Positions 1-64,000 of a DNA stretch of 64,000 nt are shown piece by piece. A program made the position numbers and the translations under genes. The notes beneath the pieces were generated by a model, which saw nothing but the letters and a program-made list of their open reading frames with translations, was not told the DNA's origin and searched no databases. Position 1 is the stretch's first letter, and each line of letters opens with the position of its first letter. This DNA is from Caprimulgus europaeus (lineage: Eukaryota > Chordata > Aves > Caprimulgiformes > Caprimulgidae), in NCBI GenBank assembly GCA_907165065.1, contig OU015524.1, positions 55,283,295 to 55,347,294 on the forward strand, in the 5' to 3' direction.

Positions 1-1700
1 GTCAACTTCATAATCCAGCTTTAACAGAGAACGTCCAGTTTTGTTAAAGCTTTGGCACTGGCATATTGTTGTTAAAGTGTGAAAAGATCTGGTCTGAAGG
101 TGCAGAAGTTTCAGTCTCATTGCTTCCCTCAGAACTGTATTTAAGACAAACAAACAAAATAATCCATCAACCTTTGTAAAGAAATAATATTATTGTCCCT
201 TTATTGAAAATCTGTACTCCCTCTGTATGTGTTAGTACTCCTAAGCACATGAACACTGGTGGGATTAAAAAGTTTTTTTCCAATGCTAAGGAAATACTTT
301 AATTAGGATCAAAATGTATTACTGAGCTGTGTGCCTGCAACACATGGTGAGAAAGTAGAATTGGTTGCTATGTCAATATGCAAGCAGCCATCTTTTCCTT
401 CTGTTGCTCATTCCGTGTAGCAGTTTGCACTCTCAGTAACCCCACTGACAAAATGACTCATGAACAAGGACACACCTTAAAGAGGACATCAGGCTTCGTG
501 AATCATTATTTCATACATAACAAAACCAACAATTAGATTACTATGTGCTTGTATGGGAATGTCACCTTCGGAAAACACACACTGATCACCATCAGCTCAA
601 ACTGCTGTATGGCAAATAGCCAAGCTCAGATCCAGCTCCCTTCACCTGTACTGACTAGAGCGAGAGCAGAGTCCTGCGAGTACAGGCCGGTGCAACAGGG
701 ACTGCAAGGCCAGCTTGCAGATCTACCCGTGCTGACAGAAACGTGACAGCGTCCTTATTCTGGTATTCCAGACTAAAAGCAAGCTTATTGTATTTCCAGT
801 ACATTGCATGAGCTAATCAAATAAATTTTAAAAGTATTCATGACAGTAGGCTGAATACCTCAGTGAGTGTGTTTCACTTGCTGAAGAATCGCAGTGTCAA
901 GTCCCTGCCCCCATCTGCTCTTATTAACAAAGAACGTTTCCCTCATGACAGAAAATCCATCTTCAGCAAGTTACTAACAAAAAAAAAAAGTCATTAAGTT
1001 GTATAGTTTGAAAAAATTTCCATTATCAGAATGTTTTTCAAAAACTGTGTAGAGAAGGAACTTCAGTATTACCCATACATTTAATGGAATAATGAAAACA
1101 AATCATTGTGTGCTGAGTGGAACAAGCAACTTGGAAAAAAAAAAAACAAACAAAAAAACCCACAAAACCAAACCTCACCCTAACACAATTTAATGTAAGG
1201 AGAGTACACTAATTCTGGTGAAGGAAGCATACAATTCTGAAAAAAAAAAAAAGACATAAACCACCTTTAGGCTACCACAGACATTGGGCATAATTTTTTG
1301 TGCTCCTCACTTGTAGCTTTTTGCCCAATTTGTAAGCCTGTTCTTTGCAAATTTATTAGAATAAACTAATTATTATTTTCCTTTTAAACTTGTCCCATAT
1401 TTAAAAGGCGACCCAGAAGATTGCCCAGGACAAGGCACATCGACCTTTTTAAATGCCTGTTACCTCTGGATCATCAAGAGAGATTAAAAACTCGGCAACT
1501 GCAACCCAAAGTGGTTGAGAGCCAGGACAAGGGGACAAGTCCCCGGCGGTGTGGGGGTAACCGGCAGAATGAGACAAACGCCAGGTACTGCCGGACTTTC
1601 AGACTCAACAGAACCTTGTGCCGAACCGCAGTGATCCCAGCGGCGGTTTCCCAAGCGTTCGGGCTCACAGCGAGTTACGAGGAGGCCATGTTCACAAGGA
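1..1700. other. AT-rich flank, expected RMND1 5' intron side
   Basis: This stretch is AT-rich with short A and T runs and no open frame that resembles a known protein on either strand. In tetrapods the gene left of ARMT1 is RMND1, transcribed to the left from a promoter shared with or close to that of ARMT1, so this could be RMND1 intron 1. I searched by eye for the N-terminal coding exon of RMND1 on the - strand and did not find it. The assignment rests on synteny only. Confidence 0.3.
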
Positions 1701-2160
1701 CTAAAGTCCACGGAGGAGCCTTAACGGCAGCTCTGCAGCGGCACCTGCCCAGGCAGAGCCGGACAGCGCGACCCAAGGCGTCGGCGGGGCCAAGCGCCGC
1801 CCCTGTCGCCAGGCTGCAGGGGCCGTGTCCGAGCCGCAGACACAGCCCGGCACTTCCGTCTCTAACACAGCACACGCCTTATCCACGCTCGCTGCCTTTC
1901 CAGCCGCCAGCCCGAGCTCGCCGCGGCAGAGACAGCCAGATGGACGAAGACACCGGGCCCGCTCTGCCGGCCCCCTCGGGTGCTGCGGGCCTCGGGGCGG
2001 CGAGACGCCCAGGCCTCATCCGCCGCGGCCCGGCTGCACGCTCTGCTCCTGCGCCACCCCCTCCCCCGAGGGAAACGGCGGCGGCGGCGGCGGCAGCCGC
2101 AGCAATACCCCCGCCAGCGCCCCCTGCAGTACGCGTGGGGAAGGGAGCGCCCCCGCTCCC

Positions 2161-2209
2161 ATTGGCTGCCTGCCGGGGCGGGCGGGAAGTAGGCCGCCAG
2201 CGAGCCAAT
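2161..2209. promoter_or_regulatory. inverted pair of CCAAT boxes (NF-Y type)
   Basis: ATTGG at 2161-2165 is a reverse CCAAT box, and CCAAT at 2205-2209 is in forward orientation, with GC-rich DNA between them. NF-Y pairs of this kind are common in CpG-island promoters. The pair is about 1 kb from the ARMT1 start codon, so it may serve the leftward gene expected here (RMND1). The motifs are seen; their use is inferred. Confidence 0.4.
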
Positions 2210-3108
2210 CGGGAGGAGAAGGCGCCCCGCCTCCGCAGGAAGAGCAAGGCGAGCACCGCCCCCGCCCGAAGCGGCAGTTGAGACGCTTGGGCCCCGCCCC
2301 GCCTCGCGGCAGCTGGCGGGCGCCCCTGGCGGGCGCGGGGCAACACCACCGCCAGGCCGAGCGCCACCGTGCGGGGGGCTCGGCCCCCCCGTTCCCTCAC
2401 GCTCGCCCTCCGCCGCCGCGCCACTGCCGAGGAACGCTCGGCGGAGCGGCCGGCTGGCTGCCGCGGCGGAGTACCTGAGCGCGAGGAGAAGGCAGGGGAG
2501 CAGCCCGGCGGCCTTTCCGCTCCGGCTGCCGCAGGGGCAGTCCGGAGGCGGGGGAAGGGATGGGGCAGGAAACCAACCCCCTCCCGCGGGCCGGGCTCTT
2601 TCTTATCCCCGAAACTGCCTCCCCTCCCACGGCCTACGGCCGTGCCCGCGGAGCCTTCCCACTCGCGGCGGGATCAGAGGCGGCGGGAAGGGCGGTCGAG
2701 GCCTCTCCGGCTCGCCCACGTCCTCCCGCGAGGCGCTGCGACAGGCCCAGCCCGCAGGCGTCCTTGGCGCCTACCCCCCACCGCGCCGGAGGGGGTCCCA
2801 GCAGGGGCTACACAGCTCCTCCCCCAGCAGAAGCCCCCGCGCAGCTCCGACCGGCGGCGGGGACCCCTCAAGGGCAGCCGCGTCGCCGGCCCTCCCCTTT
2901 TCTCCCCGCGGCGCGCGCCCGCCCGCCGCCGCCGCGGGAGGGGCGAGGCGGTTCCCGCCGCGCGCCAGCACTGACCTGGGGGAGGGGGCGAGCCGCTCTC
3001 CGCCGCGGGAGCCGCGGCCCCGCCCACCGCCCGCCGAGCTCCGCCAGGACGCGCGGGCCGCCAGGCCCCGCCCGCCCGTCCGTCGCCGTGCCGCGCGGCG
3101 GGTGCAGC

Positions 3109-3191
3109 TGAGTCACCAATAACGTCCGGCTGCCTCGCCCCACTTCCGGGGGGCGGCCCGCCGGCTCGCGGGGGCGGAGCAAGATGGCGGC
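3109..3191 (+). promoter_or_regulatory. ARMT1: ARMT1 core promoter motif cluster
   Basis: Within 83 bp there is a TGAGTCA AP-1-type site (3109-3115) directly followed by CCAAT (3116-3120), an ETS-type ACTTCCGG (3142-3149), a GC box GGGGCGG (3171-3177) and AAGATGGCGGC (3181-3191), a YY1-type element that includes the ARMT1 start codon. No TATA box is visible. This is the usual layout of a housekeeping promoter with a short 5' UTR, so transcription probably starts near 3145-3180. Confidence 0.55.
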
Positions 3192-3224
3192 GGTCACGGC
3201 TCTACCGGTCCCCCTCTCGGGCAG
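3184..3224 (+). CDS. ARMT1: ARMT1 coding exon 1
   Basis: The ATG at 3184 gives [13 protein letters not shown] plus two bases of the next codon. The donor is CAG|GTTTAA, a weak match to consensus, but it is the one that joins in phase to exon 2 and gives a length close to the human N-terminus. The open frame runs on into the intron for over 100 codons, but that is GC-rich readthrough. Confidence 0.8.
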
Positions 3225-6200
3225 GTTTAAGGGGTCCGTCACGGCCTGGCGCGCTCGTTACCGTCAGCGGGGCGGGCGGCAGGAGGCAGCTGAGGGAACG
3301 GCTGGTGCCCCCCGGCCGGGGAGCAGCTGCTTTCGGGGGCTCCGGCCTAGCGGTGGGCGCCGGGCGGGGCCGGGGGCCGGCGCTCGGCCACTCGTGCGGG
3401 CGGGGGCAGCACCAGCGTCGCGCAGTGGACGGGCCCAGTCGGCGCCGGGAGGCGGCGCTGTGGGTGCGGTGCTGCGGCACGGGAGGGCGCCTCTTCGGGC
3501 CGGCGTTTCCTCGGTTCGCCCCCGCTTAGCGCTGCGGTTGTCCCGGGCTGTTAGCGGTGGGAAGAGGCGTTAGGAGGGTTATGAGCTGTGTTTCGGTTTG
3601 TCCTCGGTTGCTTTGGGTTCGCCGTTCGGTAGTGGGTAACGGTTCAGTTCTGACTCTCCGAGGCCGGGACTCTGACCCACGGGATGGAAATCGTCAAATA
3701 AAAATCGTTCTTTAAGCTGGGTTCGAGCTCTCTGCTCACGTTCTGCTCATGGTCCTTCTCATCCTTTCCCTGACGTTACGTGTGGGTAACTGAGCAATTA
3801 CAGAATGCACGTTAGCCTCGAATTAACTGGCAGGGCCAGTCACTGAGCATCTTCTTCCCTGTAAAGACTGCCATTCAGCTTTGTCTTCAAAAGTAGTCCT
3901 AAGAACATGACCAATTTTAACTTTTTTTTTTTTCAAATTGGTGTCCACTGCTTTAAAGCCACACAAACTTACTTTTAAGACCTTGCATTTATTTTAAAAA
4001 ATACAAAATATTTCATAATTTCCTCTAAATAATAACATTTTATTTGTCTCCTTTTTAGATCCTTTGCTTATTTTACAATTAAAGACAGACTGCCACAGAT
4101 CCTCACAAGAGTTATTGATACTCTGCATCGACATAAAAATGAATTTTTTGAAGAACATGGTGAGGTAAGAGTAAGGTCTCTTTTTTTTTTTTTTCCTGAG
4201 GTTTTTTTCCCCCCTGACCCTTGAGACTCATTCTCTGCCTTGTTTTTACTTGTTTCTTACTTCAGTCATTACTTGTCTGTCTTAATCTTTTTTTGGTCTG
4301 TTTTTTCTTTATTATCTCTTTCTTGTAGCTATTTTTCATTAATTTTACAACTCATCTTTCTGTCTAACTTTTTCTGATCTCTCTGTTCTGCAACTGCATT
4401 GATTTTCTAGTTTTTTTGTGTTGGTGCAGTGTTTAATAAACTGTAGCATCTTCTGAAGATGGCAGTGTTTCAATACTCTGTTCCCCTCTAATAAACAAAA
4501 AATCTAGTCTAAAAAGAATTTCCATGAGTGATTTGTTTTAGGGTGTTAGGTGGAAAATGAGCTTCATTCAGCAAAATGGTTGAATCAAGCTCTAATTTAT
4601 CAGGGACTCGTATTCAGCAATTAGAACTTATCACTTATTTATTTCATGAAAAGTTGATCTATGTCTCTACAGGAATAAATGTTCAGAATAGGAACTTTTG
4701 TTCTCCACTTATTTCAGAAGGGTGTTGAAGCAGAGAAGAGAGCTATATCTTTCCTCTCCAAACTGCGGAATGAGCTGCAAACAGACAAACCAGTGACCCC
4801 GTTGGAAGATGAGCTGCCTGATGCTGTGCTGTGGAACCAGTACCTAGACTACCAACGAAATTTGTCAAATGGAAATGGAGAACCGAGTTGGTTTCAGTCC
4901 CCTTGGTTATATGTTGAGTGTTATATGTATCGAAGAATTCATGCAGCATTAGCACAGAAGTAAGTATTTACTAACTTGGTGTATTACTCTGCAAAACATT
5001 ATTCTTTCCCATTTTTATTTTAAGAGAAAGGAAGACAGCTAGGGGAATCAGATAAAGGAAAATCTTAAGCTTTTACCGTATTCCTTTTCCTTCATCTTGC
5101 ACCTCAGGTTTAAAATTAGTACTTCTTCTTCCATGCAACAGAATTTAAAGCCTTATGCTTCAGTTTCTGTGACTTGGTCTACGTAGAATCATAGAATGGT
5201 TTGGGTTGGAAGGGACCTTGAAGGTCATCTAGTTCCAACCCCCCTGCCATCAGTAGGGGCACTTTCCACTAGATCAGGTTGCTCAAAGCCTCATCCAACC
5301 TGGCCTTGAACACTTCCAGGGAGGGGGCATCCACAGCTTCTCTGGGCAACCTGTTCCAGTGTCTGACCACCCTCACAGAAAAGAATTTCTTCCTAATATC
5401 TTATCTAAACCTGCCCTCTTCCAGTTTGAAGCCATGAAAACTCTTAAGCTTGACTGTATAGTTTGACCTTCTTTCAGACTAATGTGCATTGAGATCTGAA
5501 AGTTATTTAGCAATTCTAAAGGATTTGTTAGTCTGGAATTATCTCTTAAGACACATTAGTCTAAAACACAGAACATGAGGACCACCAATCTATTTGGCAT
5601 TCTGACTTGTTTTGCTGCTTGAAATCTGAAGTTAGCATTTGAGAACTGTTTCTTAGAGGAGCAGACCCAGCTTAAGCAGCCCTTGTTGTTCATTCTACAC
5701 CATATTCTTAGTTACAGCCGTGTTTGCAGACCATATGTTGCATCAAACTTTGGAAGCTGATGATCCTGGTTAAAAATAACTTGGCAGGAAGAACTTGTTA
5801 CACTGGTACTGTGGAGATGTGCCAGCACCATGTAATGGAGTAGGAATGAGCAGTTCCCGCTATTGCCAAAAAAAAGAAAGCTCCATTCGCAATGGATTTG
5901 CCCTTAGTATTACAGGGATGCAAACACAGTAATGGAACGCTCTTTCTATGGGTATATTGCATCATTGGGACTCTTGTGGCAAAAAAATCTACAAATACAA
6001 GATGGATCTGCTGGATTGCACTTAAAAAACTGAGCAGATACTTTTTACTAGTAAGCTTTAAGTTTCTTGCTCTCCATTTATTTAGCTGCTCTTAAGCATA
6101 TGCTTGGATGGAAGCTCAGTCATTTGTCAAAAGGTATACAGGCAAATACGTCTCAGATGAATCTATATTTCTTATACATTACAAGAGCTGAATTGTTTTG

Positions 6201-8627
6201 TCATGCTTTGTTGTGTTAATTTTCTAAAGTCCTAGTTAAAAACTTCTGAAAGAATAACTTCATATCACTGTAAGAGACTGTGGTATGGGACATACACTTC
6301 AGCAGATGCAAACACACTTGAAATGGGGCCATCAGTTCGCTACCTTCGTTCACTTGTACGTTACGGCTTTAATGCTTCATGTATGAACGCTTGAGTTCGA
6401 AATTGTCCCTGTATGTGCAGTTCCCAGAATCGTTGTGACCGAACACTTGTTCACTTTCAGAATATACTGCTAGAAATATAAAGATATCTTGTATACCGTG
6501 TTTCAGGGAGATATGATATCAGGCTGTTACTGAGATGTGTGAAAATCTAGTATGACAAATTAGAAGTGGAAAATCTAACTAGGGCCCACAGTACGGCCTA
6601 AAAAAAGCTGAGCTTCAAGCTTACACTTCAGGTGTGTTTCATGTGCTGTCATGGAAAATGCAGCAAGTACGTTAATATATTTGTTCTCTTTCTGTTTTCA
6701 GCCCACCTATTGACAACTTTGACGTATTTAAGGAAGGAAAGGCTCAAAATTTCTTTGAATCCCAAGAGGCTATTATTGCTTTATGCACTTACTTTCAGGA
6801 ACTCCTGAAAAATATCAAGGATCTAGATGAAAAGAAGCTTCAGGACGAACTTTTTAAGCTACTGCAGGTAAACTAGTAGTGCTTAAAATAAGAATTTAAA
6901 ATATCTTTCCTATGTAAAAAAACCCAAAAACTTGACATTATAAAGAATCTGGACTTTGTATGGAAGTTAAAATATTAGCTCTTTTGTTTGTAAAAATGTG
7001 ATGAAATCCTGACAGCCATACTGTATTGCTGCTACTCTGGAAATATTTAAATTTTGGTTACTTGCATTAAATATGACATTTTCATTATACTGCTGCTCTT
7101 TGTTGTGTATTTGAAAACCTAGCTTATTCTCCCTCAAACCCATTGTCTCTAAAACGTTTTAAGTCAAGTTCCAGATATCCCTTTTGTTATTTAACTATAA
7201 CATTTTAAAACAGTTTGTTTTATTTACATTCTAAAAAATTTTAGTCTTCTTTGGGGAAAAAAGTTAGAAGTCAGTCTGGGCCAGAAGTGATTTAAAAGCT
7301 TTATAGCTGCATTGTTCTTGGAAAATAATGCCTTTAGGTAGAACACAAAATATCATAGGATTACAAAAAAGTCCATTAGCTGGCAACAGTGCACAGCAAG
7401 TAGTTGATGAATCTTTATAAAGACCTCATTAGTGTGTACTTAAAATACAAGTTCTTACTTGGCTGCATGTAATAAAAAAATAAACCTGCTTTTGTTACTC
7501 ATTTTTTCTGTGTTCCCACTCATATTTTCTGGAATTACAGTATAGAGAATATTTGTGTTTTAAGCTTTGTGATCAGTGTATTTATGTTGATCTAAATCTT
7601 CTGTCTTTGTCATTTCTGATGGACGTTTCTGATGCCTGCATAAATACAGAGCTTTGTTTGGTTTCTGCCACAAAATCTTGTCTATATTAAGGTTTCTGTA
7701 CATGAAGCTGAGTTTTATTAAGGCATGGAGGAAAATGTGGAGTTAGAGCCTTCATGCCCCTAAACCAAAAGCAAGCAAACAAAATACTCATCATTTGTGA
7801 AGTTTAGAATGCAACTACAGTGAGACTTAGCAAATGTTTTTGTTTTTTCCTACTTCTAGGTGTCACTGTGGGGCAACAAGTGTGACCTTTCTTTTTCAGC
7901 TGGCAAAGACAGCTCTCAGAAATCTAGTCCTTTACAGTCCCTGGAAAACATGATACCTTACATCTTAGTGAATGATATGGAAAAACTCTGGTCAGTACTT
8001 GTAAACGCCAAAAAAAGAAATACAGGAAAAAGTAACGTTAGAGTTGATATAATCCTGGATAATGCGGGATTTGAACTCGTCAGTGATCTTGTATTGGCCG
8101 ACTTCCTGTTATTGTCAAAACTAGCAGATGAAGTCCATTTTCATGGAAAAAGTATTCCATGGTATGTGTCAGATACCACAAAGCGTGATTTTAACTGGAC
8201 TATTAAACAACTGCAGTCAGCTAATCATATGTGGATGTCTAGGTGTGGGATAAACTGGGAGGGCAATTTGAAAAAGGGAGTTTGGGTTTACCATGATCAC
8301 ATGTTTTGGACTTTGCCACATGACTTTTCCAGTATGGCTGAAGTTGCTCCTGATTTGTATGCTGATCTACAGAAGTCAAACTTGCTTATTTTCAAAGGTG
8401 ACCTAAACTATAGAAAATTAACAGGAGATAAAAAATGGGAATATACTGTTCCATTTCATCAAGCCTTGAACAAGTTTCATCCTGCTCCTCTCTGTAGTTT
8501 GCGAACACTGAAATCGGACACTCAGGTTGGCCTAAAACCTGGCCAAGGTGAAAAAATTCAGGCTTCTGAACCTGAATGGATGGTAAGTGGAAAATACGGG
8601 GTGGTTCAGTTTGATGCTGCTCTGTAG
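3184..8627 (+). CDS. ARMT1: ARMT1, DUF89-family damage-control phosphatase / acidic residue methyltransferase, 5 coding exons
   Basis: Joining 3184-3224, 4059-4164, 4718-4959, 6702-6867 and 7860-8627 gives 1323 nt, that is 440 residues plus stop; human ARMT1 has 441. Every intron is GT-AG and the phases (2, 0, 2, 0) agree across each junction. The family (DUF89) comprises metal-dependent phosphatases acting on phosphometabolites such as fructose 1-phosphate; the human protein has also been reported to methylate glutamates of PCNA. An all-helical N-terminal region of about 185 residues comes from exons 1-4. The catalytic domain lies in exon 5, with the metal site LDNAGFE (D252, N253) and D290 in VSDTT, then [10 protein letters not shown] at about 363-372. 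All expected metal ligands are present and nothing is broken. The start at 3184 has a YY1/Kozak context inside the CpG island. The identification is firm; the least certain part is the exon 1 donor. Confidence 0.95.
4059..4164 (+). CDS. ARMT1: ARMT1 coding exon 2
   Basis: This exon of 106 nt follows a pyrimidine-rich acceptor CTTTTTAG and ends at GAG|GTAAGA. It encodes the conserved stretch [16 protein letters not shown] and then [18 protein letters not shown], close to human ARMT1. It is too short and too far from any ATG to appear as a long open frame. Confidence 0.95.
4718..4959 (+). CDS. ARMT1: ARMT1 coding exon 3
   Basis: This exon of 242 nt has acceptor TTTCAG and donor GTAAGT. It encodes [20 protein letters not shown] and, further on, [15 protein letters not shown], strongly conserved helical segments of the DUF89 N-terminal region. 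It enters in phase 0 and leaves in phase 2. The open frame upstream to 4679 is intronic. Confidence 0.95.
5187..5440 (-). mobile_element. CR1 LINE 3' fragment in ARMT1 intron 3
   Basis: The left edge is AGAATCATAGAATGGTTT, the reverse complement of the CR1 3' tail with its 8-bp terminal repeat. It is followed by the typical reversed CR1 3' UTR (GGAAGGGACCTTGAAGGTCATC and onward to CTGCCCTCTTCCAG). About 250 bp remain of an element that is strongly 5'-truncated, as is usual for CR1. It lies between exons 3 and 4 of ARMT1 and does not touch the splice sites. Confidence 0.9.
6702..6867 (+). CDS. ARMT1: ARMT1 coding exon 4
   Basis: This exon of 166 nt has acceptor TTTTCAG and donor CAG|GTAAAC. 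It completes a split Asn codon and encodes [20 protein letters not shown], then the helical part up to FKLLQ. It enters in phase 2 and leaves in phase 0, consistent with its neighbours and with human ARMT1. Confidence 0.95.
7860..8627 (+). CDS. ARMT1: ARMT1 coding exon 5, catalytic domain and stop
   Basis: The acceptor TTCTAG precedes GTG TCA CTG TGG ([12 protein letters not shown]). The exon holds the whole catalytic core: D252/N253 in LDNAGFEL, the helix VLADFLL, D290 in PWYVSDTT, the segment [15 protein letters not shown], and [17 protein letters not shown] near residues 363-378. The C-terminus [13 protein letters not shown] then [11 protein letters not shown] ends at TAG 8625-8627. It has no frameshift or missing ligand. 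GTG at its start is an internal valine codon, not an initiation codon. Confidence 0.97.
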   Translation: MSLWGNKCDLSFSAGKDSSQKSSPLQSLENMIPYILVNDMEKLWSVLVNAKKRNTGKSNVRVDIILDNAGFELVSDLVLADFLLLSKLADEVHFHGKSIPWYVSDTTKRDFNWTIKQLQSANHMWMSRCGINWEGNLKKGVWVYHDHMFWTLPHDFSSMAEVAPDLYADLQKSNLLIFKGDLNYRKLTGDKKWEYTVPFHQALNKFHPAPLCSLRTLKSDTQVGLKPGQGEKIQASEPEWMVSGKYGVVQFDAAL

Positions 8628-10440
8628 TTAAATGGTTCCTAATATTCTGAAACAGAGATTCAGTCTGAGTTTTAACTACTTTCTCTGTTCCATGCTTGGC
8701 TTCAGCAAAGATTCTTTTTTGTCTGCACTTTTTCCTCCCAAGTAATTTGTTGGGTTTTTTTGCACAAAATACTTTAATGTTGTGCAAAAGTTTACAAACT
8801 GTCTTTGTATACATAAATCAATCTGCATTTCAACACATTTTGTTTTCCTAATGGCCAGTGTCAGCAGATGTTTAAGATGAACGCCTACTTGTCCATAATA
8901 TTTTTTTTCCTCATGGGTGGGTATGAGAGTTTATGGCCAACAACTGAAAAATCTGCTTCAGAAACCATTTCCTCAATCCCATGTTAGTGTGTATTTACTT
9001 ATTTCAGGGTAATTTGTGCTCCACATTTCATACATTGCATGAAAATTAATATTTTAAGAGAATGCACATATTAATTCCAAATAGATTCTTTGCAGCCTGT
9101 TGCAGGATCATGTTTTAAGACTGTTGAAAATTGAGTTTACTTCTACCAAGACTTTATTACATAAATTGTTTTTTACTTCTTGTGTCCATGGACAAATAAC
9201 TTTTGATGTTTTGAATGTAGTTCACTGTACATTAAGAAAAGAGTTCTTGTAAATATTAATTGAGAATTTGAAAATTAAATTTTAATATACAAATATATGT
9301 TGCTAGCCAGTTTGCCTGTAGAGTGGAGTTGTCCCATCTGGTAGGAAGATTAGTGAGAGAAAACACAATCTTACTTTTAAGAATATGGAAGATACTGTTT
9401 GTCTAAGAACCTCTACCAAAAAAAAGCACACAAAACCCCCTCAAAACAAACAAACCAACAAGCCCAACCAGTTACATTAATTTGATTTTAGATTTAATCC
9501 TGGTTTAAATTAAAGCTGACTTGTCAGCAATATTTGTGGTTCAAGCACTGCTGCCTCTTTCCATTGTGATAATTCTCTTTATTTGTCAAATGTATTTGTT
9601 TTTTTTAGGAGGGATGCTGTAATTTTAATGGGGAGAGTACAGCCACACTTGCACTGAGAAGTACGTGCTAGAGAAGCGTATGCCATACGGGTTGCTACTA
9701 ACTGGAGTAGGTAGATGTCCATTTCTTCTTTTCTGCCCTGGTCTCAAACTACTCAGAATGTTTGGGAAAATTTAGGGATATTTTAGTGACTTTTCAGAGT
9801 GAAGTTAAATAAAAGTGGAGATGCATTATCCATTTATAAAGGAAAAAATAAAAATAGATTCTGCCAAGTCTTAAAGTAGCTTTATGGTTTGAAACAGGAC
9901 CTTTGGTAGAGGGCTGGTGTAATGCCAGTGACAACCTCAGGTTTGTTAGAAAATGGTGGTGAAATTACCCATAGAGTCTGACTGGGTTATGCTCTTGTCT
10001 AGTGCTGCTAAAATGAGCTGAACTTGCCCCTGGTAGCCAAGGTGGCTATGTTACAGAGAACAGGAGCAGACAGTAGAGAAACTTCCTTTTCCATTTTACG
10101 TATGTCTTACACAGTGAAAAGGAGGGCACAGAAGCGGCCTTATTTGGGTATGTTCTGGAAGTGGTGCTCTGGCAAGGGAATTAGAATGACTGTGGTAGAA
10201 AGTGGGTTTACAAAGACTTTAGTGCTTACAGTTAACCTAAGACAAGGGTAAGCTTTGTCAGGCCTAAAGAAGTGGGAGGTGGAAGATGGGGCAGTATTTT
10301 GTACCTATTTCAGGCTTTGAAAATGAAGCTGGATTCCCCTTCTGGTCAGTGCAATCACTGGCGAAGTATATCTTCTGAAGTGGAGAGGATCGGCCGCTGC
10401 TTATTGTGTTCATACAATAAAGATCTATGCAGTGGCTAAA
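8628..10440 (+). other. ARMT1: probable ARMT1 3' UTR and downstream flank
   Basis: The sequence after the ARMT1 stop is AT-rich and non-coding, as expected for a 3' UTR. Several AATAAA hexamers occur, at 9808-9813, 9847-9852 and 10416-10421. The last is followed within about 40 nt by a GT-rich tract (GACTGTTTGTGGTGTTCTTC), so it is the best-looking polyadenylation signal. The true end cannot be decided without transcript data. Confidence 0.4.
10416..10421 (+). terminator. ARMT1: candidate polyadenylation signal for ARMT1
   Basis: AATAAA followed by about 35-45 nt and then a GT-rich downstream element. It would give a 3' UTR of about 1.8 kb. Earlier hexamers at 9808 and 9847 are alternatives. 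Confidence 0.3.
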
Positions 10441-13400
10441 TACAGTCCAAGTGCTGATGACTGTTTGTGGTGTTCTTCTTACATCTGAAAGTATATTAAT
10501 ATTTTAGAGTTGCAAGGTCAAATATTCCAAAACTAAGATGCTAGGAATTTCAAGAGGCAATTGATGTTGTAGGTAGGGTTCTAATTTGGAGACTTGAGTT
10601 TGGTTTTCTCATCTCTTTTTGTATCTCTGGTGTAGTATCCCCAAAGGATTAATTCATGGTCATCCTTAGGCACCTCATTAAAATGCATAAATTAGAAATC
10701 CATTTGAGAGAGCTGAAGGTTGGACTGCTGAAAGTCTCTGATGGGAGAGAGCTCATGGGGGTCCAGCTTTGGTGCTTTGATCAAACACATAAACAACATG
10801 GTGAATCTGGGCACTGGAGCCTCAGTTTCTCATCTGTGAAAATGCTATTAACTTGTTTCACATGCACTTTAAAGCAACCACTTTGGGTCAAGAACAGAGG
10901 AATGCAAGTTGTGGAATATGTGCACTGGAAGCTTCCTGCCTTGTTCAAAGAGACAAAATGATTAGGGAAAGAAATCTGCTTTGTCTATAGACAGATTGTT
11001 TGTAAGGTGCTGACTTAATTTGCTGGAGAGGTTTAAAAGTGTGGAATGGACAAGAAGAGAAAGGATTGTTTCACTGTTGGGGCCACCCTTGAAGAACACA
11101 TTTCCATCTTACACAATCCTTACCTATGCGGAGAAACTTCATTTTTCATTGTTGATCTATCTCTGCGTGCCCAGGCTGCTTTCAAGCTGTTACTTCTGGG
11201 AACTCACCATGCAGAGCAGTGAAAATTAATATTCTGAAGTTATAATAAATAGAATCCTCCAAAATGCTGAATCACTTAGGAAATGCAGTAGTATTCGCTC
11301 AGTAATACTGAATGATTTCATCGGAGATGGTTGCATTAATGTTTGTGAGGAAGTAGGGTGGTGATTGCATGTGAACCTTAAGACATGTAATTCTTAGATG
11401 AGCATTTGAATGCTAGTGTAAGACCTAGAATCATAGAATTATTAAAGTTAATGTCATGCTGGTAAAAAAAGAAATAGTTTTATTCTCCAGTTTATTAAGT
11501 GAGCACTTTTCATCTTTTGCCCCTCACAGAGAAGTTTATATGGTAATATACAGTGTGACTGTGTAGTTATGTGAGGAATGCACAGCCATAACTTCCACAT
11601 ACTCATTTGCTTGACTTCTGTAGGTATAACTGAAAAGTGCTATCTGTACACAGAACTGAATATGCATTGTACTTTTCTGTTTGTTGGTTGGCTATATTTT
11701 TGTAGAATTTTGATTGATTCTATTAAAAAAAATAGATGGTGCTGTAATGCCAGTGTTCTCCCCTGCCACAAAGAAGTAGTGAAGAAAGATATTCTGATTC
11801 GGCACTGTGCTCTGCTGTTGGATTGCCTACAGTTTAGCTGAAAATAGAAAATGCTTTTGTAGATATTTAGTATTAATTACTTGTGTCATACAGCTTCATG
11901 AAATGGCAGCACGTGCCTAGTGCAGTTAGGTGGAATTTACTGTTACACAACATAAAACATATAATAGTAGCATATGCTATAATATAGCATATTTTTTCTT
12001 GAGTGTTCAAGAAAGTTGCTTCTGTACATCTGTGTTACAACTGGTTGCCCCACATGCTTGTGCAGCATAACTCAGGAGCTACTAATTGTATACCCACATT
12101 CTTAAGATTTTAATTTCATTTGCCAGTTGAATATTTATAGCAAAAATAAGGGCATTTACAGTAATTCTGAGGACCACCACAGACCAACAACTTTGGGCTT
12201 CTATTTTTTATTCTACCTTTTGAGCAACTGTATTTGTAAATCAGTTTTCAAGAGATTATGATGACTTCTATTTATGATGAAACAACAGGAAAAATAATGT
12301 CACAGGAACAGTGAAAGCCAGTGCACAGGTCTGTTATAATACTTGATAATTCATTAGGTAAGATATACATACAGAATTATTGTATATATGAGCCTTCTTA
12401 AAATAAATTGATGTGGAAAATAAGTTGGTTGTATGACTGGAAACTGTTGCAAGAATATTGAAATAAATTATGTAATTTTGTGCAGAAGTCAAACGTTGTC
12501 ATACTATTTCAATGGCTGGTAAAGTCAACTTATAATAATTTGGGTCTTGGTTCCTGGAGTTTTTTCCTTCTGAAACACTTTTTATACAGAAACTTGTAAA
12601 GCTTATTTATCCAGTGAGGTTTTGAAAGATACAGATGCAAGAGATGAGTATCATAAAATGTTCCTCTTCCCTAATACTGCCCTGTCTGGATAATGTTTCT
12701 GTCTTGTTACTATAGCAATATTCTTGTTCGAATCCCAAAACCTTAAAAAGCATTGAGATTCTCTTAAAATGTATCTGGTAATTCCGTATTAAGGTTGGTG
12801 CAGCTGGTAGAGTCATTATCAGGATTACTTCCCAAAATGATAGGCATGCCATGTGTTCTCAGCAAAAATTGAAATACTTCAGTGTTACACTTACTCTAAC
12901 TAAAAAAATTCCAAATCACTGTTTTACACACCTTCCTGATGTCCCATAAACCCTAACTGTTGTTGAAATAGTTCCTTTAAAGTTCCTAGTGTATTTGCAT
13001 TCATGGTTGAACTCCTTAACTGCTTGTTCCACGTGAAGCATATTTATCTTTTGTATTCGGTCAGTATAGGAAAAATGTTCACATGTTTATGTCCAAAATA
13101 CAAATTCCAAAATGGAATTTTGTACAGAACTGTTAGGTTTTTTTTTTTCCTTAAACAGGGTTTTTGCTTACAAAAGCTGTTGCTTTTGCCTTCTGTTTAC
13201 CCAAAATTCCAGAACAAAAGTTTAGGCTGGTTTTTATTTAATGCAAAAATACAAGTTCAAAACCATCTGAGACTTAACTAAGGGTTTTAAAATAAAACTG
13301 AAAATGTGCTGGTTAAAACAGTCCTTTTATTTTTTTCCAATGTGGCAGTGGCAGAAAGCATGGGGGAAAAAACTTACTGTACCATGGACTGTTTATGTTT

Positions 13401-13730
13401 TCTGGTTTTGTTGGTTTTTCCCCCCCCCCCCCCCAACCCAAGTTTTCAAAACTTCTATGAACTTTTATTCTTCCTGGTACAGATACATTTTTATTTCTAT
13501 TAACCCTGGAAATAAAAAGGCCACTTAAATAAATTTATATAGATTAATTAATCCACCTTCAGCTTTACAGTTGTGAATTCTGCAGATGTGTTGTGAGACC
13601 GGGTTTTATTTACACTTCTTTTTGAGGTTTGGCTCATTTGGCTTTGTTTCCACAGGGAAAGGATTGTAAAAAGTCATATTATGATAATATACAATGAATA
13701 AATATATTCAGTACTTGTATGCCGCTTTTA
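10441..13730. other. intergenic, no recognisable gene
   Basis: AT-rich intergenic DNA between ARMT1 and CCDC170. Short open frames exist on both strands, but none resembles a known protein or has exon-like conservation that I can recognise. A homopolymer of 15 C lies at 13420-13434. Confidence 0.5.
13420..13434. repeat. poly-C homopolymer, 15 bp
   Basis: Fifteen consecutive C residues after a T run and before CAACCCA. Such tracts are prone to sequencing error and can form i-motif/G-quadruplex-like structures on the opposite strand. Confidence 0.9.
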
Positions 13731-15110
13731 ATAGAATCATAGAACAGTTTGGTTGGAAAAGACCATTGTGATCATCTAGTCCAACAATAAACCTAGCATT
13801 GCCAAGACTAAAGTATGTCCCCAAATATCACATCTACACATCCTTAAATACCTACAGGGATGGTGACTCCCTGGGCAGCCTCTTCCAATACTTGACAACC
13901 CTTTCAGTGAGGAATTCTTTTCCAATATCCAATCTAAACCTCCCCTGGTGCAACTTAAGGCTGTTCCCTCTTGTCCTATCACTTGTTATTTGGGAGAAGG
14001 AACCAACACCCACCTCACTACATTCTCCTTTCAGGTAGCTGTAGAGAGCAATAAGGTCTCCCCTCAGCCTCCTCTTCTCCAGACTAAACAACCCCAGCTC
14101 CCTCAGCCGCTCCTCATAAGACTTGTGCTCCAGCCCCTTCACCAGCTTTGTTGTCCTTCTTTGTACACCCTCCAGCATCTCAATGTCCATCTTGTAGTGA
14201 GGGGCCCAAAACTGAACACAGAACTCGAGGTGCAGCCTCACCAGTGCCCAGTACAGGGGCAGGATCACCTCCCTACTCCTGCTGGCCACACTGTTTCTGA
14301 TACAGGCCAGGATGCTGTTGGTCTTCTTGGCTACCTGAGAACACTGCTGGCTCATGTTCAGCCGGCTGTCAACCAACATCCCCAGGTCCTTTTCTGCCAG
14401 GCAGCTTTCCAGCCACTCTTCCCCAAGCGTGTAGCATCACATGGGGTTGTTGTGACCCAAGTGCAGGACCTGGCACTTGGCCTTATTGGACCTCATACAA
14501 TTTGCCTCATCCCATCGATCCAGCCTGTCCAGATCCCTTTGCAGAGCCTTCCCACCCTCAAGCAGATTGACACTTCCACCCACCTTGGTGTCATCTGCAA
14601 ACTTACTGAGGGTGCACTCAATCCTTTCATCCAGATCATTGATAAAGATATTAAACAGAGCTGGCCTCAACACAGCCTCGGGCAACACCGCTTGTGACTG
14701 GCCGACAAGTGGATTTACCTCCATTCACCACAACTCTCTGGGTTGTGCATGCAGCCAGTTTTTTACCCAGCCAAGAGTCCACCTGTCTATGCCTTGAGCT
14801 GCCAGCTTCTCTAGGAGAACACTGTGGGAGACAGTGTCAAAGGCCTTGCTGAAGTCCAGGTACACCACATCCACAGCCCTACCCTCATCCACTAGGCAGC
14901 TCACCTGATCATAGAAGGAGATCAGGTTGGTCAAGCAGGACCTGCCTTTCATGAGCCCATGCTGGCTGGGCCTCGTTCCCTGGTTGTCCTGCATATGCTG
15001 TGTGAGCGCATTCAAGATGAACCACTCCATGATCTTCCCCGGTACTGAGGTCAGGTTGACAGGTCTATAGTTCCCTGGATCCTCCTTCTGGCCCTTCTGA
15101 GACCTTCCCT
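13731..15110 (-). mobile_element. CR1 LINE, 5'-truncated, with broken reverse transcriptase ORF
   Basis: The left end has AGAATCATAGAAC, the reversed CR1 3' tail, and the element reads right to left for about 1.4 kb. On the - strand it encodes the C-terminal part of CR1 ORF2: YLDFSKAFDTVSHS near 14820-14880, the catalytic box [10 protein letters not shown] near 14578-14604, and the C-terminal [16 protein letters not shown] near 14035-14080. These pieces lie in separate open frames with stops and frame changes between them, so the copy is dead. Open frames on the + strand here are shadows. It lies in the ARMT1-CCDC170 intergenic space. Confidence 0.95.
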
Positions 15111-18100
15111 GTTAGCCAAGGATAATCATAGTCTTTCAAACTTCCTGTGAAGAAATTTTCATGCTCGTAGGAATTTCTTTTACCTTTCTTGGGATTCCAC
15201 TTACTTCTTCCAAGTCCTTAATAAAGTAACAGACTATGAGCTGGACAGGCTAAGGTAAGGCCTACCAAGGTATATATTACAGGCTTTTTTGTTTGCTTTC
15301 TTAATAATAACTAATTGGTAACCCTCATACTATCATGGTAAGGCTGTTGCTTTTTAAGTGACTGTGATTGATTAAGGGCCTGATGATAGTTGCATCTTTC
15401 AATGTGCAGTTCACACTGAGTTTTGTCTGCAATTGTGGTATTTTGCTCAGGGATTAATCTTCAAGGACTTGGTTGTTACCAAATGTAGAGATACACTGCC
15501 TGACACCTGGGCAAATGGGTGGTGGAGTAGAGGCAGATGCCATCCAGGGCTCCTGGATGTATGGAAATATTTCCTCCCCATGTATGGAAATGCCTGTACA
15601 GAAACAGGGAACTGGGAGACAGCTAAAGTACAAACTCCTCCAGGCAGAGAAGGGCCCTGCCACTTGCTGCGAGGTCTCTAGTATCTTTACGTGGACAAAA
15701 AGTATCGCCATGTCACTGTAATGGCTGTGTTCTTGATTTTGGGCCATCCTGAATTCGAGGTACACTTGAATGCCTTTGGGATGTGTTGGATGTGCAGTTC
15801 TGACTGCATCAGTGGTGCCATTTGGCCCTTAGAAGTTTTACTGCTACGTCTCTTGATCATGATGAAGCAGTAGCAGGAGCTAGCTGCTCAGTGCAAATCG
15901 GGGAGTTCCCACACGTATGTGGAAACCTAGGCTCCACGTACAGAGAATTTCCAAAATAACTGCCTGAATTCTAATTTAAACTTTCAAAGACTTTTTATCT
16001 TGGTTTAACTGCCCCAAACTGAAAATGACCTAATATGTCAGCAGGGGCTTTCCAAGAAGAAACTCAGGTTTTCAAAGCAAATAATTTTTTATAAATTGTC
16101 CTTTTTTTTTTAACCATACTTTTGTTTTGATAGCTGCAAGTATCACTTAATGGAATTTTTTTGCCTTTTATTTCTTTTGACATTATGCACTTATGGATGA
16201 TGTCCTGAGCTGGAAGGGGGTTGTGCTAAGTGTTTTCTTCTGTGTCCTGTCTCTCCTATGTCTCCATGCATAGATAGATAGAGATATGTTAGTCTGTCCA
16301 TAAAGTATTTTTAACCAAATATTTGCTTACATGGACATTATCTTAGTACTGTTCTTGTTTCTGTCTCACTCAAGTACAGTTTGTATTTTGGATATGATAC
16401 TTGAATTTACAAGTAAAAAAGTTCAACTGTAATTTCTAAAACTTCAGAATATTCTTTGTGAAATGTAATGTTTGTTACAGCATGAAGCTTTGCATTTTCA
16501 TTATTGCTGTTTGCCTTGTGTTTCAGAATTAACTTTTTGTTTTCAGTCCATGGTTATCCTGCCCATACAAGATAAGAAGGCCTCTAGTAATGCTATCATA
16601 TAAATGTTTGGTTAGCTTTGTCATCCAAATATAGTTAATATCTGCTCATGGGCAGACTAAACTGTTTTATTGACACATAGATCTTCAGGAAAACCTCTCC
16701 AGAAGTGATTTTTTTTCACTAACAGTTCTGGGAAATGACTTGCTCAGACCTGAAATATGGGTGGGAATCATGCTTAATCAGATTCTGCGTTAAAATCTCA
16801 CTTCTTTCCCAAGTCTGATTAGTTCCCTCATATGCATATTGCATTTTCACCACCCCACTTTCTCCCAGTGTGGGGGAGTCCAAGGTTGTAAAACCAGCTG
16901 GCATATTTCCTTCAGAAGATTTACTGACCCCATGAGATATCTCCATCAGTTTAGCTGAGCTATGCAAATCCACATTGGAGGAGAACAGTGTTAAACTCAA
17001 TTGGTTTTTTTGGGAAAAAAAAAAAAAAAGACTCCCATTTTGTTTAAGCAGAGGAACAGCTAGACTTAATCAGGCTTGTTAATACTTCTTAAGCTTGTCC
17101 CCTATCAGATTTACAGTAACAACTGGTATCAGACACAATTTACGCACACACTTCTTAATCATATTAGTGATATTGTCTCTCCACCAAAAAAAAAAAAAAA
17201 TCCCTATTTTTTCCTGATAACTGCATTAAATACCTTTTCCTCCTAGAAATCTGTAAATGTGTTATGAAATTACCTCCAGAGAGGCAGTATCTCTCTTTGT
17301 TAACTGAAGTTTTATTTTCAATTATATGTTTACATCAAATTGGCTGTCACTGGTTGTGAGCCAGACTTCAGTGTCAGCTGACGAAGAAATGGGAGTAAGT
17401 CCTGTCTTGATTTCTTCATTATTTTTTTAAGTAGGTGAGCAAAGGATAAGGCACTCCTCAAGAAAACTATCTCTGCTAAAGGATGTGATACTAGTGATTT
17501 GAAGGGGTGGAGGAGGACTGCAGCTTGGTGTTGGACATAACTGTGCTTCTAGAGTTAATACCTTTTGGAAGGCAAGCAAATGAGAACCTTGGCAAGTCAT
17601 GCCCATGACTTTCAAGCCAAGTATTTGTGAAAATGTGGCTGTTTAGTTATTTTAGCTAAATTTTTATATAATTAAGTCTTGTGGAGTAAATTTCCCCTCA
17701 ATCTCTTTTGGAGAAATAAATTTCATTTTCCTTTTTAATGTTGCCAGTGTACAACTCTTGTTCTACCTCAGCTCTACCTGCTTTTAGGTAATGAGTGTCT
17801 GAAATGTGTGTATGCATTCAGGAAATAATTTGGAATTTGTTTGCATGAAAAACACAAAACTTCACCTTAATACGGGTTGATGTCGATGGCTTGAGGTTAA
17901 TAACAAAGCTTTTTTTTATAGTGTTAGTAAAAAAATAAATTTTGTTTTCAAAACTAATATTAAAAGTTTTGATTCAGTCTTTTAATCAATTGTTATCATA
18001 CATTTAAATTACAAGATCTGTGAACAGCAGAATTAATGAAGTAAAACTTTCTTTTCCCCCTAGATTCTGTCTTGTGGGTAGCTGAAGATCTGGCAGTTCC

Positions 18101-20890
18101 CCTCATTTCCTGATGGGTCATTTGGAGGGCAAAAAACAAAAACAAAGCCAAAAACAACCAAACAAAAAAAACCACACTCAAATGAAAAAAAACGAAACCA
18201 AGCAAACCCAAATTAACAAATAAACTTCAGTACAGATTGTAATAATACACAGAAGTGTACTGCAGGCTTTCCTTACAGTTGGGGCATCTCAGTGTTCATT
18301 CTGTGGTTGGCTGACTGTGTTTCACAATATTTGCAGGAAATTTAGCATCATTCTGATTTAACCTCTGTCAGATTTTTTCTGAGATTTGAAAAAAAAAAAT
18401 TGTTAAAGAAGTATATGTCTGCATGCTTAAATACTGTGATTGCACTTGTTTGTTTGTTTGTTTTTTAAATTGGGTTAAAAATACAATGCCAAAAGATGCC
18501 TTTTACATAGTGCTTTTTGATTTTTATTAAGGAAAATATTTAAAAACAATTTAAATAGTAAAAGTACGAGCTGGTAATTCCATTCTTAAGAATGGGTTCG
18601 GCTCTAAGGACTTTGTGAATTCTTCCTTGAAGAAATAAAATGTTTTAGGGACCTCTTTCCTAGATCAGGTTTATTACAATGTCCATGCATCTGTATATAT
18701 TGTCCTTGTAGTACTCCTGCAGTCCTCAGTAAGCTGCTGCTTTTTTTTTTTTTTTAACTGAGGCTCTTGTTTTATGTTACTCATTTCAGTTTTCTTTTTA
18801 TTAAGTTGTCAGAAGTCTGCAAGCTGATTTACTAGCCAAATGCAGCTATTGATACAGAAATGTCATTTTAGCCTGTGGCATACTAAGCACTTTGAAGAAG
18901 TACTAGGATACAGCTGTATAAGCATTCTCTCCCCATCACCACAAGCACAAAACTGGCTGAAGTATAGCTCTTGAACCAGCCGTGGCACTGCAGGACTAGC
19001 GATGGGGAACTGCGCTCAAGCACATACTTAAGAAAGTTAGGACAAAATTTCACAATCATTTAATCCTGTGTTTGCTTGCTGCTCTGAGACAGGTTAAGCT
19101 GTTGTCATATACTGGACAAATCCAGGATGATATTTTTGACCAAATTTGCAGAGGACATTAAAACTTGTGCCAGACTTATGCTGGTTCTATGTAAGATGGC
19201 CAGTACAAATTTAACTTGTCAAAAATACTTAATAGATTTGAATCACAGTATGAGTTTACACTTTGCACCATGTGGCAGTAGCAGCTTTGATCTAGTACTG
19301 TGAGTCCTGTGTTTGAAATTATAAAAACTTTTGGTTGGGCTCCCTAGCCAGCAGCATAGTATTTGAGGTACCTCACACAACAGAACAGTCATAGATATAG
19401 AAGAGGGGGAAAAAAAAAAGGTCTGGAACATTATTCTCATAAAACTGTTAAGGCTCTGTGTTAATTGAGAGTTGCATCACTTTGGAATAAACTTTGGCTT
19501 GGGAACAGAATGGAGTTAAGCTGGGAACTAGAGACTACTTAGTTGTTTCTCTCCAAGCCATATGGAGACAACCTGGGTGCACAGTTCCCCTCTGGCCGAG
19601 CTCCTTGCTTTTCTCCAGTGGCTTTCTCACCTGGCTCTTTTTGTGAGTGTAGCACCACACAAGCAGGGTCCCTCTTCCCAGGCAGCGGTCCCTGGGCTAG
19701 AGGGGTGTCTCCCTTCGGAGATGCCTGCAGCACACACCGTATGCAGCTCCCTTCTCCGCACCCCGCATCTCCTCTGTCAGTACTGGATAATTTTGATTCA
19801 GAAATGCTCTGCTGGTTTCACTTCTCTACTACAGCAACACTAAGAGCATTTGTGTAGACAGTCTTCAAGAACAACAGGTTTTGTAATACATTTTTATACC
19901 TTTTATGTTATCCAGTGTAGCTGTTAGTTCACCCTTCACCCATGAGGATGACGGAGAAATGTGCCACCAGGGAGCTGTTGTCACCTCATGCACAGATGAC
20001 ATTTGTGTCTTTCCCCAGATGCCCCCGGAGATGGAGGCAGGTGGCTCCTGCTGCCTGTGCTGCACGGCCTCAGCCCTGTGTGAGTCTCTGTTCCCCCTGA
20101 TCTCTTACCAGCACCGCTTCCTCACAGTTAAGCTGTTTTTCTCCTTTCCCAATTTAGTGGCACATTCCAGCAGGGGTATGCCATTGTCTAGCTCTGTGCT
20201 TCAGTGGCGTGGCACTTGAAATATGGTGATGATCCACGCTGGCACCCCTCCGCTTGGGCAGGGGGGCTTCATCCTTGGCAGCAGCAGTAAAATGCCATCA
20301 GGCACTCAGAGAGGAGGACAAAAAAACCCCATCGGTACTATCCCTAGCTTTTCTACTTTCTTCTCTGGAAAACATGACTAAACCAGTGTTCTTAGGAAAG
20401 GTGAGATACTTTTTGACTTGTGAGCGAGCACAGAAATGATGCAAGGTCCTGCCATCACCAGGGCAGGCCTGACTAAGGAGCTCACGGTCTCTCCAGAGCA
20501 AACCAGCACCCATACACCTGAAGTTTTAAGGGGTTTGTTTTTTTTTTTTTTTTTTTTTAACTGCTAGCTGCGGTTCCTGTCTTCCCACATTTATCTACTT
20601 TGTTTGGAAGGGGGGTGAGGAAGAGGTCCCCTTTCAGCTGGAAGTATTTTAGCAGTGACCAAGGCAGGCTGCCAGCCCCAGCTGCGGGAGGTTTTGCAGG
20701 GTCAGGGAGGAGGGAAAGGAGACTGCAGGGTGCTGTTCAAATGTCATCTGCTCTGCCGGCCTCTGTTTTGAATTTTTTGCAGAAAATTTTGAGGTAATTT
20801 TCTCAGGTGTATAAAGTTTTGTGGTGTAAAGGTCTATTTGATGTGGAAAAGGTGTCTGTGAGCATTCCTTTGTATGGACAGCTCGCTTTC
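15111..20890. other. intergenic, upstream of CCDC170
   Basis: AT-rich DNA with poly-A and poly-T runs and no supported gene. GC content rises gradually from about 19550 towards the CpG island. A stretch near 19130-19160 faintly resembles the CR1 FADDT region but is too short to call. The short open frames between 19500 and 20500 match nothing I recognise. Confidence 0.5.
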
Positions 20891-21024
20891 AGGCACCGAC
20901 TGCTGTCCCCCCCTTCCCTAACCAGGGCGCCCCGTTGTAAACTCCAGGCTGGCCTGTCCGCCAGGGCCCGCCCCCGCCCCGCCGCCTGGGCAGGGGAGGG
21001 CTTAGGCCGCGTCGCACACCGTGT

Positions 21025-21038
21025 GTTGCCAGGGGAAC
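21025..21038 (+). promoter_or_regulatory. CCDC170: X-box, RFX-factor binding site
   Basis: GTTGCCAGGGGAAC differs from the palindromic X-box GTTGCCATGGCAAC at two of fourteen positions and keeps both half-site cores. RFX factors bind such sites in promoters of genes for motile and primary cilia, usually close to the transcription start. This one ends 21 bp before the CCDC170 ATG, in the CpG island. The match is seen; the binding is inferred. Confidence 0.6.
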
Positions 21039-21059
21039 GGCGGCACCGCGGCGGCCGCC

Positions 21060-21149
21060 ATGAGCGGCGCCAGGGCTGGCAGGGCCGGGTTCCGTGCAGC
21101 CTCCGCCGCCCCTCGGCGGGCTGACAGGGGCAGCAGCGCGGCCGCGGAG
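21060..21149 (+). CDS. CCDC170: CCDC170 probable coding exon 1
   Basis: The ATG sits in GCGGCCGCCATGA, an excellent Kozak context, 21 bp after the X-box. Thirty codons, rich in Ala, Arg and Ser, end at GAG|GTACCG in phase 0, which fits exon 2. I do not recognise the residues, so this exon is assigned by position, start context, phase and the total exon count of 11 expected for the gene. Confidence 0.6.
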
Positions 21150-24100
21150 GTACCGCGCCGCTGGCGCCGGGGAGCGGCCCGGCCCCGGGCCCGCCTGCGA
21201 GGGCGGAGGTGGTTTCTGCGGGCGGGAGGCTGCGGCCCGTCCCAGCACCGCGTCCCCGGGGGAGAGCGAGAGGAAAGGCAGCCCGGGTGCGGAGGAGTGG
21301 GGCGGCCTTGGCCGCCGAGCCTGGCGGGCTGCCGTCAGCTGGGCCGCGCCGCTGCTAGGCGCCCGCGGTCTGCTGTCGGAGCCGCCGGGGCTGGTGTGCC
21401 CCGCCGTCCGGTACTGGGCAGAGCTGGGCGCTAACGGAGGGGCGAAGGGGAAGACAGAAAGGGTAGAGAGTTTGGGGGTTTTTTTGTTTCGTTTTTTTAC
21501 AGCTCCCCTATTAGAGAATAAAGCTCCGATTTTGGACAAATTCCCCCTTCCTCCCCTCGGTCTTCATTAGCTTTCTGTCGGCTGTTTCTGTGGAGGGTGA
21601 CTGACATTGAGGCTGGCTGTACACCTCCCTTGCACGTTATCTTTTCGATTTTAAATTTAATTTCTCTTAAAAAAAAAAAAGGACAAACAAACAAACCCCC
21701 CACAACCAAACAAGCAACGTTTGCAGCTGCAGAGCTGTACCCGACAGTAGACGTGTGCTTCAGTTGTAGCTCAATGAACTTCAGTGGATCGTTATTGCTT
21801 ATCTTTACAAATTCAAGGACAAAAGTTTTTTTTTCTTATTAAGTGTTGCAGAAGGGAGTATCTTTCATGGAGTAGGAATTTATAGTTATCTAAGAATTTC
21901 TTCTGTACATTTCTTCTTTCTTTGAAACTGGATTGCTGGCTTTGATGTGAATTTAAAGGAGACGCTTGCTTAGAAGGGTGAAAGTCTTTCCTACTAAAGA
22001 TATAGTAGAAAACTTGTAACAGTTTTGTATTCCAAAGGGTAAACAATTTGTTAGTGTGCGAACAGCTCATTATCTCCTTAATAGTTGAACATCAGTCTTG
22101 TAATTGTGCTATATTCTTCTGAGACAAAAAGGACAGAATTTTGGTAGTTTGTTATGGCAAAATCAACTGCCATTATATTAAATACAACTGTTTCGACCCG
22201 ATTACAAAGTTTTTGTTAGTACTGCTTAGCTACAGAGTTGACAGTAACCTGCTCCGCATTCTAACCACCTGTAGTCAAATAGTTCGTGAATGTTACTTTC
22301 ATGACTCATTGGGAGCTATATATTTAATAAAATGTGGGTTAGTTACTAAAGGCAAATCAAACTACAGCACTAGCAGTCTTAATTGTGTATATATCCACAT
22401 AAATAAATCTAAAATACTTGCCTTTCACTGACTGTAGTAAAGTGTAGTAGGCACTGTGCTGTTATTGCATGATGGTCTTTTTTTTTTTTTCCAGTCTCTC
22501 ATTTAAGTTATTCCCTTACAAAAGTTATTTAACTCTATTCAGCACTGATAAAGTAAAAACAATAGAACAACAAGTGACATGCAAAAATCCCTGCATAAGC
22601 ATTTAATTTTATCACGTTTTGCTCCTAAATTTTGTCTTGGCACTTAGCCTGTTTGTATTTTGAGGCTAAACACAGCAGCTCCTTCTTGTTATTCCTTTTT
22701 GAAGAGCTGTGAGACAAAGTGTCAGGGGAGATCCAGATTCCTTAATTTAGCCATACAGACAAAGGAAGAAGTAAATAAAAAACCAAAAGTTATGTAATAT
22801 TTACAGTAGGTGATGTGTCTCTGTAACTGCCTTGAGAGGACTGCTATACGTCATCTTATTAAATACATTTATTATATTCAAATACAAAGTCACTTTATCC
22901 TAACAGAGAAGAAAATGAAAGATTAAAACACTTTAACTGATGCTTGTATTAGTAGAGGTAGGACTAACACTTTGATTGTCATGGAACTTTCATTTGAGCC
23001 TATTAATCAAGCTTGAAATTGACCTCTTCAGTAGTTTAACAACACCAGAGAGTGTTTTTTATCTTTCTTAATACCTTTCAATGATTACTGCAAAGGGAGG
23101 AGGGTAGAGCTAAGCAGTACTCTTCTGAAAGGAATTTAGAACATCTCTTTGATGATTTATTTGAGCTGGTGGGAACACTTTACTTAGTTTTCTGTGTTTC
23201 TGGAACAGTACACTAATGCATGAAACCTCCATAAGCATGTAACAACGACAAATAACTTTTCAGAATTGCATACACAAACTGCAAGCAATGAGTTGGGCCT
23301 AGTTACAGGCAGAAATTGGAGAGGGGAAAGAGGACTTCACTGAGCAGGAAGTGATCAAAAGTAATTTGGTATTTCTAGAATTTTATAATGTGAAAGAGAA
23401 ACGGACAGAACTGAAATGGTTTTGAAATGTTATTTGCAAATTTTGATTTATGTTAATAAAGCATTATCAATACAAGCATATTGAGATTTCTGATAGGCAA
23501 ATGGGGCAAAGTATATCTAGAAAGAAGTCAACTTTATCCAAAGTATACATACAAGCTGGTTAATTTGTGAACAGGTTGTTTTTTTTTTTTCCCCCTAGGT
23601 GACTCTGATTCATTTTAGTCTGTTTTCGCATGTGTTAACAAGGTCTGACTCCCTGTGTAATAGTGGCTCAGCTTTCTTGCACTCCTTGGGGTGTGTAGCT
23701 GCTGGGGCTGTTCTGAAGCGGTGTTCGTGCTGGCTGGCCGGCAGCTGCTACTGAGAAAAATTGGCAACAGCTGAGTGCTACCTGTCTTCCCTCCATTTGA
23801 CACAGAAATGAAGCTCTAAAAAACTGTCCAGTGCCAAATTTTTATGTAACTTATAGTTATTTATACAAGATTTGCTTTCTATCATGAAGATTTTATGACA
23901 AGAAATACATTCTAAAATATGTCTTTCTTTATACTAGGATAGATTATTTTGCAAAATAAAATAAAAATTGAATATTCCCTGCTTACTGAAGTAGAATTTT
24001 CTTTTATTTTTAACTCAGTTTATCCAAGATAGTTTGCAAAATGGCCTTGTTAGAACATTTTGATTGTTTAATTTGAAAATTTAGTTAGTTAAGTTGTGGA

Positions 24101-27100
24101 TGGCAATAAACTTTTAATATTAAGTTTCTAGCTCTAGCTTTAGTTAGAATAGTTACAATCAAAACACAACGTTTAAGCTTCCTTTTCTAGCAGTTCAGCC
24201 CATGCACAATGAGTTTGTCTTGATCCTGTTGTCCTGAAGGGCACCTTAGCCTCCCACAGATTCAACTGCAAGTTTGGGGACTTACATTTCCTTGTGATTT
24301 TTTAGGGAGTTAAATTCTGTGTGGAAATTTTTTGTCTGCATGTTCTTCCTAGTACTTTGTGTTGGATGTCATCTTCATTCTGGTTGAAGCAAACAATAAT
24401 AATAAACTGTGCTGCTGCATCATATTTTCAGATATTATAGCAAATTTTATGCATACATAGAGCCATGAATATTAATTTGTCTTAGGAGGAAATATTACAG
24501 ATTCAGGATATCTCATTTTGTTTGTTGTCAGAATATGAACTGTTATGACACTGGGATTTATAGAAATTATCAAATAGCCCACTGAGTCCAACCAGTGTAC
24601 TAAGTCCTGTATAAACACGTAGGTAAAAAGATTACCTACCTCTAGTTATGTTAACATCAGAGGAGAAAAAAAGATGCAGTTCAGTTAAAATAGATCACGT
24701 GCTTATTGCTCAGATTTTTTTTTTTTAATTAATCAGTGTAGAGGAGATGCAGGATAAAAGAAGAGATGAAATAAAATCTTGGAGCATGTGAAAAGCAGTG
24801 GTGAAAGGAAGTGATCACTGCACAAAGCCTGCCTGTGCAGCTGAACTAGTGAATGTAACCCAGAGAAGTCAAAATAAAGACTTCTGTTTTAGTTAGACGC
24901 AGGTTTGAATATTGTGGCCATCAGAGATGTGGGCTACTAGAGAAGCTTTCCCGTGGTGTTCTGCTTTTATGCCCTACTTGCTAATGCTACGCTATGACAT
25001 GGTAAAGCAGGTCTGTGAAAATTTAATGTAATGTGTCACCGTATTGCAAATCTATTTATTTTTCAACCTCTCTTCCCCTTTCTCCCCCATTTGTTCTGTA
25101 GAACCAAAGAAAGAAAGTAGTTGACAAAAGCTTGTAAGTAATTATTTTTGGTATGCCAACCCCAATGTGCTCAGGTGCTGTGGAAACAGGAAGACGAAAT
25201 CCCTGCCCTGAGTAGTGTCCCTCTGCTGTGGGCAAGAGGCAATGCGTTGGCAAGTCACTCAGAGTAGTGGTCAGTACTTAAATGCTTACTGAGGGCTTTC
25301 TGTTTCATTAGAGATTCTTTTAATATATATTTTGGGAAAGGTGGGACAGTGGTAGCAGCATTGGCCAGGGTTGAAATAAGAAATGTATCAGGAAATAAAA
25401 GCTGACAAAAGAAGAATGACAGTGACTTGAACAGTTGGCCAATTTCAAAGTGTATGGTGAGGTATAACACTACTGAATGTCGTTGAAGTTCTGTTGCTTC
25501 TGAATCAGGTGAAGTTTGCCAACTACAGGCCAGATTCTGGGGAAGTGAAAGTAGTTATTTGGTAAAAAATGAAAACAAAAACCCCCACAGTAACAACAAC
25601 AACAACATGTGACCTTATGTTGTTGATCTTCTAAAGAATCAATAAAGCTAATAAAGCCAAACGTCCAAGTAGGTATTACTCTTAAGTATTGTATTGTAAA
25701 TACAGGTTTAGCTTATGTTTAGCATTTGAAGTGAAATAAAAACTTCATTTTCTTGCAGGTAAGTGCAAAGGGATCAAAAAAGTTAATAACGTGAATGGGA
25801 GAAACACCCAAAATCTAGATTATTTAGAGCTGATTGAGTGATAAAATGTTAAGAGCTTCTCCTGTCTACTTGTTCTTTTAACAATTTATTAATTCTGTTT
25901 TCTTAACAATAATCAGTATAAACTACATAGTACTCAGAAAACATTATAAACCTGAATTTTTCCAGAGATACAAAAGTGCCACATCTGCACTACAAGCTTT
26001 ACTCCTATAGTATAGTCATGCCAGATTAATTGCATTGTTATAGTATGATTAACGATCAGATTTGTGAATGGCTGCTGGCAAAACATAGAAAAATACTGAC
26101 TTAAGTATTAAAGCATGCACTTTCCCTGCCAAAAGGGTGATAATCATACCAACTTTCCTAGCGTGGTGTCTCCATGTATGATTAGTTTCGTATTTGCTGA
26201 GGCACTTGAGAATGCAGAGATCTGCTTCTATAAATCTCACTAAGACTGTAAATGAGTGACCTGGTAATTCCCATTGACTTTTGCACCTGGCTTCATTTAG
26301 ACCTCTTTTAAATCCTTCTGGATGTGTATCTTTATCTTGAAAGTGCTCATAATTTTAAAATCTAGATTTGTATGACAAATGTAGTTTTCAGAAGTTCCAT
26401 CTGTAAAGGGCTTTCTTATTCTGATTATTGCTGCTGAACAGGGGGCTTCTTTCTTCAACTATGCTCTGAAAGTTTTTTATTTCATCCGTTTTGAGGTGTA
26501 TTCCATCTTTCTACAGCCTCAGAAGTGGTTGTGTTTGTTTAGGGGAGGAAAATAAAAAATATATCAATACAGTAATATAAATATAATAACATACATAAGT
26601 AACATACACTGTTACTGTTTGCAAGTGCCAGACGTGGTTTTGGAGCCCTGATGTACTACACAGCAAAACAAAACCCTCTACATCAAAGAATCATGTGTGA
26701 TTGTACAATGTGAAACAAGTGGAGTAAAGCAAAAAGGAAGACAAAGTAGCAAAGAGACTGCACATGCCTCCCCTCACTCCCTCAGAATGGTGATAAAAGT
26801 GTGGAGAAAATTAGCAGCCCTTTTATCTGGGAGATTGTGTGCTGTGTTGTACGTGGCCGTGGGCTGTACGACATGCATCTGGCTTGATGAGAGTGGCAAC
26901 TCCTTTGTAAAAGAGCAAAGCTGAGTGTCTTTGAGGGAGATGAATGTAATTAAACTTGATGGCTCTAATCCAGTGTGTACTAGTGCATTGAAGAAAGATT
27001 AAAGAAAAGAGCTGACAATATTAAAAAAAACCTAATCTGAGGTAATTTATCTTCTGCTACAGTCCAAACTAGTAGTTTTGCCTTATTGCCCAGGGATTTC

Positions 27101-30100
27101 TGTGTGCATTTCTTTGTAGAGGCTTATTTTACAAGATGTTCACCTATTTAAAAAGCTGTTCTTTTTTTTTTTTTTTTTTTCCTATTTAGAATAGGTAGGA
27201 GCTAAGCTTGTAATGTATATCGGCCTGGAACCACTCTGATGTAGAAGAGCGTGAAGTGAAGACATCTTGTCTCTGTCTCCATTGTTTCAACAGCAGTCAT
27301 GAGTGGGGGAGATTTGCATTTTTGTAATATATGCCTAAATACACTAGGATTGCAGTTTTGTTTGTCCTGTAAGGGAGCTGATAGAATCAAAATCTCTGTC
27401 CTCTACCACATGTGTTCTCAGCCTTGTATTGAGGATGTTAAATTTCATCATTGTATAGTCAGTGTCAATTGAAAAAAATGTTCTAATGAAACTCCTATTG
27501 GGACCTCAGGTCTGAATTTTTGTATTGAAAGATTTAAGTAGCAAAGACCAATAAATTCAATGCATTTCTGCTCTGCTGTAGATGAGCAGAACCACACAAG
27601 AATGACAAAACTTACTATTAAGAATCTAAAAGGCACAGCTAAAAGAGTTGTACAAGTGGTGTGAAGGAGACTGTGCTAGAAGCACAGGGCCAGTGCTTGC
27701 CTTCTTTTGAAAAAGGGTGAAAGGAAGTTGGTGTGGTGATTGCTGGTGATGAGAAAGCATAATTCAGAAAGGTGAAGTTATGTCCAAGTGATGGAGTTCT
27801 TGACCTTTAGACTTGGCAGATTAGAAGTAAAAGCACAAGCAGGCAAGCGAAAAAGTGACTGAGGAGCAAGTAGGAATGTCTGAGTAGGCATGGACTCTTC
27901 AACCTGGTAGGGAGACAGTAGAGGTGAAATATGATAGAGATCTGCAAAATCATGAGTGGCATGGAGAGGATTGGTGGCCATTGCTTTTTTTTCACCCTTT
28001 CTTCCAACATAAAAATGAGGGGTTGTGCAATGTAACCGAAGTCTAAAACCCAAAGTATTTTTTTCCTTAAGAGATACCTGAGGACTCCCTTTGGATTAAA
28101 GTTTATGTATGTTGAAGGAGTGACTGGATAAGTTTGTAGAAGAGGGACCTTTTGAATGTTGCTAAATACATTGAAACTGTAGGAAACAGCCTGAGCTGAG
28201 AATAGTGGGAGGCCATGGGGTTGTTGAGGGGGAATATTTTATGTGCAAGATATCACTGTGAAAGTGATGACTGATAGTGACTGTTTATCCTATTTTCCAG
28301 TAAGGGTCGGTTACTCTGGGAATAACGTATTTGGAATAGATGCCCTTGAGCAGCTTAATCAAACAAAAAGCACTGAAGCAAAAATGTTCAAAAAATGCAA
28401 TGTCTAATGGTTTTGTTTTCATGCTGCCTTCCCAGGAATCTCACGATCACTTTCTTTTGGATATTCCTGTCACTAGAGAGCGGATGAATCACTATTGAGC
28501 TGCAGCTGAAACTGCTCAAAGTGAACTTGCAGCACTTTCGGTGAAGTATGATTGTGCCCAGTCAGAGGTACATTTAAAAATACTTCCAAATCCTTCTCCA
28601 AACCTGAGAACTCCCTAAAGTCACTTTCTGCAGAGAATAGAAAGTATTCAGAAAGTCCAAAACTTCATGCGTTTGATACAGAACTTTTGTTTCTCCTACC
28701 ATAGACTATCCAGGCCATTTTTACTTTGCTTGTTTTTATGTTCAAGAACTGATTATGAACTTATATTTGAAAGATTTGAAGCAGTCTAGCTTTTTATCAT
28801 CATTATCTAAATGCAATCTTTAGTAATTAAACCTGAAAGTTAATATTTCTAAATTGTAGTTGTATAAAAGTTCTGATAGATGTCCTCCTGTTGCTGGTAA
28901 GTTAAGATAGCCCATCCTCACCTATTCCTCAAGTTACAGCTCCCAAATTTGCTTTGCTTTCATCTCCAGTGAGGTTTTGATTGAGCTAATGAGATTGATT
29001 GTAACTAGAGAGGCTGAGGAACACATGCACATCCTTTTCTGCTGTCCCTGCTATGGGGAATGGTGGCTCTTAGGAGAGAGGATTTAGTAGAGGATAATTT
29101 TTAGAGTGTCTATATTTTCAGGTATTTTTAAAAAACATATGACTGAATAAGATTGATCTGATCAAATTCAGCAATGCAGGCAGTGGTCAGTTTTAAAAAG
29201 GAGTCAAATTTGCTTTTAGGAGACATGAAGTGCTTGCATTTATTTACATATATAGGTTTAGATGCATAAATTCATAAATATTCATAAATACATAAAGTTA
29301 AACAGAAACTTGTGAACATTCATCCAACTAGTACTTTAAACATCAGTGCATTTTACAAATGTGTATTTCAATTGCACGTTATAAAGTACTTTGCAATATA
29401 CTTGCCTAGCACCTGAACATTAAAAAAAGCTCTATCAATGAAACAAAATTTCTTTAATTGTGGATAGCTGAATATGGGAAACAGCAAGAACATGTAATAT
29501 TGTATGAGAACAAATTGTTAATGCAGTATCCAGTCAGAACTACAGGGGTGAGTGTCCATTGTGTAAGCTTGAATATGACCAGTTGATTCTGAAATTACTG
29601 CAGAGATCCCCTACATTTAATTGCTATCCAGGATCAGTACTTTAAGTTTCAATTCTAAAAAGCCATACAGAATCTCATGTTTTCACAGAAATAATTTATT
29701 ACTGGAAATATTGAATGGCTTTATTTCCAGGATAACTGACTGATTTATAGATTCTTTCAGCACTGTACTTGCAAAAGCAAAAGAACAGTCAAGAAAGCAG
29801 CTGTTCATGCTCTTGTTAATAAAGACCTTCATGACCCAGCTGAGGTCAGAGCCCTGTTTTGCTGAGTGCTCTGTAAAACTCAGGCTATGGGATTATTCTT
29901 GCTTTTTCTGCTATTGGAACTGACCACAGGGACAATGGACAGAGGAAAAAATACCACATTTTGCAGATGGGGAGTTGAACCACAGAGAAATTTTAAGGTT
30001 TTGAATGCTTTAAGCTACCATAGCTTGGTCCAGCTGCCAAGCAAAGCAATCCTATTGTTCTTTCAGCTGCTCATTTCCTTCCCCACACTGCCCCATCCCT

Positions 30101-33100
30101 TGTGTTAGCACAGATGTATGTGTAGTTTTACAGTGCACTGTGTTGTTGGGGAACTGATGCAACTGAAAAATAAAGCCTCTCCTTCTGGGTAGTTTTTTAG
30201 CTGGATCAGTTTCCCAATCTTATTTCACCATATAAGTAGCTATATAAATGCCTCTGCTAGGGTGGAGTATGGGAATGAAGCCCATGAGCCTAGGGAACAG
30301 CAGAGATGCTTTTCTCAAAATCAGTGCTGCTTTACATCAGATCCAAAGCATCTGATAAACCAGTGCTTGCAGGTGAAGCATAAGCTCATCTGAGACTATG
30401 CTGCTGCTGCAAGAATGATCCTCCTACCTGACTCCTTGGTGTTAGCCATTTCTCTGTGATGTGGCCAGCTCCCCTTCCTCCTCCTTCTTTGTAGAAAGTG
30501 AATTATTTTCTGTCAGCTGCATTAGTTCAGTTGTTTGTGGAGGAGCTGGACAAATACCAGAGCTGGTGCAAGGGAGAGGACGGGCATTTGTGGATGGGAG
30601 CAGGAGAAGCAGGACCTCTTTTTTTTCCAAGGCAGTCATGGTTCAGTTGGCTCACTGGCCTCCTGGAATTTTTCTGAGTGTCTTGAGTTTGGTCACCTCT
30701 GGCAGAGCTGTGAATTTCCTGATATCCTGAATTGCAGCTTAATGTCTTAAGTATGTATTGCCTTAAAGTGTTTGCCACAAGTTAAAAGCCCTAGCACACA
30801 ACATAAAGAGCAGTTTATGTGGCTTAAGGTGGGCTTTTCCTAAATTCCATATTTGTAAATAAACACATTTATCTTCCTGTAAGAAACTATCTTGAAAAGT
30901 TGTGTTGTATTACACAACAGCAGCTTTTGATTTTACAAACCTTTTTCTTCCATTGCTTTTTCCTAGTTTTATGAAAATAAAGTTGTGTCCCTCCACTTAG
31001 TCTTGTAGTGATAGAAGACACCGAGTCTTTCATTCCAAAATGTGTTTCTTGTCACATTGCTAAACTTTTAGTGCAGTCACATATTTCAGCCTGGGCAAAA
31101 TTATTGCTCCTTTTTTAATGAGTTTTCTCCTTTTCTGTCTATAGCTTCTTGAACTCAGGTCCAGAATGGTCTCTAAAGAAGCATCTTTTCAAGAGCTGAA
31201 GGCTGAAGCTGAAAGCTACAAGGAAAACAATGCTAGACAGACGTCTCGCCTCCTGTCTTTGCAAACTCGAATTCAGGAGGTGGAGGAAGAGGCATGTGTG
31301 CTTGCCACCTCTAAAAACCAGGCTGAGCTGGCAGCTCAGGTGACATTCAAAGAAAACCAGGAGCTGAAGGAGGAGCTTTGTGAGCAAAATGCCAAACTTA
31401 AGTAAGATTCATGTGACATGAGAAACAATTTTTGTTTCGGATGACTTGTGCAGTTGTCAATGCAGAAAAATACGTTGGTGGAGAGACTTTATTGCAGATC
31501 TGAATTCTGTTACAATGCCTTGCACAACCATTGTACCTGAGTGCATGGGAGGTATTGTAATTTGGATTTTGGGCTGAGTTGTTAGCTGATAGGTGGGGTT
31601 TTGAGAATTTTCTCCTTCAGAGGAGAAGTGATTATATGAGTCAGCTTGATGTAACCTATTTTTTTACAAAAAATGAGCACAGAAGGCTATTTTTCTGAAC
31701 ACAGTAGAAACAATACGCATGGTTTCCTCATTTAGGTATTTCCATGTATGACACTGAGGCAAACTTTGTGCCTTTCATAGCACACTTGTGACGGGCAGTA
31801 CCTGCAACTACGATCTAGTGTCCGGGTCTATCCCTTTCACATGGTGTCTTTTGCAGACTTTTACCTGTCATTTGACATGCTGCATGGTCCATGCAGTGGT
31901 GAGTGTACTGCTGCACCACTCCAGTCTCTTTTACCCTCTTCTGTGTCACAGCTGGAACTGGAACAGTGTCAAGATAATTTCTTCCTTAGTGTAAACTGTC
32001 TGTTAGGAGTAGTGTAATAAAGAAAATACGGTGTAATTCCTATTCCTAGTTAGTATCATCCTGGGGGGAGTATGTTAATGTTTGGTTAATGTTTGTTCAG
32101 CTTTCAGTAATGCTAGATTTGTCTGCCTTTTCTTCTGCCTCTTTTTTTTTTTTTTCTAATGTGCAGACTGATTGCAAAAAACTTTTAATGAAAGATAGTA
32201 TCCTTCACTGTGCTGTTCTTAGCATAGTGTGTTGGAGCACTGACCTGTCAGTTCTGCATAACTGCTAATATTTCAGGTATGTGGGATGGACACTGATAGC
32301 AATGTTGATCACAAATACAATTAATTGGTATAAAAATATTCTGAACACTAAAATTCCAAAATCAGTGTCAGTCATAGTATATTAATAGACACCTTAGAGA
32401 CTTTTATAATGGATTTTTTTCCACTCTTACAAGGCTAATATCCATATCTCTCTGAATACTGTCTAGTTAAGAGCTAGGATGAGTGTTCACCAGAGGTCTG
32501 TATTTCCCAAAACAGTACTTTTCACAGCTCTTCAAGATTTTGTGCATTGGAAGTGGATAATTAAGTCATTTTGACATCTGGAGTAATCCATTGCAGTGCA
32601 CTTGCCTATTAGCATCCAATTTGCCAAAAGCCCTGCCTAGAGAGTGCTGATGTTGATCGCCAAAGATGTTAGATATGATCCAAATATAAGTGAGGAGATA
32701 GTTAAGCCAAGAAGTGTACTGTGCATCCTAGCAACATAAAAAACATCAGAGTTTCTGAGATAGTGGTTGTTAAGATTTTTTAAAATGCTACTTCTGGGGG
32801 AGGAGGAAAAAAAAAGAAGAAAAAAGGAAGAAAAACCTCCTATCCCGTTTGCCTGACTCACTGGGAGAAAACTGCCAAAATACTGTGATCAACCTAGCCT
32901 ATCATGACAGTGATATGATCAATTTTATGTGGCATAAATGTGTACTGTCTCTCCCAGTGCGGTCCTGGCTGGTTTTGCCCATGATGCTTGTGTCAGCGCT
33001 TCCATTTGTGTTGCTTCATGGTGATCGGGACCAGGGTACTGCTCCAAGAGAGATGTCAGCAAAATAAAAAGTTTAATTTCCAGTCCCAGGTCCGGTTTGT

Positions 33101-36100
33101 TGTGCACTTGGAGCGTACCAGTGCAGCGCTGGCAAAAGGGAAGGGACAAATGAAGGGTTAGTCTGTTCTTTTGGAAGGAACAGATATGTTGAATTCATCA
33201 TGAATCTACAGGGTGTGCTTTCAAAGCTTTTTCTCATCTCAGCTGATAGTTACATGGGCCACAATAATAGTCAATGTATCAATTTAATGAACTTTAGCTA
33301 TTTAGTCTGGCCACCTTAGTAGCATGTGGCACACAACCAGTCCTAACTAGGTATTCAAGAAAGATTTTTTACTGAAAGCCATTAATAAAAGGGAGGAGCA
33401 AGCCAGTAGGCATGAAATGCACATTTACATTCTATACATACAGATATAGAAAAAATGTTTAATGAATTCTGTGATTGGTTTCCAAGATATATACCTCTCC
33501 TGTTGAAAATGGTGCTTTTCTACTCAACAGGTCTATTGCCAAGGTATTTTTAGAGCCTGAACTCTGAAAAGCTTTTTTTTTTCTCCTTTTTCCTCTCCAC
33601 TTTGCTCATTAGTTCTGAAGAGCTAGCAAAACTGGGTAAGAGCTGCATCCTACTTTTTGTACCCGATTGCCTGTTTTCTAGCTGCTCACACCTTTACGGC
33701 CCTACTGAAGGTAATTAGGTTATTTGTAGAGTTTTCAAGTATGTACTTTGTACTTCAGATTGTTTAATTTTAGAAGCAAGCATGGTTCTGTGTGTGATGG
33801 GCCTCAATTTTTCAGAGCCACAAAACAGTTTGCAGGGTTGGCAGTCAGTCTCATGCAATATTCTAACATCTAGGCATGCATATATGACATTTCTGGGGTC
33901 TCATACCTTTTAACTTCTGACATACTCCTTGTCAGGACAGTGGTTTAGCAACCATCTCACAGCTTAGTTTTGCTGGGGCTATAGAGAAGAGGAAGGTGCC
34001 CGGAGTTGAAAGCTGCAAGACACTTGTTTTCTGAGGGCCACTGCCTGCTGCAGAAGGCAGAGCTCTTTTGGCTCACAATGTGCACTGTGCAGTAGTACAT
34101 GAAACTGTCCTCATCCTGACCAGAGCAGTAATTAATTCTTCCCATTCCTTTCTGTTATTTTTCCACTGTCTTCCACTTTGCAGCATTGACAACAACTGTG
34201 CTGATCTCCCTCCTAAGACACCACCTGAATTTTTTTTCATGGGCCATCTCTTTTGCTTAGTGATTTGTATCTATTTTACGTACTGTGTTTGCACTCACTG
34301 TGTGTTTCTTGGAGGCACTGTTTGTTGATGTTACCTGGTTCTTGTGTTTTATTGAAATCTTGTGCTGAGAATGAGGTTAGGATCATAAAAGATTCTTTAA
34401 AGTGCTAATCAAAAGCAAAGATGAAGAAATGTGTACCCATAAGGCAACAACATGTATGTTAAATAACAGACACAAAGAATTATATATAACTAAAAATTCA
34501 TTTTGTGGTATGCATAAGCTAGCAATAATCTGGGGATAATGTATTTAAAGAACATTCATCCTGATGTGTGTATTTTTTTTCCTGTCTGATTAGTAAATAT
34601 TTGAATGACTGTGAAGAAAGCATGACTCAAGCTTCTAAAATCAGCAGAAAGTATGAAGAGCTCCTTACGCAGCTTTCTGGATTCTTGAACCTAGACATCA
34701 GAGAAAAAGAGAAACCACAAGAACATTTAATGTCAAAGGTGATTATAAGTAGGCAAGGGTTTCTGTACAGAGATTTAATAGAAGGATATTTGGTTGTCAA
34801 AGAAATAAAGCAATTAATGATGATAGGAATCTTTGTGTTAAATAATGATTTGCAGACATTGCTCTCACTTAAGACAGATTTATTTTCATATCGGGTTGAT
34901 TTTCAAAGGTGTCGAGCACTAATAGACCTCAATGAACTCAGTCTGGTCTTATCTGCATAAATATTTTATCAACCTGTAGTTACTAAGTACAACCCTGATT
35001 AGATACTTGGTTGAAAGCTTTCCTGAAAACATTAATGCTGGGAGTCACTAGGTGACATGTAAATTGTACACTAGAACTTGACGCTTATCTTAAGCCAACA
35101 TACCATTAAGTAGAAACATCAGAAATTGCATATCCTAAAACTACCTTAACTATGCCCTGTAACAAAATGCTGTAAATCACTGTGTGGTGTTTTTGAAAGC
35201 TAATCATAAAACTTTATTATTTCTCTTCAGAATATTTCTGAAGTTCCAAAAGCTAAGCTTCCATTTAGGGAAGGAAAACTGTAGACTCTTCTAGCCTTTA
35301 TTGGTGCTGCTGAAGGGCAATTTATCCTAATTGTATGCGTTTTTCTCATGTTCTGTCTAATCTTTGCTATCCCTATTTTTCTTCACTTGGGAGCATACTA
35401 GGTATTTTGGGAGATTTTGTTTCATTATATTGATATTATTATAAGAGTTCTGGCTATAAGGAATATTTAATAAATTAAGATTATCTAGTTATGTATCACA
35501 GTGATTTCTTACAGTCCTTGCCCGTATAACATTGCCCAACGTAACAAGTATATGTTGACATCTTGTTTTAACAATGTAGTAATAAATCTGGTCGGGAAAT
35601 CTAATTTGTGCTGAAAACTGCATTAGGAAGACTTATCATCTCATTTTTCTGTTTAGGGTCACGGTATGTCTATTTAGCTTCTTTTCCACATTATGGTTTT
35701 ATTTAAGACAGAATTGATCTGCCTTAATCTTAATGAACATCTTACCAGTAGGAGTCAGAGTACATATTTTTTTTTACCTTATACACTCTTTGAAGTGTCC
35801 ACACTCATCTATTCCACTTCTTGGAAATAGCCTAACGTACCGAAACAGCTCTAGAGTCCTCCTGGAAACGACTGATTTTTCCAAGGTGTTGACTGCTCAG
35901 AATAGCAGCCCACCAGGTATTTGGCTCTGCCCTTGAATATGCTTATGAAATAGCTGTTATCAACTCAACTCTCCCTATGCCTAAAAAGTTTCAAGGATAA
36001 AATGCAGCTTTCAGTTTCTTGTTACACAAGACACATAAATCTTAACAAGCCAAACTAAAATGCTCTGCTTTTCGCATGAAGTTAGTTACATGATCTGTTT

Positions 36101-38864
36101 TAATTTTCTGACCTGTTTTAATACACAGTGATAGTAGCTCTCCACCTGTTTAATAGATCATGGAGGTTGTGTGGGAGTGAAACAGTACCACATAATACTA
36201 AGGTGTGGGTTTCTGGTGAGAATATGGTTCTTATTTTAATTGTCTTTCTGTTCTTTTTAGAAAGAAATAGTAGAGTGCTGTTATAAATCTGACCTAGGGG
36301 TCACCAGAAACACCATATCTTTATTAGGATGATTAGGAGCAGGTATGCTAGAATGAACATATGTCATTGTTAAGTGCTTTCAAAAAGTTACTAAAATTTG
36401 AATTATTTCTCTAGGTCTCAGAAATATGTAAAGAAAACCTGACACTAAAAGACCACATTGCTACTCTTCAAGAAGCTATCAATGTCCATGAAATGGAGTC
36501 CAAAGCTAGCAGAGAAACTATCATGAGGCTTGTTTCAGAAGTGGCCAAGGAGCAGAAAAAGGCAGCAGGATGCTATCAAGACATGGAAAAATGTAGTAAG
36601 GTACATAATTGCATGACATATATGTTTGTCTACTTTTCAGATGTTTTCTTAAAATTTCAAATTAATTTTCAATAGGAGTTGTAGGAGAAAAAGTGCTTCT
36701 GAAAGACTTCTGGTGATTAGGGTCTTTTCTAAAAAGGACACTTTTCTAAACTTATTCTCAACTTTTTGAAAGCTTGAGAGTATATGGAGATTAAATAATA
36801 ATATTGTGTAAAATAGGTCTGATTTAGATTCGATGTCTTCCAATGATGCTTGCAAATTTATATTTTTTCTTCCTTTGTATTGTTGTAGCCTTTGCTGTGC
36901 TTGCACAAATGGGTAAATAAACAGGTGTTTTTTAAAGCAAAGTAAACAAATAGAGTTTATGAGTATATCTGAGACACAAGCATGAAACAGTGAAAACATA
37001 CTCTTTTAAATAACATTTATGTGATATTGCCAGTTTTCTGAGGATTCTTCTAGTCAGTTTCTTTAAAAATTCTAATGAGAAATTGAAAGGAATTGATAGG
37101 ACACTACTTTATTCTTTCTCTTAAGGAACTGGAAGTGTCTTGGCTTCCAGACAACCTAGATTATCTTATTTCACTGCATTATAGACTTGTATTTCATAAC
37201 TGTAAATAGTCAGTTGACTCATACCCAAAAAGTTGTAGGCAGTAAGATGGCTCTCGCAGGAAAGCACTATTTTGCTGTGGGGAACCCATAGAGAAAATCT
37301 GTGCAGCAGGAATGATGCTGAAATGAGAAATATAAGTTGCAAGTCAGATGTTCACCAAATTCACCTAGGTATGATTTGGAAAGGAAAAGAATGTGATTTA
37401 AGAATTGACTTGCTCCAGGACAATTCACCTTTAAGAGTTTTTCTACATTGCAGGGGATGGACAAAGTGACCTTCTGTAGCAGTTTTCCTTATTCCTTTGT
37501 ACTTTGAGTGATAAGTGTGGAAAGGGAGTAATTTACTAAAACCATAATGAAAATGGCACTAGGTATTAGAGCAGTGTCATTAAAGCAGATGGCCAGAACT
37601 TAAGAAAAAAAGAGGAGAAACTTTGCCAAATATGTAGCCGAGCTGCGTGTGACTGAGTTTGTAGAAATTTTTAAAATAAAGGCAGTTGTGTGCAAGTAAG
37701 TTTTCAAATGTAATGTGACATTTTCACCACCTCCCTGGCATTACTTTTTTCCTGAACAGAAGACCACCACCTTACACTTTAAAGGATAAAGTGCTCCGAT
37801 TTGGTTGTAGGCAAGATACTTGGCCTACTTTTGTAAGCAAAAATGGTGTCCCCTGTTTCCCTGATGGGTGTCTTATTAGGTTACAGGAAGGGCACCAGTG
37901 GTATAAAGTTGTTTTGACTTTGTCATATACTTTGCTGCACAGTTTAAATAAGCACATGAACAGAGTTGCATGTGTCGTGACATGTTTCCCTTTGAAGGTG
38001 AAAAGATGACAGTGTGCTCTGGAGAAGAAAGTATTTGTTGTAGGGAAGATAAATGTTAAGTACCACAAGGGTCATAAATTTTCCTTGCTGCTAAAAATAG
38101 TTCTTACTAAGTTGTGTAAAATTTTCTAAGGCTCAAATGGGACTGAGAGAGAACCTGTATCAAAAACTTCCACAGGTCCTTTATGAGAACACTTTGCTCT
38201 TGTGCTTCACTTCAAACACAGGAGTGTGAGTAGGGGCAGAATGTGAGCTGCTCACTAAGCAAGCCACAATCGGGAGATGTTTTAAACCAAGATGAGAGTT
38301 TTGTTTGTGACTTGCTTTGCAAGTTTGCTCTGACTGCCAAAACATTTCCCAAGTTGAACTATTTGTATGAAAAATATTTTCCTATCATTATTGTTCATAT
38401 GCCAAATATGTAATTTATTTAGCCCATTTAACAGAAATGTCTTGCTAAATTATTAGCATTGCCTTTCAAATGAAGCGTGTGCCATCAGGGCTTACCTCGA
38501 GGCTGCAGATTCCTCCAGTGCTGTTTCAGTTTAGCTCCTTAAATTTGCAGATACTGAGTAAATACATTGAAAAGGTTTTGTGTTCACAAAAGCATATTAA
38601 GAAATTCAGTATTGAAAAAAATAAGTAAAAAACCCCAATATGCTTTAAATCCACACATCTAAAGGAGGGTATATGGTGTCCCCTGTTTCCCTGATGGGTG
38701 TCTTATTAGATTACAGGAAGGGCAACAGTGGTATAAAGTTGTTTTGACTTTGTCATGTACTTTGCTGCTCAGTTTAAATAAGCACATGAACAGAGTTGCA
38801 CATGTTGTGACATGTTCCCCTTTGAAGGTGAAAATCAGAAATCTGCACTGTTCCTGTGCCAGAA

Positions 38865-38913
<49 letters not shown>

Positions 38914-41900
38914 GTGCGCGCGCGCATGGTGGAGTGTTCCTCGACTGTTTTCTGAGCTTTAATTAATGGAATTGCCTGTAGCAGAGTTTACCCAGCACAG
39001 CCTTAGTACAAGTGACTGTTGACTGTGTTTCCCTGAAGCTCCCAGGGCCAAACATATTGACTATCTTCTGTATTACAGATTGAGATGGTGGCCCATTTAC
39101 TCCTGTTTTCTCCCAAAATTCTTCCTAAGTGTATAGAGGTCATCACACTGTTCTGTCAGTCTTTTCCAGCAAGCCTCAGCTGCTGCACTGTTCCCTGCTG
39201 CCTCTCTGAATTATTGCCAGTTTTCCTTGCCGGGTAGTTCACTCCTGCTCCTTGGGATTTCTCTGAACTCCCTCTCTTGATGTCCCAGGAGGAGGCAGCT
39301 ATCTAATGATCAGTGAAACAGATTGTAGATTCTGAAATTATTGATGAAGAAAATAAAAGCCAGTGTGGTTACTTTCAAGCAATATTTTAGCAGGTTATAG
39401 GGTTAATACACAAGAGTAATTAAGAATTTTCTTTAGTATATTTGATACTCGGGTATTTGTTGCAGTTAGATGGTTTTCATTTGTGCAACAATAGCAAGTG
39501 GATAATAATTTTATATATTCTCCCCTCCCTCTCAGCCTCTCTATGTCACAATATCAAACAGCAAACAACAGATACTAATGCAATCTTGAAACTAATATAA
39601 GTAACAATAGCAAGCCACCAAGCTGTTTTTGTTGCAATGTATTGCTTTTCTTTTAGAATTCTGAACTTCTCACAGTTTTCACTGAATATTGCAAGTGCTT
39701 GCTCCTGAAATTTTCTAAAATAATGTGTTATACCTTTATTCTAGCAGTGCTGGATATCAAATTTGCATTTGATAGAAAATAACTTTTAAATGATGCCCAG
39801 ATTTATAGACTGAGAATCAGAATGCGTGTTCTTTCTTTCTGTATGACCAGACAGTGATTACTGATTATGACAATCGTAATTACAGAATTATGACATTCTT
39901 TGAGAATCTCTGTAGGCCTTTAAAAATGTCTTATTTACTCTAACCAAGTTTCTTTCTAGTATTTATTGAATTCCTATATGGTATTTATTTAAGGCATAGG
40001 AGAAAATGATATATTCTTCTTCCAGATTAATTTGTCTTTTGTACAGTATTGCTATTGATAAACCACAAGAACTAGTAAACTGTCATGTTCTATTTCACAT
40101 CTTTGCTGATGATTCAGTCTGGAAATATTTGTGTTTCCCTCTGAAGTGTTAAGTTACACATCTGTTTTGCAAAGATGTGCACTATGCAATGTCTTTAAAT
40201 AACATATTTGAAATATAATCCAGGAATTTTAATTGATACAAATATATATGCATGTACTACTGATGCAAAATTAACCACAATAATACTTTTCAGTACAATA
40301 TTTGTATTAAATTATATTAATAAAGAATAAAATGTGTCTAAGTAGCATCTAATTAGTATAAATTCATTAAAATCAACTAATTGTATTAAAACATAGTTAA
40401 TTAAAATATAAACTTATTATTTGTACTTAGTATTTAAACATATTATTTAAGGAAATAAACTTGAAAAACACCTACATTTTGAATATACCCAAGTACTTTG
40501 ATTGTAGAAGATACAACCAAATGTTTTTAGGTTTTTCTTGTCTCAGTAGATAAAGTAATGAGTTTCTCAGTTAGAATCTGGATTTCTTTTTTATAAGATG
40601 TCATTAAGAAAATACATACCAAGGGTAGGTTTCAGCAGGCATCACAAGTATCTTCCATCAGAGAAGATGGGAAATAAGTGCAAGCTAGTTTAGAGTCCTT
40701 GTAGTATTACAGTGGTAACTGGAGATTCAGCTGGGGTAAGAATTAATCTGGAAGATACCTGCATTATCTTTTATACCTTATTATTACTGTTAATTTAATG
40801 TGGGGTTTTTTTAATACATATGTGTAATTGTCTTAGTATATTGAGACCTTGATGCTGATTAAAGTGCCAGTATTAATAATGATGATATAAGTTCAAATAT
40901 CCTTCTCTGGTCTCAAAACCCCCTCAAATTATTTAACCTAAATACTCTGCTCTTCAAAAATAGATGGAAGGATGAAAGCCCAGAAGCTCAAAGTTTCCTC
41001 TGGAAGGGTAGCAAGGGCATTGGTTAACACATGGCTCTTCCAAGAAATAAAAGGGAGGAGATCGACTTGTGGTTGTGATAGGGGTCGTAGAGCGATAGCT
41101 GCTGGTGAAGGACAGCAATTATGTAGGAATCTGCTACATCAGGCCAAGTAACTGTCATCTAAACTGCACAAGTGGCCAGTAGCTGGTGTGTGGGCAAGCA
41201 TGCAGAAATACTTCTGACCATAGATCCTCTCAGCTTCCATCAGTCTGAGACTTCCTGATTCAAAGGCTGCATTTCCACATTAATAGCTGATGCTGCTACT
41301 TCATGATACAGTGTGAATGCTTCATGTAAAATCTCATGAAAGCCCTTTAGAAAATGGCCCTGTCATTATTAGTGAATTTTGACCAAAAATAAACTGCAAT
41401 TCCTCTGATTCTGCACATGGGACAGGTGGATTGCTGACATCCAGATAAGGCTCTGGACACTGTCTTTGTGTAGCTGTCACTGTTAAAGGTCTGAAGTCTC
41501 TGGGCAGAGCCTCAGCTGTCTCATGAGCTTTCAAGTCTGTATCCACCTTCTTGCAGTGTTGTATTTCTCCTTATCTTATTGGGAGTGAAAAACTTATTTC
41601 ATTTCTCTGATAATGTTTTTTTTTGCTTTTCCTGTAACAAATCTTCAGTTTCGTGTTTCCATAAATTATGGCTTGAACTTGCTATATTTTAAAGTTCTAA
41701 TTATTTTTAAATCTGAGAAAAAACTGGTGTCTTTACAGTAAACATAACAATGTCACTGTTACTAGAAGTGTCTTTGAATTTCTTTCATTTTGTTCTATAA
41801 ACAAACTGGGATCTTGACTCCACAGAAGTCAGCAAAACTTTTGTCACCAGTATAAGTGGGCTTGGGATTTCCCCTAGAATAAGTTAGAGGTAAAGCTGGT

Positions 41901-44900
41901 ATCAAGTATGAAAATAGCTTTCAGCAGAGTAATCTCTTTTACAGCATTTCTGTGAAAATAATAATTTAGTTTGGTATTTTTAAAAATGGCATGCCATGTA
42001 CACAATTGATACAATATATTTTAACAACAGAACTTAAATATAATTGTAATTTTGATGGATAACTAATTATGGAAAAGCTATAGAGGCTTGCCTAGTTCAT
42101 AACCTCTTCTATGAAAATCTTTACAATGGTTTACATTCAGTCAGTTCCTCTAACACTTTTGGTGCAGCTGCCCATTGCTTTAGCCATGGCTGAGATAATG
42201 AATGGTATTCAGGAGGAGTATGTCCACTTAGTTTATCCCCAAGGCTGGTGGGTAGTACAGACTGTGTGACCAAGTGGCCATGATCTAACTGTTGCAGGTC
42301 TCCATTTTAACCTGAACAGCAAATGCTGATGCAGTTTCCCTTCCAGTGAGAAATTGTTTTAGGAGCTATTCCGTGTGTAGGAGCAGTGAAAGACAGAAAT
42401 GATGCAGTTGATTCCTGAAAGGTTGTTAATTAAAATTTCATAGCACTTCAGAGGGCTCAGTGGAAAGGGAAACCTTTATGCCATCCTCTCTTCTGCAGAT
42501 GTTTTGTGGGAAAACCTTTGCAAAACTTCTGAAACCGAACATTGTCAAACTTGTAAGCACTCAGGCTTGATTCCAACATGTAAATGAATATGAAAATTTT
42601 ATTGGGTTTTTTTAGCATTGGAAACCCACAGATTTTAAAAATTCATGTAAATAAAAATAAATCTGCTTAGCAGTTTAAAATTGAACAAAACCATTCATTT
42701 CTAGGGCTAAAAAAATTCAGTACAAAAACAAAAAGAGAATTTTTGTGCCTTCTTTGTGTTTTTTTTTTTTTCCTTTAGAAGTCAAGATGAAAGCTGGTGC
42801 TGGAGATAAAAATCAGAATTATCATAACCTTATCTGTAAAGCCACAATATTTATTTTTTTTAATAGGGTGTGGCATACTTCTGTAATGCAAAATAATTGG
42901 AGAAAAAAAAAAATCACAGCCTGTTTTAATCTATGGGGTTAGACGAAAGTAAAGGGTTTTTTTGCAGTATGTGGTTAGGTAAATAAGCAATTAAATTTGT
43001 GTTTATTTACAATCATGATAAAATGCTACAGTACTTTTGAGATGTAGACCTGTTGTGTTTTCTGTAAGTCTGCTTCAGTTGTGCTGGTTGGTGTTTTTTT
43101 TTTTCCTCCCCCCATTGTTCTTGGGTGGGGTTTTTGTATGTTTTTGTGTTGTGTGGGTTTTTTTCTTTTAGAAAGGAAGAACTAGAGGAGGTAATTTATA
43201 GCTCTAAAAAACTGAATTTGAATGCCTGAATCACTTTAGAGTACATTGTGTTCACTCAGATGTTCTAAAGAATGTCAAAGTTGAAATAGATTAATTATTA
43301 GTTATAACATGAAATCTGAAAGTTAAAACTGCCTCAGAAATAGTAACTAATTTGACTAGTATCCACTTTTTAAAAAAGGGTTATTGGATAAAGTGACAGA
43401 CCCAAAATCTTATATGTTTATAGGATATGCTAGGTAAAATCTTGTGAAGCATGAAAGAATACAGTATATTAAGGAAGAATTATCATAGCTTTAAAAAATT
43501 GCATTGTAGTAGATATTGAGGTCAACAGAGTGAGGGGATGTATTAATATGCATTATTACTTAAAAATTATTATCTATTCTCGTTTCCTCTCTTTCATTTA
43601 CCTGCTTCTTTAATGTGATCCTATCCTCTTCATTTTGTTTTGCAGTGTTAAATGCAGCTTTTAGCCCTAAGTTCCTTATAAAAGAGTCCCTTTCTTTCTC
43701 TGCTTAAAAGACAGAAGTAATTTTCTCCACCTGTGCTTGAGCACATTCTCTGAGAACGCAGCTGACCTAATATTGAACACATAATTTCTCTTGACAGAGG
43801 CCTTACCAGTGTCATGTGTGATGGTCTGAGTACTCTGACATCTTCTCTAGCCTAGTGCAGGTAGGGTGCCAGCAGGTGAGCATGGGTAGACTGTGTCCTG
43901 GCCTGAATGGGTAACTTTAAGTCTGACACTATGCAATAGGAGCCCTTTTGCTCTGGCCTTGGGTAGTTTGAGAACCTTTGGAGCTGCTTTCTACATCCAA
44001 AGGTGACCATGGTCATAGTAGATCTGCCACACCTCTTATGTCTAACAATCAGTCATTGACACGGTCTACCCTGGGTAAATCCACCTGATGTATAGTTCTG
44101 TTTTCTTTAAACATCAATTTCCATAATTATTCCTGTATTTAAAATTTGTTGACCCTACAAGCTGCATACTGAAACCTTCATATAATTTGAGCCATGGGGT
44201 ATTAGCCATAAACATTGAGGAACCAAAGACAAAACATGAGCTTTTGCAGTTCCATCTTTTCAGTTTTCTGGGCTGGAAATTGTTTTATCTGCCTGATCAC
44301 TTAGGCTCTTAGGGGTTTGCTTCTAGTTGGGATACCACCTTTGCATGTTGCCATCCCTCAGTTTCCGAATACTGTTCAATGTTCAGGCTGACCTTACTGA
44401 AGCTAGTCAGTGTAAATGCTCTCCATTCGAGAGAGGTTTCAAGGAGTTCAGAATTTTAGTGTTTTGATTTCTATGGCTTTCCATTCTGTAAATTGCTTAG
44501 GGTGTTTTTTGGGGGTTTTTGTAATGTTTGGGCATCAATAGGCTTGCAATTCCTTATTTTACACCTTGATCTTTTGATTCAACTGTGTTTGTTTGCAGAT
44601 GTTCACAATTTGAAACAAGATTGTAATTAGGTAAGCTTCCTAGTACTGGCAAACTACTTTTGCACTGCCTTTCTGAAAGCAAAAATGCACACTGCTGAAA
44701 ACTGTAATTGAAATAAACCACTCTCTATTCTTTGCTGTAATTACCATAATGTAATTTGGAGCACAGGTGGGAATTTTCTATTAATAGGACTTGTTTAAAA
44801 TAAAAAAGAGAAAATGGCAAGGAATCATGCCAACATTTGTTTCCAAGAGAGTTCTACAATTACTTTAGAAAGGAGAAGTAACAAATAATTTCTTAAATGA

Positions 44901-47900
44901 CAGGGTTTGTTTTCGTTTATGTGTTTGCATGTTTACCCTTTTGATGCTATTTAAAAATCTGTGTATTTTTAGTATTGTATGTTTATATTTTATTTCCAAG
45001 GGTGCCTCCCAAACTCCTTTTTTGTCCATCCTCACTGCTGATCTACATAAATACTCAGAGATTTACTACTTGATTGGCATGTATTCCCTTGACATAGATA
45101 ACTTACTATGCTACACAGTGAGCACACATAGACCCTGAGAGACACCTGAGTGGTCACCATATTTACAGCTGCTCCAGGAAAAAAATATTTAACTCCAATG
45201 TACACACTCTTAGTTCATATCAATCCATTACTGAGCCTCTACTAAATAACTGAAAGTTCCAGAGAAAGGCAGTCAGTATTAATATGCCATCCTCTGGCAT
45301 AATTTTGTGTCTCGTGTGAAGTAATTTTCTTTCCCACTTGTTCCTGTCAATCAGATAATACCCTGAGGAATGAAGACTTAGTCATTGCTATAATTTTAGT
45401 TGGTTCACTGCAAATTTTATTCTTGTATATGAATGTGTAAGCACTCTTAGTATTGATATTGTGGGGAAAGGAAAGAGTTTCACCAGCTGACTGAATGAGA
45501 GAGATGATTTTTTCTTTATGTTTAGATAGGTTATTTTCTGTCATCATTAAGTTTTGTGTCATGGGTCAGGATACACAGTTCTGTCTGTCTGCTCTGCCCT
45601 GTTGGGTCGATAGTTTATGTACAGCTGATATAGATATATACGTACTGGCTATTTTTTCTTTTTTACAAACTGAGTCTTGATTCATCAGAAAGTAAAGGGA
45701 AAATAACTTTTAAAAGCTCTGGGCTTAGAAGGAAATAATTATGGGTATCAGGGGCTGAATGAGAACCGTGACAAAACACCAAAGATCTGAGGATGTCCCT
45801 GAGCAGTAAATCCTATGGGCTATTCAGCAGGTAACCTTATCTTGCAGTACCCTGTCTCTGTACCAAAGAGAACATTGTCTTTGAGTGTATTACTACTGAA
45901 ATGCAAGGGACTGACTTCTTAAAAAAAAAAAAAGTTACAAGGATACTGGATAGAACCACAAACCACCATCCCATTAGTTCTTCCCCAGTCATGGTTCTAT
46001 ATACCGACACCCCAGCTGAGCAGCAGATGGGGGCAGTTGTAGGCTCTGTGGCAGGACACAGCTCTTAATTGACTTCTATTCCTCAGCCAAATTTGACTTT
46101 ACAGTAATAAGGATCTTGCTTTCTTCAGAAGACGCCTGTCCAGGTCAGGATAATTCCCTTTTAAAAATTTTTTCTGAGTGTTTCACAATCTAAGGATTTC
46201 TTTGAGGTGAAATTGGTATTTGAGCATTTGCATCTTCTTTTATGCTGTTTTAATGTCATAATCTTTTTTTTTTTTTGTTTGACCCCTCACTTCCCATTTC
46301 TATATATAAGTAATATCAGGAATTTTTGTCACAGTCAGATAAGCTTATCTCAGAGATCATTTCTAATTCTGCTCTTAACACTGTATTCAAAGAGTTCATG
46401 TGTATTCTTTTAGTCAGGCCTGAATTCATCAAGCAGTTGGACTAGATGATTGTTGTAGGTCCCTTCCAACTGATATATTCAGTTCTGTCCTGTTCTTTTC
46501 TAGTCTATGTTTTCCCCTCCGAGGTGTAGTGCTTTGGCTTTATTTGTGTTACGTCTTGTTCACTGTTTGTTTTCTAAGTCATATTAGCTGAATGAAAAAG
46601 TAAGATAGCAATAGTTTTTAAAAAAAAATACTTTTTTATGTACATGTAAATTTTATTCATGTATTCCTTCTTGCAGGCCACTGCAAGAGGTTAGTCTTTA
46701 GCATGATTACAGCAGGCTTTGGGCTTCCATCAATTTCAGTCAGAGTTCTCCTATGAAGCCCTGATGTTGAGCCCATATGAGCAATACAAGTCCTAATTTC
46801 TTTATCTGTGGTACCTGCATCTGAGTCATTCCCAACTTTGTGTGTTGAGGGGAGGAGTTGTAGCAAATTTTAAAAGCCTGTTTTAATCTTTCATGTATTT
46901 TAGCATCTTGACAGCACCATCACGGGGAAACAGAGTTTGGAGATGGAGATCAGAAACCTCCAAGATAAACTGACTGCTAACCAGAAAGATCTGGATGCCT
47001 CAAAGCAGGAACTGCACAATCTGAAGAAATCTTCCAGTGAGCTGGATGAAAGCTTGAAGAGCAGCAGAGAAGAGGCCAGGGCTGCTCAGAGATCTTCAGT
47101 GGCTTTTAAATAGAAAATTGCTACTCTACTCAGTGGTGGATCTGCAACAGTTAAACCTTCTGAGAAGGCTATTTTGGAGAGGATCCAAGAAATAAATTGC
47201 AAAGAGGAGACTAAAGAAATAGTAAGTCAGCAACTACTGCACTCACCCAATGTGTGTATTTATTCTTTTTGGATTCTTTTTCATTTTATTAATCTTAGAG
47301 AGTGATGGTTCCTTCTGCTTAGGTTTTATCATTACAGAAACTTTTAATTTAATTGTTTATTGATGTGAGATAATAGGTGAAAAGCATCTATGTTTTATTA
47401 AGTAGGAAGAGGTCAGAAATTAAATTCATAACAGATGCTATTAACAAGAAAAGACATGTAATGGTCTTTCAGTTAAGACATTGAAATTTGGTTTCAGTGC
47501 CACTTAGCGGACATCAAAAGTGGCTGCGTGGTCACTGTGATTTAGTGGCACATGTGAACAAGTATGGATTTGCTGCTACAATAGTGACTTCAAGGACTGA
47601 CCTATTTCTCAAAGCAGACATAGTTTGTGAGTTGCTCCAGGCAGCTCCTTTCCCTCCAATCCTCAAAAGCTGCACCTAAAAAGAAAAAAAGTGTTTTTTT
47701 ACAGTTAAACATTGCTGAAGCCATAACTGTTCACCATCCAGGAGGAAGGCAATAGGAAGGCAGGTGGGTATTCTAATGCTTTGGCTTGAGGGGTTTTGCC
47801 TGCTAGTGTTTGCAAAGGTCTGTTTGCATGTACAGGTAGAGAAGGGACAGCTCAGGAGGAAGGTGAGACAAAGTACCGTCTGACCAATGTCAGTATCTTG

Positions 47901-50900
47901 ACACTGCACTTAGGTTTCTCACTTGCTTACATGGGCATATAATAATTTTGTTAGCAAGGACTATTATTTAATTAAAAATCACATGCTAAAACAAAAACTG
48001 TTTTAACTGAGCCACTGAAAACCAACTTCTGTGTCCTTGCCAGATTTTGAGATTCTAGCATCTCCTGCTGATGTGATAGTCTTTTATATTAGCAAATGTT
48101 TTTGTATTCTATCCAAGATTGGAAATAGCTCTTCAAAATATTCCTGTGTGTGTTGTTTAAATATTTTGTTAAAAAACACCAAACAGCTCCTTGTAGAGCT
48201 GTAGTTTGTAGTTTGAGACAGTATGCCAAATTTCAATGAAAGCAAGCTTTGTAAACTTTATTAACATTTGAAAGTGAACTGCTGAATTGGAAGCGTGGCA
48301 GCAACATTTTAATATAGCTCTTCACAGTTTTGCTATACATCATGGCATATTGTTTCTGTAAGCAAAATACTTTCAAACTGAAATCTAATGAGAATTCTAT
48401 GTGTATTTGTGTTTGTACTGTTTGGTGTTTTGACATACAGTACACTCTGTTGAGATGTTGATTAGTTTGAGAACTGCTGAGAAAGGACACTTTAAGTTAA
48501 CTGATAGCTATTGAGTAAAAAGGTTTTGCTCCTGGGAATGTTTTCTGGTGGCCTGCTGCTTTTGTAGGATTCAGTTGTGGCTAAGTCATTTTGCATACTA
48601 TATCAAGCAGCTGTTGGTCTCTTTGTGGATATACTACAATACATGCATAGTGTGTGCTACGTATTTCAGTTCTTATTGTTCCTGATTTTGTTCCTTAATA
48701 TTAGCCTACTTTACCATCCTGCAGACTGGTCGTATTGGGGAGGATTCAAACTTGGTAATTATTTTATTACAGATACAAATTTTCCAGCTGCTTGAGAGGA
48801 ATGTGACTGGTTCTCCAATTAACAGCATTGCTTAGAGAGTCATGTTCTGTTACAGAGAACTACTGTAAAATATACAATGATCAACTCTTATTTTTCTAAA
48901 TAGCTGTGATTATTCTTATTTTAGAGGTAAATAATCTGATATTCAGGAAAATAGATAGTTTTCCATAATTGTGTTAAAATGTATTTACTTGTGTGCTGTG
49001 CTCTTGCCCTTCTTTCTCTTGCAGAAAGACCTGTTAACTTTTGCAATGAGCATGAAAACAGATTTGTTTTTCAATATTATTGCCCTCAAAAGTAAACAGA
49101 TGTGCTAAAAGGAAGCCTTTATTACTAAGACAGATCAGGTATCAGCTGCAGTCTGTTCCTACCTGAGTCTCTGCTTTGGAACTAAGATGCTGGTATTACA
49201 GTTGCCAGCTTTTGTTGGTTTGTTTTTATATAGTAGAAGAGCTATATCAGGTATGTTTAGTGTAGCATTCTGCCTTTGCTAGCAAATACAGCAATTGCCT
49301 GCAATACTTCTAGCAATACTCGCTTGAAATGCTAGTCCTTTCTAAAAAAAATCAAACCAAACCAACCCAACCCAACCCAAACCAACTGTGGCTCAGTTGC
49401 CTGAACCATAAATATTAGCTTTAAATTTAATGTTGCTTCGTGCTTTGGTCATTGTAGTTGAATGATGAAGTTCCGTGGGTCATTGTATTTGCTGAGTATT
49501 TTACAGAATCACAGAATCACAGAATCACAGAATATTAGGGATTGGAAGGGACCTCAAAAGATCATCCAGTCCAATCCCCCTGCCGGAGCAGGAACACCTA
49601 GATGAGTTCACACAGGAAGGCGTCCAGGCGGGTGATTTTAAGTGATGAAGCTGTAATGTTTTACTGCCGTGACTCATTTGGAAAAATGTGTTTGTATTCC
49701 CTCAAAGTGAACTGTGTTGCTAAAGCAGTGCTGGCATCTGTTCTCAGAAGAGTTTCTACATCAGGATTAGGAGATTTGAAATAACTAAGCTGAAATGCCA
49801 ATATTATGCACCTATGAATCTCTTTCTAACAGAACATAGACTTTGTCATAAAAAAGTTATTTTACAGTGATTTGCTTTTCTTTATGCAAATCAGAATTAA
49901 AAAAAAACCCCATTTTCTAAGGTTCTATTTTTAAGGAATGTACATGTTGGTATATATGAGTCGATCAGATTCCTATTGCATCTCTGGGTGAATTTCTTTC
50001 CAGCATTTGAATCAGGAAAAAGATTAAATGTCTTCAGATAGGATTTCGTATAGACCTTTCAGTAAACTGTCCAATCTTAAGTAAAAACCCCACAAAAGTG
50101 AGTCATTAAACTTCTTGGCAGGGTAAATTAACGTGTAGTGTTGCTGGTGCCCAAGCTGGCTTGTTTCAAAACAGCCCCTTTGTGGCTGCAGTACAGCAGC
50201 CAGTGCCTTGCTGCTGGAAATTAAAAATGTGCTAATGAATGTGCTAATGCATAATGGGAGGAGGATTATAATTATGTCTTTCCTTTCTCTGAGTAAAGAT
50301 TGTTTTGTTTCTGTTGAGACGTTGCTGCAAGCAACTTGCCTTTGCAAACTGGATTAGTGGGATCAAGAGAAGACAATGCAAGAATCTGGGAGAAAGAGGA
50401 CCCTCCCTGTTTGAGTGTTTTGATGCCTTCTCGAAACAGGTTTTGTTGTTTCACTCTTAAATCATCACTGCAGCCCCTCTGGGAGTTTTGTGTGTAGGAT
50501 CATATACACTAGATGAACTGGCACAACGTTCATCTTTACCTCTAGATAGCCCGGTCAGCTATCTGGTTTACCTCTGCACCTGCACCTGTCAAACAGAGCA
50601 GTGGAAAGTTTAAATTTTACAAGGCCTGTGAAAAAATTATTCACTGCAACTGCCATAGTCAGATTTTCTGTGAAATCCTGAAATGCTCTTGATTATATCT
50701 GCTGGTTATGGTGATTTTGGTATCTGAAGGGTATCTAAGTTAGTAATAGTATGTATACTAGCCCTTAGCATTAACATTAGCAAAAATAGTGATTTCATTT
50801 GAAAAAAAAAATCAGCATATACACTGACAATGTCCAGTGGTAGGTATTCTATTGCAGGATTGAGAAACTGGTTTGAATCAGTGTCCTGATGATCTCTTCA

Positions 50901-53900
50901 GCAGTTAGATAGTAAGATGTGTATCATCTGAATATGTTTGGACAGCTCTTGGGTGTTTTTGTAATTTATTATTTGTAACGTACCGGAGGGGTTCACGGGC
51001 ACCTGGAGTCCAAGGCAAGCAAATGTTCTCAGTTAATACAGAGCTCAGGCCTGGTTATGAGGTGTCTGGATTCAGGTCTTTTGTTTGACAAATTTTGTTG
51101 CAGATTTGTTGCAGCAAATTAAATTCATATGGCTGAAACTGTTTCTCTTGACTACCTACCCTTTTGACCTCAGATAGGAAGAGCTGATCTGATTGTAGAT
51201 TGTCTTAAATTTATCAGTTTTTATCATTGCATATTGATATACAGACTCTTAAATGCCAAAATTGATTAGGCTCTACTGCTACTGCCATTAAGGTCTCCTG
51301 TTCTCATTTCTTAATGATATTTATGGCAATGTCATAAATACATATTTAGTTTTAGGGTTGTATGCACTTTATCCTTCCAAACAAAAGAATTGAGTGGAAA
51401 ATAATTTGTGAAATTAAATTAAACATTGATAAAAGCAGAGTAATATATGTACTGACCTAGGGCTGACCAAGAAAATCCCAAACAGCTACAGTGTGAGAAA
51501 TTATCAGGGTAAAAGTTGAGAAGAAAATGAAAACCATAATTATGCCACTGTATAAATCCATGGCTGCTACATTCTGAGTAGCACACACAGTTGTGATAAT
51601 TTCATTCAAAAAAAAGGGCTTTCAAAAAGTACCAGGAAGGGCCATGAGACTGTCTAAAGGCTTCCATGGAAGGAAAGACTCAACAGAAAAAAACTTTTCA
51701 GCTTGGGATGATGGGTCCAATGCAGTAGAACAAAATAGCAGTTTTAAGTACCGTGATAAGAAATGTATCAGCTTTAATGCTTTTCAGCTGGTAGGGATCT
51801 TAAAAAAATTTGTCCTAGGTACACACATGAGTGTGCCTATATGAATACATACAAAGCAGTAGAAGTTTAAGATAAGATTTTACCAAACCAGAAACTTATT
51901 GTCAAGTTAATACTAAGAAGACGAGAGTATTTAATTGTTATGTTGGAAAAGAGGAAAAAAAAAAAAAGCCACTATGATGTGGAGGAACTTGTAACTTCAT
52001 CTTACATGTTGCTTTTTTGCACTGAAGTCTACCATGTGCCTGTCTGTGACTTTGGGCTGTTAAGGGAAATGCCTTACCTGGTGCATAGCTATAGCCTGCG
52101 CTCTGTTCTGGTGTGCTGTGGGGCTGGGCCTGGTGTTTGCACATGCCCAATGTTCCCAAAGGTTTTACTGAGGATTATTTAGTTGCAGCAGGGATGAACC
52201 CTGCTGTCCCCAAGGTAGGACCTGCCTCTGGAAACAAGTGTTTGCAACTTCTTATAACACAAGAAATAAAAGGTCTTAATTTGAATTATTTGGTAGCCGC
52301 ATTAAAACAAAAAACAGGAAGTATTTTTTTGCAGGAGAGCTGACCAAGCTGCGCAAGTCATTGGCACAAGAAATTGTGGAGGTTGGAACTGCAGGACCAA
52401 AAATGCAGCCGTTGTAAATTGCTGGATACAGGCATGGGTGGGGAATAAGGTTTTGGGAAATCCCTAAGCTGATTGTCCCTAAGCCAAAAGTGAAGGTTAC
52501 TCCAGGATGCTCTGGAAGATCAACCAACAGCCTGATGGTTTTGTGGTCTTACCTTCTGTTGTATGATCCCTCACCTTCTCATGTTTATAGACCTTTGCAG
52601 CCTGTAAATGCCCCACGTGTCTGGGCTGCCTGCAGAGCTGCTCTGCAGCCGGATAAAGGGTCCCTGGGCTCTCTGGCAGCAGCGCGTCTCTGCGGGCACA
52701 AGTTACTGAAAGCTTTATTATTGTTAAGTGTTTTCTACCACTGCAGCAGTAATTTCTCAGTGTTTGTTGAGTGGTGAGTTGGGTGCAAACTATTGTTCGT
52801 ATTTAATTGCCATCTAAGTTGGAAACTTTTCTATGCCACTAAAATTAATGGGAGTTTTGTGTGCTTATTGTTCATTTCACTAACACGGGGCAAGCAGATG
52901 CTTAAAATGGAGACTGTTTGGAGATGAGTGTCTGAACACTAAGTTACAAATGCAACATAATTAATAATATAACCAAATAATTATATGACAGTAAGAAGAG
53001 GAGAGAGGGGAAGAGGGAAGCAAGCAACTTTTTGAATAGAACTGTCTTTCAGTATTTGGCAGTGGTGCTGCTTTCAAGCATTTAATTTATATGTACTTTA
53101 CAACTTAAAATCCATTACATTGTGTGTAGATGTTGCAAAGTTAACAGTGTAGAGCTAGAAGTGTTTTCAGAATTGTTAGATTGGTTTCTTGTTATGACAT
53201 TTTGTCCTTTTAGCCTTGGGCTTTGGCTAGGTTACATGTGGGGTTTTTTGTTGGTTTTTTTTGTTTGTTTGTTCGCCTGTTTTTAATTTTTTTTTTTAGC
53301 AAAATCTTTTAGTTAAACACTCTTTAACAGTTAACAATTGGAAAGCACTCCTCTGAGACTTAGTGATCCGTATCTATATTCTCACCCACATGCTGCAGGT
53401 ATTTTCTAAATCACTCTCATCTCTGTTTCCCACTCAGCTCCTCAATAGATTAGTGATATTATTGACTTATTTTAAAGAATGTTAGTTGACTTCCAGGTGT
53501 TGCTGGAAAAGTCTTTGGAAAGTTTGTGGCTAAATTAGTTTATACTATTTTTTAATAGATATTAGCTGCTTTTAGTTGGTTAAGTCATCTTAAATATAGA
53601 ATCATAGAATGTTGTGAGTTGGAAGGGACCCACAAGGATCATCACGTCCAACTCTTGCCCTAGCATAGGGCAATTCCAAGATTCAGACCATGAGCCCGAG
53701 GGCCTTGTCCAAATGCTTCTGGAATATTGTCAGGCTTGGTGCCATGACCACCTCCCTGGGGAGCCTGTTCCAGTGCTCCACCACCCTCTGTGTGAAGAAC
53801 CTTTTCATAATGTCCAACCTAAACTTGCCCTGGCACATCTACTGCCATTTCCCCTGGTCCTATCACTGGTCACCAGAAAGAAGAGATCAGCACCTGCCCC

Positions 53901-56900
53901 TCCTCTTCCCCTTGTGAGGAAGTTATAGACTGTGATGAGATCTCCTCTCAGTCTCCTCTTCTCCAGGCTGAACAAACCAAGTGACTTCAGCCTCTCTTCA
54001 TACAGCTTCCCCTCTAAGCCCTTCATCAATTTAGTGGCCTCCTCTGGACACTCTCCAGTAGCTTTATGTCCTTTTTACACTGTGGCACCCAAAACTGCAC
54101 ACAGTACTCGAGGTGAGGCCACACCAGTGCAGAGCAAAGCAGGACAATCACCTCCCTTGCCCAGCTCGCAATGCAGTGCTGGATGCACCCCAGGACACGG
54201 TTGGCCCTTTTGGCAGCCAGGGCACGCTGCTGGCTCATATTCAACTTGACATTGACCAGAATCCCCATGTCCCTCTCTGCAGGGCTGCTCCCCAGCCTCT
54301 CATTCCCCAGTCTGTGTGTATCCAAGGTTACCGTGTCCCATGTGCAAAATCCAGCACTTGCCCTTGTTAAAATTCCTACAGTTGGTGATTGCCCAGCTCT
54401 CTAATTTATCCAGATCTCTCTGCAGGGCCTCTCTGCCCTCGAGAGTGTCCACAGGACCTCCCAGTTTGGTGTCATCGGCAAACTTAGCAGTCCTTCAAGC
54501 CCTGTATCCAAGTCATTGATGAAAATATTGAAGAGTGCTGACCCCAGGAGAGATCCCTGACCCCAGGATAGATCCCTGAAGGACTTCACTAGTATGGTTT
54601 CTGCTGTCCACTTTTGGGTGTCTCACATCTCATTCACCATTTCTGCCATTTTCTCCTGGTGGTTACAGCAGATTTTTCTCTTTTTCTCTTTTTGTCTTTT
54701 TAAATTTATGTATTTTAACAATAGATATTTTATCCTCTTTTTAAGAATGTGGGGATGCATCTTTCATACCTTTCTAACATTTCCACACCTACCTAACCAC
54801 GTATGTTTTGTTGGTTTGCTTGCTCCCTAGATGGTATCTCAGCTGAAAACCCAAATAGCTAAATTGACTGAAGCTTTGGAAAATCAGACCAGATTGTACC
54901 AAGAAGCTCTGGAGAGGAGCAGGAAAGCTGAAAAATGTTCTGAGACTTTCCAGGATCAACTGAAACACTTGGAAGAGGAATTACTGTCTGTAGATCTGAT
55001 GCAAGATGATTTGAAGCTTGAGAAACAAAAAGTAGTTGCATATATTATTTTCTTTTGCATAAAAATCACTGGAGACAGAGATAGAGCTAATTGTATTGCA
55101 TTGATCAGCTGGAGTATTACTCACAGTACTGCAAGTAGTGCGAATTAGCAAAGTCAGGCATCATGTAGGGAGTAGTAATATGTTTTCTTTTACGAACAGT
55201 TTTAGTTGTAAAAAGTAGCTCAGCTTGTGAGTTCAAAGTCCATTTAATGAGGAAAAAAAAGAGCAGATTAATATAATTCTCTGTAAATACAGAAGTCCTT
55301 CAAGGATTCTCTGATCTCAAAGCTTTCTGATTTCTCTGTCTGTGGCTAATATATCATCGGGTCTGCAGTCTTTCAAGATCTTGCAGTCCTTGATTCTTTT
55401 GTGTCTTTACACCATCAAGGCTACCAGGACTTTTAAATTAATTGTATGAATGAACACACTGTTGTTCTATAACACATCTGCATACTAGGAGTTTGAAAAA
55501 TGACAAAGTACCTGTAAAGGTAAAAGAGCCATCCAATACAGCTAGGAAAGACAAAGTTGTAGCGTGTTACCAGGCCAAGATCAATGGTTAGAAAGTTGAA
55601 TTTGCAAAGAATCAACAATTTGGTGCTGTCTGTTTTGCATTAGTCCATGATACAATAACTTATGAATGAAGCATCCACCACATTGGGAGCAAACCAGAAA
55701 ATGGAGCTGTTCCTTCCCCTCTGCTTCCTCTCTGAAGAACATGTAGTCCTAGTTTCTTAATTTCTCTCTATATTTTGCTGCAATAAAGAGATTTTTGTTG
55801 TGATTTTTTTTCTGTTAAAGGACAGCTTCAGTGCTTTCTTCTGCTGCTGCTATTTTTAACTTTTTGAACCAGAAGCATCATGAAAAAAAAAAGATTCTTG
55901 CAATATTTTATTATCTTGGGCTCAAGCAACAGTTATAGAACTGTTGAGTTGGTTTGGTTTTTTTGGTTTTTTTTTTCTTTGTTGTTTCTTTGCAAAGATT
56001 ATGACCTGCAGCAGAAGTAGAAGCAAACAAAGGCAAACATCATTCTTGGTGAGAAGGGGAGCTTTGTATTTTGCAAGAGAGGCTAATTGAGACCAGGGAA
56101 CTAATGCAATTTTTAAAGAGATAGCAGGGCAGGACAAAAGAAGGAAAAAACAGATTAAATATTATCTGATATCTGTAGGTGTTCACATCAGTAAACCAGA
56201 TAGAGATGCAATTCAAATAATCTTTAAAGCAATTTGTAAACCCACAACCGTTATCTCTAAAACTTGCTGTTTCAAAGAAGGACAAAAGACTAACCATGTT
56301 AACATTCCTGCTTCTCCTCAGACTACATTGGATCTCGCCCACAGCATCCTCTGTACCAGTTTTATCAGTTTTAGAGGTTATAGCAGTGGACAATCACAGC
56401 ACTTGCCATCAGTTGGGATGTAGCTGTTCTTTCTAACTTTTCCCTACCAATGCATGGTCGTGTAAAGCAGCAGAGCCCTGGTTGGGAACTGGAGTCAGAA
56501 GCAGACACACATACCTAGTGCTCTTCTTATGGCAGAGCTAAAAAAAAAAATCTGGTCTTGCTAAGCAGATAAATACAGTAGGTCCAGGGATTTATAAGCA
56601 AAATTAATGTTGATTTAAAAAGGACAGATGGAGAATTTGAATTTGTGTCAGGAGTGTGTGCTACAAACATACCCTTTCAGTCCATTATTTCTTGTGGACA
56701 AGGGACTTGGCTATGTATAGTTGGTTGCTGGTATAGTGGGAATTGCTTTTAGATTGTATTTCAGGACTTTTAATTAAGTTTTATTATTCTTTTACTCACT
56801 TTTACGCACTTTTCCACATCTTATCTTAGTATCTGAAATTTCTGGAGGAACTTAATAAGAAGATGAAACTGGATAGCCTAGCAGCAGAGGTCGGATTTGA

Positions 56901-58186
56901 TATGAATGTTGATGTGATTCTAGCCCGGGTAGAGCAGTTAGTGAAACTGGAAGGTGATGCAGTGATTGAAAACAAGACTATGGCATATAGCCTAAAAAGG
57001 AAGGTAGGCAAAAAAGACATACTGCTACTCTTTGTTTCAAAGATAAACATTGTTATGGCTATGTTTCTATAGTGGCTTGCTAGGGGCAGCAGATTGGAGC
57101 TTCACAAGGAATTTCAAAGATAACCGTTATGTAAAGAGAAGACAGTAAATGTGTAAACTGTGCAAAGAGACTGCATATTAAAAAAACAAAAGCCACCAGT
57201 CAGTTAAATATGTGATACTGCTTTTCACAACTTCTTAAAAAATGTATAAAGTTATGCATGTTTAAATGTGTATATATGTCTACTTTTTAATACACATTTA
57301 TAATATACTTCTGTAAACAGCTATTGCCAATATTTAAATCTGTAAGGATCTGCTGGGAAGAGGGGCATCTTACACAAACTTCTCTAGAAAGCAGTAAGAC
57401 ATTGGTTGTACTTCACCAAGAATTTCAACATTTCCAATAAGAACTGTCCTCCTTTAGGAGCAAATCTGTTCAAATTCAGTCAGACGTCTCCGTTATCCTG
57501 TTATGACAGGGTGAAATCTTCTGGTTTTAGCCTTACCAGAATGGTTTAGAGCTTAGAATAAGGTCTGTTTAAGGTTTAAAACAATGCTGTATTTTTTCTG
57601 GAAGGTATAAATTACTGGCCTCTCTAGCAGGGAGTACAGTTTGTATGTTAATACTTCTCAGATGTTCCAGAGTAAAGTCTGGCAGCTCAGCTTAGGTAAA
57701 CTGAAAACAAGCAGCTCCCTGAGCACCAAAATTACAAAACTAAGCTGCTGGACCTTGTATTGGAGCAGTGGATGAAAGCTGTCTTATTTCTGTATGTTGG
57801 CTCTCCTTGCACACTAGCCTTAATTAACTGATTAAATATGGAAATATTTTAAACTACCACCACTGAAGCCACTATCTCCTTAATCAATCTCTCTTACCTC
57901 TTGCCTTTGACTACTGTTTTATATTTATGACAATCTCAGATGTTACAAATGATGCACAAGTATTTATGTTCAAATAGGATGCAGTCTATATGTAAATTCA
58001 TTCTAAAAAGTACTGCACAAATGCAGGGATGGGGAGGCACAATGATTGTAGTATGAGAGGTGCCAAGTTAGTGTATGTATGTTTAAACTGCTTTACAGAG
58101 TTTTCAAGAGAGGAATGGGAGTTCAGGTTAAATATGCAACACGGGTATTAAATTTGCAAAACAATTGGTGTAGTACTGTTATTTTC

Positions 58187-58230
<44 letters not shown>

Positions 58231-59639
58231 GTTTTTTTTTGTCAAATATCCTTGTGTTTGGAAAACTAGTTGAAGACTCAGAAGGAAAAACTTGAAAGCA
58301 AAGAGCTGCACATGAACCTTCTGCGGCAGAAAATAACCCAGCTGGAAGAAGAGAAGCAAGTAAGAACCGCCTTAGCTGTGGAGAGGGATGAGGCCAATCT
58401 CACTGTCAAAAAGTTACATAAGATGATAGAGAGGTTACAGAAGCAGCTTGATCTGGCAAGGGAAATGAATACTGATCTGAAAGCCAAGCTGTCTGAAACC
58501 AATGAACTTAAGGTGAGTTAAATGGTTACATTTGTGCTTCTATCCATTTTTCTGCTCCAGTTGGATACAGCTGGAGTTCATTTACAATAAATGTGTTCAT
58601 GGAGGACTGCTCAAATCCATCTAGGTGGGGAATGCAAATATAATATTACAATGTTTTGGGTATTTTGCAATTTGTCTTTGTATACTAAGCAGCATCTGGA
58701 AAGCACAACGTAAATTTTCAGCCTACTGTAAGAAAAATGTGCATCCCTTTCTTTCCTATTAATACAGCTGTAATCTTATATTTCCCATATATTGTTCACA
58801 GAAAATCTATTCTGCTAGGTATGGGGGAAAAAATGTTTTTTTTCTGCATAAAACAAGCAAGATGCTAAATTTTCATTGTTCCTGTGTTTTGTAACATTCC
58901 AGCAGTAATAAATTACCTGCTTTAACTCGGGTGAAAATAAGTAGTTAGCAGTCATTAATAGCTTGCCACTGCTGGAAGAAAGGAAGATTTATTTTATGTG
59001 AGTTTGTGTCTTGTGGCTAATGGAGTGAAATAAGATAAGTAGCTACATGTTCCAACTGAAGGATTTTTACCAGTAAAACGTTTGGCAACTCTTTGTCATA
59101 CTATTTTTCCAGGGGCTAGCAGGGAGTGCTCTTACTCTGTGGTTTTTTTCTGTCAAGTTACTTCTCTTCACAAAACCTGTAGAGAATTAACTGTCTTTGA
59201 AACAAAAATCTTTTTGTTAATTGAGTTGAAAGTGGCCAGTCTGCTTTAATAACTTTTTGGTTCACAGGTACATGTGACTTCACTGGGAACCTAGAAGAAA
59301 CCACATTAAAGTGCTTACTCATGATTACACCTGATTATCTTTATTATTTGTTCATGTTATATGAAAAAGTTTGACAAATGCAATATTGCTTTGTTATTGC
59401 AGATCAAAAATTTGGAGCAGAACAGAACAATAGAAGAACTCAATAAGTCTCAAGGCAAATTGGAAAGAATGAAAGAAAAGGCTGAGAAACAGCTTACCTC
59501 TGTCAAATCAGAACTTCTTTTAAAGGAGCGTAAAGCTACTGAAGATAAAGAAAAAAACAAAAATATTTTAGAAGCAGTTACTAGTGAGATGAAGGTGCTT
59601 AAAATTACCCTTGCAGAATTAGCAAAAAGAGAGAGACAG
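21060..59639 (+). CDS. CCDC170: CCDC170 ortholog, exons 1-10, with two in-frame stops (possible recent pseudogene)
   Basis: The exons 21060-21149, 28436-28567, 31145-31401, 34594-34738, 36415-36600, 46904-47221, 54831-55031, 56830-57003, 58270-58512 and 59403-59639 join in phase to 661 codons; the human protein has 715 residues in 11 exons. The product is an almost continuous coiled coil rich in Glu, Lys, Leu and Gln, known in human as a Golgi-associated protein that stabilises microtubules. Conserved blocks include [27 protein letters not shown] and [14 protein letters not shown]. All splice sites are GT-AG. The frame is interrupted by TGA at codon 51 (28496) and TAG at codon 340 (47111); no frameshift occurs anywhere. 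The final exon was not found before the window end. Position between ARMT1 and the expected ESR1 supports orthology. The gene's identity is sure; whether it still makes protein is not. Confidence 0.85.
25163..25226 (+). repeat. ancient MIR-type SINE remnant (amniote family)
   Basis: The stretch GTGCTCAGGTGCTGTGGAAA and then GACGAAATCCCTGCCCTGAG resembles the amniote MIR-like motif in which a gap of the form GGCGCTGTACAAACAC precedes a block like GTCCCTGCCC. Only this core is recognisable. The match is from memory of the family and is degenerate. Confidence 0.4.
27920..28210 (+). mobile_element. ancient, degenerate CR1-type LINE 3' part
   Basis: The run GTGAAATATGATAGAGATCT then GCAAAATCATGAGTGGCATG corresponds to the EVYKIMSG-like C-terminal segment of old amniote CR1 elements. 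About 190 bp later AGTGACTGGATAAGTTTGTA matches the following 'ACTGGATAAGTT' landmark, and a degenerate tail (GAATAGTGGGAGGCCATGGG) ends it. It is much more diverged than the young CR1 copies in this window, and on the + strand. It ends about 230 bp before exon 2. Confidence 0.55.
28436..28567 (+). pseudogene. CCDC170: CCDC170 exon 2, disrupted by in-frame TGA
   Basis: This exon of 132 nt (phase 0-0) has acceptor CTTCCCAG and donor GAG|GTACAT. It reads [20 protein letters not shown], then TGA at 28496-28498, then [19 protein letters not shown]. Human has an arginine at the stop position in a similar context (NHYR). The frame is fixed by the following exon: SE joins LLELRS in phase 0. The stop is best explained by CGA to TGA at a CpG. 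The exon length is a multiple of three, so skipping it would keep frame. Confidence 0.85.
28568..31144 (+). other. CCDC170: CCDC170 intron 2
   Basis: A 2.6-kb intron, AT-rich, with one old MIR-like remnant near 29845-30020 and no recognisable exon. Short open frames near 30450-30780 on both strands have no recognisable similarity. Confidence 0.55.
29845..30020 (+). repeat. ancient MIR-type SINE remnant
   Basis: TTTTGCTGAGTGCTCTGTAA near 29856 resembles the left part of the amniote MIR family, and ATTTTGCAGATGGGGAGTTG then AACCACAGAGAAATTTTAAG near 29957-29996 resembles the MIR core (ATTTTACAGATGAGGAAACT-like, then GCACAGAGAGGTTAAG-like). The two parts lie in the expected order and spacing on the + strand. 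Divergence is high. Confidence 0.5.
31145..31401 (+). CDS. CCDC170: CCDC170 exon 3
   Basis: This exon of 257 nt has acceptor CTATAG and donor GTAAGA and leaves in phase 2. It encodes [20 protein letters not shown], then [20 protein letters not shown] and [20 protein letters not shown]. The segments ESYKENNAR and KENQELK match human CCDC170 closely. The exon is fully open. An internal ATG at 31166 could serve as a restart codon downstream of the exon 2 stop, but the exon 6 stop would still truncate that product. Confidence 0.92.
31402..34593 (+). other. CCDC170: CCDC170 intron 3
   Basis: A 3.2-kb AT-rich intron without recognisable genes or mobile elements. A purine-rich stretch lies near 32796-32836. 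Confidence 0.55.
34594..34738 (+). CDS. CCDC170: CCDC170 exon 4
   Basis: This exon of 145 nt has acceptor CTGATTAG and donor AAG|GTGATT, a weak donor. It completes a split Asn codon and encodes [20 protein letters not shown] and [12 protein letters not shown], aligning to the human stretch with RKHEEFLTQL. It enters in phase 2 and leaves in phase 0. The open frame continues 74 codons into the intron, which I regard as chance. Confidence 0.88.
34739..36414 (+). other. CCDC170: CCDC170 intron 4
   Basis: A 1.7-kb AT-rich intron. Apart from the open readthrough of exon 4 up to 34960, I see nothing in it. Confidence 0.55.
36415..36600 (+). CDS. CCDC170: CCDC170 exon 5
   Basis: This exon of 186 nt (phase 0-0) has acceptor TTTCTCTAG and donor AAG|GTACAT. 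It encodes [20 protein letters not shown] and the most conserved block of the gene, [18 protein letters not shown], followed by [20 protein letters not shown]. It is fully open and close to the human sequence. Confidence 0.93.
37843..38004. repeat. 162-bp direct duplication, copy 1
   Basis: This segment reappears exactly 830 bp to the right at 38673-38834. By direct count the two copies differ at about 8 of 162 positions (about 95% identity) and have no gap. The flanks are unrelated. I do not recognise the unit as a known avian repeat. Its open frames on the two strands are paired with those of the other copy and carry no known domain. Confidence 0.85.
38673..38834. repeat. 162-bp direct duplication, copy 2
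   Basis: Partner of 37843-38004, same orientation. It begins at ATGGTGTCCCC and ends at TTTGAAGGTGAAAA like copy 1. The right end is only about 30 bp from the CA microsatellite, which suggests a local rearrangement or a repeat family with a microsatellite-prone edge. Confidence 0.85.
38866..38926. repeat. (CA)n microsatellite ending in a CG-rich alternating tract
   Basis: About 45 bp of uninterrupted CA is followed by CGCGTGCGCGCGCGCATG, so some 60 bp alternate purine and pyrimidine perfectly. Such tracts favour Z-DNA and are usually polymorphic in length. Confidence 0.95.
40200..40450. other. very AT-rich intronic block
   Basis: Some 250 bp are composed almost entirely of A and T, with many TTAAT and ATTA motifs, clearly above the surrounding intron. 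A scaffold or matrix attachment role is possible, but only composition supports it. Confidence 0.3.
46438..46486 (+). mobile_element. CR1 LINE 3' tail fragment
   Basis: The stretch TTGGACTAGATGATTGTTGT followed by AGGTCCCTTCCAACTGATAT and ATTC is the sense-strand CR1 3' end. Only about 50 bp remain. It lies about 420 bp upstream of exon 6. Confidence 0.8.
46904..47221 (+). pseudogene. CCDC170: CCDC170 exon 6, disrupted by in-frame TAG
   Basis: This exon of 318 nt (phase 0-0) has acceptor TATTTTAG and donor ATA|GTAAGT. It reads [20 protein letters not shown], later [20 protein letters not shown], then SVAFK, TAG at 47111-47113, and [11 protein letters not shown] up to EETKEI. The segments DASKQE and LKKSSSEL match human, and human has FREKIA where this copy has FK-stop-KIA, so a glutamate codon (GAG or GAA) probably became TAG. 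The rest of the exon stays in frame and joins exon 7 (MVSQLK) correctly. No ATG-initiated frame covers it, so it is easily overlooked. Confidence 0.88.
49350..49386. repeat. (AACCC)/(AAACC) simple repeat
   Basis: An A- and C-only strand with units AAACC and AACCC. It is a low-complexity tract of about 35 bp. Confidence 0.7.
49506..49630 (-). mobile_element. CR1 LINE 3' fragment with expanded 8-bp tail
   Basis: The left edge holds four tandem ACAGAATC-type units, the reversed terminal repeat of CR1. It is followed by GGATTGGAAGGGACCTCAAA and ATCATCCAGTCCAATCCCCC, the reversed 3' end of CR1. The body stops after about 125 bp (GGCGTCCAGGCGGGT). Confidence 0.9.
53598..54590 (-). mobile_element. 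CR1 LINE, 5'-truncated, about 1 kb, in CCDC170 intron 6
   Basis: The left end AGAATCATAGAATGTTGTGA is the reversed CR1 tail. The - strand encodes fragments of the ORF2 C-terminus: [15 protein letters not shown] near 53928-53970, [20 protein letters not shown] near 54173-54235, and a broken FADDT-equivalent box near 54468-54485. Stops and frame changes separate them. A 19-bp tandem duplication lies at 54540-54577. The element ends about 240 bp before exon 7. Confidence 0.95.
54831..55031 (+). CDS. CCDC170: CCDC170 exon 7
   Basis: This exon of 201 nt (phase 0-0) has acceptor CTCCCTAG and donor AAAAA|GTAGTT, a weak donor. It encodes [40 protein letters not shown] and DLKLEKQK, matching human MVSQLEAQI and NFEKQK. 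Readthrough past the donor stays open for a further 38 codons. The exon itself is intact. Confidence 0.92.
55032..56829 (+). other. CCDC170: CCDC170 intron 7
   Basis: A 1.8-kb AT-rich intron with no recognisable exon or mobile element. Confidence 0.55.
56830..57003 (+). CDS. CCDC170: CCDC170 exon 8
   Basis: This exon of 174 nt (phase 0-0) has acceptor TATCTTAG and donor AAG|GTAGGC. It encodes [20 protein letters not shown], then [20 protein letters not shown] and [15 protein letters not shown]. The blocks [12 protein letters not shown] and VIENKT match the human protein almost exactly. It is intact. Confidence 0.94.
57004..58269 (+). other. CCDC170: CCDC170 intron 8
   Basis: A 1.3-kb intron ending in a TA microsatellite only about 40 nt before the acceptor of exon 9. 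Otherwise unremarkable. Confidence 0.55.
58189..58228. repeat. (TA)n microsatellite next to exon 9 acceptor
   Basis: About 19 perfect TA units, uninterrupted, followed by GG, a T run and then TCAAATATCC. It probably varies in length between individuals. Confidence 0.95.
58270..58512 (+). CDS. CCDC170: CCDC170 exon 9
   Basis: This exon of 243 nt (phase 0-0) has acceptor AAAACTAG, purine-rich and weak, and donor AAG|GTGAGT. It encodes [20 protein letters not shown], then [20 protein letters not shown] and [12 protein letters not shown]. This is the best-conserved exon compared with human and it is intact. Confidence 0.95.
58513..59402 (+). other. CCDC170: CCDC170 intron 9
   Basis: A 0.9-kb AT-rich intron with no recognisable feature. 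Confidence 0.6.
59403..59639 (+). CDS. CCDC170: CCDC170 exon 10
   Basis: This exon of 237 nt (phase 0-0) has acceptor TTATTGCAG and donor CAG|GTAGGT. It encodes [20 protein letters not shown], then [20 protein letters not shown] and [20 protein letters not shown], a coiled coil matching the human EKMKEKAEKKLMSVKSEL region. It is intact. In human one more exon follows, which is not seen here. Confidence 0.94.
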
Positions 59640-62600
59640 GTAGGTGTATAGGTATTTGGCAAATACAAGCTGTCTTTTAGGATATAAGAATATGGTATAG
59701 GTGGAGAGCAAGTCCAGCTGTGCTGAAAACCTTTGTGAACTTTATTAAACAAGGAAATGTTAGCTTACGCTTGTGAGCTAGCGTGACAGTTGTGATTCTG
59801 AGAAGCAAAGCTATTCTTCAAATTACACGTGTAAGAGAATAATAAATACAGGCATTGTTTTCTTTGTTCATTGCAAAATAATACATCACTTTTTGGAGAA
59901 GCATAAAAATGCTTTAGAATCCTAGTATCTTCTTAAGGTGTGCTTTTTCCATATATCTTAGGTATACAATTTACTTACACGTTACTATGTATAGACCATA
60001 AGTTCAAAGAATGTTGGGAAAGATCAGAAAATTGAAAAAAAAAAAAGAAAACCAAAACAAACCAGACTTAATATTGAATGTCATTATTTTGGATTGATTT
60101 GTGACGTATAACTTTGCTGAAGTTTAGGTAAGAAAACTTTCTGTGGTAACTCAACTTGGGGAGAGTATAAGGAGTTTGTGAGAAACACAATAGTAAATGT
60201 GCTCCATTTTAATTTAAAAAAATTGTGAAACATGTAATTGCCCTGGATATTGTGTTTTGTAATATTATGGATGACGTAATTATTGAAAGACAATGGGATG
60301 CTGCTTTAAAGTAAATAATGTGTAATTTTAAATTTCTTCTTCCAACTGCTTAGAACTTAGTTTTTCCAGCTAAAATTTTTATGCTATATATTTGCCTTAA
60401 CAATGACTCTGGATGAAATTTAAGAATGATATTTCAAAAAATGAGTCTAGAAAAATATTTTTTTTCTCATATGGAGGAAAAAAAAATTAACCTGAGGATC
60501 TTTCTTCCTGGAAAGATTTAGCACTGTTTTTTTTTATAATGAAGGTCAGAAATTTGGCAGGAATATTTAATTTCTTCATATGTCTCATGAGGAAACAAAG
60601 CATCCTGCACACAGAAGGCAAGAATTATAATCAGAAAATGATTCCCTAGAGTTATACACTATGTACTTGCTAAAAACACACAAATGTTGAATTTCTACTA
60701 TCTGAACCCAAGGTGTTTCAAGCCACTTGAATGCTGTTGTAGTGTTCTTTGGCCAAATTTGAACATGGGAAAAGCAAGGTAAGTGGGCTACAGAAAGCAG
60801 AATGCTCAAGCATGGCATAGCACTGGTTCTCAAGAAAAATGTCAACTTATAATTCACCAGCATCCACAGTCATCTGCATCACAGGAATGCTTCAAACACC
60901 TGCAGGTGGAACTAAACTGTGAACAAAGCTGTTTGCAAACTGGCATTTGTACAGTGCTGATTAGTAGTAATGGCATTTTGAGAATATGAGAAGTGCCAGT
61001 AATATTCATAGCACACTCTCCTTCATCTTAAGAATTTGTTTAGCTAAAATCTGTCCTTAATACAAAGCTACTGTTGCTAAATCAGAGAATTTTTACTAAA
61101 CTCTGTCTCACTAATTAACACACAAGTTTTTTCCTGACTTTTCCCGAACCATTACCCAAGGAGAATTATTTCCTTACCCCCAACTCTGTGTAGTTCTTCA
61201 CCTGCTTTGGACTCACTCGTTCTTCCTTCTCAGGGAAGCTAAACAAGACCAGACTCCTCCCACTCTCTGTAAATGGTAGTGAGTGCAGGCGTTAAATACT
61301 TCTCTGGGGATGTGTGTATATGTTTAATCTGAATATAAGCACAGCCATGTAATCTGTGTGTGTATGCATGTTAAGAAAACTACTGGAAACTGAAATTGCC
61401 GTTACCTGATGGGGTTGTTGATGTGCCCAAGGTGACCACTTGTACACTCATTTGCATATTTTTTTTCAAGTGTATTCTGTTTTCCATGGATATCGCTATG
61501 TGTAACATTAAATAATATTGTAATATTGCATAGCTATTTTCCATGCTGTCAACATTAAAAGCATGCAGAATTGAACTACTGTCAACTCATTAAGACACTG
61601 ATTAGTCTTGTGATCATAAAGAAAGGCACAACATACCCAAGTGAATTAAGAAATTAAGATCAGATAGAAATAATGTAAAATTAACTCATAATTGGGATTT
61701 GACACAGTGTTTCTGGCTGTTCTTTGCTCTTCAGACTAGTAATCCCTCCTAAGTTTTGGAGGGAAAATTAACTTTGGCATTTCTGTATTATATTTCTTTT
61801 ATTACTTTTTTTTTCTTTTCTTTTTTTTTTTTTTAAACAATGAACAGAATCAAAGCATCTGAATTGTTAGAAGTGAAACCCTGTACGAAGGGTATAATAA
61901 CACTGCCAATCTGCTTTAGGATTGACAGCTCTGGTGACTGTAGTCAATAGCAGCAAAGAGAGAGTGCATATTCTTGGGTAGACATATAAAACAATTTAAA
62001 AAATGGGGTTCAAAACATTATTAAATCATACTGCAGAGTAAAAACCATAGAGGTGAAGCTATATGCAAACAGCCAAAAAACTAGAGACTACTAGAATGGA
62101 TATATAGTGGGGAATTAGTTGGATATTTTGAAATTTTACAAGAGTAAGTGTAAGTTTACAGATATCCATACTGTATTTCCTCTGTCTGTGGAATGAACAG
62201 AAAACCTTCCTGACTTCATATATCATTATTGCATATTTCTGAATAGAAATAAATATCAGTATAGCTGACATTAATTTTAATAAGACTAAATAAAGGGTAT
62301 GCAAAATGACTGATGACAAAAGGATGTTCACAGGGACTGAAAACACCAGTATGGGACCACTGCAGTCAACTATAGATTAAAATCTAAATATATTTTATTT
62401 TATATCATTTTAACTCAAGTTCTTATTTGTAGTAGTACTTGGAGGAAAAATATAAATGTAAATGTTTTGGTTGAATTTTTGATTATTTTGTTATGAGTAT
62501 TTTTTCCAGTCTTAGTTTCCTTTTTTTTTGTTGTTCTTTTTATTGGAATAATATCCCTTCTGCTTTCCTCTAGACATGGGGTGAAAACAAAATGTGGTGT

Positions 62601-64000
62601 CTGTTTTTTGCTTCCACTTCCTGCTCCTAACATCTTGGATCAATGCTCTAAATTGCATTAATTTCCTCTTTTTTACTTATATAATTTTACTTAATGGATG
62701 GAAGGTATAAAGAAAATTTATCATGACTGCTTACTGCTGTAGCAAACCTTTGGGTTTGAGTCTTTAGTGCTGTTTGTCTTTTATTATTTCTCTCCTTTAC
62801 TTCAAATTGTGACTCTTAGAAATATTAACAGCTATTGAAGAAAGCCTTAAACAGAGAGTTAGGTGGTATTCCTGTTAGCTTGTAGTATTGCAGCAGAATT
62901 GTTGTGCTCTTAATACCTCTGTTGCGTTGTTTTTGAAGCTGAAGTTTCTAATTTAATTTTTTCTAGGTCTTAAATGTTTTATTGTAAGACTTTAAAAAGT
63001 TGTTCATTATGTGCTTGCAGCACTGAATCTCCTTCAGAGTATAAACACACATCTTGCTCCAAGTGAAACATGCGGTAGCATTCTAGAGATTGTCCAGCAC
63101 GTTTGGAATGATTTTGTTTGGAGTTTTTAAAATTCAGATTGATGTCCCTTGGTGGGGCATTTTTGTATCCAAGAGTGATGGTTCTCTTTATCAGCTTATA
63201 TGGAGAATTTATCTTTGTAGTCAACCCTTTCCCTGCATTTTCACTGAACTACAGCTTTGTCTGCACTGTAGTATATGTGCCACAATATAGTAGTCAGAAA
63301 AGTTGTTTTGTGTCTAAGTGTTATTCCATTCAAGTGGAAAAAAATTCTCAGTTTAAAATTCACATAAATTAATGCCTTAAAGGATTTTTTAAGGAATGTG
63401 TGCTCTTTCCAGTTTAGGTTATTTGCTGATGGAAGTTATTGAATTCTTAATGTATTTATTGTCCACTCAGTATAGCTGTGAACTGCTTTTCTCATCAGAA
63501 ATAAAGAATGAGATGATTGTGTATACGTTTTAATTTGTATCTATTCCCTCTGGCAAAGTTCTGCTAGACCAATAATCTGTGTTAGTGCAGCAAATTTAGT
63601 TTGATTGCATTTGATACATGATTGTAATACAATTTGGTTTACTCACAGTTGCCACAACTAAGTTGAACAGCTTGCAATAGCAAAGATACGAGAGCAAGAA
63701 ATTTGGAGCAAAGCACAGACTCTAATGTGCTCCTAGAGGATCAGTTGGGTTTGCTGTATAGACATCTTGTGGGGGTTTAATTCATCCAAAGACTGGATCT
63801 TTGCAGAGGGCTGCCTTGATCTTTTAACATAAAGTCTGTATGGAAACAAATTCCAGCTCTGCTGCCTGGTCATTCTGTCTGTGATCCAGATGTTTAAAAT
63901 AAGTCTTTAGCTTCTGCTGAATTGCTCTTGCCTAGCACACTGCTGGAGTCCCAGCAGTGACCTCCTGACTTGTTGCTGAAGAGAATATATGGGAACCTGG
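59640..64000 (+). other. CCDC170: CCDC170 last intron or 3' flank, no exon found
   Basis: After the exon 10 donor the remaining 4.36 kb is AT-rich. I looked on the + strand for the conserved beginning of the terminal exon (in human it starts LADFREVVSQMLGLN) and found no match. Short open frames near 60783-60989 and 63090-63372 show no similarity. The terminal exon is either beyond the window or lost. Confidence 0.5.

Follow-up and report, generated by a model that had tools for sequence, protein, structure and literature searches.

Whether the European nightjar (Caprimulgus europaeus) still has a working CCDC170 is the question raised by a 64,000-nucleotide stretch of contig OU015524.1 (the window, positions 55283295–55347294), in which a sequence-only reading had identified a premature stop codon in the second exon of the gene. 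The explanation that best accommodates the locus, at a probability of roughly two in three, is that CCDC170 is a young unitary pseudogene, or that the sequenced bird at the very least carries a null haplotype.

The gene was rebuilt using a tblastn query with a presumed human CCDC170 protein sequence, which matched exons 2–10 collinearly on the plus strand (36.6–121 bits) and an exon 11 beyond the window. The rebuilt gene has ten coding exons inside the window and an eleventh just past its end, with the lengths of exons 1–10 taken from the splice model:

21060–21149, plus strand: exon 1, 90 nt (30 codons), GC-rich, with an ATG after GCCGCC, an open frame and a weak donor (GAG/gtaccg)
28436–28567, plus strand: exon 2, 132 nt, phase 0-0, with splice sites and homology flanking the stop, 44.3 bits
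31145–31401, plus strand: exon 3, 257 nt, 100 bits against the presumed human sequence, with supporting junction phases
34594–34738, plus strand: exon 4, 145 nt, 36.6 bits, the lowest among the nine homology-found window exons
36415–36600, plus strand: exon 5, 186 nt, 75.1 bits
46904–47221, plus strand: exon 6, 318 nt, phase 0-0, 84.7 bits, with a gapless alignment either side of a stop
54831–55031, plus strand: exon 7, 201 nt, with an ATG at its start, 69.3 bits
56830–57003, plus strand: exon 8, 174 nt, 87.0 bits
58270–58512, plus strand: exon 9, 243 nt, 121 bits
59403–59639, plus strand: exon 10, 237 nt, 95.1 bits
1431–1670 bases past the window end, same contig: exon 11 (last), intact, with a normal TAG stop, 90.9 bits

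The joined 11-exon frame is 741 codons in length and ends at a normal terminal stop. All ten donors (GT) and all nine acceptors (AG) of the model within the window are present, the GT-AG pattern continues to exon 11, and every window junction is in phase 0 except that between exons 3 and 4, which is in phase 2. Two of the 740 codons before the terminal stop are premature stops, compared to 55 and 66 of 740 in the alternative frames, and no frameshift, splice-site lesion or start lesion accompanies these two stops in the rebuilt gene.

The chance level for these matches was set by 20 residue-shuffled queries, which reached a maximum of 31.6 bits (mean 26.7), and by the reversed query (28.9 bits); exon 4 lies closest to this maximum and, taken alone, is the least secure of the homology-found exons. 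Exon 1 is predicted from its ATG, frame and donor, with no homology to the query. The collinear exons encoding a coiled coil identify the gene as an orthologue of CCDC170, and the gene identity originally proposed is upheld by homology to the presumed human sequence. As in CCDC170 of other vertebrates, the exons follow the order of the presumed human protein and ARMT1 adjoins the gene, lying upstream on the same strand, where an expected gene order ARMT1 - CCDC170 - ESR1 would place it. Identity to the presumed human protein ranges from 33 to 69% per matched stretch, with the exon 4 stretch extending beyond the exon, and the stops at codons 51 and 340 would set the CCDC170 of this bird apart from that of other vertebrates. 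Pfam searches with six CCDC170 exon pieces produced matches below the cut-off or none, and in the PDB the 20 residues preceding the TGA had no match, while exon 3 matched a single unrelated chain (E 0.36). A match to the presumed human C-terminus at 48025–48057 (7 of 11 residues) was set aside as chance, as the true last exon beyond the window scores 90.9 bits. A processed (retro) pseudogene was rejected because the ten window exons are split by GT-AG introns. Intron sequence separating exon 5 from exon 6 also contains two direct copies of a 162 nt sequence (37843–38004 and 38673–38834), 95% identical and 830 bases apart from start to start.

The stop from which the analysis began was confirmed in place and in frame:

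28496–28498, plus strand: premature stop 1, TGA, codon 51, exon 2, read in sequence and frame

Exon 2 is bordered by an acceptor (..ccttcccag/GAA) and a donor (GAG/gtacat), is in phase 0 at both ends, and contains a stretch that spans the stop and matches the presumed human sequence RDHLNHYRNAAETARSELAATLVKLECAQSEL at 21 of 32 positions (44.3 bits). The frame is set by the phase-0 join to exon 3, as proposed earlier, together with the homology flanking the stop, and it is independent of exon 1. The placement at codon 51 and the truncating effect also stand; the numbering leans on the predicted exon 1, while the premature stop itself does not. The description of the exon 2 splice sites as normal is correct to the extent that the GT and AG are present, but the donor is not a strong one (1.2; the acceptor scores 6.0, all splice scores using an assumed position matrix). 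The human residue at this position is presumably arginine, in agreement with the query sequence, and the change of CGA to TGA through CpG deamination would be a plausible route to the stop.

A second stop occurs further downstream, in a separate exon and 289 codons from the first:

47111–47113, plus strand: premature stop 2, TAG, codon 340, exon 6

The TAG is aligned to the glutamate of the presumed human FREKIAALL, which reads FK*KIATLL in the bird, and the protein around codon 340 aligns without gaps on both sides to the presumed human SFREKIAALLRGR. Based on this glutamate, GAG to TAG could be one route to this stop, and CAG or AAG to TAG could be others. The single-stop interpretation was accurate for identity, frame, codon 51 and truncation, but it was incomplete, having missed this TAG. 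Since the second stop lies in exon 6, the locus holds two lesions and not one suspicious base, and the question raised by the locus is corrected accordingly.

The two stops occur in the only copy of the gene recovered from the assembly (1,177,730,439 bases, 121 contigs). A 300-base query around exon 2 matched the whole assembly once, at exon 2 itself, and all five matches to the protein of codons 52–339 were the window's own exons, with the best 17 candidates scored; no second copy of codons 52–339 is present among the scored candidates. Combined, the searches with codons 52–339 and the exon 2 DNA make the absence of a duplicate or retrocopy likely. A 69-codon piece of exon 6 produced 63 pattern matches in viral_contigs and 427 in genome_contigs, none of which was confirmed.

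With in-frame disabling lesions at codon 51 (TGA) and codon 340 (TAG), the sequenced genome probably carries a disabled CCDC170, and a fixed loss is likely. An mRNA composed of the normal exons would meet the TGA at codon 51 and yield a product of 50 residues, and translation restarting downstream of the TGA would still meet the TAG at codon 340. An early stop with many junctions before the last exon would also be predicted to mark the transcript for nonsense-mediated decay. Selection on the protein may have ceased only recently, with the splice sites, the last exon and the promoter with its X-box-like motif still whole. Gene loss of this type is an ordinary evolutionary event, and a single-copy gene lost to nonsense mutations is the standard form of a unitary pseudogene.

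The few lesions in an otherwise intact gene are also consistent with a segregating null haplotype, in which both stops sit on the assembled allele and working alleles remain in the species, particularly as one assembly represents one haplotype at each place. Segregation of this kind is unlikely; two nonsense mutations on the same haplotype would require either an allele that has already been null for a while or the coincidence of two rare events.

The age of a recent loss of CCDC170 was estimated from the 661 codons inside the window, using assumed rates (a transition weight of 4, a CpG weight of 8 and 2e-9 changes per site and year) and indel ratios of 0.03–0.15 for a calculation from the two stops and 0.03–0.1 for a calculation from all lesions. 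Under these assumed rates, the two stops alone would correspond to 0.029 neutral changes per site (interval 0.0035–0.105), which rates of 3e-9 to 1.2e-9 per year convert to 9.7–24 million years. At this two-stop divergence, indel ratios of 0.03–0.15 predict 1.5–7.3 frameshifts and none was seen (P = 0.19–0.01, averaged over divergence). Inclusion of all lesion classes would lower the estimate to 0.007–0.0125 per site, about 1% neutral divergence at the assumed rates, equivalent to 3.6–6.3 million years at 2e-9 per year (intervals 0.4–22.6). Two disabling lesions would both be nonsense with a probability of 0.185–0.062 at assumed indel:substitution ratios of 0.03–0.1 and, with no indel observed, a plain decaying pseudogene is therefore only moderately well matched. 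The absence of indels argues mildly against a long-dead gene, and is compatible with a loss of young age, with a segregating allele or with a pair of base errors.

The promoter region of the gene holds a motif of possible relevance to its regulation:

21025–21038, plus strand: X-box-like motif GTTGCCAGGGGAAC, RFX-type, with 21 bases between the motif and the predicted ATG

The match to GTTGCCAGGGGAAC, a pattern that we take to represent the X-box/RFX motif, is the only exact one in the window; when the window is shuffled, 4 of 100 versions contain one. When one mismatch is allowed, there are two matches against an expectation of 0.83, one on each strand of the same site, and at least two matches occur in 20 of 100 shuffles. 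The motif suggests that a putative RFX-driven ciliary promoter has been kept intact, and it agrees with the standing of CCDC170 as a ciliary candidate and its expression in ciliated sites. In the CilioGenics study, STK33 and CCDC170 are among 16 ciliary candidates placed under six ciliary transcription factors, with CCDC170 found at cilia or the cilium base (PMC11317154). A review places CCDC170 expression in sites with ciliated cells, and none of the 37 publications counted there reports a function of CCDC170 in motile cilia (PMC6163198).

A precedent for the loss of a candidate ciliary gene in birds, and the nearest bird case identified, is STK33, described as a unitary pseudogene in neognath birds that has lost whole exons, carries indels in 28 of 28 neognaths studied and is dated to near 100 million years (PMC4509753). 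Both genes are ciliary candidates that bear premature stops and that have been lost in birds, in the case of CCDC170 probably, without a duplicate. Unlike CCDC170, with two stops and no indel in one genome, the STK33 loss is far older and more decayed. CCDC170 is treated as an annotated gene on GGA3 in a chicken study (PMC8151682). Among the best literature matches listed, the titles and opening lines of abstracts of open-licence papers do not mention that birds have lost CCDC170.

It is quite unlikely that CCDC170 still works, either through a coiled-coil protein of approximately 590 residues produced by the skipping of exons 2 and 6 (44 and 106 codons) or through a downstream start, such as the exon 7 ATG. 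Either exon could be skipped in frame, each being phase 0-0 with a length divisible by three, but 7 of the 9 internal window exons (2 and 5–10) are phase 0-0, and skippability is therefore nothing special. The splice scores of these two exons (acceptor 2.3 and donor 3.7 for exon 6) also fall inside the range of the other CCDC170 exons, for which acceptors score −5.8 to 7.3 and donors −0.8 to 8.1, the donors of exons 1 and 7 being −0.8 and −0.7, respectively. Alternative sites within exons 2 and 6 amount to a single out-of-frame acceptor scoring above 1; donors all score 2 or less. Exons 7–11 are open for 364 codons and the exon 7 ATG has an A at −3 and a G at +4 in the spliced sequence, features in favor of a downstream start. 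Set against this, exons 1–6 would receive both of two randomly placed lesions approximately one-quarter of the time (376/740 squared), and the positions of the stops are therefore no evidence for such a start. It is highly improbable that the locus is changed and not dead, with the full-length protein given up and the ciliary promoter and exons 7–11 making a short C-terminal CCDC170 from the exon 7 ATG, a truncated form arising through normal evolution.

That one or both stops are absent from the bird, due to base errors or damage in the assembly, is improbable. The TGA from CGA, and the TAG if derived from CAG, would each be a C to T change, as damage or systematic error can leave behind, and an error rate of 1 in 100 bases would give a probability of 0.15 for at least two nonsense errors in the 659 sense codons inside the window. 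This probability, however, falls to 0.002 at 1 error in 1,000 bases (Q30) and to ~2e-5 at 1 in 10,000 (Q40), and two control genes are without stops. The first of these is the local control:

4059–8627, plus strand: ARMT1, four exons (4059–4164, 4718–4959, 6702–6867 and 7860–8627), with the first exon of the gene outside the model

These four exons are open for 426 codons to a normal stop, and the last contains the Pfam domain ARMT1-like_dom (E 8.9e-67). The second control, the alpha-A globin gene elsewhere in this bird's genome, has 142 codons with no stop, and there are no N bases in the window. The alpha-A globin scores 258.8–279.2 bits against the leading single-chain entries, presumably birds (quail, emu and goose first), before a drop to 222.3 bits for the next group.

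Recoding of the TGA was rejected, as an Rfam scan of the window at gathering thresholds returned no match, and therefore no known element supports recoding, which would in any case leave the TAG unexplained.

If the loss of CCDC170 is fixed, the nightjar would represent a natural knockout of a gene with links to cilia and microtubules, one that human genetics, because of its proximity to ESR1, has also tied to traits of bone and breast. A living bird without CCDC170 would mean that motile cilia and sperm can do without the protein in that lineage, and another candidate ciliary gene would join the precedent of STK33 loss in birds.

Several observations were made beyond CCDC170 itself. A whole-genome query with hen egg lysozyme produced one exon-sized match (C7:42883444–42883557, 55% identity) with the best 4 candidates scored; a match this weak is below expectation for a bird and could reflect divergence or the limited scoring of candidates. 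Degraded LINE-like open frames occur on the minus strand of the window at 13855–15111 and 53808–54400. Within the first, positions 14728–15111 match Pfam RVT_1 (E 3.6e-17) and 13855–14436 has no Pfam match at 0.001; the fragment with the reverse transcriptase match is presumably CR1-like, in keeping with a bird genome. Upstream of ARMT1, positions 1–4000 of the window have a GC content of 58% and are probably a CpG-island promoter.
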